From assembly GCF_000744705.1 (NCBI RefSeq), contig NZ_JQML01000001.1, positions 5,590,017 through 5,654,016 on the forward strand: a stretch of DNA of 64,000 bases, given 5' to 3'. This DNA is from Streptacidiphilus albus JL83 (GTDB lineage: Bacteria; Actinomycetota; Actinomycetes; Streptomycetales; Streptomycetaceae). A model generated the notes under the pieces. That model saw only the letters and a list, made by a program, of their open reading frames with translations. It had not been told where the DNA came from and ran no database searches. Both the position numbers and the translations under genes were made by a program. Below, in pieces: positions 1 through 64,000 of the stretch. Positions within the stretch are counted from its first letter, which is position 1. Every line of letters starts with the position of its first letter.

Positions 1-459
1 CACGTCCCGCCACACCCCGTGGTGCCGGCCGACCCGGGACCGGACGCCGACCACCCGGAACCCGGCCCGCTCGTGCAGCGCCAGGCTGGCGGTGTTCTCC
101 GGGAAGATGCCCGACTGCACGGTCCAGATCCCGGCCGCCTCGGTGGACCGGACCAGCTCGGCCAGCAGGGCCGAGCCGACACCCCGGCCCCGGGCCCGCG
201 GGTGGACGTAGACGGAGTGCTCGACCACCCCGGCGTACACGCTGCGGGCGGACACCGCGGCGACCGCGGCCCAGCCCAGCACGGTGCCGTCCTCGTCCAG
301 CGCGACCAGGCGGTGCCCGGGCAACCGGCCGGCGTCGAAGGCTGCCCAGGAGGGCGCGCAGGTCTCGAACGTCGCATTGCCCTCGTCGATGCCCGACTGG
401 TAGACGGCGAGCACCTGCTCGGCGTGCTCGGCGGTCAGTTCGGTGATGCGGAAAGCCAT
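1..459 (-). CDS. GNAT N-acetyltransferase, C-terminus cut by window edge
   Basis: The reading frame starts at the ATG at 459 and stays open to position 1, so about 153 residues are present and the C-terminus lies outside the window. The N-terminus reads MAFRITELTAEHAEQVL and is followed by a GNATFET segment near residue 30. The acetyl-CoA loop (RARGRGVGSALL) is clear near residue 100, followed by FPENTASLALHERAGFR. This arrangement matches the phosphinothricin/L-amino-acid N-acetyltransferase branch of the GNAT superfamily, which moves an acetyl group from acetyl-CoA to an amine. The true substrate cannot be read from the sequence. The gene diverges from nothing nearby; yajQ lies upstream on the same strand with a strong hairpin between them, so it probably has its own promoter. 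Confidence 0.85.
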   Translation of the reverse strand, partial: MAFRITELTAEHAEQVLAVYQSGIDEGNATFETCAPSWAAFDAGRLPGHRLVALDEDGTVLGWAAVAAVSARSVYAGVVEHSVYVHPRARGRGVGSALLAELVRSTEAAGIWTVQSGIFPENTASLALHERAGFRVVGVRSRVGRHHGVWRDV

Positions 460-508
460 CCACCGATGATGCCAGTGGGCCCCGGCGGATTCCGTCCGCC
501 CGTGCCGA

Positions 509-544
509 GGGGCACCATCCGGGCCCGTGCCCGGATGGTGCCCC
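509..544 (-). terminator. Hairpin terminator of yajQ
   Basis: A perfect 16-bp stem (509-524 with 529-544) and a CCGT tetraloop lie just past the yajQ stop codon. There is no U tract, which is common for Streptomyces terminators. It separates yajQ from the acetyltransferase gene. Confidence 0.7.
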
Positions 545-584
545 TGGTCGCCGTACCCCCGTCCCCGCCGCGCGGGGCGCAGGG

Positions 585-1073
585 TCAGCGGTAGTTGACG
601 AACTGGACGGCGAAGTCCAGGTCCTTGCCCTTGACCAGGGCCTGGATCGCCTGGAGGTCGTCCCGGCTCTTGGAGGTGACGCGCAGCTCGTCGCCCTGGA
701 CCTGGGCCTTGACACCCTTGGGGCCCTCATCGCGGATGATCTTGGCGACCTTCTTGGCGTTCTCCTGCGAGATGCCCTCCTCGATGGTCGCGAAGATCTT
801 GTACTCCTTGCCGGAGAGCTGCGGCTCGCCGGCGTCCAGGGACTTCAGCGAGATGCCGCGCTTGACCAGCTTGGTCTGGAAGACATCGAGGATCGCGTTG
901 ACCCGGTCCTCCGAGTTGGCCCGCATCTCGATCTTCTCGCCGGACCACTCGATGGCGGCGCCGACGTTCTTGAAGTCGAAACGGGTGGTCAGCTCGCGAG
1001 CGGCCTGGTTGAGCGCGTTGTCGACCTCCTGCCGCTCGACCTTCGAGACGATGTCGAAACTGGAGTCGGCCAT
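585..1073 (-). CDS. yajQ: YajQ family nucleotide-binding protein
   Basis: This 162-residue protein matches YajQ over its full length: [12 protein letters not shown] at the N-terminus, [13 protein letters not shown] near residue 34, and [13 protein letters not shown]-type sequence near residue 132. YajQ proteins fold as two ferredoxin-like domains; some members bind cyclic di-GMP or act as nucleic-acid-binding cofactors, but the role in actinomycetes is not settled. The start at 1073 is supported by AAGGAG about 11 bases upstream. It is a single gene ending in a hairpin. Family assignment is secure; function in this organism is inference. Confidence 0.93.
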
Positions 1074-1295
1074 GATCAGTGAGTCTCCTTGACGGTGCTA
1101 CGACACGGTGGATGCCGGCCGTCCCGGACAAGGGACAGCCACCGCCCCAGCCTATCCACCGCGACCCGCGGCCGCCCTCCTCCTCGCGCAGGGGCCGGCG
1201 ATCCCGAGGAACCCGCCGATCAACCGAGTGGCGGAGCACCCCCTGCGATCGGGTATTGTTTACCTCGTCGAACGGGAGACCGCGAGACGATCCCT

Positions 1296-1380
<85 letters not shown>

Positions 1381-1390
1381 GGGAAAGCGG

Positions 1391-1423
1391 AGGCCCTCCG
1401 ACTGCACTGCAGTCGGAGGGCCT
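1391..1423 (+). terminator. Terminator after tRNA-Tyr
   Basis: A perfect 15-bp inverted repeat (1391-1405 with 1409-1423) with a 3-base loop begins 10 bases after the tRNA. It is followed by TTCTG, a weak U tract. Confidence 0.85.
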
Positions 1424-1520
1424 TTCTGCATGAGGGCGACCGTTCGCCCGGGGGCGGGCGCCCGGCCGCAGCGTGGCCGCACTGCGGTAGGGCCGGACCG
1501 AGTGGCGGCCGGGAGCAGCG

Positions 1521-2570
1521 ATGCCGCCGAACGAGGTTCCGCCACCCGGCTCCGGCACGGTTCCCTCCGGCACCCTCCGGTTCGTCCGCAACGGCCTCCA
1601 CCGGCTCGGCGTCACCGCCGAGGCCCTGTCCCTGCAGGTCGGCTCCGGGCCGCCGACCGCCGCCGACGAGGACGAGGACGAGGACGGGGACGAGGACGCC
1701 CGGGAGTCCACGGACCTGCTGTCGAGGCTCTGGCGGCTCGGGCTGGCCGAGCTGGACGACCCGCTGCTCGGCCTCCACGTGTCCGAGCAGTGGAGCCGTG
1801 GCAGCCTCCAACTGCACGACTACCTCTTCGGCACGGCGGCCACCCTGGGCGACGGGCTCGCCCTCGCCGTCCGCTACGCCCACGTCGTCAGCGACAGCGC
1901 CGGGGCCAATGACGTCGACCTGGTCGAGGAGGCGGACGGGCCGGTCACCCTCCGCTACCAGGTGCGCACGTCCTTCCCCGAAGTCGACGCAGTGGCCAGC
2001 CAGTTCGCGCTCGCGACGCTGCTCCGCCGGGCCCGGTCCGACCTCGGCGCGGACCTCTCCCCGTTACGGGTCGGCTTCGCCGCCGCCCCGCCGCGCCACG
2101 GCCGGGAGCTGGCCGCGGCCTTCGGGACCGACCGGGTCGACTTCCGGCAGGAGCGGACCACGATGACCTTCGCCAGGGCCGACCTCGAACGCCCGCTGCC
2201 GGGAGCGGATCCGGCCCTCGCGCGGATCCTGCGGGCACATGCGGATTCGATCGCCGCGGCCGCTCCGTCCCCACGCGCTCCGCAGTGGCGCGACGGGTTC
2301 CGACAGCTCCTCGTCGAAGGACTGACGGACCGGGAGCTGTCGGTGGCCACCGTCGCCCGGCGCATGACGATGAGTCAGCGCACGCTCCAGCGAAGGCTGG
2401 AGGAGGAGGGCACCAGCTGGCGCGAGGAGCTGGACGCGGTGCGCCGCGAGCAGGCCGAGCGGCTGCTGCGGTCCGGGCTTGACCGGTCGGCGACGGCCGA
2501 CCGGCTCGGCTACTCCGACGCCCGGGCCCTGCGCCGCGCGCTGCACCGCTGGGCGCACGCGGCCGGATGA
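1521..2570 (+). CDS. AraC-family transcriptional regulator with a TTA codon
   Basis: The 349-residue protein has a C-terminal AraC/XylS double helix-turn-helix (about residues 255-345: LSVATVARRMTMSQRTLQRR and a second helix pair around TADRLGYSDARALRRALHRW). The N-terminal 200 residues resemble the arabinose-binding-like sensor domain of OruR/VirS-type regulators, so it probably senses a small molecule. An acidic stretch (residues 49-60) is encoded by GAG/GAC hexamer repeats. Leucine 182 is encoded by TTA (2064-2066), which in Streptomyces needs the bldA tRNA. GGGAG stands 6 bases before the ATG. The alpha/beta hydrolase gene starts 136 bases downstream on the same strand and is the obvious candidate target, though this is inference. 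Confidence 0.88.
   Translation: MPPNEVPPPGSGTVPSGTLRFVRNGLHRLGVTAEALSLQVGSGPPTAADEDEDEDGDEDARESTDLLSRLWRLGLAELDDPLLGLHVSEQWSRGSLQLHDYLFGTAATLGDGLALAVRYAHVVSDSAGANDVDLVEEADGPVTLRYQVRTSFPEVDAVASQFALATLLRRARSDLGADLSPLRVGFAAAPPRHGRELAAAFGTDRVDFRQERTTMTFARADLERPLPGADPALARILRAHADSIAAAAPSPRAPQWRDGFRQLLVEGLTDRELSVATVARRMTMSQRTLQRRLEEEGTSWREELDAVRREQAERLLRSGLDRSATADRLGYSDARALRRALHRWAHAAG
1665..1694 (+). repeat. GACGAG hexamer repeat inside the AraC gene
   Basis: Five tandem 6-base units (GACGAG, one degenerate) encode the Asp/Glu run of the AraC-type regulator. Slippage here would keep the frame and only change the length of the acidic run. Confidence 0.8.
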
Positions 2571-2706
2571 CGCCGGGCCAGCCGGCCCCGCCGGGCCGAG
2601 GGCGTGGCCGAGGGCGTGGCGCGTTCGGTCCGGACGACGGCGCGCCGGGTCCTCCCGCCGGGTGCGCCCCTCCGGCGAGACTTGCGGACGGCGAGAGGAG
2701 CCGACG

Positions 2707-3747
2707 ATGTCCTACCAGTGGCTGATGGACCCGAAGGACCTGTTCGAGGAGCGCTACCCGCAGATGCTCACCCTGGGCCTGCCGGTGGCGGACGTGGACG
2801 CGGTCCGCGGCGCGGTGGCCGAGATGTGGCCGGACCAGCCCGGTGGCTGGGTGCACGAGTGGTCGGCCCTGGCCTCCCGGTACGCCGCCGGGGGGCGGCA
2901 CGACCTGGCCGTCCTGGCCTACGGGTGGGCCAAGTTCCCGGTGCTGGCCGACTCGGCCAAGCGGACCGCGCTGACCAGGCAGACCGAGCAGTACCGGCTG
3001 GCTGCGCCCGGATTCCCGGTGCCCTTCGAGCGCCGGGTGCTGGAGGTGCCGTACCGGGGCGGGACCACTCCGGTCCCGGTGCACCTGCTGGGCGCGCCCG
3101 GCGGTCCGGTGCTGATCGCCAGCGGCGGGGTGGACACCTGGAAGATGGACCTCCACCCGCTGCTGGTGGAGCTGGTGCTGCGGACCGGGGTCCGGGTGAT
3201 GGCCTTCGACCACGCCGGGACCGGGGAGTCGGCCGTGCCGATGACCGCCGACGGCGGAATCGAGATCGTCCGCGGCCTCATCGCCGAGGCCCGCGCCATC
3301 GGCGACGGCCGGGTCGGCCACTTCGGCTTCTCCATGGGCGGCTACTACGCCGCGCACTCCGGACTGGCGGGCGAGGTCGACGCCGCCGTGGTCCTGGGCG
3401 GGCCGGTGCGGTTCGGGTTCGCCGAGGAGAACGCCGGGCGGCTGACGTTCGGCATGGCCGACATCTTCGGCAACGCCCTCGGCCTGGACCGTCGGCCCAC
3501 GACGGCCGAACTGGGCCGGGCGATGGCCGACTTCCCGCTCACCGCACTGCTGGAGCCGGAGGCCAACGCGCCGATGCTGGTGGTCAACGGGGCCGACGAC
3601 ATCCATGTCCCGCAGCAGGACACGCTGCTGTTCACCGGGCGTCGCGACACCGAGGTCCGGCTGGTGCCGGACACCGGCCACGTCGCGGCCTCCAAGCTGC
3701 CCGAGGTGATGCCGGTGATCACTGAGTGGCTCGGCAAGCACCTCTGA
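2707..3747 (+). CDS. Alpha/beta hydrolase (FrsA/esterase-like)
   Basis: The start at ATG 2707 is chosen because GAGAGGAG lies 6 bases upstream; longer in-frame extensions overlap the AraC gene. The 346-residue product has a helical N-terminal cap (about residues 1-105) and a C-terminal alpha/beta hydrolase fold. The nucleophile elbow GFSMGG is near residue 207, the acid is likely the Asp in NGADDIHVP near residue 297, and the His is in DTGHVAA near residue 323. The cap-then-hydrolase order matches the FrsA / 2,6-dihydropseudooxynicotine-hydrolase-like group, which cleaves C-C or ester bonds. The substrate is unknown. It follows an AraC-type regulator closely and may be co-regulated. Confidence 0.85.
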   Translation: MSYQWLMDPKDLFEERYPQMLTLGLPVADVDAVRGAVAEMWPDQPGGWVHEWSALASRYAAGGRHDLAVLAYGWAKFPVLADSAKRTALTRQTEQYRLAAPGFPVPFERRVLEVPYRGGTTPVPVHLLGAPGGPVLIASGGVDTWKMDLHPLLVELVLRTGVRVMAFDHAGTGESAVPMTADGGIEIVRGLIAEARAIGDGRVGHFGFSMGGYYAAHSGLAGEVDAAVVLGGPVRFGFAEENAGRLTFGMADIFGNALGLDRRPTTAELGRAMADFPLTALLEPEANAPMLVVNGADDIHVPQQDTLLFTGRRDTEVRLVPDTGHVAASKLPEVMPVITEWLGKHL

Positions 3748-3765
3748 GCGCGCCGCCCCCGGGCG

Positions 3766-3781
3766 TCCTCGGAGACCGAGG
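3766..3781 (+). terminator. Possible hairpin after the hydrolase gene
   Basis: CCTCGG-AGA-CCGAGG lies about 20 bases past the hydrolase stop and is flanked by two GC-rich segments that could extend the stem. There is no U tract, so termination here is only possible. Confidence 0.4.
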
Positions 3782-3990
3782 TGCTGCCGCCCCGGGCGGT
3801 GACGGCGGAGGCGGCGGTCTGCCACCGCGTCAGAACGCGGTCGCCGGGGCGGATCGGGCCGTACCGGCTGTTGGCGGCGCGTGGTAGAAAGCGAAGCGAT
3901 CCCGTGGCAGCGGGACGCGGTCGGACGAGCGGGGAGCGCAGAGGGCTTCGGGGCGACGCGCCGACGCGGTGGAGGAGATCGGGGACGCCG

Positions 3991-4521
3991 ATGGGCGAAG
4001 CGGTGGAAGTGCGTGAGGCGGTACCGGCGGACGCCGAGGCGGCCGTGGACCTCTGGAAGTCGTCGCATGTGATCCGGCGCAACGGCAGGCCGCTGCCGGA
4101 AGCCCACATAGCCTCGGCGTACCAGCGGATGTCCGTCCCCGGGGCGCTGCTGCTGCTCGCCCACGACCCCTGTCCGGAAGGCGCGCCGGACGGCGCGCGC
4201 CCGCCCGTCGTCGGGACCATCCTCGGGGTCCAGGGCCTCGACCGGGACGGCCTGGGTCCGGCGGTGCCCGGGCTGGTGCACGTCTGCCTGCTCAGCGTCG
4301 CCCCCGATCGCTGGGGGCAGCACATCGGACGGCTGCTGGTCGAGCAGATGCTGCTCCGGGCGGCGGAGCACGGCTACCGGCGGGCCCAGCTCTGGACCCA
4401 CGCCGACAACCTGCGGGCCAACCGCCTCTACAAGGCGATGGGCTTCCGCCGCAGCGGACGGGTCCGGGTGGACGACTGGGGTGAACTGCTCGTCCACTAC
4501 TGGCGCACGCTGGAGGGCTGA
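3991..4521 (+). CDS. GNAT family N-acetyltransferase
   Basis: The start is ATG 3991, preceded by GGAGGAG at 3971-3977; the open frame upstream of this has no GNAT similarity. The 176-residue protein begins MGEAVEVREAVPADAEA, and the acetyl-CoA site is seen as VAPDRWGQHIGRLLVEQM near residue 110. The region HADNLRANRLYKAMGFRRSG near residue 142 is the conserved motif B end of the fold. It probably acetylates an amine or protein N-terminus; the substrate is not readable. It converges with the amidohydrolase-like gene, with only 4 bases between the stop codons. Confidence 0.88.
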   Translation: MGEAVEVREAVPADAEAAVDLWKSSHVIRRNGRPLPEAHIASAYQRMSVPGALLLLAHDPCPEGAPDGARPPVVGTILGVQGLDRDGLGPAVPGLVHVCLLSVAPDRWGQHIGRLLVEQMLLRAAEHGYRRAQLWTHADNLRANRLYKAMGFRRSGRVRVDDWGELLVHYWRTLEG

Positions 4522-4525
4522 ACGC

Positions 4526-5905
4526 TCACCCCGGCCCGTTGGAGGGCCCGTTGGAGGGTCCGTTGGTGGGTCCGGTGGAAGGCCCGACAGGCGGCCCGGC
4601 GGGAGGCCCGGCGGGAGGCCCGGCGGGAGGCCCGGCGGGGCCGCTCCGGCCCTGGCGCGGCACGGCGGGGGCGATCGGGTCCGCGTACTCCCGGACCGCG
4701 CTGGTGCGGCTGACCACCCGGCCGGCATGCAGCACCACCCGGCTGTGACCGCCGGACAGCACCCCGGGCAGGTGCTCGCCGCGGACGGCGAGCAGGTCGG
4801 CGGGGGAGCCCGCCACCAGGCGGACCGGCGGCAGCCCGAGGACGGCCCTGGCCGCCGAGCTGACCGCGTCGTAGGCGTCGGCCGGGTCCAGTTCACCGGC
4901 GGCGGCCAGCAGGAACGCCGATTCCAGCGGGTCCGCCCGGCCGACCGGATTGGCCCGGTCCCGCAGCCCGCCGCTGCCGGCCGCCACCACCACCCCGGCC
5001 GCCCGGAGCAGCCGGACCGGCGGCAGCGGCGGGGACGGCGTCCGGGGGCCGCCCGCCGCCGGGGGCAGGCCGACGCAGCGGTTGCCCTGCGGGAGGCAGG
5101 TGACGGTGAGCCCGGAGCCGGCCAGGAGGTCGAGCGTCCGGAGCAGGTCGTCGTCGCGCAGCAGCCCGAGGGCGGCGCACGGGCCGAGGTTCACTCCGGA
5201 GCGCGGGAGCCCGTCCAGCGCCTCGACCAGGCGTGCGAGCCCGTGCGGAGTGGCGGCATCGGTGTGGAGGTCGAGCGCCAGTTCGCTCCCCTCGGCCACG
5301 GCTGCTGCCGTCCGCACGAATCCGACCGGGTCCGGGTCCAGCTCCGGGCAGCCGCCGATCGCGTGGGCGCCCATGGCGACGGCCTCGGCCAGCAGGGCCC
5401 GGCCCTCGGCCCCGGCCGCACCGGCCGCGCTGCTCAGCGGTCCGGCCCGGGCCACGACCTGGAGCTCGGCCAGTCCGCGCAGCGCCCTGGCCGCCTGCAG
5501 GGCGGCCTCCAGCCGACGCAGTCCGTAGCCCTCGCCGATGCGGACATGGGTCCGCTGGACGGTCGCCCCGTAGCCGAGCCCGCTGAGCGCGGCCTCGGTG
5601 ATCCGCCGCTGTGCCGCCTCGACCGTCTCCGCCGCCCCGGAGTCCCCGCCCTCCGGCCCGGGCCGGGTGGTGGCGAAGGCCTCGTCCAGGTGGGCGTGCG
5701 GCTCGACCGGGGCCGGCAGCAGCAGATAGCCGCTGAGGTCCAGCCGCTCGGGGGCGCTGAGCCGGCCGGCCGGCCCGATCTCCTCGATCCGCCCGGCGCC
5801 GATCCGGATGTCCACGGCCCGGCCGTCCGGCAGCCGCCCGCCGTAGAGCAGCAGTGTCGGTCCGGCGGGTGGGTCCTGCTCGCTGCGGCGCGCGTCGCCA
5901 GACAT
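4526..5905 (-). CDS. Cytosine-deaminase-like amidohydrolase, metal site incomplete
   Basis: ATG 5905 follows GGAAGGAG, giving 459 residues; a longer upstream frame crosses the tRNA genes and is rejected. The fold is that of the amidohydrolase superfamily: the metal pair HAH is at residues 70-72 in EPHAHLDEAF, and a third histidine is in DLHTDAATP. The expected second catalytic histidine is replaced in VNLGPCAALG, and the expected active-site aspartate is missing in AAGSGGLRDRANPVG, where CodA-type enzymes have an Asp after GS or GH. It may therefore be catalytically altered or inactive. I recall similar degenerate relatives in Streptomyces genomes. The C-terminus is a Gly/Pro-rich repeat tail. 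Confidence 0.8.
   Translation of the reverse strand: MSGDARRSEQDPPAGPTLLLYGGRLPDGRAVDIRIGAGRIEEIGPAGRLSAPERLDLSGYLLLPAPVEPHAHLDEAFATTRPGPEGGDSGAAETVEAAQRRITEAALSGLGYGATVQRTHVRIGEGYGLRRLEAALQAARALRGLAELQVVARAGPLSSAAGAAGAEGRALLAEAVAMGAHAIGGCPELDPDPVGFVRTAAAVAEGSELALDLHTDAATPHGLARLVEALDGLPRSGVNLGPCAALGLLRDDDLLRTLDLLAGSGLTVTCLPQGNRCVGLPPAAGGPRTPSPPLPPVRLLRAAGVVVAAGSGGLRDRANPVGRADPLESAFLLAAAGELDPADAYDAVSSAARAVLGLPPVRLVAGSPADLLAVRGEHLPGVLSGGHSRVVLHAGRVVSRTSAVREYADPIAPAVPRQGRSGPAGPPAGPPAGPPAGPPVGPSTGPTNGPSNGPSNGPG
4531..4640. repeat. Two short tandem arrays encoding a Gly-Pro tail
   Basis: Four 12-base units (GGCCCGGCGGGA, 4593-4640) and about three units of CCGTTGGAGGGC type (about 4535-4575) lie at the 3' end of the amidohydrolase-like gene. 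On the minus strand they encode GPPA and GPSN repeats. All units are multiples of three, so copy-number change keeps the frame. Confidence 0.85.
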
Positions 5906-6163
5906 GCGCCGCTCCTTCCCGCCGCAGGGCCGCTCCCCACGTGCAGGGGAGCCTAGGGCGGTCCCGGGGGTGGACCGGGGAGGCGCGTGGGGACGATGGG
6001 GAGGAGCCCAAAAGTCGTATCGGTTGGGGGGAGTCCGCAGCGGCGCTGAACTGGGGTCCTGGGCATCCGGGGTGACCCGGCGGCAGCTCCCGGCCGCGCT
6101 GCGGGTGCCGCCGGAATGGATTTCACGGATCGGCCAGGGACCGTGTAATGTCTTCCTCGGCCA
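5906..6163. promoter_or_regulatory. Divergent spacer with tRNA-Thr promoter
   Basis: No gene is seen in this 258-base spacer. A likely tRNA promoter has TTCACG at 6122-6127 and TAATGT at 6146-6151 with an 18-base spacing, ending 12 bases before the tRNA. Confidence 0.45.
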
Positions 6164-6236
6164 GCCCCTATAGCTCAGTCGGTAGAGCGTCTCCATGGTA
6201 AGGAGAAGGTCTGCGGTTCGATTCCGCATGGGGGCT
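6164..6236 (+). tRNA. tRNA-Thr: tRNA-Thr (GGT)
   Basis: The acceptor stem GCCCCTA/TGGGGGC, D-arm, anticodon stem TCTCC/GGAGA with loop ATGGTAA (anticodon GGT) and T-arm are all present. CCA is not encoded. tRNA-Met follows 44 bases later. Confidence 0.96.
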
Positions 6237-6247
6237 CGGATGAGAGG

Positions 6248-6269
6248 GTTCCCCGCTTCGGCGGGGAAC
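6248..6269 (+). terminator. Hairpin between tRNA-Thr and tRNA-Met
   Basis: GTTCCCCGC-TTCG-GCGGGGAAC is a 9-bp stem with a stable UUCG tetraloop, directly after tRNA-Thr. It may terminate or mark a processing site in a two-tRNA transcript. Confidence 0.6.
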
Positions 6270-6280
6270 TCGATCGTCGT

Positions 6281-6356
6281 GGCGGTGTAGCTCAGTTGGT
6301 AGAGCAAGCGGCTCATAATCGCTGTGTCACCGGTTCAAGTCCGGTCACCGCTACCA
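6281..6356 (+). tRNA. tRNA-Met: tRNA-Met (CAT), elongator type
   Basis: The stem GGCGGTG/CACCGCT, anticodon loop CTCATAA (anticodon CAT) and encoded CCA (6354-6356) are clear. It lacks the three consecutive G-C pairs in the anticodon stem that mark the initiator tRNA, so it is the elongator form. This placement just upstream of rpmG is typical of actinobacteria. Confidence 0.95.
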
Positions 6357-6370
6357 CGTCCTGTAGCCGA

Positions 6371-6401
6371 TTGTCGGGTAACCCGCCCAGTCGGCTACTC
6401 T
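6371..6401 (+). promoter_or_regulatory. Probable rpmG promoter
   Basis: TTGTCG (6371-6376) and TACTCT (6396-6401) flank a 19-base spacer; an alternative -35 GTCGGG at 6373 gives 17. The predicted start is about 35 bases before the rpmG start codon. Confidence 0.5.
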
Positions 6402-6443
6402 TGTCTGTGTTCATAACGTTGTCTGTTCGAGGAAGGCACTCCT

Positions 6444-6608
6444 GTGGCCGCCACTGATGTCCGCCCGAAGATCACGCTGGCCTGCGTGGAGTGCAAGGAG
6501 CGGAACTACATCACCAAGAAGAACCGGCGTAACGACCCGGACCGTCTTGAGATGAAGAAGCACTGCCCGCGTTGCAACTCGCACACCGCGCACCGCGAGA
6601 CTCGCTGA
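6444..6608 (+). CDS. rpmG: 50S ribosomal protein L33
   Basis: This 54-residue gene starts at GTG 6444, with GAGGAAGG upstream. The product reads [21 protein letters not shown], and two Cys pairs (CVEC, CPRC) make the zinc-binding C+ form of L33, a component of the large subunit near the E site. Streptomycetes often carry a second, zinc-free paralogue used under zinc limitation; it is not in this window. The gene is followed by a strong terminator and then by the two hot-dog dehydratase genes, an arrangement also seen in mycobacteria (rpmG2-hadABC). Confidence 0.97.
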
Positions 6609-6654
6609 CCACTGCGTTCCGACGCAGGGCCGGTGTTCGCGACCAGCTCATCGG

Positions 6655-6697
6655 CGAAGGCCGTCCCCATCCGTGGGGACGGCCTTCGTCGTTTTTC
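6655..6697 (+). terminator. rpmG terminator
   Basis: A perfect 15-bp stem (6655-6669 with 6674-6688) with a TCCG loop is followed by TCGTTTTTCC. It is the most canonical intrinsic terminator in the window. Confidence 0.92.
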
Positions 6698-6724
6698 CCA
6701 CGAGGATTCACGAGGAGCCAGTCC

Positions 6725-7177
6725 ATGCCGCTCGACCCCTCCTTCATCGGGCGGACGTACCCGCCCACCGCGCCCTACGAGGTGGGGCGCGAGAAGATCC
6801 GCGAGTTCGCCGAGGCCGTCGGCGACGCCAACCCGGCGTACACGGACCCGGACGCCGCCAAGGCGCTCGGCCACTCCGACGTGATCGCCCCGCCGACCTT
6901 CCCGTTCCTGCTGACCTACCGGGCCGCCGCCCAGGTGGTCAACGACCCGGAGCTCGGCCTGGACTTCTCCCGGGTCGTCCACGGCGACCAGCGCTTCCGC
7001 TACACCCGCCCGGTCCGGTCCGGCGACCGGCTGACCGTCACCTGCGTCATCGACTCGATCAAGTCGCTGGCCGGCAACGACGTGCTGACCGTGCGCGGCG
7101 AGGTGCACGAGGAGAGCGGTGAGCATGTGGTCACCGCCCACATGATGCTGGTGGCCCGCGCCGCCGAGGGGGAGTGA
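6725..7177 (+). CDS. MaoC-like dehydratase, HadA-type subunit
   Basis: ATG 6725 follows CGAGGAG, giving 150 residues: MPLDPSFIGRTYPPTAPYEV. It is a single hot-dog domain of the FAS1/HadA N-terminal type. In mycobacterial HadAB the A subunit shapes the substrate channel and the B subunit carries the catalytic Asp-His pair; here too this protein lacks a clear D-x-N-P-I-H motif, having AVGDANPAYTDP instead. It probably forms a heterodimer with the next gene product to dehydrate 3-hydroxyacyl thioesters (ACP or CoA). The next gene starts 2 bases after its stop codon, so the two are one operon. Confidence 0.88.
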   Translation: MPLDPSFIGRTYPPTAPYEVGREKIREFAEAVGDANPAYTDPDAAKALGHSDVIAPPTFPFLLTYRAAAQVVNDPELGLDFSRVVHGDQRFRYTRPVRSGDRLTVTCVIDSIKSLAGNDVLTVRGEVHEESGEHVVTAHMMLVARAAEGE

Positions 7178-7179
7178 GC

Positions 7180-7608
7180 ATGTCCGCGAATGTGAACTAC
7201 GACACGGTCGAGGTCGGCACCGAACTGCCGTCCCAGTCCTTTCCGGTGACCCGGGCGACCCTGGTCCAGTACGCCGGGGCCTCGGGGGACTTCAACCCGA
7301 TCCACTGGAACGAGGCCTTCGCCACCTCGGTCGGCCTGCCGAACGTCATCGGCCACGGCATGTTCACCATGGCCGAGGCGATCCGGGTGGTCACCGACTG
7401 GCTCGGCGACCCGGGCGCGGTGGTCGAGTACGGCGTGCGCTTCACCAAGCCGGTCGTGGTCCCGAACGACGGCGTCGGCGCGGTCATCGAGGTCACCGCC
7501 AAGGTCGCGGCCAAGCTGGACGACCGCCGGGTGCGGGTGGACCTGCTGGCGACCAGCGGTGGCGAGAAGGTCCTGGGCATGTCCCGGGCCGTGGTCCAGC
7601 TGGCCTGA
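7180..7608 (+). CDS. MaoC-like dehydratase, HadB-type catalytic subunit
   Basis: The 142-residue protein (MSANVNYDTVEVGTELP) has the hydratase signature YAGASGDFNPIHWNE near residue 35 with catalytic Asp and His, followed by GLPNVIGHGMFTMA. It is the (R)-specific 3-hydroxyacyl dehydratase subunit. ATG 7180 is chosen over GTG 7174 because GAGGGGGAG sits at a proper distance upstream. With the preceding subunit it resembles HadAB, which in mycobacteria acts in fatty-acid synthase II; in Streptomyces the exact pathway is unproven. A hairpin follows the stop codon. Confidence 0.9.
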   Translation: MSANVNYDTVEVGTELPSQSFPVTRATLVQYAGASGDFNPIHWNEAFATSVGLPNVIGHGMFTMAEAIRVVTDWLGDPGAVVEYGVRFTKPVVVPNDGVGAVIEVTAKVAAKLDDRRVRVDLLATSGGEKVLGMSRAVVQLA

Positions 7609-7648
7609 CCGGTCCGGCCGGACCGAGCGGTCCACCGGCCCGAGCAGA

Positions 7649-7675
7649 GGCCGTCCGGGGTTCCCCCGGACGGCC
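7649..7675 (+). terminator. Terminator after the HadB-like gene
   Basis: GGCCGTCCGGGG (7649-7660) pairs perfectly with 7664-7675 across a TTC loop, followed by CTTGA. The last bases run into the -35 box of the tetR-type gene promoter. Confidence 0.85.
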
Positions 7676-7676
7676 C

Positions 7677-7706
7677 TTGACATGGTTAGTAATCAGTCAC
7701 TAACTT
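7677..7706 (+). promoter_or_regulatory. Promoter of the TetR-family gene
   Basis: TTGACA (7677-7682) and TAACTT (7701-7706) are separated by 18 bases. The -10 box ends 6 bases before the ATG, so the mRNA is probably leaderless; no ribosome binding site is present. Confidence 0.75.
7685..7704. promoter_or_regulatory. TetR operator 1
   Basis: GTTAGTAATCAGTCACTAAC is an inverted repeat (GTTAGT...ACTAAC) that fills the spacer between the -35 and -10 boxes of the regulator's own promoter. A near-identical site lies at 8332-8351, before the pump gene. Confidence 0.8.
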
Positions 7707-7712
7707 TGAGGC

Positions 7713-8273
7713 ATGGCAAAGGGCAGCATGAGGATGTCGGCGGAGGAACGCCGCGAGAGCGTCATCCGCGCCTCCATGATCGAATTTGCCGAGCGTGGCT
7801 ACAACGGCACCACCACCCAGTCGATCGCCAATCGGGTCGGCGTCTCCCAGCCCTACCTCTTCCGGCTCTTCCCCAGCAAGCGGGCCCTGTTCGAGGCCGC
7901 CGCCCGGCGGTGCATGCAGGACGTCCGCGAGGCCTTCGTCGCCGCCGCCGACGGCCTGGAGGGCGAGCCGGCCCGTGAGGCCATGGGTCTGGCCTACATG
8001 GACCTGATCGCCGACCGCAGTCGGCTGATGATGCAGATGCAGATGTACGTGTCCACGGCCGCCGCCGAGGCTGCCGGGGACACCGAGGTCGGCGAGTCCG
8101 TACGGGCGATGTGGACCGAGCTCTGGGACGCCGTCACCGCCCAGGCGGGGATGACCCAGGAAGAGGCCCGGGACTTCTTCGCCCAGGGCATGTTGATCAA
8201 CGCGCTGGTCGCGATGGGCTTCTCGCCGGAGCACCGGCTCTGGAAGACCTTCGACTTCGAGTCCGGCTGCTGA
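7713..8273 (+). CDS. TetR-family transcriptional repressor
   Basis: The 186-residue protein has an N-terminal TetR helix-turn-helix (residues 12-58: RESVIRASMIEFAERGYNG, then IANRVGVSQPYLFRLFPSK). The C-terminal ligand-binding half resembles MFS-linked TetR repressors, with a Met-rich segment near residue 108 that could line a hydrophobic drug pocket. It sits directly upstream of a 14-helix efflux pump gene in the same direction. Matching operators at both promoters suggest it represses itself and the pump and is released by a pump substrate; this mechanism is inferred. The start codon is leaderless. Confidence 0.92.
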   Translation: MAKGSMRMSAEERRESVIRASMIEFAERGYNGTTTQSIANRVGVSQPYLFRLFPSKRALFEAAARRCMQDVREAFVAAADGLEGEPAREAMGLAYMDLIADRSRLMMQMQMYVSTAAAEAAGDTEVGESVRAMWTELWDAVTAQAGMTQEEARDFFAQGMLINALVAMGFSPEHRLWKTFDFESGC

Positions 8274-8331
8274 CTCGGCGGGGCCGCCCCGGGGTCGGGG
8301 TGTTCTGCCGGGTGCTTTTCGGCCCGTCAAA

Positions 8332-8351
8332 GTTATTGATCAATTACTAAC
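8332..8351. promoter_or_regulatory. TetR operator 2, before the efflux gene
   Basis: GTTATTGATCAATTACTAAC matches operator 1 at 16 of 20 positions. A possible promoter, TTATTG (8333-8338) with TAGGTT (8355-8360), is covered by it, so a bound repressor would block RNA polymerase. Confidence 0.78.
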
Positions 8352-8396
8352 TCATAGGTTCCCCCCAGCCGGGGGGCTCATCCAAGGGAACCGATC

Positions 8397-9821
8397 ATGC
8401 GCAAGGGAAACCCAACCGTCTGGGCCTTCGTGATCACCAGCACCGCCGGCTTCATGGCCGCGCTGGACAACCTGGTCGTCACCACCGCCCTGCCCTCCAT
8501 CCGCGCCCATCTGGGCGGCGGCATCACCGACCTGGAATGGACGGTGAACGCCTACACCCTGACCTTCGCCGTGCTGCTGATGCTCGGCGCGGCCCTCGGC
8601 GACCGCTTCGGCCGTCGCCGGATCTTCACCCTCGGCCTCACCCTGTTCACCCTCTCCTCCCTCGCCGCCTCGCTCGCGCCGAACATCGACGCGCTGATCG
8701 CGGCCCGTGCCGCCCAGGGCGTCGGCGCGGCCCTGCTCACCCCGGTCAGCCTGACCCTGCTCACCGCCGCCGTCCCGGCCGCCAGGCGCGGCGCGGTCTT
8801 CGGCGCCTGGGGCGCGGTCAACGGCATGGCCGTCGCACTGGGCCCGCTGATCGGCGGCACCCTGGTCGAACACCTCTCCTGGCAGTGGATCTTCGCGGTG
8901 AACGTGCCGATCGGCCTGGCCCTGATCCCGCTCGCCCGGCTGCGGCTGACCGAGAGCCACGGCCCCAACAGCCGGCTCGACGTCCCCGGCACCGCCCTGG
9001 CCAGCGCCGGCCTCTTCGGCATCGTCTTCGCCCTGATCCGGGGCAACGCCGACGGCTGGAGCAGTCCGACGGTGCTCACCGGACTGGTGGCCGGTGGCGC
9101 CCTGCTGGTCGGCTTCGTCCTCTGGGAACTGCGCGCCCCCGCTCCGCTGCTGCCGCTGCGGCTGTTCCGCAACCGCACCTTCGCCGCCGTCAACAGCGCC
9201 TCGATGCTGATGTCGCTGGGCATGTTCGGCGCCATCTTCCTGCTCAGCCAGTTCCTCCAGAACGCCCAGGGCTACAGCCCGATGGAGGCCGGCGTCCGGA
9301 TGCTGCCCTGGACGGCGATGCCGATGCTGGTGGCGCCGCTCGCCGGGCTGCTGATCAACCGGATCGGCGGACGGGTGATCATCGCCACCGGGCTCGCCCT
9401 CCAGGCCGGCGGGCTGGCCTGGTTCGCCCTGATCGTCTCGGCGCATGTGAGCTACGACGCGCAGATCCCGGCACTGATCATGTCGGGCGTGGGCATGGCG
9501 CTGTTCTTCTCGCCGGTCGCCACGGTGCTGATGGGCTCGGTCGCGCCGGAGGAGCAGGGCATCGCCTCCGGGGCCAACAACTCCCTCCGCGAGGTCGGCG
9601 GGGCGCTCGGGGTGGCGGTGCTGAGCGCGGTCTTCACCGCCCACGGCAGCTACGCCGACCCGAAGGCCTTCGCCGACGGCCTCACCCCGGCGCTCTGGGT
9701 GGGCACCGCCTCCATCGCCGCCGCGGCCGTCGCCGCCCTGGTCATCCCCCGCTACCGGCGTACCCGGGCCGCCGCCGGGAGTGCGGCGGAGCAGGCCCCC
9801 GTGCTCTCCCCGGTGGTCTGA
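8397..9821 (+). CDS. DHA2-family MFS multidrug efflux transporter
   Basis: The 474-residue integral membrane protein has the 14-helix EmrB/QacA layout. Motif A is GDRFGRRRIFTLG near residue 62, motif C-type sequence (ALGPLIGGTL) is near residue 146, and the early TAGFMAALDNLVVTTALP segment contains the Asp in helix 1 typical of DHA2 drug:H+ antiporters. ATG 8397 follows AAGGGA at 7-base spacing. The preceding TetR gene and shared operator make an inducible export unit. The substrate cannot be predicted beyond small hydrophobic or cationic compounds. Confidence 0.92.
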   Translation: MRKGNPTVWAFVITSTAGFMAALDNLVVTTALPSIRAHLGGGITDLEWTVNAYTLTFAVLLMLGAALGDRFGRRRIFTLGLTLFTLSSLAASLAPNIDALIAARAAQGVGAALLTPVSLTLLTAAVPAARRGAVFGAWGAVNGMAVALGPLIGGTLVEHLSWQWIFAVNVPIGLALIPLARLRLTESHGPNSRLDVPGTALASAGLFGIVFALIRGNADGWSSPTVLTGLVAGGALLVGFVLWELRAPAPLLPLRLFRNRTFAAVNSASMLMSLGMFGAIFLLSQFLQNAQGYSPMEAGVRMLPWTAMPMLVAPLAGLLINRIGGRVIIATGLALQAGGLAWFALIVSAHVSYDAQIPALIMSGVGMALFFSPVATVLMGSVAPEEQGIASGANNSLREVGGALGVAVLSAVFTAHGSYADPKAFADGLTPALWVGTASIAAAAVAALVIPRYRRTRAAAGSAAEQAPVLSPVV

Positions 9822-9840
9822 CCCGCGCCACGGCACCCGC

Positions 9841-9912
9841 GCCCGTCCCGTCCCGTCCCGCCCGCCCCGCCGCGCCCGTCCCGCCCCGCCCCGCCGCGTC
9901 CGTTCCGTCCCG
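9841..9912. repeat. CCCGT/CCCGCC low-complexity tract
   Basis: This stretch is almost only C and G with irregular repeats of CCCGT and CCCGC on one strand, in the spacer between the pump gene and murB. I see no gene in it. Confidence 0.7.
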
Positions 9913-9962
9913 CTCCCCGGGGACGGGCCGGGCGCGGCGGCGTCCTCCCTTAGTCTTGGCCC

Positions 9963-11021
9963 GTGCAGGAACTCCAGGACGCCCCCCTCGCCCCGCTGAC
10001 CACCTTCCGCCTCGGCGGCCCCGCCCGGCGGCTGGTCACCGCGACCACCGACGCCGAGATCGTGGCCACGGTCCGGGCCGCCGACGCGGCCGGCGAACCG
10101 CTCTTGGTGATCGGCGGCGGCAGCAACCTGGTCATCGGCGACCAGGGCTTCGCCGGGACCGCCCTGCGGATCGCCACCACCGGCAGCAGCCTGGACGGCA
10201 CGGTCCTGGACGTAGCGGCCGGCGAGGTCTGGACCGACCTGGTCGCCGAGACGGTGCTGAAGCACGGGCTCGCCGGGATCGAGTTCCTGGCCGGTATCCC
10301 CGGATCGGTCGGGGCGACCCCGGTGCAGAACGTCGGCGCCTACGGCCAGGAGGTGGCGACCAGCATCGCCGAGGTGGTCGCCTACGACCGCCGCGCGCGC
10401 GAGACGGTGACCCTGTCCAATGCCGACTGCGGCTTCTCCTACCGGCACAGCGCCTTCAAGGCCGACCCCGACCGCTACGTGGTGCTGCGGGTCCGCTTCG
10501 CGCTGGAGGACACGGACGGCCGCTCCACCCCGGTCCGGTACGCCGAGCTGGCCCGGAGCCTGGGTGCCGGCCAGGGCGAGCGGACCGAGCTGCGCGCCGC
10601 CCGGGAGGCGGTGCTGGAGCTGCGGGCCGGCAAGGGCATGGTGCTGGACCCGGAGGACCACGACACCTGGTCGGCGGGCTCCTTCTTCACCAACCCGGTC
10701 CTGGGGGCGGAGCAGTACGCGGCCTTCCTCGACCGGGTGCACGACCGGCTGGGCCCGGAGACCGCGCCCCCGGCCTACCCCGGTGCGGACGGGAGCACCA
10801 AGACCTCGGCCGCCTGGCTGATCGAGCGGGCCGGCTTCGGCAAGGGCTACGGCAGCGGCCCGGCCCGGCTCTCCGGCAAGCACACCCTGGCGCTGACCAA
10901 CCGGGGCGGGGCGACCACCGCCGACCTGCTGGCGCTGGCCCGCGAGGTGCGCGACGGCGTCCACGCGGCCTTCGCGGTGACCCTGGTCAACGAGCCGGTG
11001 CTGGTCGGCGTCGAGCTCTGA
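9963..11021 (+). CDS. murB: UDP-N-acetylenolpyruvoylglucosamine reductase MurB
   Basis: The 352-residue enzyme reduces UDP-GlcNAc-enolpyruvate to UDP-MurNAc with NADPH and FAD in cytoplasmic peptidoglycan precursor synthesis. FAD-binding sequences TFRLGGPARRL and IGGGSNLVIGD are in the first 50 residues, GSVGATPVQNVGAYGQE is near residue 118, the catalytic Ser lies in SAGSFFTNP, and the C-terminal Glu lies in LVNEPVLVG. The YRHSAFK loop marks a type I MurB. GTG 9963 has no ribosome binding site, but a TAGTCT box at 9951-9956 suggests a leaderless transcript. It converges with add. Confidence 0.96.
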   Translation: MQELQDAPLAPLTTFRLGGPARRLVTATTDAEIVATVRAADAAGEPLLVIGGGSNLVIGDQGFAGTALRIATTGSSLDGTVLDVAAGEVWTDLVAETVLKHGLAGIEFLAGIPGSVGATPVQNVGAYGQEVATSIAEVVAYDRRARETVTLSNADCGFSYRHSAFKADPDRYVVLRVRFALEDTDGRSTPVRYAELARSLGAGQGERTELRAAREAVLELRAGKGMVLDPEDHDTWSAGSFFTNPVLGAEQYAAFLDRVHDRLGPETAPPAYPGADGSTKTSAAWLIERAGFGKGYGSGPARLSGKHTLALTNRGGATTADLLALAREVRDGVHAAFAVTLVNEPVLVGVEL

Positions 11022-11031
11022 CCGGCCTGCG

Positions 11032-11057
11032 CGGCGCTCCGGGCTCCGGGAGCGCCG
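11032..11057. terminator. Bidirectional hairpin between murB and add
   Basis: CGGCGCTCCGG and CCGGGAGCGCCG pair with one bulge and a 3-base loop in the 36-base gap between the convergent stop codons, so it can serve both genes. Confidence 0.7.
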
Positions 11058-12119
11058 TCAGGACACCAGCCAGGCGTCCACCCCGGCCAGCATCCGCAGC
11101 CGGACGTCCTCCGGCGCGCAGGACCCGCGCACCGACTGCCGGGCCAGCTCGGCCACCTCGGCGTCGCTGAACCCGTGGACCTCGCGCGCCAGTTCGTACT
11201 GCGCGACCAGCCGCGAGCCGAACAGCAGCGGGTCGTCGGCGCCCAGCGCCAGCGGTACCCCGGCGTCGAACAGCTTCCGCAGCGGGACGTCCTCGGGCTT
11301 CTCGTAGACGCCCAGGGCGACATTGGAAGCCGGGCAGATCTCGCAGGTGATCTGACGGTCCGCCAGCCGCTGCATCAGCCGCGGGTCCTCCGCCGCCCGC
11401 ACCCCGTGCCCGATCCGGCCGGCGCCCAGGTCGTCCAGGCAGTCCCGGACGCTGGACGGGCCGGCCAGCTCGCCGCCGTGCGGGGCGGCCAGCAGCCCGC
11501 CCTCCCTGGCGATGGCGAACGCCCGGTCGAAGTCCCGGGCCAGGCCCCGCCGTTCGTCGTTGGACAGGCCGAAGCCGACCACGCCCCGGTCCGCGTAGCG
11601 GACCGCCAGCCGGGCCAGGGTGCGGGCGTCCAGCGGATGCTTCATCCGGTTGGCCGCGACCAGCACCCGGATCCCGACGCCGGTCGCCCGGGAGGCGTCG
11701 TCGACCGCGCCGAGGATGATCTCCAGGGTGGGGATCAGACCGCCCAGCCGGGGGGCGTAGGAGGTGGGGTCGACCTGGATCTCCAGCCAGCCGCTGCCCT
11801 CGGACCGCTCGTCCTGCGCGGTCTCCAGCACCAGCCGGCGGATGTCCTCCTCGTCGCGCAGCACCGAGCGCGCCATGTCGTAGAGCCGCTGGAAGCGGAA
11901 CCAGCCGCGTTCGTCGGTCGCCCGGAGCTTGGGCGGCTCGCCCGCTCCCAGGGCGTGCGCGCCCAGCGCCTCCGGCAGGTGCACTCCGTGCCTGTCGGCG
12001 AGCTCCAGCAGCGTCGCCGGACGCATGGAGCCGGTGAAGTGCAGGTGCAGGTGCGCCTTGGGCAGCAGGCGGACGTCACGGGGTTCGGGGTCGGCAGCGG
12101 CGGCAGATACCTGTTCCAT
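11058..12119 (-). CDS. add: Adenosine deaminase family protein
   Basis: ATG 12119 gives 353 residues; the much longer frame upstream is the antisense of aspC. Zinc-site motifs are in order: HLHLHFTGS near residue 24, HGGE near residue 212, GHGVRA near residue 238, and LGADDPLLF near residue 294, plus ICPASNVALGVY. These support hydrolytic deamination of adenosine to inosine in purine salvage. Because Streptomyces makes menaquinone by the futalosine route, an aminodeoxyfutalosine deaminase role cannot be excluded from sequence alone. No clear ribosome binding site is seen. The position between murB and aspC matches the Streptomyces order. Confidence 0.9.
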   Translation of the reverse strand: MEQVSAAAADPEPRDVRLLPKAHLHLHFTGSMRPATLLELADRHGVHLPEALGAHALGAGEPPKLRATDERGWFRFQRLYDMARSVLRDEEDIRRLVLETAQDERSEGSGWLEIQVDPTSYAPRLGGLIPTLEIILGAVDDASRATGVGIRVLVAANRMKHPLDARTLARLAVRYADRGVVGFGLSNDERRGLARDFDRAFAIAREGGLLAAPHGGELAGPSSVRDCLDDLGAGRIGHGVRAAEDPRLMQRLADRQITCEICPASNVALGVYEKPEDVPLRKLFDAGVPLALGADDPLLFGSRLVAQYELAREVHGFSDAEVAELARQSVRGSCAPEDVRLRMLAGVDAWLVS

Positions 12120-12228
12120 CCGCAGATCTTCGCCTATTCGGCCTGACGGCGGAAAACATCCAGGTCGAGCCGCTCGATCGGGTGAAAGAACAGCCGGTTC
12201 GCGGACCGGGGGAGCGACCGGGAAGGCA

Positions 12229-12268
12229 GCGGACCCGCGGCCCGGCCGAAGCCGTGCCGCGGGTCCGC
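12229..12268 (-). terminator. Terminator after aspC
   Basis: A perfect 13-bp stem (12229-12241 with 12256-12268) lies 40 bases past the aspC stop on the minus strand, between aspC and add. Both genes may still share some transcription. Confidence 0.7.
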
Positions 12269-12307
12269 GCCCGCGCTCCGTCGGCGTCCGTGCCGCCGGG
12301 AGCGCGC

Positions 12308-13570
12308 TCAGTCCTGCGCCTCGCCCAGCAGCTTCTGCAGCCGGGTGACGCCCTCGACCAGGTCGTGGTCGCCCAGCGCGTAGGAGAGCCGCAGGTAACC
12401 CGGGGTGCCGAAGGCCTCGCCCGGCACCACCGCGACCTCGACCTCGTCCAGGATCAGACCGGCCAGCTCGGCCGAGGTCTGCGGACGGCGGCCGCGGATC
12501 TCCTTGCCCAGCAGCCCCTTCACCGAGGGGTAGACGTAGAACGCGCCCTCGGGCTCCGGGCAGAACACGCCGGGGATCTCGTTCAGCATCCGCACGATGG
12601 TCCGCCGACGGCGGTCGAAGGCCGCCTTCATCTCGTCCACCGCGGAGAGGTCGCCGGAGACCGCCGCCAGCGCCGCGATCTGGGCGACGTTGCTGACGTT
12701 CGAGGTGGCGTGGGACTGGAGGTTGGTCGCCGCCTTGATGACGTCCAGCGGGCCGATCACCCACCCGACCCGCCAGCCGGTCATGGCGTAGGTCTTGGCC
12801 ACGCCGTTGACGACGATGCACTTGTCGGCCAGCTCCGGCACGACGACCGGGAGCGAGACGAACTGCGCGTCCCCGTAGACCAGGTGCTCGTAGATCTCGT
12901 CGGTGAGCACCCACAGCCCGTGCCCGGCGGCCCAGCGGCCGATCTCCTCGACCTCGGCGGCGGTGTACACCGAGCCGGTCGGGTTGGAGGGCGAGACGAA
13001 CAGCAGCACCTTGGTGGACTCGGTGCGAGCGGCCTCCAGCTGCGCCACGGACACCTTGTAGCCGGTGGTCTCGTCGGCGACGACCTCGACCGGCACGCCG
13101 CCCGCGAGCCGGATCGACTCGGGGTAGGTGGTCCAGTACGGGGCCGGGACGATGACCTCGTCACCCGGGTCCAGGATCGCGGCGAAGGCCTCGTAGATGG
13201 CCTGCTTGCCACCGTTGGTCACCAGGACCTGCGCGGCGTCGACCGCCCAGCCGGAGTCCCGCAGCGTCTTCGCGGCGATGGCGGCCTTCAGCTCGGGCAG
13301 CCCGCCGGCCGGGGTGTACCGGTGGTTCTTCGGGTCGCGGCAGGCGTCCGCGGCCGCGTCCACGATGTAGCCGGGGGTGGGGAAGTCCGGCTCGCCGGCG
13401 CCGAAGCCGATCACCGGGCGGCCGGCCGCCTTGAGGGCCTTGGCCTTGGCGTCCACGGCGAGGGTCGCGGACTCCGCGATGGCGCCGATGCGGGCCGAGA
13501 CCCGCCGGTCGGCCGGACGGATGCTGGAGTCGGGGGTGGCAGATGCAGGGGTGGGAGATGCAGCGCTCAT
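12308..13570 (-). CDS. aspC: Class I/II pyridoxal-phosphate aminotransferase, aspartate type
   Basis: The 420-residue enzyme starts at ATG 13570 ([11 protein letters not shown]) after GAGG. Motifs in order: [14 protein letters not shown] near residue 52, [25 protein letters not shown] near residue 188, [11 protein letters not shown], and the PLP lysine in [17 protein letters not shown] near residue 254. It belongs to the aspartate/prephenate aminotransferase subgroup Igamma, exchanging an amino group between aspartate (or prephenate) and 2-oxoglutarate. It faces tRNA-Trp and secE divergently, as in other streptomycetes. Aspartate specificity is likely but not proven by sequence. Confidence 0.92.
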
Positions 13571-13838
13571 GACCTCATCGTTCCAGACACCGCCACCGGC
13601 GGGCATCGGCGTTTCGCCATCCGGCCGCCGCGCCGAGACGGCCGTGGCGGGCCCCAGCAGCGGGGACCGCCACGCCGGGCCGAACCACTGATCGGCAACC
13701 CATTCGACCAATCCCCGTTCCACCCCCTACACTCAAGCCTCGATGGACCCGGGCTGCGGCCGCGGGGCGTCGCACTCACCGTGCGGGGGCCCGTATGCGG
13801 TAGGTTGGGTCCTGTGACTCCGGGCGACCGGAGTCCAA

Positions 13839-13911
13839 AGGGTCGTAGCTCAATTGGTAGAGCACCGGTCTCCAAAACCGGCGGTTGGGGGTTCAAGTCC
13901 CTCCGGCCCTG
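13839..13911 (+). tRNA. tRNA-Trp: tRNA-Trp (CCA)
   Basis: Acceptor AGGGTCG/CGGCCCT, anticodon stem CCGGT/ACCGG with loop CTCCAAA (anticodon CCA), and a full T-arm are present; 3' CCA is not encoded. A TAGGTT box lies at 13801-13806. Its position 112 bases before secE is conserved across actinobacteria. Confidence 0.96.
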
Positions 13912-14023
13912 CTGTCCGCCCTGTTGCAAATGCGCGACAGGCGGTACCGTCCAGCAGTGTGTTACACGAGATCGCAATCACTGCGAACACTCGACTGGTA
14001 CCCGATCTTCAGGTGAGGAACGA

Positions 14024-14359
14024 GTGACGGAGACCGTGGGCTCCACCGCGACACCTGATCGTGGTAGCGCGGAGGGCGAACAGGGCGAGGGCCTCTCGCG
14101 CCGCGATCGCAAGCGTGCCAACAAGGCCGCCGGCAAGGGCGGGAAGAAGCAGAAGGACCCGAACCGCAAGAACGTCTTTGCGCGCACCGGCCTCTTCTAC
14201 CGTCAGATCATCGCCGAGCTCCGCAAGGTCGTCTGGCCGAGCCGCAATGACCTCACCACCTACACGACGACGGTCATCGTCTTCGTTCTGGTGATCATGG
14301 CCATCGTCTACGGTCTGGACACCGGCTTCGCCGAGCTGGCCAAGCTCGTCTTCGGCTGA
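14024..14359 (+). CDS. secE: Preprotein translocase subunit SecE
   Basis: GTG 14024 follows AGGTGAGGAAC, giving 111 residues; longer frames upstream cross tRNA-Trp. The C-terminal half carries the conserved FYRQIIAELRKVVWPSRND amphipathic helix and one transmembrane segment (about residues 80-100), so this is the one-helix form of SecE that clamps SecY in the membrane. The N-terminal half is a long basic region (SRRDRKRANKAAGKGGKK). secE and nusG form the usual pair, with 194 bases between them. Confidence 0.96.
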   Translation: MTETVGSTATPDRGSAEGEQGEGLSRRDRKRANKAAGKGGKKQKDPNRKNVFARTGLFYRQIIAELRKVVWPSRNDLTTYTTTVIVFVLVIMAIVYGLDTGFAELAKLVFG

Positions 14360-14390
14360 CACCGGCCTGCGCGGACCGCGCCCGATCCTC

Positions 14391-14422
14391 ACAGGACATC
14401 CACACAGGACATCCAGGACATC
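14391..14422 (+). repeat. ACAGGACATCC direct repeats
   Basis: Two copies of ACAGGACATCC (14391-14401, 14404-14414) and a partial third (14415-14422) lie between secE and nusG. Function unknown. Confidence 0.8.
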
Positions 14423-14553
14423 ACTGTCCGGACGCTCCGCTACCGTGGAGTCGGTATCGTTGAGTATCCGAGCCGTCCGCAGCCAAGCCCTGCTTCTCCC
14501 TGTGGACGGTCAGGTACCGTCCCACCCTTCATCTCCAGGAAGAAGCAGCCAAC

Positions 14554-15456
14554 GTGTCTGAGTCCCACCCGTACGACGACGCTGAAGCCCCCGAGGTCGT
14601 CGAGGCCGTGGAATCGGCCGACGACGCTGCGGAGCAGGACGCGTCTGCGTGGGCCGAGGCCGACGACTCCGCCGAGCAGATCGTCGATGACGCCGACGCT
14701 GACGAGGACGAGGTCGAGGCTGCCGACGAGGCCGACGGCGAGTCCGCCGAAGAGGCGGCGCTGACCGTGGTCGACGACGAGGAGTCCGCCGCCGTCGAGG
14801 CCTTCGAGGAGGCCGACGCCGAGGTCACCGAGGAAGACGGCGTCGAGATCGACCCGGTCGCCGCGTTCCGCGAGGAACTGCGGCTGGCCCCCGGCGAGTG
14901 GTACGTCATCCACACCTACGCCGGCTACGAGAACCGCGTGAAGTCCAACCTGGAGCAGCGCGCCGTCTCGCTCAACGTCGAGGACTACATCTACCAGGCC
15001 GAGGTGCCCCAGGAAGAGGTCGTCCAGATCAAGAACGGCGACCGCAAGACCATCCGTCAGAACAAGCTCCCCGGCTACGTGCTGGTGCGCATGGACCTGA
15101 CGAACGAGTCCTGGGGCGTCGTCCGGAACACCCCCGGTGTCACCGGCTTCGTCGGCAACGCCTACGACCCGTACCCGCTGACGCTGGACGAGGTCGTCAA
15201 GATGCTCGCCCCCGACGTCGAGCGCGCCGCCGCGAAGGAGGCCGGCCGCCCCTCGCAGGTCCGCCCGGCCGACATCCAGGTGCTGGACTTCGAGGTCGGC
15301 GACTCGGTCACGGTCACCGACGGTCCGTTCGCCACGCTCCAGGCGACGATCAACGAGATCAACCCGGACTCCAAGAAGGTCAAGGGCCTGGTCGAGATCT
15401 TCGGCCGGGAGACCCCGGTCGAGCTCTCCTTCGACCAGATCACCAAGAACGACTGA
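14554..15456 (+). CDS. nusG: Transcription termination/antitermination factor NusG
   Basis: The 300-residue protein has an acidic N-terminal extension of about 105 residues, rich in Asp, Glu and Ala, which is typical of Streptomyces NusG. The NGN domain follows ([15 protein letters not shown] near residue 115, with the RNA-polymerase-binding face) and the KOW domain is at about residues 247-285 ([19 protein letters not shown]). It binds elongating RNA polymerase, modulates pausing and Rho termination, and couples polymerase to ribosomes through S10. GTG 14554 is preceded by CCAGGAAGAAG. Confidence 0.97.
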
Positions 15457-15502
15457 GTCGAGCACGACCGGGCCGGGCACGACCGGCGCGACAGCTTCCG
15501 CA

Positions 15503-15540
15503 GCAGGGCCCCGTACCGTCCAACCGGTCCGGGGCCCTGC
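15503..15540 (+). terminator. nusG terminator
   Basis: GCAGGGCCCCG (15503-15513) pairs with 15530-15540, and ACCG/CGGT pair inside the loop. It begins 46 bases after nusG and separates it from the rplK promoter. Confidence 0.75.
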
Positions 15541-15612
15541 CGCGTCCGGGCCGGTTCGGCCGGTGCGAGCCGCCCGCCGAGCGGCCCGTCGGGGGCGGGG
15601 ACGATCACTGAT

Positions 15613-15641
15613 TTAGGATCGCGGCTCTTTCGGGCTATCCT
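15613..15641 (+). promoter_or_regulatory. Probable rplKA promoter
   Basis: TTAGGA (15613-15618) and TATCCT (15636-15641) lie 17 bases apart, leaving a leader of about 115 bases before rplK. This leader could carry L1-dependent feedback control, as known for L11 operons; I cannot fold it here. Confidence 0.55.
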
Positions 15642-15763
15642 GATTCGATGTGTGCGCAGAGCCGGGCCGTGAGGCCGGGCGGCGCAGCAGACATCCAAGG
15701 CCCCGCCGGTGCGCTTCCGCCCGCCGGTCGGGAACACCTCTCGTACTGACCCGGAGAGAGAAC

Positions 15764-16198
15764 ATGCCTCCCAAGAAGAAGAAGATCACTGGGCTGATCA
15801 AGCTCCAGATCAAGGCGGGCGCGGCCAACCCCGCGCCGCCCGTCGGCCCCGCGCTGGGCCAGCACGGCGTCAACATCATGGAGTTCTGCAAGGCCTACAA
15901 CGCCCAGACCGAGTCGCAGCGCGGCATGGTCGTGCCGGTGGAGATCACGGTCTACGACGACCGTTCCTTCACCTTCATCACCAAGACCCCGCCGGCCGCG
16001 CGCCTGATCCTCAAGGCCGCGGGCATCGAGAAGGGCTCCAGCGAGCCGCACAAGACCAAGGTCGCCAAGCTCACGGCTGCCCAGGTCCGCGAGATCGCGA
16101 CGACCAAGCTGCCCGACCTCAACGCCAACTCGCTGGACGAGGCCGACAAGATCATCGCTGGCACCGCCCGTTCGATGGGCATCACCATCGAGGGCTGA
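15764..16198 (+). CDS. rplK: 50S ribosomal protein L11
   Basis: ATG 15764 follows GGAGAGAG. The 144-residue protein ([19 protein letters not shown]) has the N-terminal domain with the Pro-rich thiostrepton-site segment [19 protein letters not shown] and the C-terminal 23S-binding domain. L11 forms the GTPase-associated centre and is needed for RelA activation. rplA follows at 94 bases. Confidence 0.98.
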
Positions 16199-16292
16199 CG
16201 TCCGCGTCAGTTCGGTCAGAGCAGCACCGTGGTAGGGCCGAGCGCGGCCCGCAGCCACCACAACTCCCAGTCTTGAATCCACAGGAGCAGCA

Positions 16293-17015
16293 GTGAAGCG
16301 CAGCAAGGCTCTGAACGCCGCGGCGGCCAAGGTCGACCGCGACCGTCTCTACGCCCCTCTCGAGGCCATCCGCCTCGCCAAGGAGACCTCCACCACGAAG
16401 TTCGACGGCACCGTCGAGGTCGCCATGCGTCTGGGTGTCGACCCGCGCAAGGCCGACCAGATGGTCCGCAGCACCGTGAACCTCCCGCACGGCACCGGCA
16501 AGACCGCCCGGGTCCTGGTCTTCGCGACCGGTGACCGCGCCGAGGCCGCACGTGCTGCGGGCGCCGACATCGTCGGCGCCGACGAGCTCATCGACGAGGT
16601 CGCCAAGGGCCGGCTGGACTTCGACGCCGTCGTGTCCACCCCGGACCTCATGGGCAAGGTCGGCCGTCTGGGCCGCGTGCTCGGCCCGCGTGGCCTGATG
16701 CCGAACCCGAAGACCGGCACCGTGACCCCGGACGTGGCCAAGGCCGTGACCGAGATCAAGGGCGGCAAGATCGAGTTCCGCGTCGACAAGCACTCGAACC
16801 TGCACCTGATCATCGGCAAGGTCTCCTTCGACGACGAGAAGCTCGTCGAGAACTACGCCGCCGCCCTGGACGAGGTGCTCCGCGCCAAGCCGTCCGCCTC
16901 CAAGGGCCGGTACATCAAGAAGATCGCGCTCAGCACCACGATCGGCCCCGGCATCCAGGTGGACCCGAGCCGTACGCGCAACCTCATGGTCGAGGAGGAC
17001 CCGGCGAACATCTGA
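16293..17015 (+). CDS. rplA: 50S ribosomal protein L1
   Basis: GTG 16293 follows ACAGGAGCA. The 240-residue protein ([20 protein letters not shown]) has the L1 signature with [15 protein letters not shown] near residue 130. L1 forms the stalk at the E site and, in studied bacteria, represses its own operon by binding the mRNA. A strong hairpin follows, so rplK-rplA is one operon. Confidence 0.98.
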
Positions 17016-17050
17016 TCCCTGATCAGACCAGCTGGGCAGTACTCGCGTTC

Positions 17051-17097
17051 CGAAGGGCCGGTTCCCCCTCCGCAAGGAAGGGGGAACCGGCCCTTCG
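17051..17097 (+). terminator. rplKA terminator
   Basis: About 19 bp pair (from CGAAGGGCCGG to CCGGCCCTTCG) around a GCAA loop, 35 bases after rplA. It isolates rplKA from the lipoprotein gene. Confidence 0.88.
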
Positions 17098-17164
17098 GCC
17101 TGTCCGTCTACGGGTATAGCGTCCTGTTCGCAAGTCTTCTTACATGCCCCAGGGGGAATGCAAC

Positions 17165-18001
17165 ATGCGCCACACCCGTTCGATCTCCGTCGCCGCAGCC
17201 GCCGTCGTCGGCCTGGCCGCGCTCAGTGCCTGTTCGGCCGCGTCCAAGGCCGCGAGCCAGGCGGCCGGCAGCGCCAACTCGGCGGTGTCCACCGTCGCGG
17301 ACGCGCTCTCGCTGGCCACCGCCAAGACCGAGAGCTACAGCTCGGTCAAGATGACCATGACCATGTCGGTCGCGGGCCAGAGCGTGACCTCGTCGGGCCG
17401 GTTCGGCTGGAACCCGATGGCCATGTCCATGGGGATGAACATGCCGGCGGCGAACGGCCGCCCGGCGACCTCCATGATCGTGATGATGTCCGGCACCACC
17501 CTGTACATGGGTACCCCGGCCGTCGCCGACTTCCAGGGCAAGCACTGGATGAAGCTCGACCTGTCCTCGCTCCAGGACGGTCAGGCGCTGTCCGAGATGG
17601 CTACCCAGAGCGGCAACCAGAACCCGGCGGTCCAGCTCAAGCTGCTGACCTCCAGCCCGGGGGTGACCCGTGTCGGCCAGGGCACCGTCGACGGCGTCCA
17701 GGCCACCCACTACAGCGGCACGGTGGACCTGAAGGCGCTGGCGGCCAAGATGGTGGGGCAGGACGCGCAGCTCAAGAGCCTGCTCACGTCGGCCTCCCAG
17801 GAGGGGATGACGACCGAGACCGTGGACCTCTGGGTCAGCGCCCAGAACCTCCCGGTCCGGGAGACGATGTCGGCGACGACCTCCAGCGGCACCGAGAACG
17901 CGACCATCGACTTCTCCGACTACAGCACCGGTGCGGTCACCTTCACCGCTCCGCCGGCGGACGACACCCTCGACGCGTCCAGCCTGCTCGGGAGCAGCTG
18001 A
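17165..18001 (+). CDS. Secreted lipoprotein, LppX/LprG-like
   Basis: ATG 17165 follows AGGGGGA. The 278-residue product (MRHTRSISVAAAAVVGLAAL) has a lipoprotein signal peptide ending in the lipobox LSAC, with the acylated Cys at about residue 23. The mature part has SYSSVKMTMTMSVAGQ and long beta-rich segments similar to the LppX/LprAFG fold, which in mycobacteria carries lipids between membrane and cell surface. Met is unusually frequent between residues 58 and 110. It sits between rplA and rplJ, where Streptomyces genomes are known to carry one or two such genes. The cargo is unknown. Confidence 0.85.
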   Translation: MRHTRSISVAAAAVVGLAALSACSAASKAASQAAGSANSAVSTVADALSLATAKTESYSSVKMTMTMSVAGQSVTSSGRFGWNPMAMSMGMNMPAANGRPATSMIVMMSGTTLYMGTPAVADFQGKHWMKLDLSSLQDGQALSEMATQSGNQNPAVQLKLLTSSPGVTRVGQGTVDGVQATHYSGTVDLKALAAKMVGQDAQLKSLLTSASQEGMTTETVDLWVSAQNLPVRETMSATTSSGTENATIDFSDYSTGAVTFTAPPADDTLDASSLLGSS

Positions 18002-18033
18002 CCGACCGGCGGGACGGGCGGCCGGTGGGCGAT

Positions 18034-18063
18034 TTGCCCTTCGGCCGCCCGTTCGCGTAACGT
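18034..18063 (+). promoter_or_regulatory. rplJL promoter
   Basis: TTGCCC (18034-18039) and TAACGT (18058-18063) are 18 bases apart, placing the start near 18070 and giving a leader of about 280 bases. Confidence 0.6.
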
Positions 18064-18069
18064 AGCCGG

Positions 18070-18347
18070 AGCCACAGACCGCTGGTTGTCGCTGCCCGCT
18101 CTGCAAAGAGTCGGCCTGGTGACCGAAGGCTCCGCGAAGGATGCGGACGACCCGCGCAGGATGGATGAGGAAGATCGCGCTCCGGACGTGTGCCGTCAGG
18201 CATGTCGGCCGTCGAGCATGTTGAAGCCCCGTGCGCCTGCGCCGGGGCTGTCCTGTTTTTCCGAACACTTTCTTCCGGCGGTCGAGGTATAGCAGGTCGA
18301 CTCAACGGTCGGCCAAGCATCGACATCACGGAAGGAGGCGTAAGCCT
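18070..18347 (+). promoter_or_regulatory. rplJ 5' leader with attenuator-like hairpin
   Basis: Within the leader, 18225-18249 folds as AGCCCCG / CGGGGCT with an inner GCGC/GCGC stem and is followed by GTCCTGTTTTTCC, an intrinsic-terminator shape about 85 bases before rplJ. L10 leaders in other bacteria bind the L10-(L12) complex and control this operon; a similar role is inferred here from position and structure. Confidence 0.6.
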
Positions 18348-18917
18348 ATGGCAAGGCCCGACAAGGCTGCTGCCGTCGCAGAGCTCACGGACAAGTTCCG
18401 TGACTCCAACGCGGCCGTGCTGACCGAGTACCGCGGTCTGACCGTGGCGCAGCTGAAGACGCTGCGTCGCTCGCTCGGCGACAACGCCAATTACGCCGTG
18501 GTGAAGAACACGCTGACCAAGATTGCCGCCAACCAGGCCGGTATTTCTGAGCTCGACGACCTGTTCGCGGGTCCGACGGCTGTCGCCTTCGTCGCCGGTG
18601 ACCCGGTGGAGTCGGCGAAGGCTCTGCGTGACTTCGCCAAGGAGAACCCGGCTCTCATCATCAAGGGCGGTGTCCTTGACGGTAAGGCGCTGTCTGCTGA
18701 TGACATCAAGAAGCTCGCGGACCTCGAGTCCCGCGAGGTGCTGCTCGCCAAGCTCGCGGGTGGACTGAAGGCGTCGATGGCCAAGGCCGCCGCCACCTTC
18801 CAGGCCCCGCTCACGGAGTTCGTCCGCACTGCGGAGGCGCTCCGGGCCAAGGTCGAGCAGGGCGGTGCCGGTACGCCGGCTCCCGCCGTCGAGGACGCTG
18901 CTCCCGCCGCGGAGTAG
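18348..18917 (+). CDS. rplJ: 50S ribosomal protein L10
   Basis: ATG 18348 follows GGAAGGAGG, giving 189 residues ([17 protein letters not shown]). The [16 protein letters not shown] segment near residue 25 is the rRNA-binding region, and the C-terminal helix carries the L12 dimers. It begins the rplJ-rplL pair after a long leader with a terminator-like hairpin. Confidence 0.98.
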
Positions 18918-18993
18918 TACCCCCTCGCAGCGGGCCCGTACGCCCGCCGTTCCGTACATCCGGCACCTGCCGACTTAGTGGAAGGACGCCATC

Positions 18994-19377
18994 ATGGCGA
19001 AGCTGTCCCAGGAAGAGCTGCTCGCGCAGTTCGCCGACCTGACCCTCATCGAGCTCTCCGAGTTCGTCAAGGCGTTCGAGGAGAAGTTCGACGTCAAGGC
19101 TGCCGCCCCGGTCGCCGTCGCCGCCGGTGGCGGCGCTGCCGCCGTCGCGGAAGAGGCTGAGGAGCAGGACGAGTTCGACGTCATCCTCACCGCCGCCGGT
19201 GACAAGAAGATCCAGGTCATCAAGGAGGTGCGTTCGCTCACCTCGCTCGGCCTGAAGGAGGCGAAGGACCTCGTTGACGGCACCCCCGCCACCGTCCTGG
19301 AGAAGGTTGCCAAGGACGCTGCGGAGAAGGCCAAGGCTGCTCTCGAGGCTGCCGGCGCTTCCGTCACCGTCAAGTAA
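18994..19377 (+). CDS. rplL: 50S ribosomal protein L7/L12
   Basis: The 127-residue acidic protein ([20 protein letters not shown]) has the N-terminal dimerisation domain, an Ala-rich hinge near residue 40-50, and the C-terminal factor-binding domain ([20 protein letters not shown]). It recruits and stimulates elongation-factor GTPases. GGAAGG precedes the ATG. A terminator follows. Confidence 0.98.
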
Positions 19378-19420
19378 CTCCGGTTACTGACTGACGGTCC
19401 GCTCCGGCGGGCCGTTCGGC

Positions 19421-19457
19421 CGAGGCGGCCACCCGAAAGGGTGGCCGCCTCGGCCTT
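19421..19457 (+). terminator. rplL-rpoB attenuating terminator
   Basis: A perfect 14-bp stem (19421-19434 with 19439-19452) with a GAAA tetraloop is followed by GCCTTTTG. In many bacteria a leaky terminator here lowers rpoBC transcription relative to rplJL. Confidence 0.88.
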
Positions 19458-20333
19458 TTGCGTTCCCGCTCCAGGGCCGTCGGCGGGCCCGGTGGAGTGG
19501 GTTCCCGGCTGCCCGGCGCGGGCCCGGCACAGCCCGGCTCACCAGGGCTTTGACGGTCCGCTCGGACGCCCGTTCCCATGACTCGGGCTCTATGACCGAT
19601 CTATGACGATTCGCCACATCTGTCCGCCAGGTACTCCCCTCCGCCGCCGAGGGCGAGTATGGTGATCGTCGTCGCTGCGGGTACGACCTGTCCGCAGCGG
19701 GCGCCACGGCGTATCCGGGGTCACCTCCGGAGCCACGCAGCGGTCGCCGGTCGGCCACCCCACCAGGGCAGTCGCCCGGCCCGGCCGCCGGCGGAGCGTC
19801 CCGGCCCGCGGTCCGGCCCGCAGCCCCGTCCGCGGGGCGGCCCGGGGGATCTCGCCGGGGCCGTGCCCTTGACGAACCGCAGCGGGCGCGCAATTCTCAG
19901 GACGCGAAGGTGCACGCCGGACGGTTCGGACGGCGCGGCAGCGTGGCAGCGGGGTCGATGATTCTTCGGTCCGCAGGCATGGAACCGACGTGCGGTGGGG
20001 AATACACCCCGTAGGCAGTTACCGCCCCAGGGGGCGCTCTCGGAGAGGGCGGACCCGCGAGGTAGGGAGTTCGACGATTCGGTCTCCGAATCCGGACTGG
20101 ACAGCAGTGTGCCGTCTGGCTACACTGTCCCTTTGCGCTGCCTTTTAGCTGCTCCGTGACTCGACCCCCGGAGTACGCACTACCCCGACCAGGGGTGGCA
20201 CCCCGCTTGCGCACTGGCACTGACCTGGTGAGATTCCGGGTCGGCGGCACGTGTGAGGGCGCGGATGCTACCCGTGCGACGGGTGGGCCCGGTACGCGCG
20301 TAGTGAGCTCCGAGCCCTCGGAAGGACCCCCTC
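19458..20333. other. Long gene-free spacer before rpoB
   Basis: No credible gene is seen in these 876 bases. Two near-repeats CTATGACCGAT and CTATGACGAT lie near 19588-19608. TTGACG at 19869-19874 with AATTCT at 19892-19897 (17-base spacing) may be an additional promoter. The strongest promoter match lies near 20100. The long spacer probably holds several control sites for RNA polymerase synthesis. Confidence 0.5.
20097..20126 (+). promoter_or_regulatory. rpoBC promoter
   Basis: CTGGAC (20097-20102) and TACACT (20121-20126) are 18 bases apart, giving a start near 20133 and a leader of about 200 bases before rpoB. Confidence 0.65.
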
Positions 20334-23807
<3,474 letters not shown>

Positions 23808-23911
23808 CGAGGGTTCGGTCGGCCGTCATCGCGAGATGACGGCCGGCCCGCCCCCAGGACCCCCTCAGACCAGATGTAAGACTTCGACCCCGAAGGTGGG
23901 ATTGACGACCC

Positions 23912-27811
<3,900 letters not shown>

Positions 27812-27830
27812 GGTCAGTAGCAGGCACGCC

Positions 27831-27874
27831 CCGCAGGGCGGTCATCCCGGTCACCCGGGGTGGCCGCCCTGCGG
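27831..27874 (+). terminator. rpoC terminator
   Basis: CCGCAGGGCGG (27831-27841) pairs with CCGCCCTGCGG (27864-27874) with an inner CCCGG/CCGGG stem. It lies between the convergent rpoC and the helicase-associated gene and may act in both directions. Confidence 0.75.
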
Positions 27875-27910
27875 CGTTGTCAGCGTGTCGGCCGGGGGCG
27901 GCCGCGGGTG

Positions 27911-30292
27911 TCAGCCGCCGGCCAGCAGCCGGGCGGCCGACTCCAGCACGGCCGACCGGTCCGTCCGGCCGGTCCGCCGCCGGGCCAGGGCCGGCATCCG
28001 GGTCGCGGCACGCAGCTCCGGGGCGCGTTCGACCACGGTCACACCGGTCTCGGCCTCCAGCACCGGCGCGTAGCCGGCGGCGCGCAACGCCTGGAGGGTG
28101 GCGGTCGGCGGCTGGGTGCTGATCAGCACCGTCGGCGCGATCAGCCGGAGCTCCAGCTTGGCCAGCATCCGCGACTTCTCCAGCTCGACCAGCAGCGTCT
28201 CGTCGTCCGAGCGGATGCAGCAGGCGGAGCGGACCACCCGCATCCGGCCGTGGGTCCGCCCGGTGTCCCGGACCAGGTACTCCAGCGGCTGCGGCAGCTC
28301 GCCCTCGGCGGCGGCGCGCAGCCGGGCGAGCAGCTCCTCGGCGGCGAGACCGCCGTCCAGGGCGCGGCGGACCGAGGCCGCGCCGAAGCGCCAGACCACC
28401 GCATGGCCCTCGGACTCCCGGTCGGCGGCCGAGCCCAGCAGCTCGGCCAGCTCGGGCGAGGGCGCCCCGGTGGCGATCGCGGTCAGGTCGGCCTGGAAGC
28501 GCGCGGTGGTACGCGGCGGCGGCAGCAGGTCGGCGAGCGCGCCGCGCAGCCGGGCCAGCGGGGCCGCAGCGGCCCCGTCCCCGGCCGAGGGCCCGGCCGT
28601 ACTGCCCGGGACGTAGGGGAACTCCGCCGCCGCCCCGCTCGCCAGCAGCTCCACCACGGCCTCGCCGATGGTGGTCAGCCGCCCGTGCGCGGCCACGCCC
28701 AGCAGCTCGGCCTCGGCCAGGGTGGCGACCACCCGCTGCAGCCCGGATTCGGTGAGCGGGACCAGGCCGGGGGAGTACCAGTCGACCCGGCGGACCAGCC
28801 CCAGCAGGGCCTCGCCCTGCAGTGCGGCGGCCGGGCCCAGGCCGAGCCCGGGAGGCAGCGCCGCCAGCGCCGACAGCACCCCCTGCCGCAGCTGCACCGC
28901 CTCGCCGTCCTCCGGCGGGACCAGGGCGAAGGGCTGCTGCTCGTGGTCGTCCGGCCACCAGCTCAGCACCTCGGGCACCACGGCCCAGGCACTGACCAGC
29001 GGGACCAGCCGCTCGGCCGGGGAGCCCGACTGCCAGCCGTCGTAGCGTCCGGTCGGCAGCAGCCGGACCGGCCCGGCGACCGGTGCCGACCGCCGGCCGC
29101 GTCCGCGCGCCGGGGGAGCGTCCGGCTGCTCCTCGTGCAGCCCCAGCAGGTCGGCGTGGAAGGCGAGGTCGATCCAGAGCCGGGTCTGCGCCTCGGGTGC
29201 GTCGACGGCCTTGGCCAGCCGCTTGGCATCGCGCAGCGCCAGGCCGCCGGCCTTGCGGAGGCTGCCGGGTGCGACCGCACAGGCCGCCAGCAGCAGTTCG
29301 ACCCTCCGGACGGCACCGGCGGCGGCCGCCTGGGCCTCGGGCAGGGTCTCCGCGACCGGCAGCAGGCCCTCGGCCAGGGCCGGTGGCGCAGGGGTGAACC
29401 GCGGGCCCTCCAGGTTGTCCTGGAGGGCGTCGCCGACCTCGAAGGGCAGCTCGACCAGGTCGGGGCCGACCGGGACGACCAGGCCGTGGGCGGCCAGCCA
29501 GTCGGTCCCGGGATCGCCCGAACCTCCGTGCCGCAGCTCGAACTTGCTGGCGGGGCCGTAGTACCGGCCGCCCAGCGGGACGAAGCAGTGGGTCCGCAGC
29601 AGCGGCGGCCCTGCGGTCAGCCGGTCGAGCAGCTCGCGGGCGGCCGGCGGGGCCGCGGCGGCCAGTGCCCGCACCCGTTCGCCGTCGCCGAGCGCCTGGA
29701 CGATGGCGGCCTGGGCCTGCTCGCGGTTGCGCCGGTCGGCGAGGTCGAGCCCGGCGGCGATCCGGTGCACCTCGGGGGCATTGAACGCGTCCGACATCAG
29801 CGGTGCCAGCGGTCGGCCGAGGCCGATGCTCTCCCCCAGGTGCCGCTGGACGAAGGAGGGCAGGGCCACCTCGCCCCGGGCGGCCGGCAGCACCAGCATC
29901 CGCGCGCGGAGCCCGGCCAGGGTCCGTTCGGCGGCCGTGCGCAGCGCCGGATCCCCCTGGGCCAGGTGGTCGAGCAGCCGGCCGGCCGGGACCGTCCTGG
30001 TGGAGGGTTCGAACGGGGTCCAGTACGGGCCCGGCTGCAGCGGCCCGTACGTTCGGGCGGCCAACCGGACGGCGGCGCCCAGCAGTTGCAGCTCGGGGGT
30101 GTTGAGCCCGGCGACCGCCTCGGCCACCGACCGGTCGTCCAGCAGCCGGTCCGCCAGCTGGGCCAGGGTCTGCGGCTCGGGGCGGCCGGGGAGCGCCTGA
30201 CCGTGGAGCAGCCGACGGACCGTCAGTAGTTCGGCGAGCTCCTCGGGCGACAGCTCGGCAAGTCGATTGCGCAGGGCGCTAGCACTCTTCAC
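27911..30292 (-). CDS. Helicase-associated (Helicase_C_3/XPB-like) domain protein
   Basis: The 793-residue protein starts at GTG 30292 (MKSASALRNRLAELSPEELA). The C-terminal third contains the domain found beside XPB/Ssl2-type helicases, with RMRVVRSACCIRSDDETLLVELEKS-like sequence (in pieces VRSACCIRSDDETL) near residue 690 and an end rich in Leu/Ala. No Walker A or DEAD/H box is visible, so this is not a complete helicase. Winged-helix-like repeats may bind DNA. A gene of this type next to rpoC is conserved in Streptomyces, but its role is unknown. It is convergent with rpoC. Confidence 0.8.
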   Translation of the reverse strand: MKSASALRNRLAELSPEELAELLTVRRLLHGQALPGRPEPQTLAQLADRLLDDRSVAEAVAGLNTPELQLLGAAVRLAARTYGPLQPGPYWTPFEPSTRTVPAGRLLDHLAQGDPALRTAAERTLAGLRARMLVLPAARGEVALPSFVQRHLGESIGLGRPLAPLMSDAFNAPEVHRIAAGLDLADRRNREQAQAAIVQALGDGERVRALAAAAPPAARELLDRLTAGPPLLRTHCFVPLGGRYYGPASKFELRHGGSGDPGTDWLAAHGLVVPVGPDLVELPFEVGDALQDNLEGPRFTPAPPALAEGLLPVAETLPEAQAAAAGAVRRVELLLAACAVAPGSLRKAGGLALRDAKRLAKAVDAPEAQTRLWIDLAFHADLLGLHEEQPDAPPARGRGRRSAPVAGPVRLLPTGRYDGWQSGSPAERLVPLVSAWAVVPEVLSWWPDDHEQQPFALVPPEDGEAVQLRQGVLSALAALPPGLGLGPAAALQGEALLGLVRRVDWYSPGLVPLTESGLQRVVATLAEAELLGVAAHGRLTTIGEAVVELLASGAAAEFPYVPGSTAGPSAGDGAAAAPLARLRGALADLLPPPRTTARFQADLTAIATGAPSPELAELLGSAADRESEGHAVVWRFGAASVRRALDGGLAAEELLARLRAAAEGELPQPLEYLVRDTGRTHGRMRVVRSACCIRSDDETLLVELEKSRMLAKLELRLIAPTVLISTQPPTATLQALRAAGYAPVLEAETGVTVVERAPELRAATRMPALARRRTGRTDRSAVLESAARLLAGG

Positions 30293-30382
30293 AGGCCGAC
30301 GCTACCGCGCGCGCCGAGCGGCCCGGTTCCGATTCACTCCCACGCCGCCCCGTGCGCTCCCGCGCGCCCCCGGCGGTGCCGG

Positions 30383-31819
30383 TCAGCCCGGCAGCATCGT
30401 GCTGCGGCCGTGCAGCTGGGCCCGGTCGGCGGCGGCCCGCCCCTGGGTCCAGCCCTCGTAGTCGTTGGCCCGGATCGCCCGGCCGGTGCGGAGGCCGGGG
30501 AACATCCGGTCGGTGGACTCCTGGACCGCCTCCTCCCGCGCGGCCAGCACCGGCAGCAGCGAGGGCGTGCCGCCGTCGGACCCCGGCCCGGAGCCCTCGC
30601 CGGCCAGGGCCTGCTCGTTGGCGAGGGCCTCCTCGGTGACCCGGGCGGTGGCCTCCGCCAGCCGCTCGCGGATCCGGGCCGCGTAGGCGACCAGGAAGGA
30701 CTGCCGGAAGGACTTGGTCCGGGACCCGCCCCCGCCGCCGCGCTGCACCCCGGCGCTGTTCATCGCACTGGTCGCCTGGACCAGCAGCGAGGTGTAGAGC
30801 AGCTCCACGGCCTCCAGGTCGGCCGGGAACCCGACGACGGTGCAGAAGCCGAGGTCCTTGGACCAGACCGACTTGGCCCGGTTGGCGCCGGCCACCGCGT
30901 CCAGCAACACCGCCTTCGGGGCCTCGTAGGGGTTGTCCACGCCGATCCGGCGGGCGCCCGGCTCCGAGCCGTTGCCGGAGGACGCCGCCAGCAGCGCCTC
31001 GTCGATGCTGTGCTGCGCCATCAACTGCTGGGCCTTGGCGGTCAGCGCCTCGGCCTCGTCCGGGAACTCGGTGGACTCGGCCTTGGCCAGCAGCGCCCGG
31101 ATCCGGCCGAGCATCCGCGGCTCGCTGCCGGTCTTCTGGGTGAACGCGATGCCCGAGCCGCCGACCTGGCCGGACGCCGGGCCCGCGGCGCTGCCGGGCG
31201 GGGGAGCGAGCAGGGTGATCGGGGGCAGTCGGCCGAGCAGCCGGTTGAGTTCGAGCAGCAGCGTGGCCACGGTGAACCGGTCCGCCCGCTCCCGCAGGGC
31301 GACCCCGGCCAGGAACTCGTCGTCGGTGGCCCACCAGGCCGCCGCCTCCAGCTCGCGCAGCTGACCCGACCAGCGGGCGTCCAGCGCCGCCGCCGCGTAG
31401 CCCCGGGACTCGGCCGCGATCAGGTCGACCGCCAGCCGCAGGTGCCGGACGGTGAGCTCCCGGCGGACGGTCCTGGTCACGTCGGCGGGCTGCCAGCCGG
31501 CCTGCCAGAGCCGGGCCAGCAGCGAGCCGGTGACCACCAGCACGGTCCGGCTGGTCTGCTCCCAGCGCGAGGCCGGCTCCGAGAGCGCGCTCGCGCCCTG
31601 GTCCAGCGCCAGGTGGTACCGGTCCTCGGGGGCGTACAGCACGGCGCCGAAGGCGGACTCCACCAGCTCGCGCAGCGAGGGACCGCCCCCGCCCCGCGGC
31701 GGGTGGGCCGTGGGCGCGGCGTGCGCGTGCTGCCGGCCCTCCCGGTTCCGGTCCTGTTCCCGGCTCTGCTCCCGGTCGTGCTGCTGTGCGCGGCGGCGCT
31801 CCTGACTGCGCTTGCCCAT
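30383..31819 (-). CDS. DUF2786 domain protein
   Basis: ATG 31819 follows AAGGAGGG, giving 478 residues. The N-terminus is highly charged and polar (MGKRSQERRRAQQHDREQ). The DUF2786 motif MLGRIRALLAKAESTEFPDE starts near residue 227 and continues with AEALTAKAQQLMAQHSIDEAL. The part after it resembles the companion C-terminal domain common in actinomycete DUF2786 proteins. The function is unknown; phage and plasmid homologues are known for the domain. It lies 90 bases upstream of the helicase-associated gene on the same strand, so the two may be co-transcribed. Confidence 0.82.
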   Translation of the reverse strand: MGKRSQERRRAQQHDREQSREQDRNREGRQHAHAAPTAHPPRGGGGPSLRELVESAFGAVLYAPEDRYHLALDQGASALSEPASRWEQTSRTVLVVTGSLLARLWQAGWQPADVTRTVRRELTVRHLRLAVDLIAAESRGYAAAALDARWSGQLRELEAAAWWATDDEFLAGVALRERADRFTVATLLLELNRLLGRLPPITLLAPPPGSAAGPASGQVGGSGIAFTQKTGSEPRMLGRIRALLAKAESTEFPDEAEALTAKAQQLMAQHSIDEALLAASSGNGSEPGARRIGVDNPYEAPKAVLLDAVAGANRAKSVWSKDLGFCTVVGFPADLEAVELLYTSLLVQATSAMNSAGVQRGGGGGSRTKSFRQSFLVAYAARIRERLAEATARVTEEALANEQALAGEGSGPGSDGGTPSLLPVLAAREEAVQESTDRMFPGLRTGRAIRANDYEGWTQGRAAADRAQLHGRSTMLPG

Positions 31820-32316
31820 GGCTACCCTCCTTCTTCGTCGGTGTGGTGGCGGCAGCACCCATTGTCGCGGACCAGAGGTGCTGACCCGGTACCGACGTGA
31901 CGCCGGTCGGCGAGATCGCGTCGACCGGCTCCGAGCAGGTGTGCTGTCGGTGCAGCGGCCAGATTGTCGTCCGGCGTCGGGCGGGGTGTGTCTGGTGATT
32001 CCAACTAGCCCTGGAGGAAAGGCTGATGATGGATTGACGTAGGGGTCGGAGAGGACTGACGTCAAGTCAGATCGAGCCCTTTGGCGGCTCCAGGTCACGC
32101 AGCTCCGGGGACTGCCCCGGGTGCCTTCCAAGGCCCTTTGCTGACGAGTACATGATCTTTTGTGGTCACTGTCTCGAACGAGCGCGGGTGCGGGCCAGAG
32201 GCCATCGAAGTGATGTAGCGCGTATCGCAGGAGACCCAACAGTTCCGACCCACGGTTTCGACTGTGCGGCCCGAGCTGACCGGCGGTGCAGCTGATACCT
32301 GTCCGGATGGTTTCCA
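31820..32316. other. Gene-free spacer at the left edge of the island
   Basis: About 500 bases without a credible gene. Base composition is less GC-rich than the neighbours. No tRNA remnant, integrase or flanking direct repeat was recognised. GGATGG at 32304 serves the next gene. Confidence 0.4.
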
Positions 32317-32997
32317 GTGAGAGCGACGCAGACCACCTTGAACGTGCCTCTGACGGATTACACCGTCTACATCGATGATTCCGGCCACCCGCAGAGCGGC
32401 CTCGCCCTCTACTCGGCCCTGGCGGTCCCTCGCGGGAGCGCTGAGCGACGCCTCGCACAGTGGCGGCAGTTCCGCATGGAGCTGGACGCGGAGTACGGCA
32501 TTCCCGAGGGCTTCGAGCTCCATGCCAACGAGTTCATCGCGGGTCGGCGCCGCCCCGGCGGAAACAATCCGTCGAAGGCGGATCGGTGGCTGATCTCGCA
32601 GCGCGGGCTTCAGATCATCGGCGACTGGTCCGATGCCCGGGTCTGCACCGTCTACAGTGCGGACCCGAGTCGTCCGGCGCAGTCCCGCCACGCGGCTTTC
32701 CGCGGCCTGCTCCACCACCTCAACGGGTGGTTGGCAGAGGAGGGGTGTGCGGCTGCCCTGGTGGTGGACGGCGACGGGACGGACCCCTCCTACGCGGCGC
32801 TGGTGGAGCAGGTCGCCCCCGAGCGGATCATCGGGATTCCGTCGTTCCGGCCGGCGCACGAGTGTCCGTGGCTGCAGATGGCCGACTTGATCGCGTACAC
32901 GGCCTTCCAGCGGCTCGCGCGGCAGCAGTCGAGGGAGTTCATGTGGGGGTGGTACACCCGTTACCTGCCGAAGGCGCACGCCCCGGTGTCGGCATGA
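32317..32997 (+). CDS. DUF3800 family protein
   Basis: The 226-residue protein starts at GTG 32317. The family signature YIDDSGHPQSG is near residue 18, HANEFIAG is near residue 67, LVVDGDGTD is near residue 150, and the C-terminal LQMADLIAYTAFQRLARQQS carries the conserved Asp. The spaced acidic residues (Asp-Asp, Glu, Asp, Asp) suggest an RNase H-like metal site, so nuclease activity is plausible but unproven. DUF3800 genes are often found in phage and accessory regions. It is followed by a hairpin and then by an unknown 738-residue protein on the same strand. Confidence 0.82.
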   Translation: MRATQTTLNVPLTDYTVYIDDSGHPQSGLALYSALAVPRGSAERRLAQWRQFRMELDAEYGIPEGFELHANEFIAGRRRPGGNNPSKADRWLISQRGLQIIGDWSDARVCTVYSADPSRPAQSRHAAFRGLLHHLNGWLAEEGCAAALVVDGDGTDPSYAALVEQVAPERIIGIPSFRPAHECPWLQMADLIAYTAFQRLARQQSREFMWGWYTRYLPKAHAPVSA

Positions 32998-33025
32998 CGT
33001 CGCATGCGACCCTGCTCCGACATGA

Positions 33026-33053
33026 CGAAACCCCGACGCATGGCCGGGGTTCG
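33026..33053 (+). terminator. Hairpin after the DUF3800 gene
   Basis: CGAAACCCCG pairs with CGGGGTTCG with one bulged base, 28 bases after the stop codon. A second inverted repeat (CCTGGT/ACCAGG) follows near 33064-33092. Confidence 0.55.
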
Positions 33054-33183
33054 TGAAAGCAGACCTGGTACTCACGCGCGGCGGAACCAGGACTACCCGT
33101 CCAACTGTACAGCGCCGTCTCCATGAGGGCTACGCCTGGAGCCGTGGATTCTCCGGCAAGAATCTTTGATTGGAAGGATGCCA

Positions 33184-35400
33184 ATGAATACTGCCATGGA
33201 ATTCCAGGAGCCCTACCAGGACGAGGAGGCCAGGTCGGCCGGACTCGGAGGCGCCCGGGTGGCGCTCGGGGCCGGGCCGGAGACCATACCGTTCACCTTC
33301 GACGGAGAGGAGTTCTCCGTCAGCGGCTTCGAGCGCGAGCTGCCGATGATCTCTTCCGTGGCGGATCGCGGCAGGCTCGTTGCTGCGGGCAGCAAGGATC
33401 CGGCGACCAACCTCTCCCTCGACGACTGGCACGCGGTCGCCCGCGCCGTCGTGCAGCCGCTCGGTACGGCTGTGCAACTGCGGAACCAGCCGGAGATCGC
33501 CTCGGCGCTCATCGAGGAGCACGTCGACGGCGTGACACTCCGATCGCTGCACGCCAGGGTGTGGCTCACCGAGCTCTTCCCCGGACTGCAACCACGCACC
33601 GGGCAGGAGGCACTGCCGATCGTCGATCCTGAGGTCCATGGCGCCACCGAGGACGGTCTGCCGTTGGCGTCCCTGGCCTACCGCTACGAGAACAGGCACC
33701 ATCTCCAAGAGCATCTCCGGCAGACCATCGCGTTCACCCGACGCGCCAACCCCAATCCGTACGACCAGTCGATCCTGGCCAGGCGGATCACTCGTGCGGT
33801 GATCGCGCACCCCTGCCGACTGGAGTTCAAGGACGGGACCGAACCGATCCACGTTCTGGCGGTGCGCGACGGCATCACCCGCATCACCAGCTCCTGGGCC
33901 CTGCTGGCGGAGGAGGGCGCTGACCCGGAGCGCATCGCGGAGGTGGCCACGAGCACCCTGCTGGCGGAGAAGCCGACTCGTCGCGGCTCGGCCGAGAAGC
34001 CGTTGAGCCAACGCTGTGCGCTCGGCCGCCAGGAGGAGCTCGCCTCCCTCCACGCGGAGTTTCTCCGTGGCCTGGTCGGCGGGCAGCCGAGCGCGCGGGC
34101 CGTGCGCATCGGCCAGACCCTGGTGGTGCCGGCCCAGATCGCCGTGGGCGTCCAGCCGCATGCGAATGTGCTGCTCCCCCCGGACGAGCTCTTCGACGAC
34201 GCTGTGCGCAGCATCCTCGCCTCCGTGCATGTGGAGTTCAAGCAGTGGGAGCCGGCGGCACAGAACGTCGAGGTCGGGACACGGGCGCTGCGAAGGGTAC
34301 TGCTGTCCGGCGTGGAGGTGGAGGAAGAGGCGGAGGCTGCGCTCTCCGACATCGTGGATCTGGCTCTGGGACGCCGCCGGCCGCAGGATCTTCCCGCGAT
34401 CTTCCGGGACGGCAGGATTCCGGGAACCGCGCTCTGGCGCGCCGTCTACCTCGTCCATGCGCTGACCAGGCCGCTGGTGTTCGAGCAGGTGAAGCGGTCC
34501 GCCAAGGAGATCAAGGGCACCCGGCAGATGAGGACCGCTGGTTACGCGGAACTTCTGGGCCCCATCGTGGACCTGCCCTGGCGGGCGGCGAAGGGGGAGT
34601 CGATCCGGCAGGCGCGGAACGCCTGGACCAACGGGGGCGTGCTTACGGCGGAGGTGATGGGGGACTGGCGCCCCAGTCCTTGTGCGGACTTCACCCTCCT
34701 GGTCGAACCCGCCCTGCGCGGTGACCCGAATGCACGGGCAACGCTGACGGTCGCGGGTGGCATCGCGCTCATCGCCGACAAGCTGATCACCCGCAATGTC
34801 GGGTCGGCGGTGGGGCGCACGGTTCCCTTCCGGGCCGACGTCCAACGTGTGGTCCAAGGGCTGTCCCTGCAGCCGGACGGCCTCTGGCTCCTGGCGCACG
34901 CGGCGCAGCGGTTCGAGGAGGACCGGGAGTCACTGAGCGCAGTGCCGGAAGGCAGACTCCGCGGCATTGACGCAACGCGGTATTACCAGCACGTGGATGT
35001 GGACCCCAAGCAGCCTGATGGCATCAGCAGGGATGAGACCGGCGCCCCTGTGCAACTGACTCCCTGGCAGACCGTCGCACTGTCCGATCCGGAAGCAGCA
35101 GCGCGAATCGGCAACAAGTCGCTGTCGGGACAGAACAGCGCGGTAGCTCTCACTGTCGCCGAGCAGTTGACGGACGGAAGGCGGAAGCTGAAGGTCGCTC
35201 TGACGAGCTCGACCGATCTGCTGTTGGAACTGGTCGCGCTCGCGCAGCGACCCGAGGCCGGCAGCCTGCAGGCCCCCGGATCATCCGAGGAGGCGAAAGA
35301 ACTGCACGAACTCGCGTATGAGTTGGGACACAAGATCTTCGCGAACAAGCCTACCGACGTCGATGAGGATGCGGTGGGCGAGGAAGCTGACGAGGAGTAG
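33184..35400 (+). CDS. Large protein of unknown family with DGxxR motif
   Basis: ATG 33184 is chosen because GGAAGG ends 6 bases upstream, giving 738 residues (MNTAMEFQEPYQDEEARSAG). I do not recognise a family over the full length. Near residue 222 the segment IHVLAVRDGITRITSSWALL resembles the D-G-x-x-R loop of ParB/DGQHR/DndB-like proteins, embedded in a larger alpha-helical protein. The C-terminus is very acidic (DVDEDAVGEEADEE). No signal peptide or transmembrane segment is seen. Codon third positions are less GC-rich than in flanking genes, suggesting acquisition. With the DUF3800 gene it forms a two-gene island. Confidence 0.6.
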   Translation: MNTAMEFQEPYQDEEARSAGLGGARVALGAGPETIPFTFDGEEFSVSGFERELPMISSVADRGRLVAAGSKDPATNLSLDDWHAVARAVVQPLGTAVQLRNQPEIASALIEEHVDGVTLRSLHARVWLTELFPGLQPRTGQEALPIVDPEVHGATEDGLPLASLAYRYENRHHLQEHLRQTIAFTRRANPNPYDQSILARRITRAVIAHPCRLEFKDGTEPIHVLAVRDGITRITSSWALLAEEGADPERIAEVATSTLLAEKPTRRGSAEKPLSQRCALGRQEELASLHAEFLRGLVGGQPSARAVRIGQTLVVPAQIAVGVQPHANVLLPPDELFDDAVRSILASVHVEFKQWEPAAQNVEVGTRALRRVLLSGVEVEEEAEAALSDIVDLALGRRRPQDLPAIFRDGRIPGTALWRAVYLVHALTRPLVFEQVKRSAKEIKGTRQMRTAGYAELLGPIVDLPWRAAKGESIRQARNAWTNGGVLTAEVMGDWRPSPCADFTLLVEPALRGDPNARATLTVAGGIALIADKLITRNVGSAVGRTVPFRADVQRVVQGLSLQPDGLWLLAHAAQRFEEDRESLSAVPEGRLRGIDATRYYQHVDVDPKQPDGISRDETGAPVQLTPWQTVALSDPEAAARIGNKSLSGQNSAVALTVAEQLTDGRRKLKVALTSSTDLLLELVALAQRPEAGSLQAPGSSEEAKELHELAYELGHKIFANKPTDVDEDAVGEEADEE

Positions 35401-35638
35401 GCCCCTGTGCGCTCTCTCGGTCGGCGCGGCAGGTGGACGCACCGATCCCTGGCCGCCGAGCAATCGACCGCCAGCGATCGGCCTGCCGTTCCACCGCGAG
35501 CTGTCGGCCCGCCCGGGCGGCCATCGCCGGTATCGCCGACTGACCGGTCCGGGCGTCTGCGCGTGTATGGCAAGCTGTGCTCCGCCCGCGCGCGAGCCCC
35601 GCGCGGTGACCGACCGTACCCGGGGAACGAAGGCGTCG

Positions 35639-37195
35639 ATGGCAGTCCCTGAGATAACCCGCGCGCACCGCGTGCTCATCGGCGCGGTCGCGACCGGTGC
35701 CTTCATCATCGCCGGTATCGGCTTCACCGGCTCCTACGCCGCGGTGCGCACCCTCGCCCTGCACAAGGGCTTCGGCGACTTCTCCTATGTCTTCCCGATC
35801 GGCGTGGACGTCGGCATCGCCGTGCTGCTGGCCCTGGACCTGGTGCTGACCTGGCTGCGGATCCCGTTCCCGCTGCTGCGGCAGACCGCCTGGCTGCTCA
35901 CCGGCGGCACCATCGTCTTCAACGCGGCCTCCTCCTGGGGCGACCCGCTGGCCATGGCGATGCACGCGATCATCCCGGTGCTCTTCGTGGTCGTGGTCGA
36001 GGCCGCCCGGCACGCCGTGGGGCGGATGGCGGACATCACCGCCGACCGGCACATGGAGTCGGTCCGGCTGATGCGCTGGCTGCTGTCGCCGGTACCGACC
36101 TTCCGGCTGTGGCGCCGGATGAAGCTGTGGGAGCTGCGCTCCTACGACGAGGTGGTCCGGCTGGAGCAGAACCGGCTGGTCTACCGCACCCACCTGCGCG
36201 CCCGCTACGGCCGCAACTGGCGCCGGCAGGCCCCGGTGGAGACGCTGCTGCCGCTGAAGCTGGCCAAGTACGGCGTGCCGCTGGACCTGGAGGCGGTCAA
36301 GGCGGTCACTGCGGCGACGGCGGTCACCTCGGTCACGGTGGCGCCGAACCCCCAGCCCCAGCTCCAGCCCCAGCTCCCGGCCCCGCAGCCGGTCGCCCAG
36401 CCGGGCCAGCCGACGAGCCGGGCAACGGGCCAGCCGGCGGGCCAGGCCCAGCCGCAGGCGACGGTCGCCGGACCGAATCCGACGCCGGGTCAGGTCCCCT
36501 CGCCCGCAGGGGCGCCCGGCTCCGCGCCGCACCTCGCCTCGGTGCCGGACCTGGGACAGCAGCAGCCGCAGCCGGCGCCGGTGCTCCCGCTCACCGGCCC
36601 GCACCCGGACCCGGTGCCGGTGGCCGTCGACATCCTCAGCCGACTGGCCAAGCACCGGCTCCGCCGTCCGCTGCACGACCCCGACGGGGAGGGCGCGCTG
36701 GGCCAGGCCGAGGATTCCTACGGCTACCAGGACAACCCGACCCGGGGCGTGGCCTGGCTGCCGAAGCAGCAGCAGTCGAACGCGGACCGGCAGCAGGACG
36801 CCGGCCCCGAGGCGTGGTTCGCGGCGAAGACGGTCCCGGAGGGCGTCGAGGAGGCCGACGGCGCCGAGGGCGCGGACGCGGCGGAGGACACGGACGCGGC
36901 GGAGGACACGGAGGACTTCGCGCGCCTCGACGCCGGTCGGGTCGAGCCGGCCGGCTTCGTCAACCCGATCGCCCGGCTCACCGAGGCGCCGGTCGACCAG
37001 TACTTCGCCGGGCTGTGCAGCTTCATCGACGCCTACAACTACGAGCCCGACGAGCAGAAGCTGGCCGAGCACCTGTTCACCAACCACGGGGTGACCGCCA
37101 AGGGCGGTGACCGCCCGGTGAGCGCGGAGACGCTGCGTCGGCACTGGCCGGAGCTGCAGCGCCGCTACGCCGACCACCTGGAGGGCGGCAGCTGA
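35639..37195 (+). CDS. DUF2637 membrane protein with Pro/Gln-rich linker
   Basis: ATG 35639 is preceded by GAAGG; the 518-residue protein starts MAVPEITRAHRVLIGAVATG. Four transmembrane segments (about residues 12-32, 48-70, 78-98, 104-124) form the DUF2637 domain, also found in the spread (Spd-like) proteins of Streptomyces conjugative elements. A cytoplasmic region with RLWRRMKLWELRSYDEV follows, then a Pro/Gln-rich linker (about residues 235-320) and a C-terminal part near residue 445 with a predicted helical DNA-binding look (SAETLRRHWPELQRRYADH). Genes of this kind near rpsL occur in other streptomycetes. Role unknown. Confidence 0.78.
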   Translation: MAVPEITRAHRVLIGAVATGAFIIAGIGFTGSYAAVRTLALHKGFGDFSYVFPIGVDVGIAVLLALDLVLTWLRIPFPLLRQTAWLLTGGTIVFNAASSWGDPLAMAMHAIIPVLFVVVVEAARHAVGRMADITADRHMESVRLMRWLLSPVPTFRLWRRMKLWELRSYDEVVRLEQNRLVYRTHLRARYGRNWRRQAPVETLLPLKLAKYGVPLDLEAVKAVTAATAVTSVTVAPNPQPQLQPQLPAPQPVAQPGQPTSRATGQPAGQAQPQATVAGPNPTPGQVPSPAGAPGSAPHLASVPDLGQQQPQPAPVLPLTGPHPDPVPVAVDILSRLAKHRLRRPLHDPDGEGALGQAEDSYGYQDNPTRGVAWLPKQQQSNADRQQDAGPEAWFAAKTVPEGVEEADGAEGADAAEDTDAAEDTEDFARLDAGRVEPAGFVNPIARLTEAPVDQYFAGLCSFIDAYNYEPDEQKLAEHLFTNHGVTAKGGDRPVSAETLRRHWPELQRRYADHLEGGS

Positions 37196-37337
37196 CCCCG
37201 GACGGTCCGGGCCTGAGGGTCTGTCACAAGTTGTCGACAGCAGGCCCTGGAACGATGCGTCCCACCCGCTCGTCTTCCAGGATGGGTAGAAGCGCGTCGC
37301 CGGTACCCGGGGGCGGGCCGAATCGGGGAGGTCGCTC

Positions 37338-38231
37338 TTGTCCATGCACCCGCAGCACCCGACGCAGCCATGGCCACCGGTCGACGCCCGCCCCTCGGCG
37401 CCGCAGCACCGGGGCGAGCAGCATCAGGGCGAGCAGTACCAGGGGGAGCCGACCCGGCCCGGCGGGTCCGGGCAGCCGGCGCCGGCCGCGCAGCCGGTCT
37501 CGCCACAGGCGCTGACCATGCGCGCCTCCCACGCGGACCGGGAGCGGACGGTCGACGTGCTGAAGTCGGCCTTCGCCGAGGGCCGACTGCGGGCGGAGGA
37601 GTACAACGACCGGGTCGAGCAGGTGTACCAGGCCCAGACGTACGGCGAACTCGCCGGAGTCGTCCAGGACCTGCCGAGCGGACCGATGCCGGTGCCCTAT
37701 CTCACCCCGGCCCCGTCGATCCCCCCGGCGTTCGCCGCCCAGCCCTTCCCGGCCCAGCCCCATCCCGGGCAGCCGTTCGGCCTCGGCGCGCCGTACCCGT
37801 ACCCGTACCCCCCGCTGTACCCGTACCCCGCCCCCTACCTGCCGCCCTACGGGCAGCAGTTCCACGCGGTGCCCGGCTACGGGCTCGGCCGCTCCGGCGT
37901 CCCCGGCCCGCAGGGCCAGTACCCTTACCCTTCGGCCTTCGTGGTGCCGCCGCTGCAGCAGCGGACCAACGGGCTCGCCGTCGCCGCGCTGGTGCTGGGC
38001 CTGACCGAGCTCTGGACCATGGGGCTGACCTCGCTGCCCGCGCTGATCTGCGGGATCGGCGCCCGGCGGCAGATCCGGGAGCGCGGCGAGGCCGGTTCCG
38101 GGATGGCGACCACCGGGATCGTGCTGGGCGCGCTGGGTATCGCCTTCTGGGGGCTGATCCTGCTGCTGGCGATGGCCTCCTTCCACAGCGGCGGCGGGAT
38201 CACCGAGGCTCCGGTCCCGCCCGGCGGCTGA
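37338..38231 (+). CDS. DUF1707 / DUF4190 membrane protein
   Basis: Start is either TTG 37338 (6 bases after GGGGAGG) or ATG 37344; I take the first, giving 297 residues. The DUF1707 domain is clear near residues 60-115 (MRASHADRERTVDVLKSAFA then GRLRAEEYNDRVEQVYQAQT). A Pro/Tyr-rich segment (YPYPYPPLYPYP) follows, and two membrane helices near residues 207-280 form a DUF4190 domain. Such proteins are common in actinomycetes and are membrane-anchored, of unknown role. It precedes the rpsL promoter by 60 bases. Confidence 0.85.
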   Translation: MSMHPQHPTQPWPPVDARPSAPQHRGEQHQGEQYQGEPTRPGGSGQPAPAAQPVSPQALTMRASHADRERTVDVLKSAFAEGRLRAEEYNDRVEQVYQAQTYGELAGVVQDLPSGPMPVPYLTPAPSIPPAFAAQPFPAQPHPGQPFGLGAPYPYPYPPLYPYPAPYLPPYGQQFHAVPGYGLGRSGVPGPQGQYPYPSAFVVPPLQQRTNGLAVAALVLGLTELWTMGLTSLPALICGIGARRQIRERGEAGSGMATTGIVLGALGIAFWGLILLLAMASFHSGGGITEAPVPPGG

Positions 38232-38292
38232 CCCGCCGCGCCGCGCGTACCGCTGTCGCACCAGGGCTGTGAACTGCCGTCTTCCATGTGTT

Positions 38293-38321
38293 TTGACCCG
38301 CGCCGATGCGCCAAGTAGGCT
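38293..38321 (+). promoter_or_regulatory. str operon (rpsL) promoter
   Basis: TTGACC (38293-38298) and TAGGCT (38316-38321) are exactly 17 bases apart. The predicted start near 38328 leaves a leader of about 205 bases. Confidence 0.8.
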
Positions 38322-38431
38322 CTGACCTTGTGCCTGGGGTGTCCCCGGGTCTCTTGTGCGTGCGTGCATATCTGCCGCGGCATTTTGGGAACCGCGCTTC
38401 TCACACCGCTCCTCCGCAAGGAGTCGAGGGG

Positions 38432-38605
38432 ATGGGAAGTGGCCCGACACACCCGACCGCGTGGGTCGGATGTCGAGCAGACGCAACCAGGGTAGTTACA
38501 CCAAGCGATGGCACAAAGAAGACGGAGATACGGTGCCTACGATCCAGCAGCTGGTCCGAAAGGGCCGGCAGGACAAGGTCGAGAAGAACAAGACGCCTGC
38601 ACTGA
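38432..38605 (+). CDS. Possible leader ORF overlapping the start of rpsL
   Basis: AAGGAG (38418-38423) stands 8 bases before ATG 38432. The 57-codon frame begins [13 protein letters not shown] and runs 73 bases into rpsL in another frame, ending at 38605. Its codons 5-12 lie in a 24-base element shared with the rpsJ leader at the same distance from that ORF's ATG. Translation here would overlap the rpsL ribosome binding site. Whether the peptide or the RNA matters is not known. Confidence 0.45.
38445..38468 (+). promoter_or_regulatory. 24-base leader element shared with the S10 operon
   Basis: The element runs from CGACACACCCGACC to GCGTGGGTCG and matches 60370-60393 at 23 of 24 positions. 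It contains a small hairpin CGACC-GCGTG-GGTCG. Confidence 0.75.
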
Positions 38606-38904
38606 AGGGTTCCCCTCAGCGCCGCGGCGTCTGCACGCGTGTGTACACGACCACCCCGAAGAAGCCGAACTCGGCTCTCCGTAAGGTCGCCCGTGTGCGC
38701 CTCACCAGCGGGATCGAGGTCACCGCTTACATTCCGGGCGAGGGCCACAACCTGCAGGAGCACTCCATCGTGCTCGTTCGTGGCGGCCGTGTTAAGGACC
38801 TGCCGGGTGTGCGTTACAAGATCATCCGCGGCTCTCTGGACACCCAGGGTGTCAAGAACCGCAAGCAGGCCCGCAGCCGCTACGGCGCCAAGAAGGAGAA
38901 GTAA
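38533..38904 (+). CDS. rpsL: 30S ribosomal protein S12
   Basis: GTG 38533 follows GGAG, giving 123 residues, the normal length. [20 protein letters not shown] begins the protein. [12 protein letters not shown] (Lys 43 region) and [11 protein letters not shown] (Lys 88 region) are the streptomycin-sensitive form. S12 controls decoding accuracy at the A site. rpsG follows after 2 bases, so the two are translationally coupled. Confidence 0.98.
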
Positions 38905-38906
38905 GA

Positions 38907-39377
38907 ATGCCTCGTAAGGGCCCCGCCCCGAAGCGCCCGGTCATCATCGACCCGGTTTACGGCTCCCCTGTGGTGACGTCGCTCGTCAACAAGATCCTCC
39001 TGCACGGCAAGCGCTCCACCGCCGAGCGCATCGTGTACGGCGCCCTTGAGGGCGTCCGCGAGAAGACCGGCGCAGACCCGGTGGTCGCGCTCAAGCGCGC
39101 CCTGGAGAACGTCAAGCCGACCCTTGAGGTCAAGTCCCGCCGTGTCGGTGGCGCGACCTACCAGGTTCCGGTCGAGGTCAAGCCGGGCCGCGCCAACACG
39201 CTGGCCCTGCGCTGGCTGGTCGGCTACTCCCGCGCCCGTCGCGAGAAGACCATGACCGAGCGCCTGCTCAACGAGATCCTGGACGCGAGCAACGGTCTGG
39301 GCGCCTCGGTGAAGCGTCGCGAGGACACGCACAAGATGGCCGAGTCCAACAAGGCCTTCGCCCACTACCGCTGGTAG
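38907..39377 (+). CDS. rpsG: 30S ribosomal protein S7
   Basis: The 156-residue protein ([20 protein letters not shown]) starts at ATG 38907, 2 bases after rpsL. It contains the S7 signature [19 protein letters not shown]-type region near residue 85 and organises the 3' domain of 16S rRNA. In studied bacteria it represses the str operon by binding the rpsL-rpsG junction; here that junction is too short for the E. coli-type site. Confidence 0.98.
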
Positions 39378-39439
39378 TTCGAACCCCGTCAACCCCCCTC
39401 CCCGCGTAAGCGGGGGTGAACCGAGAGAGACGAGCCACC

Positions 39440-41545
<2,106 letters not shown>

Positions 41546-41556
41546 GTTCCGAAGCC

Positions 41557-41581
41557 GTCGGGCCCCCGCCGGGGGCCCGAC
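41557..41581 (+). terminator. Hairpin between fusA and tuf
   Basis: GTCGGGCCCCC pairs perfectly with GGGGGCCCGAC across a GCC loop, 11 bases after fusA, followed by ATTTCGGG. It may partly terminate str transcription. Confidence 0.8.
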
Positions 41582-41608
41582 ATTTCGGGAGCTTTCACCC
41601 CTTAGGCT
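41580..41608 (+). promoter_or_regulatory. tuf promoter
   Basis: TAGGCT (41603-41608) matches a -10 box; the -35 region (ACATTT, 41580-41585) is weak. A separate tuf1 promoter between fusA and tuf is known from S. coelicolor and related species. Confidence 0.55.
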
Positions 41609-41762
41609 GTAGGAGGTGCCGGGTCCGCCGCATGGCGGACCCCGGCCCCTCCGGCCCCCACCCCCGGGCCGGAACCGGGCGCTGTCACAGTGGACGGAAC
41701 CGGCGCGATATCAGACCACCTGACGTCGTACGGCGTACAGAACCAGTCCTCAGGAGGACCAA

Positions 41763-42956
<1,194 letters not shown>

Positions 42957-42990
42957 TTGACGGTCTGACCTGCCTGCTCCTGCAGCGCAC

Positions 42991-43036
42991 CGAAAGGGCC
43001 CCTGCGACATCCTCGGATGTCGCAGGGGCCCTTTCG
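42991..43036. terminator. Long perfect hairpin after tuf
   Basis: A 22-bp perfect stem (42991-43012 with 43015-43036) has only TC between its arms. It sits between the convergent tuf and acyltransferase genes and can stop transcription from both sides. Confidence 0.92.
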
Positions 43037-43082
43037 CGCTTCCCCGGCGGCCGTCCCCCGGCCGCCTCCAACCGGGCGGGGG

Positions 43083-44405
43083 TTACGGCCGGACGTCGCT
43101 GCCCCAGCGCCGGTCGGCCCGCTCGCTGACCCGGCGGCCCAGCCGCTGCATCGGCATCTCGACGTACTGGTAGGTCAGTTGACTGACCGCCAGGACGACC
43201 GCGCAGGGCCCCAGCAGCCACAGCAGCTGCTCCCACAGCTGCAGGTGGAGCGGGACCACGTGCAGCCGCCGCATCAGCCACAGGACGGCGCTCAGCATCA
43301 CCACGTGCAGCATGTAGACGGAGAAGCTGATCCGGCCCAACCAGGACAGCGGCCCCGGCATGGCGCGGTTGCGCAGCAGCATCCCGGCGGTGAAGAGCCC
43401 CCAGACCGCGAGGATGCCGAAGACCCACGGCCAGCTGATGGTGGCCGAGACCGCCCCGGACCGGTCTCCGCCGTACCTGGTGCCGATCGCCACCGAGATC
43501 AGCACGACCGGAATGCACAGGGCCGCGGTCACCCGCCGTGACACCTGCCCCTGCTCGGCCCGGTAGAGGGCGGTCCCGCTGAACATCGTGGCCAGGATGA
43601 CCATGCTGTACCAGGGCGCCAGCCGGCCGTTCAGCACGACCAGGGTGAGGACCAGTCCGCCGACCAGGACCGCGCCGACCGCCCGGGGCACCCGGCGGCT
43701 GACCATGCAGCCGATGCCCACCACGAAGACCCCGAACGACACCAGGATCGCCACCCGCGAGCCCGGGTAGCTGGTCGAGAAGCACAGCGGCGGCACCACG
43801 GCCAGGGAGAGCAGGGCCAGTCCGGCGAAGCCGAGCGAGATCTGTCCGCTGCGGCGGTGCAGCCCGGCCGCGAAGAGCGCGCTGACCAGGCAGTAGAAGA
43901 CCATCTCGTAGGAGAGCGTCCACATCACCGGGACCATGTTGGCCCCGCCGAGGAGGTCCTGGAGCATGGTCGCATTGGCCAGGACCGTGGTCGTGGGGTG
44001 CTGCGCCAGCGCCGGGGTGATGGCCGCCAGGGACCTGGTCTGCCAGCCCAGTCCGACGAACAGCAGCCCGAGCCCGATGGACACCAGGGTCAACGGGTAC
44101 AGCCGGAACAGCCGGCTCAGCCAGAAGCCACGAACGCTGCCCCGGCGCTCCAGTGAGGCCGGGATGATGTAGCCGCTCACCATGAAGAAGAGCAGCACCC
44201 CGAAGGTGCCGGGGACGAAGTAGCGGCCGAGCACGGTCCAGGCCTGGGGCAGCATGAACTCGATGTAGTGGGACACCATCACGGTCAGTGCTGCGATCCC
44301 GCGCAGCGCGTCCAGCCAGCCCAGACGGGCCTTGGCGGGGGACACTGGCGGCCCGGTGGTGACCTGGCCGCTCTTGGGCGGGGGCGGAGTGGTGGTAAGC
44401 ACCAC
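43083..44405 (-). CDS. Acyltransferase 3 family membrane protein
   Basis: The 440-residue protein starts at GTG 44405 (MVLTTTPPPPKSGQVTTGPP); no ribosome binding site is seen. The OafA/YrhL-type core has RLGWLDALRGIAALTVMVSHY with the catalytic His of helix 1, and about ten transmembrane segments. Such enzymes O-acetylate sugars of surface polymers, using acyl-CoA. It faces away from the 674-residue membrane protein gene (210-base spacer). It is the left edge of the glycan locus inserted between tuf and rpsJ. Confidence 0.87.
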   Translation of the reverse strand: MVLTTTPPPPKSGQVTTGPPVSPAKARLGWLDALRGIAALTVMVSHYIEFMLPQAWTVLGRYFVPGTFGVLLFFMVSGYIIPASLERRGSVRGFWLSRLFRLYPLTLVSIGLGLLFVGLGWQTRSLAAITPALAQHPTTTVLANATMLQDLLGGANMVPVMWTLSYEMVFYCLVSALFAAGLHRRSGQISLGFAGLALLSLAVVPPLCFSTSYPGSRVAILVSFGVFVVGIGCMVSRRVPRAVGAVLVGGLVLTLVVLNGRLAPWYSMVILATMFSGTALYRAEQGQVSRRVTAALCIPVVLISVAIGTRYGGDRSGAVSATISWPWVFGILAVWGLFTAGMLLRNRAMPGPLSWLGRISFSVYMLHVVMLSAVLWLMRRLHVVPLHLQLWEQLLWLLGPCAVVLAVSQLTYQYVEMPMQRLGRRVSERADRRWGSDVRP

Positions 44406-44615
44406 GTGAGATTAGCCGATGGCCCGGCTGTGGCCGGTAACGTCCGGGGCACGGACCGACGCCGCCTTCACCCCTCCGGGGGACTGGTCCCGGCCGGTGC
44501 CGCCCGGTATCCGGCGGGGGAGTTCGAGGACTCGGCCCCCTTCCCCGGCAACCGAGCAAGTATGCTCGACCGACTGATCGGGAGCCCATTCGATCGGGAC
44601 CACCTTCACCGGAAC

Positions 44616-46640
44616 ATGAACGGCATGGCTCGACAGATGACAATTCCGCGTGTGCTCGGCCGCTCGGTCGACCCCGGGGGCTCGGTTCCGGCGAAGCACG
44701 ACTCCCGCAGGCCGCTGGCCCTGGCCCGGTCGGTCGGCCTGTCCTGGCTGATCCCGGTGCTGCTGTGGCTGGTCCACCTCGACGTGCTGGTGCTGCCGCT
44801 GCTGGTGGTGCTGATCGCCGGGCTGATCCGGGTCGGCGGCGGGCTGCTCGACCGGATCGTGATCGCCGCCTTCCTGCTCGCCGGCGCGCTGATGACGCTG
44901 GGCCTGCTGGCCTCGATCTGGCCGTGGGGCCTGAACCCGCTGCCGGCCTCGGGCGTCCTGCTGACCGCGATCAGCGTGGCCGCCTGGCTGGACCGGCGAC
45001 GGTTCCGGCTGGTGTGGCGGGTGCGCGGCACGGACGCGATCATCCTGGGCACCGGTGCCGTCGTCGGGTACCTGGTCCGGCACGGGGTGACGGCGGTCTC
45101 CTCGGCCGGGCGCTACGCCGAGATGACGATCGGCGACCGGGTCACCCACTTCGCCATCTTCGACACCGTGGAGCGGGTCGGCGGCTACCTCTTCCTGAAC
45201 CAGACCGCGGCCAACGCCTCGGTCAGCGGGAACACCGCCGAGGTGTATCCGCAGGGCTCGCACTTCCTGCTCGCCTGGATCGACGTCTTCGTCCGCTCCA
45301 GCACCTCGCTGACCGCCGCCCCGCAGGCCTACGACCGCTACTGCGCCTACACCCTGGCCGGCTTCGTGGTCTTCTGCATGTCGCTGATCTGGGGTGCGCG
45401 CTGGATCGGCGGCCCCCGGCTCCGGGGCTGGCGGGCGGCGGCGGTCTGCTCCGTGGTGGCGGCGATCGTCCTCGGCAGTCCGTTCAGCATGCTGCTGAGC
45501 TACGGCTTCGACTCGGAGATCGTCGGCCTGGCGTTCCTGGCGGTGTCGATCGCGCTGCTGGTCCGACCGGCCATGGGGCTGGTCGAGTACGCGCTGGTGG
45601 CCGGCGCCGCGCTGGTCACGGTCGGCTACGCGTACAACATCTTCGACGCCTTCGTGGGCATCGCCCTGCTCGGCGGGCTGCTGGTGTACTGGCGCCGGCA
45701 CCGCGGCCACCGGGTGGCGCTGTACACCGCGCTCGGCGTCGGCGGCCTGCTGGCGATCACCCCCAGCCTGATCAGCGTGCTCTCCTCCTTCGACGTCGGC
45801 CAGCAGGCGCAGGCCGCGGGCCACGAGGTCTCGCTGAGCCGCGCGCTGCTGATCGCACTGACCGCGGTGGTGCTGGTCGGGGTGGTGTCGGCGGGCCGCA
45901 GGCTGGGCGCGACCGCGAGCATCCTGGGGGTCACCGTGGTCGGCGGTGCGTTCGTCATCGCCGTCTTCGGCGCCTGGCAGCTGCACACCCTGGGGCACCT
46001 CTCCTACTACTTCGAGAAGATGGCGACCGCCGGACTCATCATCTCGCTGGTCGGACTGGGCTCGGCCGGCTGGCTGCTGCGGCCGGTCCGCCGGGCCGCT
46101 GCGGCCGCCCCGTGGCCGGTCCGGCTGCGGGAACCGCTGCTCTCGGTCGGGGCCTCGGTCGTCGCACTGAGCCTGTTCGCCGGGGTGCAGTGGGGCGTGC
46201 CGTCGGTGGACAACGCTCCGTCGCAGTGGAAGCAGACCTCGCTGTGGGCCTGGGCGAAGGGGAAGTCGCCCGCGGACATCGCGCCGCTGGTGCACACCTT
46301 CCTCCGCCGCGACCTGGCCCGCACCACCGGTACCGCGATCATCCTGTACACGAACAACGGCGCCCGGAACTGGCAGGCCACCTACTTCGCCAGCGCCATG
46401 GCCCGCAACGGCCGGTTCGGGGCGCTGTCCGAGGGGCTGGAGCAGGTCGGCATCGGAGCCACGGCCGGGACCGAGGCCACCTACCAGGCCGCACTGGCGC
46501 AGCTGCGGGCGGTGATCCAGATCTGCCCCGACGGAGCCACCCTGTTCGTCGGGAACCAGGCGCTGGCGAGCCGGCTCCAGGACGATCTCGATACGGACGG
46601 GGTGCGCAACGCCACCGTCCTCTATGCCCCGCTGCACTGA
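44616..46640 (+). CDS. Large polytopic membrane protein, GT-C-like
   Basis: The start is uncertain: ATG 44616, 44625 and 44637 are all possible (44616 used, 674 residues). A TATGCT box at 44561-44566 suggests a promoter. About eleven transmembrane segments are followed by a hydrophilic C-terminal domain (near residue 545 onward). The loop GNTAEVYPQGSHFLLAWIDV after the third or fourth helix resembles the extracytoplasmic catalytic loops of GT-C glycosyltransferases that use polyprenyl-linked sugars. No family was assigned with confidence. Its neighbours make it a candidate sugar polymer assembly protein. Confidence 0.6.
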   Translation: MNGMARQMTIPRVLGRSVDPGGSVPAKHDSRRPLALARSVGLSWLIPVLLWLVHLDVLVLPLLVVLIAGLIRVGGGLLDRIVIAAFLLAGALMTLGLLASIWPWGLNPLPASGVLLTAISVAAWLDRRRFRLVWRVRGTDAIILGTGAVVGYLVRHGVTAVSSAGRYAEMTIGDRVTHFAIFDTVERVGGYLFLNQTAANASVSGNTAEVYPQGSHFLLAWIDVFVRSSTSLTAAPQAYDRYCAYTLAGFVVFCMSLIWGARWIGGPRLRGWRAAAVCSVVAAIVLGSPFSMLLSYGFDSEIVGLAFLAVSIALLVRPAMGLVEYALVAGAALVTVGYAYNIFDAFVGIALLGGLLVYWRRHRGHRVALYTALGVGGLLAITPSLISVLSSFDVGQQAQAAGHEVSLSRALLIALTAVVLVGVVSAGRRLGATASILGVTVVGGAFVIAVFGAWQLHTLGHLSYYFEKMATAGLIISLVGLGSAGWLLRPVRRAAAAAPWPVRLREPLLSVGASVVALSLFAGVQWGVPSVDNAPSQWKQTSLWAWAKGKSPADIAPLVHTFLRRDLARTTGTAIILYTNNGARNWQATYFASAMARNGRFGALSEGLEQVGIGATAGTEATYQAALAQLRAVIQICPDGATLFVGNQALASRLQDDLDTDGVRNATVLYAPLH

Positions 46641-46840
46641 GAGGCTCCTCGGCACCGGGCCGGAGGGCGGCTGTTCGCCGGTGTGTTAGCTTGCTGTCGG
46701 GCAGGTGTAAGTACCGGTACCCTCGGTGTCCTGTGCTCCGGGGTCGACATCTCGGAAGCCGAACCCGCCAGTACCTCCGGACGCGCACACCGGGCGTCCC
46801 GTTCTCGTTCCCCCGGCTCCCGCTTGGAAGTGCGAACTCC

Positions 46841-48028
46841 ATGTCCTCTGCTGAACTACTGGCGAAGCACGACGACCGCCGCGGTCGTCCCGAGAACTCG
46901 GACCAGCAGCAGCAGGGCGGCCCCGCCGCCTCGGGGCGGAAGCGCCTCTACGCCCTCGACGGCATGCGGCTGATGGCGGCCCTCGGAGTGCTCAGCTTCC
47001 ACTGGACGGCCTACGTCGACATCGGCGGCATCTGGCCGCGCGGCCACAGCCCCGCCCAGGTCATGCCGGCGGTCAACCACGTCGCGGCCTACGGCTGGCT
47101 CGGCGTCAACCTCTTCTTCGTCATCAGCGGCTTCGTGATCTGCATGAGCTGCTGGGGGAAGAGCGTCGGGCAGTTCTTCGTCTCGCGCGTGGTCCGGCTC
47201 TACCCGGCGTACTGGGCGGCGGTGCTGCTGACCTCGACCGTGCTGCTCACCATGGGCGCCTGGATCAGGCACGGCGCGGCCAACGGGCTCGACGCCCAGG
47301 CCATCCTGGCCAACCTGACCATGCTGGAGACCCCGCTCGGCATCCGCCAGGTCGACGGTGTCTACTGGACGCTCTGGGCCGAGCTGCGGTTCTACGTCCT
47401 GTTCGGGGTGCTGGCCGCGTTCGGGCTGACCTACCGCAAGGTCGTCGCCTTCTGCGGGGTCTGGATGTTCGTCGCGATCCTCAGCATCCAGGCCAAGTCG
47501 GAGCTGCTGACCACCATTGCGATGCCGCAGTACGCCCCCTTCTTCATAGCGGGCATGGCGATCTTCCTGATGTACAAGTACGGCCCGAACCTGCTGCTCT
47601 GGGGCATCGTCGGATTCAGCTGGCTGATCGCCCTGGCCCAGGTCCGGCCGATCGAGGCGATGTACGTGAACGTGCTGAACCACGGACTCAACTGGTACGT
47701 GGTCGCGGCCGGCTTCACCGTGGCCATGGGACTGGTGCTGGCCGCGGCCCTGGGCCTGTTCGACTGGGCCAACTGGAAGTGGCTCACCGTGGCCGGCGCC
47801 CTGACCTACCCGCTGTACCTGATCCACCAGGAGGCGGGCTGGACGCTGATCCACTTCGGCCTCGGCCACGGCCTCGGCGTGGTCGGCTCGCTCGGTACGG
47901 CCTTCGCCGTCGTGGTGGTCGTCGCCTACCTGATCCACCGTCTCATCGAGCGTCCGCTGTCCAAGCCGTTGAAAAAGGGTCTGGACCGTTCGATGGTGTC
48001 CCTGCGGGAAGCCAGCCGTGCTCGCTGA
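46841..48028 (+). CDS. Acyltransferase 3 family membrane protein (second)
   Basis: ATG 46841 follows GGAAG and gives 395 residues. Helix 1 carries LDGMRLMAALGVLSFHWTAY with the catalytic His, and YGWLGVNLFFVISGFVICM follows; about ten helices are predicted. It is the same type as the first acyltransferase but not a close copy. It probably acetylates or otherwise acylates a surface sugar. The glycosyltransferase gene begins 48 bases downstream, so they are likely co-transcribed. Confidence 0.88.
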   Translation: MSSAELLAKHDDRRGRPENSDQQQQGGPAASGRKRLYALDGMRLMAALGVLSFHWTAYVDIGGIWPRGHSPAQVMPAVNHVAAYGWLGVNLFFVISGFVICMSCWGKSVGQFFVSRVVRLYPAYWAAVLLTSTVLLTMGAWIRHGAANGLDAQAILANLTMLETPLGIRQVDGVYWTLWAELRFYVLFGVLAAFGLTYRKVVAFCGVWMFVAILSIQAKSELLTTIAMPQYAPFFIAGMAIFLMYKYGPNLLLWGIVGFSWLIALAQVRPIEAMYVNVLNHGLNWYVVAAGFTVAMGLVLAAALGLFDWANWKWLTVAGALTYPLYLIHQEAGWTLIHFGLGHGLGVVGSLGTAFAVVVVVAYLIHRLIERPLSKPLKKGLDRSMVSLREASRAR

Positions 48029-48076
48029 AGGCCCTTCCCGAGAGTCCGCGCAACCTCTCCGACTTGGTGCTGCCCT

Positions 48077-48991
48077 ATGACGACGATCGACATCATGCTG
48101 CCCTACTACGGCGATGTCGCGCTGATGCAGGCCGCCGTGCACAGCGTGATCGCGCAGAGCGACCCGGACTGGCGGCTGCTGGTCGTCGACGACGGCAAGG
48201 AGCCCGGGGTCCCGGAGTGGTTCGCGAACCTCGGCGACGACCGGGTGAGTTACCAGCGCAACGAGAAGAACCTCGGCGTCACCGGGAACTACGACAAGTG
48301 CCTGGGCCTGGTCGGGGCGGAGCACTTCGTCATGATGGGCACCGACGACATCATGCTGCCCAACTACCTGGCGACGGTCCGGGCGGCGCTGGCGCAGTTC
48401 CCGGGAGCGGCGATCGTGCAGCCCGGGGTCCAGGTCATCGACGGCGCGGGCCGGCCGAGCACCACCCTGGCCGACGAGTCCAAGCGCCGGCTCTACGCGC
48501 CCCGCTTCACCGGCCGGAAGCTGCTCGGCGGCGAGGACCTGGCGCTCAGCCTGCTGCGCGGCAACTGGCTCTACTTCCCCTCCCTCTGCTGGCGCACCGA
48601 CGCGGTGCGCGCCATGGGCTTCCGTCCCGGCCTGGAGATCATCCAGGACCTCGCCCTGGTCATCGACCTGCTGCGGGACGGGGAGCAGATGATCGTGGAC
48701 GACACCCTCTGCTTCCAGTACCGGCGCCACGCGATCAGCATCTCCTCGGCGAGCGCCTTCTCCGGCAGCCGGTTCACCGAGTCGAGGCGCTACTTCCTGG
48801 ACGAGGCCGAGCGGCTGGACGCGGTGGGCTGGACCAGGGCGGCCAAGGCGTCGCGACTGCACATGTCCTCGCGGATCCACGCGCTGACCCTGGTGCCGGG
48901 CGCCCTCAGGGCCGGCCAGCGCGCCGGGGCCCGTACCCTGCTCACCTACGCGGCGGGCCCGGCCCGCCGCCGCCAGAATCTGCACGGCTGA
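48077..48991 (+). CDS. Family 2 glycosyltransferase
   Basis: The 304-residue protein (MTTIDIMLPYYGDVALMQAA) has the GT-A fold: LLVVDDGKEP near residue 35 binds the nucleotide, and MMGTDDIMLP near residue 91 carries the DxD-type metal site. RHAISISSASAF near residue 217 matches the acceptor region of GT2 enzymes. No transmembrane segment is present, so it works on the inner face of the membrane or in the cytoplasm. It lies in a run with the epimerase gene (25 bases apart). Sugar specificity is unknown. Confidence 0.85.
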   Translation: MTTIDIMLPYYGDVALMQAAVHSVIAQSDPDWRLLVVDDGKEPGVPEWFANLGDDRVSYQRNEKNLGVTGNYDKCLGLVGAEHFVMMGTDDIMLPNYLATVRAALAQFPGAAIVQPGVQVIDGAGRPSTTLADESKRRLYAPRFTGRKLLGGEDLALSLLRGNWLYFPSLCWRTDAVRAMGFRPGLEIIQDLALVIDLLRDGEQMIVDDTLCFQYRRHAISISSASAFSGSRFTESRRYFLDEAERLDAVGWTRAAKASRLHMSSRIHALTLVPGALRAGQRAGARTLLTYAAGPARRRQNLHG

Positions 48992-49016
48992 CGCCCCGCA
49001 CGACCGGAGTTGAGTA

Positions 49017-49985
49017 ATGACTGAAACCGCTGTCCCGACCGTCCCGTCCGCCGAAGGACCGCGGCGGGTCGCCGTGCTCGGCGGCACCGGGTTCATCGGC
49101 CGGGCCCTCTGCGAGGCCCTGGCAGAGGGCGGGCTTCCGGTGCTGGCGATCGCCCGCAGGGAGCCGACGGTCCCGGTGGCCGGTTCCTTCCGCGCCTTCG
49201 ACCTGGTCGGCGGCTCGCCCGCCGAGCTGGCCGCGCTGTTCGCCGCGGAGGGCGTGGGCACCGTCGTCAACGCCGCCGGCGGAATGTGGGGCCTCGACGA
49301 CGAGCAGATGGTCGACGCCAACGTCGGCATGGTCCAGCGGGTCATCGAGGCCCTGGCCCTGCTGCCGGAGCGGGTCCGACTGGTGCAACTCGGCTCGGTG
49401 CACGAGTACGGCCTCACCCCGGTGGGCACGGTGCAGGCCGAGTCCGACGAGACCCACCCGCAGATGGTCTACGGGGAGCTCAAGGTCAGGGCCACCCGGC
49501 TGGTGCTGGACGCGGTCGAGGCCGGCGGCCTGGACGGCGTGGTGCTGCGGGTCGGCAACGTGGTCGGCGCCGGACAGCCCGGCCACAGCCTGCTCGGGGT
49601 CATCGCCCGCAAGCTCGCCGAGGCGGCGGAGGAGTCCCGCACCGCCGAGCTGACGCTGGCGCCGCTGGCGGCCAAGCGCGACTTCGTCGGGCTGGGCGAC
49701 ACCGTCGCCGCCGTGCTGGCGGCCGTCCGGGCGCGGACACTGCCGCCGGTGGTCAACGTCGGCCGCGGCGAGGGCGTCTCGGCCCGGCACATGGTGGAGC
49801 TGCTGATCGAGGTCAGCGGGGTGCCCACCGAGGTGCTGGAGAACACTGCGCCGGAGGGCCCGGGGGCGGAGACCGAATGGCAGTGCCTGGACGTGGCCCT
49901 GGCAGCCCGGGCACTCGGCTGGGAGCCCCACCAGTCGCTGGCCGGCGCCGTCGACAGCCTCTGGAAGGCGGAATACCGGGGCTGA
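49017..49985 (+). CDS. NAD-dependent epimerase/dehydratase
   Basis: The 322-residue protein has the extended-SDR NAD(P) motif LGGTGFIGRALCEAL near residue 23, and YGELKVRAT (YxxxK) near residue 152, with the preceding Ser in LGSVHEYG. It probably changes a nucleotide-sugar (epimerisation, reduction or dehydration). The C-terminal substrate region (HMVELLIEVSGVPTEVLENT) is similar to sugar-nucleotide epimerases of polysaccharide clusters. ATG 49017 follows CGGAGTTGAGTA. The substrate cannot be assigned. Confidence 0.83.
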   Translation: MTETAVPTVPSAEGPRRVAVLGGTGFIGRALCEALAEGGLPVLAIARREPTVPVAGSFRAFDLVGGSPAELAALFAAEGVGTVVNAAGGMWGLDDEQMVDANVGMVQRVIEALALLPERVRLVQLGSVHEYGLTPVGTVQAESDETHPQMVYGELKVRATRLVLDAVEAGGLDGVVLRVGNVVGAGQPGHSLLGVIARKLAEAAEESRTAELTLAPLAAKRDFVGLGDTVAAVLAAVRARTLPPVVNVGRGEGVSARHMVELLIEVSGVPTEVLENTAPEGPGAETEWQCLDVALAARALGWEPHQSLAGAVDSLWKAEYRG

Positions 49986-50121
49986 GGGTGCTTCGAGCAC
50001 TTGGTAGCGTTCCCCCGCGTACCCTCCGCGCCCCGCCGATCGGTCCGGGGCCGGGGACGGCCGTTCCAGGACGGCCCGAGAAGCGGGTCCTCCCATGATT
50101 CTGCGTTGTTCGGAGCGAGCG

Positions 50122-51126
50122 ATGTACCGTACGTCCACCCAGGAGCACGTCGGCGATGACCGGCCGGCGCCGCTGCTCTCCGTCGTCGTCCCCATCTTCA
50201 ACGAGGAGGAGGCGCTGCCGCTGACAGTGCAGCGGCTGCGGCCGATCCTCGACGGACTGGACGTGGAGTACGAGGTCGTCGGCGTCGACGACGGCAGCAC
50301 CGACGCCACTCCGCAGCTCATGGTGGCGCTCCGGCGCGAGTGGCCGCAGCTGCGGATCATCCGCTTCCGCCGCAACTCGGGCCACCAGGCCGCGCTCACG
50401 GCCGGCCTGCACAACGCCTTCGGCGAGTACGTCGTCAGCATCGACGCCGACCTGCAGGACCCGCCGGAGAAGATCCCGGAGATGTTGAAGCTCGCCCGCG
50501 ACGGCGGCTGCGACATCGTCTACGGGGTCCGCTCCGACCGCAGCACCGACGCCTTCTTCAAGCGCTCCACCGCGGCCGCCTACTACTGGCTGATGCGGCG
50601 GCTGGTCGGCAAGAAGATGCCCTCGCACGCCGGCGACTTCCGGCTGCTCAGCCGCGCCGCCGTGGACGCGCTGAAGTCGCTCCCGGAGAACCAGCCGGTC
50701 TACCGGCTGCTGGTGCCCTGGCTCGGCTTCACCAGCGCCACGGTCTACTACGAGCGCGAGGAACGCGTCGCGGGCACCACCAAGTACCCGCTGTCCAAGA
50801 TGATCCGGCTCGGGCTCGACAGCGTCACCAACTTCTCGGCCAGCCCGCTGCGTCTGGCCACCTGGCTCGGCATGGCGAGCTTCGTGGTGTGCCTGGTGCT
50901 CGCGGTCTACACCACGTTCAGGTACTGCCTGAACGACACCGTGCCCGGCTGGTCCTCGCTCTTCATCGGCATGCTGTTCCTCGGCGGCGTGCAGCTGATC
51001 TGCCTCGGGCTGCTGGGCGAGTACGTCGGCCGGATCTACTCGGCGGTGCAGTCCCGGCCCTCCTACTTCATCGGCTACGACTCCGCCGACACGGCGACCG
51101 AGGCACCCGCCGGTGCCGGCAAGTAG
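50122..51126 (+). CDS. Polyprenyl-phosphate glycosyltransferase (GtrB/DPM1-like)
   Basis: ATG 50122 follows CGGAGC and is preferred over ATG 50095, which lacks a binding site. The 334-residue protein has VVPIFNEEEALPLTVQRL, VDDGSTDATPQL and SIDADLQDPPEKI (DxD). Two C-terminal helices (about residues 250-275 and 285-310) end in LLGEYVGRIY. This is the GtrB-type layout, which moves a sugar from a nucleotide donor to undecaprenyl phosphate on the cytoplasmic side. The next two genes (large membrane protein and GtrA) complete a flip-and-transfer set. Confidence 0.9.
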   Translation: MYRTSTQEHVGDDRPAPLLSVVVPIFNEEEALPLTVQRLRPILDGLDVEYEVVGVDDGSTDATPQLMVALRREWPQLRIIRFRRNSGHQAALTAGLHNAFGEYVVSIDADLQDPPEKIPEMLKLARDGGCDIVYGVRSDRSTDAFFKRSTAAAYYWLMRRLVGKKMPSHAGDFRLLSRAAVDALKSLPENQPVYRLLVPWLGFTSATVYYEREERVAGTTKYPLSKMIRLGLDSVTNFSASPLRLATWLGMASFVVCLVLAVYTTFRYCLNDTVPGWSSLFIGMLFLGGVQLICLGLLGEYVGRIYSAVQSRPSYFIGYDSADTATEAPAGAGK

Positions 51127-51149
51127 CCTCCCGAACAGAATGCAGGGTC

Positions 51150-53543
51150 ATGGGCGCACAGCACAGCATCGGTGAGACGACCGCCCCGGTGCCCGACGGC
51201 CCCGGGGCGTCGGGCACGGGCCGGGACGGCGGCAGCCCGGCCCTGGTCCTGCGGCTGCTGCCGGCCGCCGCGGCGATCTGCCTGCTGGTCGTCCTGCTGC
51301 TGCTGGCGCACACGCCGGCCCTGGACATCCTGCGCTACGCCGGTTACGTGGCCTGGGGCGTCGTGCTGCCCGGAACCCTGGTCTTCCGGACCCTCCGGCG
51401 GACCCCGCACACCCTGGTGGAGGACCTCACTCTGGGGGCCGGCACCGGCCTGGCACTGGAGCTCGCCGCCTGGGCCGTGCTGATGCCGCTGCACCTCCAG
51501 CACTGGGCGACGCTCTGGCCGCTGGTGGTGGTGCTGCCGTACGCCCTGGTGCCCCGGCTGCGCCGGCACTGGCGGCCCACCGGCTACACCAGGCCCTCGC
51601 TGGGCTGGTCCTGGTCGGTGGCCGGTGTGGTGGCCAGCACCAGCGGCTACTTCTACGGCGCCTTCTTCATCGAGAACCCGATCCTGCCCGGCAGCGCCAC
51701 CGCCCGGCAGTACATCGACCTGCCCTACCAGCTGTCGCTGGCCGGGAACGCCACCCACAGCTTCCCGGTGACCCTGCCGGAGGTCTCCGGCGAGTCCCTG
51801 GGCTACCACTGGTTCTTCGCCGTCCACATGGCGATGACCAGCATGGTGGGCCACCTCGACCTGCCGGTGGTCGAGATGCGGCTGATGCTGCCCGCCCTGG
51901 CCGCGCTGGGGATGCTGGTGGCCTCCGTGGTCGGCTGGCGGATCACCGGCCGGGCCTGGGTGGGACCGGTCGCGGCGCTGCTGCTCTTCACCATCGGCGA
52001 GTTCAACCCGGTCTATCCGCTCACCGTGGCCGGCATGCCCTTCGGCTCGCCCCAGGTCGTGCTCATGGCCTGGGCCAGCCTCTCCCTCACCTACAGCCAG
52101 CCGCTGCTGTTCGCCCTGGTCGGGGTGGCGGCGGAGGCGCTGCGGGACCCGCAGTCGGAGCGGCTGCGCCGGGTCCCGGCCATGGGTCCCGGGGTGTACG
52201 GCCTGGTGGCGGTGTTCGCCTTCGCCTCCAGCGCCGCCAAGGCCAGCTCGCTGCCGGTCACCCTGGCGGCCCTGGCGGTGGCCGGGCTGGCAGCCCTGGT
52301 GCGCACCCGGCGCATCCCCTGGCGGATCGTGGCGCTGGGGGCGATCGTCGGCGCCGGGCAGCTGTTCGCCACCGCGGTCGTCTTCCACTTCCAGAGCTAC
52401 GGGCTGGAGGTGCAGCCGCTCAGCAACATCAGCCAGTACTGGGCCGATCCGGACCACTCCCGGGGCGCGGCGCTGCAGGCGGCCCTGGTCGCCATGACCT
52501 TCGCGGCGCTGCTGCTCAACACCCAGCTACGGCTGGTCGGCATGCTGCCGCTGCTGTGGCGCTCACGGCTGCGCCTCAGCGACAGCCAGTGGATGCTGCT
52601 CGGCGGGGCGGTCGCCGGACCCGGCGCCTACCTCGCCCTCAACGGCTGGAACGCGAGCTACTTCACCCATGCCGGGCTGGCCTTCGGGGCCTTCCTCTCG
52701 GCCTGGGGCTACTGCGAGGCCTTCGACCGCGCCGCCCTGTCACGCAGGGCCAAGGCCCTGCTCGGTGTCGGCACTGCGGCCTTCGTGGTGCTGCTCACCC
52801 TCGGCATCCACGCCTACGCGTCCCGCTGGTCGAGCTTCGCGCTCCGGCTGTTCCACGACCGCTCCGGCAACCGCCCGTACACCGTGCTGCTGCCCCTGGT
52901 CGCGGCCGCCCTGGCGCTGGCGGCGCTGGCCCTGGTGATCGGCCTGCTGTGGCGGCTGGGCCACCGGGTGCTGCCGGGGCTGCGCGGCCGAGGGCTGGTG
53001 GTGCTGCTCACCGCCGCCCTGGTGGCTGGTGCGCCGACGCTGCCGCTGGACGTGGTCAACACCGCGCGGAACGGCTGGGCCAGCGAATGGCCGCTGTCCG
53101 GCTCCCAGGCCGACGCCGCCCGCTGGGTGCGGGACCACAGCAGCGGCAGCGACGTGCTGGTCACCAACGACCACTGCCTGACCCAGAACGGTCCGGTCGC
53201 CCCGAGCAACGGGGCCTGCAGCTACGCTCTGGGCTTCTGGCTGAGCGCCTACTCGGAGCGCTCGGTCCTGGTCGAGGGCTGGGGCTACGACCCGCAGTTC
53301 GTGGCCGGCGGCAACGGTGGCGCACCGTTCTGGGACCAGTCGCTGCTGGCCCTGAACCAGGACGCGATCTACCGGCCCACGGCCGGGCTGCTGACGGAGC
53401 TGTACCAGCGGTACCACGTCCGCTTCATCGTGGTCGACCGCGTTGACGGCAAGGAGTCGCCGGCCCTCGGGGGACTGGCGCACAAGGTCTACGACAACGG
53501 GCGCATCGGCGTCTACCAGCTGCTCCCAGGAGAGACCCCATGA
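51150..53543 (+). CDS. Large polytopic membrane protein, GT-C-like
   Basis: ATG 51150 starts a 797-residue protein with about 13 transmembrane segments and a C-terminal outside domain of about 170 residues. After the fourth helix, PEVSGESLGYHWFFAVHM resembles GT-C extracytoplasmic loops. The C-terminal domain has LVTNDHCLTQNGPVAPSNGA and SVLVEGWGYDPQF, with two Cys possibly disulfide-bonded. It may use the polyprenyl-linked sugar made by the upstream GtrB-like enzyme. It overlaps gtrA by 4 bases (ATGA). Confidence 0.65.
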   Translation: MGAQHSIGETTAPVPDGPGASGTGRDGGSPALVLRLLPAAAAICLLVVLLLLAHTPALDILRYAGYVAWGVVLPGTLVFRTLRRTPHTLVEDLTLGAGTGLALELAAWAVLMPLHLQHWATLWPLVVVLPYALVPRLRRHWRPTGYTRPSLGWSWSVAGVVASTSGYFYGAFFIENPILPGSATARQYIDLPYQLSLAGNATHSFPVTLPEVSGESLGYHWFFAVHMAMTSMVGHLDLPVVEMRLMLPALAALGMLVASVVGWRITGRAWVGPVAALLLFTIGEFNPVYPLTVAGMPFGSPQVVLMAWASLSLTYSQPLLFALVGVAAEALRDPQSERLRRVPAMGPGVYGLVAVFAFASSAAKASSLPVTLAALAVAGLAALVRTRRIPWRIVALGAIVGAGQLFATAVVFHFQSYGLEVQPLSNISQYWADPDHSRGAALQAALVAMTFAALLLNTQLRLVGMLPLLWRSRLRLSDSQWMLLGGAVAGPGAYLALNGWNASYFTHAGLAFGAFLSAWGYCEAFDRAALSRRAKALLGVGTAAFVVLLTLGIHAYASRWSSFALRLFHDRSGNRPYTVLLPLVAAALALAALALVIGLLWRLGHRVLPGLRGRGLVVLLTAALVAGAPTLPLDVVNTARNGWASEWPLSGSQADAARWVRDHSSGSDVLVTNDHCLTQNGPVAPSNGACSYALGFWLSAYSERSVLVEGWGYDPQFVAGGNGGAPFWDQSLLALNQDAIYRPTAGLLTELYQRYHVRFIVVDRVDGKESPALGGLAHKVYDNGRIGVYQLLPGETP

Positions 53544-54037
53544 ATTCCACAGCCCAGCAGACCGCTGCGGGGGCGGCCGCACCGGGCGGCTCCGGCTCCG
53601 GCGGAAAGCTGCGCAGCCAGCTGCCCGTCTTCGCGGTCATCGGCGTCCTGAGCACCCTGCTCTACCTGGGGCTGTACGTCCTGGCCAGGCTGGTGGTGGG
53701 GGAGCAGACCGGCAATCTCATCGCGTTGGCGCTGAGCGCGGTCGCCAACACCGCGGCCAACCGCCGGTTCACCTTCGGCGTCACCGGCCGGGAGAGCGCG
53801 CTGCGGCACCAGCTGCAGGGCGGCGTGGCCTTCCTGATCGGCCTCGGGCTGAGCAGCGGCGCCCTGGCGCTGCTGCACCACTGGGATGCCAGGCCGAGCC
53901 GGATGGTCGAGCTGGGGGCGCTGATCGTGGCCAACGTCCTGGCCACGCTGCTGCGCTTTCTGCTGCTGCGGGCGTGGGTGTTCAAGCCCACACCCGCAGC
54001 GGCCGCCCCCGTCGGCAGCGACGAGGGCGAGAGCTGA
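53540..54037 (+). CDS. GtrA-family membrane protein
   Basis: The 165-residue protein has four transmembrane helices and the GtrA fold (QLPVFAVIGVLSTLLYLGL then NTAANRRFTFG near residue 73). GtrA proteins are thought to flip polyprenyl-phosphate sugars across the membrane. The N-terminus has a Gly/Ser/Ala-rich extension. The start codon overlaps the preceding stop, so it is translated together with it. It converges with rfbC, with 6 bases between stops. Confidence 0.9.
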   Translation: MNSTAQQTAAGAAAPGGSGSGGKLRSQLPVFAVIGVLSTLLYLGLYVLARLVVGEQTGNLIALALSAVANTAANRRFTFGVTGRESALRHQLQGGVAFLIGLGLSSGALALLHHWDARPSRMVELGALIVANVLATLLRFLLLRAWVFKPTPAAAAPVGSDEGES

Positions 54038-54043
54038 CGCCGC

Positions 54044-54643
54044 TCAGCCGTTGTCCAGCGAGGCGGTGAACTCCCGCACGGCGTCGTAGGACGGCAGCAG
54101 GCCACCGGCGACGGCCTCCGCCAGTGAGGGCGCCGCCGCGTCGCGCACGGACAGCTGGGGCGCGTCGGCGGGCCACTCGATGCCGAGGTCCGGGTCGAGC
54201 GGGTGGACCGTGTGCTCGCCGGTGGGGTTGTAGGTCGCGGAGCAGAAGTAGGACAGCGTCGCGCTCTCGCTGAGCGCGCAGAAGCCGTGGCCCAGGCCCT
54301 CCGAGAGGTAGACCGCGCGGCGGTCCACATCGTCCAGCCGCACGCCCTCCCACCGGCCGAAGGTCGGCGAGCCGACCCGCAGGTCGACGATCACGTCGAG
54401 CACCGCACCGCTGACGCAGCTCACGTACTTCGCCTGGCCGGGCGGCACATCGGCGAAGTGGACGCCGCGGACCACGCCGCGGGCGGACACCGACAGGTTC
54501 GCCTGCGCCAGCCGCAGCGGGTGGCCGACCGCCTCGGCGAGGTGGTCGAAGCGGTAGTACTCCATGAACATGCCGCGCGGGTCGCCGTGCTGCGGGGAGG
54601 TGACCTCCCAGGCGCCCTCGATGCTCAACGGCCGGATCTTCAT
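54044..54643 (-). CDS. rfbC: dTDP-4-dehydrorhamnose 3,5-epimerase
   Basis: The 199-residue enzyme ([20 protein letters not shown]) carries the RmlC signature [20 protein letters not shown] with the catalytic His near residue 62, [14 protein letters not shown] near residue 113 and the Tyr in [10 protein letters not shown] near residue 131. It performs step three of dTDP-L-rhamnose synthesis. It overlaps rfbA by 4 bases (ATGA). Confidence 0.95.
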
Positions 54644-55515
54644 GCGGTGCGCCCTTCAGTCAGCAGTTCGATCAGGTAGGAGCCGTAGCCGCTCTTCAGC
54701 AGCGGCTGCGCCAGTGCGCGGAGCTGGTCGTCGTCCAGGAAGCCCATCCGCCAGGCGACCTCCTCCACGCAGCCGACCTTCAGCCCCTGGCGCTGCTCCA
54801 TCACCCGGACGTACTCGGACGCCTGGACCAGCGAGTCGAAGGTCCCGGTGTCCAGCCAGGCGGTGCCCCGGTCCAGCACGGTGACCTGGAGCTGCCCGCG
54901 CCGCAGGTAGACCTCGTTGACCGCGGTGATCTCCAACTCGCCGCGGGCGCTGGGCTGGAGCGTCCGGGCGACCTCCACCACGCTGTTGTCGTAGAAGTAC
55001 AGGCCGGGGACGGCGTAGCGGGACTTGGGCTTCTCGGGCTTCTCCTCGATGGAGATCACCCGGCCCTCGCGGTCGAACTCGACGACGCCCAGGGCGGCTG
55101 GGTCGGCCACCGGGTAGGCGAAGATCCGCCCGCCGACCAGCGGACCCTGCAGCGAGAGCCGGGTGCCGAGGCCGCTGCCGTGGAAGATGTTGTCGCCGAG
55201 GACCAGCGCCACCTCCTCGTCGCCGATGAAGTCGGCTCCCAGCACGAACGCCTGGGCGATGCCCTCCGGGCGCTCCTGGACCGCGTACTCCAACCGCAGG
55301 CCCCACTGCGAGCCGTCCCCGAGCAGGCGCCGGAACTGGTCCTGGTCCTGCGGAGTGGTGATGATCAGGATCTCCCTGATCCCCGCCATCATCAGGGTGG
55401 TCAGCGGGTAGTAGACCATCGGTTTGTCGAAGACGGGCATGAGCTGCTTCGACACGGCCCGGGTGAGGGGCCAGAGCCGAGAGCCGGTACCGCCGGCCAA
55501 GAGGATTCCACGCAT
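54640..55515 (-). CDS. rfbA: Glucose-1-phosphate thymidylyltransferase
   Basis: The 291-residue enzyme ([20 protein letters not shown]) has the nucleotidyltransferase motif and [11 protein letters not shown] near residue 28. DNIFHGSGL near residue 108 holds a metal-binding Asp. It makes dTDP-glucose from dTTP and glucose-1-phosphate. It is divergent from rfbB (74 bases), so rfbAC and rfbBD are controlled from one short intergenic region. Confidence 0.96.
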
Positions 55516-55574
55516 GGGCGAAGCCTATGTGCTCCGGGGTCGACGGTCCCCCGCCGGGGATCCTTCCGGCCCCG

Positions 55575-55580
55575 TATGAT
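55575..55580 (+). promoter_or_regulatory. rfbB -10 box, leaderless start
   Basis: TATGAT lies 9 bases before the rfbB ATG and no ribosome binding site is present, which points to a leaderless mRNA. The -35 region is weak. Confidence 0.55.
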
Positions 55581-55589
55581 GCCCGTACT

Positions 55590-56567
55590 ATGCGTATCCT
55601 CGTGACCGGCGGCGCCGGCTTCATCGGTTCGGAGTTCGTACGGCAGTTGCTCGGCGCTGACGACTCGCTCCGGATCACCGTCCTGGACAAGCTCACCTAC
55701 TCCGGCGTCGAGGAGAACCTCGCGCCGGTCGCCCACCACCCCGGCTACAGCTTCGTCCGCGGCGACATCTGCGACCCGGACGTCGTCGACCAGGTCATGC
55801 CGGGCCATGACGCGGTGGTCCACTTCGCCGCCGAGTCCCATGTCGACCGCTCCATCGCCGGGGCGGGCCCCTTCGTCACCACCAACGTGCTCGGCACCCA
55901 GGTCCTGCTGGACTCGGCCCGCAAGCACCGGGTCGGCCGCTTCGTCCACGTCTCCACCGACGAGGTCTACGGCTCGATCAGCGAGGGCTCGTGGACCGAG
56001 GAGTGGTCGCTGCAGCCCAACTCGCCCTACTCCGCCTCCAAGGCCGCCTCGGACCTGCTGGCGCTGGCCTACCACCGCACCCACGGCATGGACGTGGTGG
56101 TGACCCGGTGCTCCAACAACTACGGGCACTACCAGTTCCCGGAGAAGCTCATCCCGCTGTTCACCACCAACCTGCTCGACGGCAAGCAGGTCCCGCTGTA
56201 CGGCAACGGCGGCAACATCCGTGACTGGCTGCACGTCTCCGACCACTGCCGGGGGATCGCCCTGGCGCTGGACAAGGGCCGGGCCGGCCAGGTCTACAAC
56301 ATCGGCGGCGGCACCGAGATCACCAACAAGGAGCTCACCGGCCTGCTGCTGGACGCGGCCGGCGCCGGATGGGACATGGTCGTCCCGGTCGAGGACCGCA
56401 AGGGCCACGACCTGCGCTACTCGCTCGACATCAGCAAGATCAGCGAAGAACTCGGCTACTCGCCGCAGGTCCGGTTCGAGGACGGTCTGGCAGCCACCAT
56501 CGCCTGGTACCGCGACAACCGCGCCTGGTGGGAGCCGCTCAAGCGGAAGGCAGCCCTGGAGTCGTGA
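55590..56567 (+). CDS. rfbB: dTDP-glucose 4,6-dehydratase
   Basis: ATG 55590 is chosen because the conserved MRILVTGGAGFIGSEFVRQL start begins there; 325 residues. The Rossmann motif, HFAAESHVDRSI near residue 79, the catalytic STDEVYGS near residue 124 and YSASKAASD (YxxxK) near residue 150 match RmlB. It converts dTDP-glucose to dTDP-4-keto-6-deoxyglucose with tightly bound NAD. rfbD overlaps its stop by 4 bases (GTGA). Confidence 0.96.
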   Translation: MRILVTGGAGFIGSEFVRQLLGADDSLRITVLDKLTYSGVEENLAPVAHHPGYSFVRGDICDPDVVDQVMPGHDAVVHFAAESHVDRSIAGAGPFVTTNVLGTQVLLDSARKHRVGRFVHVSTDEVYGSISEGSWTEEWSLQPNSPYSASKAASDLLALAYHRTHGMDVVVTRCSNNYGHYQFPEKLIPLFTTNLLDGKQVPLYGNGGNIRDWLHVSDHCRGIALALDKGRAGQVYNIGGGTEITNKELTGLLLDAAGAGWDMVVPVEDRKGHDLRYSLDISKISEELGYSPQVRFEDGLAATIAWYRDNRAWWEPLKRKAALES

Positions 56568-57493
56568 GCCGGTCCGAGCACAGCAGCTGGTTGGTCACCG
56601 GCGCGGGGGGGATGCTCGGCCAGGACCTGCTGGCCGTTCTCGCTGCGGTACCAGGGGTCCAGGTCACCGGGGCGACCCGGGCCGACCTCGACATCACCCG
56701 TCCCGAGGCGGTCGCCGCCGCCGTCGGTGACTACGACATCGTCGTCAACGCCGCGGGCTGGACCGACGTGGACGGCGCGGAGACCCCGGAGGGGGAGGCC
56801 GCCGCGGCGGCCGTCAACGCCGCCGGGGTGCACAACCTCGCCGCGGCCTGTGGCGCCCGCAGTGCACTGCTGCTCCATGTCTCCAGCGACTACGTGTTCG
56901 ACGGATCGGCCACCATGCCGTACCCGGAGCACGCCAGGACCGGCCCGCTGAACGCCTACGGCCGGACCAAGCTGCTGGGGGAGCAGGCCGTCACCGGGCT
57001 GCTGCCGAGCCGGGGCTATGTGGTCCGCACCGCCTGGCTCTACGGTGAGCACGGCAAGAACTTCCCGGCGACCATGCTCCGGCTGGCCGCCGAACGGCCC
57101 ACCATCGACGTCGTCCAGGACCAGCGGGGCCAGCCCACCTGGTCGCTCCAGCTGGCGGGGAAGCTGGCGGAGCTCGGCCGGGCCGCCCTTCGGGGCGACG
57201 CCCCGGCCGGGATCTACCACGGCACCGCCTCCGGGGCCACCACCTGGTTCGGCCTGGCCCGCGCGGTGCTCGGGCTGTCCGGCCTCGATCCCGAGCGGAT
57301 CCGGCCGACCACCTCCACCGCGTACGTCCGGGCCGCCCGGCGGCCCCGCTACAGCGTGCTGGGCCACGACAGCTGGGCCAGGGCCGGCCTGGCGCCGCTC
57401 CCCGACTGGCGCTCCGGCGTGGAGGAGGCGCTCCGGCGCCCGGCCTTCCAGGCCCTGCAGCCGGGACGCCTCCAGCCGGCCGAGCAGCGATAA
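56564..57493 (+). CDS. rfbD: dTDP-4-dehydrorhamnose reductase
   Basis: GTG 56564 overlaps the rfbB stop; 309 residues. VTGAGGMLGQDLLAVL near residue 10, NAAGWTDVDGAE near residue 64, HVSSDYVFDGS near residue 105 and YGRTKLLGE near residue 131 are RmlD features. It reduces dTDP-4-keto-rhamnose to dTDP-L-rhamnose using NADPH. The flippase gene starts 14 bases later. Confidence 0.95.
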   Translation: MSRSEHSSWLVTGAGGMLGQDLLAVLAAVPGVQVTGATRADLDITRPEAVAAAVGDYDIVVNAAGWTDVDGAETPEGEAAAAAVNAAGVHNLAAACGARSALLLHVSSDYVFDGSATMPYPEHARTGPLNAYGRTKLLGEQAVTGLLPSRGYVVRTAWLYGEHGKNFPATMLRLAAERPTIDVVQDQRGQPTWSLQLAGKLAELGRAALRGDAPAGIYHGTASGATTWFGLARAVLGLSGLDPERIRPTTSTAYVRAARRPRYSVLGHDSWARAGLAPLPDWRSGVEEALRRPAFQALQPGRLQPAEQR

Positions 57494-57507
57494 AGAATCG
57501 AACCGCA

Positions 57508-58839
57508 ATGAACAAGAAGATCGCTCGTGTGCTGAGCGTCGTCCCGCCGGGTACCCACCTGATCATCGGCGGGACCCTGGTCCTCGGGGCGGCCTCGTAC
57601 ATCCAGATCGCCGCCGCGAACCACGCCCTGACCGGCGACCCGAGGGCCGCGGTGTCCGCGCTCTGGTCGCTGATCATGACGCTCACCCTGGGCCTCTTCT
57701 TCCCGGTCGAGCAGGAGCTCACCCGGGTGGTCGCGGCCCGGGCGGTGCGCGGCGACGGGATCATGCCGGTGGTGCGCCGGGCGACCGTGGTCACCCTGGG
57801 CATCATCGCGGTCTTCGCCCTGGCCATCGCCCTGTTCGCCGGGCCGGTCGCCAGGGTCTTCCTGCACGGCCAGACCGAGCTGCTCTGGGCCTTCGCCGCG
57901 GCCATGGCCGGCATGGGGCTGGCCTTCGCCACCCGCGGCGTGCTGGCCGGACTGGGGCGCTTCAACGCCTACGGGGTCTCGCTCGGCATCGACGGCGGAC
58001 TGCGGATCGTGCTGGCGCTGGCGCTGCTGCTGGGCGGCTCGCACTCGGCGCTGGACTTCGCGCTGGTGCTGGCGGTCGCGCCGCTGGGAGCGGTGCTGTG
58101 CACCCTGCCGGCCATGCTCAGGGGCTGCTCGGCCGGACCCCAGATGCGCTGGTCGGAGCTGTTCCAGAACACCGGACTGCTGATCACCTCCTCGCTGCTG
58201 GCCCAGGTGGTGGTGAACGCCGCGGTGCTCGCCACCGGGGTGCTGGCCCCGCTGGACACCAACCTCCAGGTGGCGATCCTCAACGCCGGGGTGCTGTGCC
58301 GGGTGCCGCTGTTCGTCTTCGGCTCGCTCCAGCCGACCCTGATGACCGGCCTCTCCACGGCCGCGACCTCGGGGGACGGGCCCGGGTTCCGGAAGATGCT
58401 GGTGCAGACCTGCGGCGTGGTCGGCGGCCTCGGGGTGCTCGGCGCGGTGCCGGCGGTGCTGATCGGACCCTGGCTGCTGCGCACCTTCATGGGCGCCCCG
58501 CCGGTGCTCGGCCCGATGGACCTCTTCTGGTTCTCGGCCGGGACGATGTTCTACATGCTCGCCATGGTCCTCGGACAGGCACTGGTGGCCATGGGACGGC
58601 ATGTGCTGCAGTTGGCCGGCTGGGCCTTCGGCACGGCAGTGCTGCTGGGTGTCACCTGTGTGCCCGGATCGGTCGCGCTGAGGGTGGAGGTGTCATACTT
58701 CCTGGGTTCGCTCAGTACGGCCGTGCTGCTGCTGGGTCTCATCTGGCGCGAGTCCAGGCGCACCGCGCGTCCCCACGGGGCCGCCGACACGCCGGCACCC
58801 GGCCGGGCGGCAAGGCCCCGGGCCACCGAATCCCTCTAG
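57508..58839 (+). CDS. MOP-superfamily flippase (Wzx-like)
   Basis: The 443-residue membrane protein (MNKKIARVLSVVPPGTHLII) has about twelve to fourteen helices without long loops. The pattern matches the polysaccharide biosynthesis flippase group of the MATE/MOP superfamily. It probably moves a lipid-linked oligosaccharide to the outer face of the membrane. It follows rfbD in the same operon. The C-terminus is a polar tail (RRTARPHGAADTPAPGRAAR). Individual family members are poorly conserved, so the assignment rests on topology and context. Confidence 0.75.
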   Translation: MNKKIARVLSVVPPGTHLIIGGTLVLGAASYIQIAAANHALTGDPRAAVSALWSLIMTLTLGLFFPVEQELTRVVAARAVRGDGIMPVVRRATVVTLGIIAVFALAIALFAGPVARVFLHGQTELLWAFAAAMAGMGLAFATRGVLAGLGRFNAYGVSLGIDGGLRIVLALALLLGGSHSALDFALVLAVAPLGAVLCTLPAMLRGCSAGPQMRWSELFQNTGLLITSSLLAQVVVNAAVLATGVLAPLDTNLQVAILNAGVLCRVPLFVFGSLQPTLMTGLSTAATSGDGPGFRKMLVQTCGVVGGLGVLGAVPAVLIGPWLLRTFMGAPPVLGPMDLFWFSAGTMFYMLAMVLGQALVAMGRHVLQLAGWAFGTAVLLGVTCVPGSVALRVEVSYFLGSLSTAVLLLGLIWRESRRTARPHGAADTPAPGRAARPRATESL

Positions 58840-58868
58840 TCGACTTCCAGGTGAAAGGCGCGACTTCC

Positions 58869-59276
58869 GTGCAACTTTCCGTGCTCACCTCCATCACCAG
58901 CGTGGTGGTGATGGCATGCATCCTGGAGCTGCTGCGCCGTCAGCAGCTTCGGGAGAAGTACGCGGTCATCTGGCTGACGATCGGTGTCGTCACGGTTCCG
59001 CTCGGCTTCTTCCCGACCCTGCTCAACGGGGTGGCGCGGCGGCTGGGCGTGGCGAACGGCGCGAGCCTGGTGCTCTTCGCCGGGTTCGTCCTGCTGCTGA
59101 TGGTCTGTCTGCACCTCAGCTGGGAGGCGAGCCGACTGGAGGCCGAGACCCGGATACTGTCCGAGGAAGTCGCCCTGGTGCGCAGCAAGGTCAATCAGCA
59201 CTCCCTCCTCATCGAGTCCCTGCAGCCGACCGAGCAGTCCGCCGAGGGCCGGGAAGAGCACGAGGTCCAGGTATGA
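58869..59276 (+). CDS. DUF2304 family small membrane protein
   Basis: GTG 58869 starts a 135-residue protein with three transmembrane helices (SITSVVVMACILELL; YAVIWLTIGVVTVPLGFF; ASLVLFAGFVLLLMVCLHLS) and a C-terminal coiled coil (SRLEAETRILSEEVALVRSK). DUF2304 proteins are regularly paired with GT2 enzymes of the DPM1 type, as in mycobacterial Rv3632-PpgS. Its stop overlaps the next start by 4 bases (ATGA), so it is translated with the glycosyltransferase. Confidence 0.85.
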   Translation: MQLSVLTSITSVVVMACILELLRRQQLREKYAVIWLTIGVVTVPLGFFPTLLNGVARRLGVANGASLVLFAGFVLLLMVCLHLSWEASRLEAETRILSEEVALVRSKVNQHSLLIESLQPTEQSAEGREEHEVQV

Positions 59277-60031
59277 ACCCGGAACAGCGCGTCCTGATCA
59301 TCCTGCCCGCCTGGAACGAGTCAGAGGGCCTGCCGATGGTCCTCAAGGAGATCCAGACCAAGCTCCCGGGCGTCGACGCCCTGGTCGTGGACGACGGCTC
59401 GCTCGACGACACCGCCCGGGTCGCGGCGGCGGCGGGCGCCACGGTGGTGCGGCTGCCGTACAACCTCGGCGTGGGCGGGGCCATGCGCCTCGGCTACCGC
59501 TACGCCCACGAGCACGACTACGACGTGGCGATCCAGGTCGACGCGGACGGTCAGCACGACCCGTCCTACGTACCCGAGTTGCTGAAGGCGCTGGACCACT
59601 GCGACCTGGCGATCGGCGCGCGCTTCGCCGGGGCCGGCGACTACAGCGTCCGCGGTCCGCGGAAGTGGGCGATGCGGCTGCTGTCCGGGGTGCTCTCCCG
59701 GATAGCGCGTACCAAGCTGACCGACACCACCTCCGGCTTCCGGGCCTGCAACAAGCACCTGATCGCCTTCTTCGCGCGCTGGTACCCGGTGGAGTACCTG
59801 GGTGACACCGTGGAGAGCATGGTCGGCGCGATCCGCTGCGGCTTCACCGTGCGCCAGGTGCCGGTCGCGATGCGCGAGCGCACCACCGGAACCCCCAGCG
59901 CCTCCCCGGTGAAGGCCATGGTCTACCTGGGCCGGGCCGGCTTCGTGCTGCTGCTGGCGATGATCAGGCGGATGCCGAACCGTCCCGGCGTCGTCGCCGA
60001 GGCTCCCGTGCCGGCGGCCGCGCAGGTTTGA
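59273..60031 (+). CDS. Family 2 glycosyltransferase (polyprenyl-phosphate type)
   Basis: The 252-residue protein (MNPEQRVLIILPAWNESEGL) has VVDDGSLDDTARVA near residue 42, LPYNLGVGGAMRLGYRYA near residue 60 and VDADGQHDPSYV (DxD) near residue 84. It lacks the two C-terminal membrane helices seen in GtrB; the DUF2304 partner may supply the anchor. It probably attaches a sugar to polyprenyl phosphate. The TGA stop codon (60029-60031) lies inside the -35 box of the S10 promoter. Confidence 0.88.
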   Translation: MNPEQRVLIILPAWNESEGLPMVLKEIQTKLPGVDALVVDDGSLDDTARVAAAAGATVVRLPYNLGVGGAMRLGYRYAHEHDYDVAIQVDADGQHDPSYVPELLKALDHCDLAIGARFAGAGDYSVRGPRKWAMRLLSGVLSRIARTKLTDTTSGFRACNKHLIAFFARWYPVEYLGDTVESMVGAIRCGFTVRQVPVAMRERTTGTPSASPVKAMVYLGRAGFVLLLAMIRRMPNRPGVVAEAPVPAAAQV

Positions 60032-60056
60032 CAACAGCGCCCCGATGGGTAGCCTC
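60028..60056 (+). promoter_or_regulatory. S10 operon promoter overlapping the preceding stop codon
   Basis: TTGACA (60028-60033) and TAGCCT (60051-60056) are exactly 17 bases apart. The glycosyltransferase stop codon is part of the -35 box. The predicted start near 60063 leaves a leader of about 410 bases before rpsJ. Confidence 0.82.
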
Positions 60057-60356
60057 ATCGGCCCGGATTGGCGTCGCCTCTGTCTGGTATGGCACACTGT
60101 TCAAGTTGCTCGGTTGAGTGCCGATGCTGCGCGTCTCCGCCTTCAGGTCGGCGGGGGACCGGAAGCAAGTCCCACAGTACTCGTCGTGCCCGTGTACGGC
60201 CGTTGCCTAGTTGATGTTGACGAAGCGCGGCAGCTGCGGCGCGGACGTACGGGAATCTTCCGGGAAGGGCAAGCAGGCGCTCGATCCGGCGTTTCGCCCC
60301 GGTGTCGACCTCACAGTCGCACCAGTGTGGGCCGAGAGTTCGACCAAGGATTTTTT

Positions 60357-60467
60357 ATGGCGGGCAGCGCGACACGCCCGACCGCGTGGGTCGAAGGAAC
60401 GCCACTGGGGCCTCCACCCGGGGGACCCGGCCGCAGAAGCAGCAAGACGACACAGAAGGACTACTGA
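60357..60467 (+). CDS. Possible 36-codon leader peptide before rpsJ
   Basis: AAGGA (60346-60350) is 6 bases before ATG 60357. The peptide starts MAGSATRPTAWVEG and ends KTTQKDY; its stop codon is 6 bases before the rpsJ ATG, which suggests translational coupling. The same T-[HR]-P-T-A-W-V segment occurs at the same codon positions in the rpsL leader ORF. Confidence 0.5.
   Translation: MAGSATRPTAWVEGTPLGPPPGGPGRRSSKTTQKDY
60370..60393 (+). promoter_or_regulatory. 24-base leader element shared with the str operon
   Basis: It begins CGACACGCCCGACC and ends GCGTGGGTCG, differing from 38445-38468 at one base. It starts 13 bases after the A of the small ORF's ATG, the same distance as in the rpsL leader. 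Confidence 0.75.
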
Positions 60468-60473
60468 GAAGCC

Positions 60474-60782
60474 ATGGCGGGACAGAAGATCCGCATCCGG
60501 CTCAAGGCCTACGACCACGAGGTCATCGACTCCTCGGCGAAGAAGATCGTCGAGACGGTGACGCGTACTGGTGCGCAGGTTGCGGGCCCGGTGCCACTGC
60601 CCACTGAGAAGAACGTGTACTGCGTCATCCGCTCGCCGCACAAGTACAAGGACTCGCGCGAGCACTTCGAGATGCGCACGCACAAGCGTCTGATCGACAT
60701 CCTCGACCCGACCCCCAAGACCGTTGACTCTCTGATGCGACTCGACCTCCCGGCCGGCGTCGACATCGAGATCAAGCTCTGA
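60474..60782 (+). CDS. rpsJ: 30S ribosomal protein S10
   Basis: The 102-residue protein ([20 protein letters not shown]) is the full normal length. [20 protein letters not shown] carries the loop that contacts 16S rRNA. S10 also binds NusB and NusG, coupling translation to transcription. First gene of the S10 operon; rplC follows after 15 bases. Confidence 0.99.
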
Positions 60783-60797
60783 AGGGGCTGAGCGAAG

Positions 60798-61442
60798 ATG
60801 GCTAAGCAGATGAAGGGCATCCTGGGCGAGAAGCTCGGCATGACCCAGGTCTGGGACGAGAACAACCGGATCGTTCCGGTGACCGTCGTCAAGGCCGGGC
60901 CCAATGTCGTGACCCAGGTCCACACCGCTGATGGCACCGGCTACGACGCCGTGCAGATCGGCTTCGGCGAGATCGACCCGCGCAAGGTGAACAAGCCCCT
61001 CGCGGGCCACTTCGCCAAGGCCGGCGTCACCCCCCGTCGCCACCTCGTCGAGCTGCGCACCAGCGACGCCGCCGAGTACACCCTGGGCCAGGAGATCACC
61101 GCTGAGGTGTTCGAGGCCGGTATCAAGGTCGACGTGACCGGTACCAGCAAGGGCAAGGGCTTCGCGGGTGTCATGAAGCGCCACAACTTCCACGGTCTGG
61201 GCGCCGGCCACGGTGTGCAGCGCAAGCACCGTTCGCCCGGCTCGATCGGTGGCTGCGCCACCCCGGGTCGCGTGTTCAAGGGCATGAAGATGGCCGGTCG
61301 CATGGGACACGAGCGTGTGACCACCCAGAACCTGACCATCCACGCCGTTGACGCGGAGAAGGGCCTGCTGCTCATCAAGGGCGCAATCCCCGGTCCGAAC
61401 GGCGGCCTCATCCTGGTCCGCACTGCGGCGAAGGGGGCCTGA
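60798..61442 (+). CDS. rplC: 50S ribosomal protein L3
   Basis: The 214-residue protein ([20 protein letters not shown]) has the L3 signature [19 protein letters not shown] near residue 115 and the central extension toward the peptidyl transferase centre ([20 protein letters not shown]). rplD starts 4 bases after its stop. Confidence 0.99.
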
Positions 61443-61446
61443 AGCA

Positions 61447-62124
61447 ATGAGCACCATCAACGTTCTCTCCCCTGCGGGTGAGACTGTCGGCACCGTTGAG
61501 CTGCCGGCCGAGATCTTCGACGCGAAGGTCAGCATTCCGCTGATCCACCAGGTCGTCGTCGCCCAGCTGGCTGCGGCCCGCCAGGGCACGCACAAGACCA
61601 AGACCCGCGCCGAGGTCCGTGGCGGCGGCCGCAAGCCGTACCGCCAGAAGGGCACCGGCCGCGCCCGTCAGGGCTCGACCCGCGCTCCGCAGTTCGCCGG
61701 CGGTGGCGTCGTGCACGGCCCCCAGCCGCGCGACTACTCGCAGCGGACCCCCAAGAAGATGAAGGCCGCCGCGCTCCGTGGCGCCCTCACCGACCGGGCG
61801 CACAACTCCCGCATCCACGTCATCACCGGCGTGACCGCGGGCGAGGCGCCGTCCACCAAGGCTGCCCGCACCCTGATCGGCAAGATCAGCGAGCGCAAGA
61901 ACGTCCTCCTCGTCGTCGAGCGCGACGACGAGCTGGCGATCAAGAGCGCCCGCAACCTGCCCGAGGTGCACATCCTGGACGCCGGTCAGCTGAACACCTA
62001 CGACGTGCTCGTCTCCGACGATGTGGTCTTCACCCAGGCCGCCTTCGAGCGCTTCGTGAGCGGCCCTGCCGCGTCCGCGAAGGCCGTTGCCTCCTCGAGC
62101 GAGCTCGAAGGGAGCGACGCCTGA
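61447..62124 (+). CDS. rplD: 50S ribosomal protein L4
   Basis: ATG 61447 gives 225 residues ([20 protein letters not shown]). The tunnel loop [20 protein letters not shown] lies near residues 58-77, where macrolide-resistance changes occur; it looks normal. The stop overlaps the rplW start by one base. Confidence 0.98.
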
Positions 62125-62453
62125 TGAGCGACGCAACGATCACCAGCAAGACGTTCACGGACCCCCGTGACGTCCTGGTCAAGCCGGTCATCTCGGAGAA
62201 GAGCTACGCGCTCCTCGACGAGGGCAAGTACACGTTCATCGTGGCGCCGGGCTCCAACAAGACCCAGATCAAGCAGGCCGTCGAGGCGGTCTTCGCGGTC
62301 AAGGTTGCCAACGTCAACACGATCAACCGTCAGGGCAAGCGCAAGCGCTCCAAGACCGGTTTCGGCAAGCGCAAGGACACCAAGCGCGCCATCGTGACGC
62401 TGGCAGAGGGCAGCAAGCCCATCGACATCTTCGGGGCTCCGACCTCCGCCTGA
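62124..62453 (+). CDS. rplW: 50S ribosomal protein L23
   Basis: The 109-residue protein ([20 protein letters not shown]) has [20 protein letters not shown] and [13 protein letters not shown], typical of L23 at the tunnel exit, where SRP and trigger factor dock. It is translated in coupling with rplD. Confidence 0.98.
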
Positions 62454-62495
62454 CGGCGAGTCGGATAACCGAAACGGACGAGGACAGAAGAAGCC

Positions 62496-63332
<837 letters not shown>

Positions 63333-63343
63333 GAGCAGTCTCG

Positions 63344-63625
63344 ATGCCGCGCAGCCTCAAGAAGGGGCCCTTCGTCGACGACCACCTCATGAAGAAGGTG
63401 GACGTTCAGAACGAAGCTGGTACCCAGAACGTCATCAAGACCTGGTCCCGGCGCTCGATGATCGTGCCGGCGATGCTGGGCCACACCCTCGCGGTGCACG
63501 ACGGTCGCAAGCACGTCCCGGTGTTCGTCACCGAGTCGATGGTCGGCCACAAGCTCGGCGAGTTCGCGCCGACCCGCACCTTCCGCGGCCACGAGAAGGA
63601 CGACCGCAAGTCGCGTCGTCGCTAA
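63344..63625 (+). CDS. rpsS: 30S ribosomal protein S19
   Basis: ATG 63344 follows AGGAGCAG; 93 residues ([20 protein letters not shown]). The signature [19 protein letters not shown] near residue 66 is present. S19 pairs with S13 at the head of the small subunit. Confidence 0.99.
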
Positions 63626-63683
63626 TCGGCGGAATTGCGAATGACCGATGGTCGCTCTCCGCTCAAGCGGAGGTGAACCGACC

Positions 63684-64000
63684 ATGACAGACACCAACAA
63701 GGGGACAACCATGGAAGCCAGGGCAGCGGCACGGTACATCCGTGTAACGCCCATGAAGGCCCGCCGCGTGGTGGACCTCATCCGTGGCATGAACGCCACG
63801 GAGGCCCAGGCGGTCCTGCGTTTCGCTCCGCAGGCCGCCAGCGTGCCGGTCGGCAAGGTGCTCGACAGCGCCATTGCCAACGCCGTGCACAACTACAACC
63901 ACAACAACGTGGAGTCGCTGTACGTCGCTGAGGCGTTCGTCGACGAGGGCCCGACCCTGAAGCGTTTCCGTCCGCGGGCCCAGGGCCGCGCGTACCGGAT
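63684..64000 (+). CDS. rplV: 50S ribosomal protein L22, C-terminus outside window
   Basis: Two starts are possible: ATG 63684 after GGAGGTG (used here) and ATG 63711 after AAGGGGAC, which matches the usual [20 protein letters not shown] start. The frame is open to the window edge at [13 protein letters not shown]22 lines the exit tunnel beside L4. Confidence 0.95.

Follow-up and report, generated by a model that had tools for sequence, protein, structure and literature searches.

WhiA proteins are present throughout Gram-positive bacteria. Apart from Streptomyces development and one mycoplasma, what they do is unclear, and homologues have been described as being of unknown function (PMC3781837). 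In Mycoplasma gallisepticum, WhiA is a repressor of the rpsJ operon, ahead of which it binds the sequence GAYACRCY, and whiA knockdown raises the operon's expression; the operator consists of this core and a downstream auxiliary motif (GTTGT), both of which are required, and it is the second domain of WhiA itself that reads the auxiliary motif, a domain released by ATP (PMC11701221). In most Mollicutes the WhiA site lies downstream of the transcription start site (TSS) and repression is of initiation rather than of elongation, on which M. gallisepticum WhiA has a weak effect; in WhiA-bearing groups, Actinobacteria included, the core is reported to be mostly present before rpsJ (PMC11701221). 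In Streptomyces the WhiA motif is GACAC, and the expression of rpsJ is lower in a whiA mutant of S. venezuelae (PMC3781837). There are, however, approximately 15,000 copies of GACAC in S. venezuelae (PMC4850268), so the pentamer alone is weak evidence for WhiA. The accessible text of a paper on whiA of B. subtilis (PMC10714963) contains no mention of rpsJ or ribosomal proteins. The S10 and str operons are also controlled by ribosomal proteins in E. coli, where L4 acts on the S10 operon and S7 on the str operon (PMC10931766, PMC7247131).

The 64,000-nucleotide stretch of the Streptacidiphilus albus JL83 genome considered here (the window) carries a 24-bp element in the leader of each of these two operons; the elements, the leader reading frames, the predicted promoters and the genes rpsL and rpsJ are all on the forward strand. 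The element ahead of rpsJ (S10; 60474–60782, assigned by its open reading frame and homologues), which heads the S10 operon, occupies 60370–60393 and has the sequence CGACACGCCCGACCGCGTGGGTCG, with the core GACACGCC at 60371–60378 and a class-specific 3′ part at about 60379–60393. The element ahead of rpsL (S12; 38533–38904 with a GTG start, assigned by sequence and tblastn homologues), the head of the str operon, occupies 38445–38468 and has its core GACACACC at 38446–38453. Direct reading agrees with the preliminary description of this DNA in that the two are identical at exactly 23 of 24 positions and that each begins 13 bases past the A of an ATG that is preceded by a ribosome binding site (AAGGA at 60346–60350 with the ATG at 60357, and AAGGAG at 38418–38423 with the ATG at 38432). 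It also agrees in that the open reading frame of the rpsJ leader (60357–60467; MAGSATRPTAWV...KDY and a stop) ends six bases ahead of the rpsJ ATG at 60474. The reading frame of the rpsL leader (38432–38605) behaves differently, a point absent from that description: it passes the rpsL start at 38533, overlaps rpsL out of frame and has its stop at 38605. Both frames are judged coincidental to the element, the one before rpsJ being clade-limited. At up to three mismatches the window contains two matches, namely the two elements, and 100 shuffled windows contain none. Likewise, in the whole genome (9.9 Mb) the element is confined to the rpsJ and rpsL leaders at up to two mismatches, at which the reversed pattern has no match; at three mismatches the reversed control finds one. 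Two near matches in the same genome (L003 and L004) were inspected and judged to be due to chance. The likeness of the two elements is far above chance.

From this likeness it had been proposed that the str and S10 operons are under one control, with either a leader peptide or an RNA hairpin as its means. Of this proposal, the common element is supported, since in this genome it is exclusive to the two operons at up to two mismatches; neither of the two means is supported. The 5′ end of the element, (C)GACACRCC, corresponds to the WhiA core GAYACRCY (PMC11701221), and GACAC[AG]CC is present at both sites in the window. The belief that no system of this form had been described was therefore mistaken in the case of rpsJ, for which WhiA sites are published (PMC11701221, PMC3781837). 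We consider it very probable that the element is a WhiA operator common to the str and S10 operons. The ChIP-seq peak of WhiA in S. venezuelae is 75 bp before the rpsJ start codon (PMC3781837), and in 19 rpsJ loci from records with Streptomyces in their title the centre of the element has a median position of −74 (range −91 to −54). An HTH_WhiA domain is encoded in 111 of the 118 sampled genomes of the class Actinomycetes and in 99 of the 100 good ones among them; the WhiA of S. albus itself carries the Pfam domains WhiA_N, LAGLIDADG_WhiA and HTH_WhiA. At the rpsL element binding of WhiA is inferred; rpsL is not named in the main text of either PMC11701221 or PMC3781837. This silence on rpsL counts against the WhiA operator, as do the abundance of the pentamer and, outside the class, the many WhiA-positive genomes without the core (see below). 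Further points against it are that the element is about 114 nt (rpsL) or 286 nt (rpsJ) past the predicted promoters, which is far for a repressor of initiation, and that the sign of rpsJ regulation in S. venezuelae is opposite to that in M. gallisepticum.

At up to two mismatches the element is present in 108 of the 118 class genomes, some of only 1.3–1.4 Mb, and the reversed control in none. Incomplete assemblies account for part of the absences, since 6 of the 10 genomes lacking the element also lack an rpsJ match in the homologue search. Leaders could be extracted from 86 of the 118 genomes, and when an element was called at 19 or more identical positions out of 24 within 600 nt, it was found in 68 of 72 rpsL leaders, in 45 of 81 rpsJ leaders and at least once in 84 of the 86 genomes, always in sense orientation and 53–224 nt from the start codon. 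A named genome collection contains at least 119 exact matches, and among the matches listed 118 of 119 are less than 400 nt before rpsL (40) or rpsJ (78), the remaining one being at the edge of its sequence stretch, 8 nt from the end. In a sample of 198 genomes of the phylum all 17 class members have the element, and 27 of the 181 others give matches, these with 2–3 mismatches. From the collection and the phylum sample it follows that the full 24-bp form is nearly exclusive to the two operons and, in the samples used, to one class. A search for extra sites in nine mostly small genomes found the exact core once per genome, always at the known rpsL site; matches with one or two mismatches were no more common than in the reversed control. 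A relaxed pattern also matches the DTPGHVDF codons of fusA; these look-alikes were rejected because the codons show synonymous variation among 64 fusA genes. Numerous GAYACNCCCGGNCACGTGG matches were set aside on their resemblance to the fusA look-alikes rather than after site-by-site inspection.

Within 113 elements positions 3–6, 8–11, 16, 17 and 19 are invariant, position 2 is the same in 112, and positions 7, 15 and 18 vary freely; the 3′ part thus has an invariant CG at 16–17 and an invariant G at 19, and GGGTCGG is mostly kept. Such a pattern, with invariant positions 3–6 and 8–11 and a 3′ part that drifts without compensation, is what a DNA site dominated by its core would show. One complete genome without the full element (G106, locus L337) keeps the core CGACACGCCCG 353 nt before rpsJ and has lost the 3′ half, which is what is expected if the core matters most.

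The same three freely varying positions all alter the peptide in the frame proposed for a leader peptide, T-[HR]-P-T-A-W-V, which would act in the ribosome exit tunnel. What speaks for such a peptide is mainly found close to S. albus, where both leaders combine ATG, Shine-Dalgarno (SD) sequence and element in one frame: in a sample of 14 congeneric genomes, the ATG accompanies 11 of 28 elements (rpsJ 6/14, rpsL 5/14), and MAGSATRPTAWV is identical in the six rpsJ leaders that have it. The ATG is, however, absent from the other 17 elements of the genus, the peptide sequence diverges between congeners past residue 12, and among 231 elements overall the ATG at −13 is rare, with 8 cases (locus L296 enters this set twice). 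In the same set ATG plus SD is slightly in excess in the proposed frame (13 of 231 versus 6 and 5 in the other frames, a count made without shifted windows), and any start codon plus SD occurs in 49 of 231 versus 31 and 25, shifted control windows giving 20–46; the enrichment is thus at most a slight excess. With a start codon, a frame and a peptide that are not conserved, we regard an upstream open reading frame acting through its peptide as extremely improbable, and the leader peptide was rejected for the rare ATG, the varying residues and the diverging downstream reading. The equal distance from an ATG is a trait of S. albus and some of its congeners. In the six rpsJ leaders of the genus having the ATG (the window at 60357–60473, L357, L366, L367, L379 and L382) the leader ORF and rpsJ share one reading frame; two have a stop six bases before rpsJ and four have none, so that in these four translation from the leader ATG would extend S10 at its N terminus.

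Promoters were predicted by a consensus scan in which the best-scoring site of each leader was taken and the threshold was of our own choosing; 4 of 116 shuffled leaders exceeded it. In the window the predicted rpsL promoter, TTGACC-17-TAGGCT at 38293–38321, would place the TSS approximately 117 nt before the element, and the predicted rpsJ promoter, TTGACA-16-TAGCCT at 60028–60055, approximately 308 nt before it. Over the class, a sigma-70-like promoter above threshold is found in 94 of 108 rpsL leaders and 22 of 124 rpsJ leaders, in every case upstream of the element; the median distance from the approximate TSS to the element is 114 nt for rpsL and 286 nt for rpsJ. Judged from these predictions, the element is probably transcribed in the class Actinomycetes. 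The predicted transcription, the constant sense orientation and the inverted repeats within the element are what one would expect of a cis-acting RNA in the 5′ leader, for example a binding site for a ribosomal protein or an antitermination factor, working at the mRNA level in both operons. We nevertheless hold such an RNA to be very unlikely. The CGACC/GGTCG fold of the preliminary description is not supported: in the 113 elements its stem is broken without compensation, with 13 A-C oppositions at pair 12/22 and 14 non-pairs at pair 13/21, and there is not one compensatory change, two A-to-G changes at position 12 leaving a G-U wobble. An alternative RCCC/GGGY stem was dropped, having no compensatory support either, and the predicted folds vary between genomes. 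The leaders have no match to an Rfam family, even at E values up to 5, and mimicry of rRNA or antisense pairing to it was discarded because local alignments to the genome's own rrn region were no better than those of shuffled sequences. Moreover, the core of the element is the same as a DNA site already described, and a ChIP peak lies where it is expected. The accessible texts of four papers on ribosomal protein leaders (PMC7247131, PMC10931766, PMC2864571, PMC2965389) do not describe the element. By eye, two further conserved features are seen in the leaders. One is a GTGCCTGG...CCNGGC inverted repeat just past the predicted TSS, at 38325–38365 in the window and in the rpsL leaders of many families, which is possibly a separate leader hairpin; the other is a GGACGTACGGGAATCTTTCGGGAAG-like stretch upstream of the element in rpsJ leaders of Streptomycetaceae, for example at 60243–60266.

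Sites outside the class bear on the choice between DNA and RNA. Eight genomes, selected by presence of the site pattern and belonging to three families (f49, f56 and f70, which may be Coriobacteriia), have GATACGCCCG-N4-CGTGG before rpsL, and in all eight the TTGACA of a TTGACA-n-TAnnnT promoter starts 3–4 bp after the site. The cognate site is therefore, directly ahead of the −35 box, untranscribed DNA there, which argues against both the cis-acting RNA and the hairpin proposed before. All eight genomes are WhiA-positive. A second site is found before rplB in G142, G297, G248, G167 and G178 and probably in G277; it lies inside the S10 cluster and resembles the WhiA core, GATACACCCGG[AG]CGCGTGG (L484, L485, L486, L489, L490 and L487), and no recognizable −35/−10 pair is found just after it. 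It should be noted that among 40 out-of-class genomes the core GAYACRCY was found in 2 of 40 rpsJ and 5 of 32 rpsL upstream regions of 350 nt (shuffles, 4.6 percent), so that for the members of this phylum outside the class we do not confirm the occurrence in a majority of species given in the accessible text of PMC11701221. The core is near rpsJ or rpsL, within 350 nt, in 6 of 26 WhiA-positive and 1 of 14 WhiA-negative genomes; outside the class the presence of WhiA is thus no predictor of the site.

Whether rpsJ has an element goes with the distance between tuf and rpsJ. In a comparison of 72 gaps, one per genome, the median is 561 bp where rpsJ has an element (n = 39) and 149 bp where it has none (n = 33; p = 1.6e-11), and the difference persists with family medians (14 with versus 17 without, p = 5.5e-6); two genomes in whose extracted leaders no element was seen (G036 and G070) were left out, and the ranges of the two groups overlap between 183 and 326. 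A short gap without an element and a longer one with it fit one operator per transcription unit. This rule is good, not perfect: in four genomes (G002, G104, G115 and G117) the rpsL leader is without an element. Among relatives the gap ranges from 85 bp to 17.5 kb; the latter is that of the window, where 42957–60473 is filled with other genes, of which those at 54–57 kb look by eye like genes of dTDP-rhamnose synthesis.

If the element is a WhiA operator, the HTH domain of WhiA would read its 5′ half, GACACRCC, and the homing-endonuclease-like domain would read the class-specific 3′ half (about CGACCNCGKGGGTCGG), a contact that we infer. Since the site is on leader-encoding DNA downstream of the predicted promoters, bound WhiA would adjust the transcription of str and S10 jointly. 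Alternatively, the DNA site could be a composite one, with WhiA on GACACRCC and a partner, WhiB or another factor, on the 3′ part. WhiA and WhiB are interdependent at promoters in vivo, where determinants beyond GACAC must exist (PMC4850268), and the full 3′ part is class-specific; but the accessible text of that paper gives WhiB no motif of its own, CGKGG of the 3′ part is common to the eight outgroup sites, and the reader of the second motif in M. gallisepticum is WhiA's own second domain (PMC11701221). A partner on the 3′ part therefore appears unlikely, if less so than the cis-acting RNA, and being a variant of the WhiA operator it shares part of its probability with it.

Finding such an operator at the two main ribosomal operons in most of the sampled class (108 of 118 genomes) suggests that the conserved role of WhiA lies in making ribosomes. 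We tentatively go one step further, with slightly less than even confidence: the ancestral and still general task of WhiA in Actinomycetes would be the joint control of str and S10 rather than sporulation, exerted via a near-invariant bipartite 24-bp operator in the leader DNA, one for every independent unit of transcription (only at rpsL if S10 and str are fused, at rpsJ as well if they are not), and it would possibly tie ribosome production to ATP or the growth state without (p)ppGpp. In Corynebacterium glutamicum a Rel-independent down-shift of rpsL, rpsG, rpsJ and other ribosomal protein genes has been observed, and in the same study whiA was repressed after the treatment in the rel mutant only (PMC1578569). 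One may speculate that the WhiA operator bears on this down-shift.

A WhiA site before rpsJ is already known in outline. What is new, having not been found in the main texts of open-licence papers, is the presence of sites before rpsL, the extended form of 24 bp with its near-exclusive placement, and the relation of the rpsJ copy to operon separation. The element as a literal sequence had 0 matches in paper texts, and no mapped leader is given in the accessible parts of expression papers on C. glutamicum, Actinoplanes, mycobacteria and S. coelicolor.

In E. coli the same operons are also controlled from their 5′ region; there, however, the sites are RNA structures or intercistronic sites that are bound by ribosomal proteins and serve one operon each, whereas here an RNA structure is unsupported and one sequence stands before both operons. 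With the Streptomyces targets of WhiA (PMC3781837) the element shares the GACAC core, and rpsJ is a ChIP-seq target; those targets are, however, mostly the bare pentamer in either orientation, for which MEME is reported to have revealed no further conservation, whereas here the site has a 24-bp form, is in sense orientation and is present only before rpsL and rpsJ. The greatest likeness is to the rpsJ operator of M. gallisepticum (PMC11701221), which has the same core before the same operon, followed by a clade-specific second motif, and the position downstream of the TSS, here a predicted one, is that of most Mollicutes. The Actinomycetes element differs from it in that the second motif is another and a long one, that the predicted TSS is farther away, and that there is a second copy before rpsL, a gene absent from the main text of that paper.
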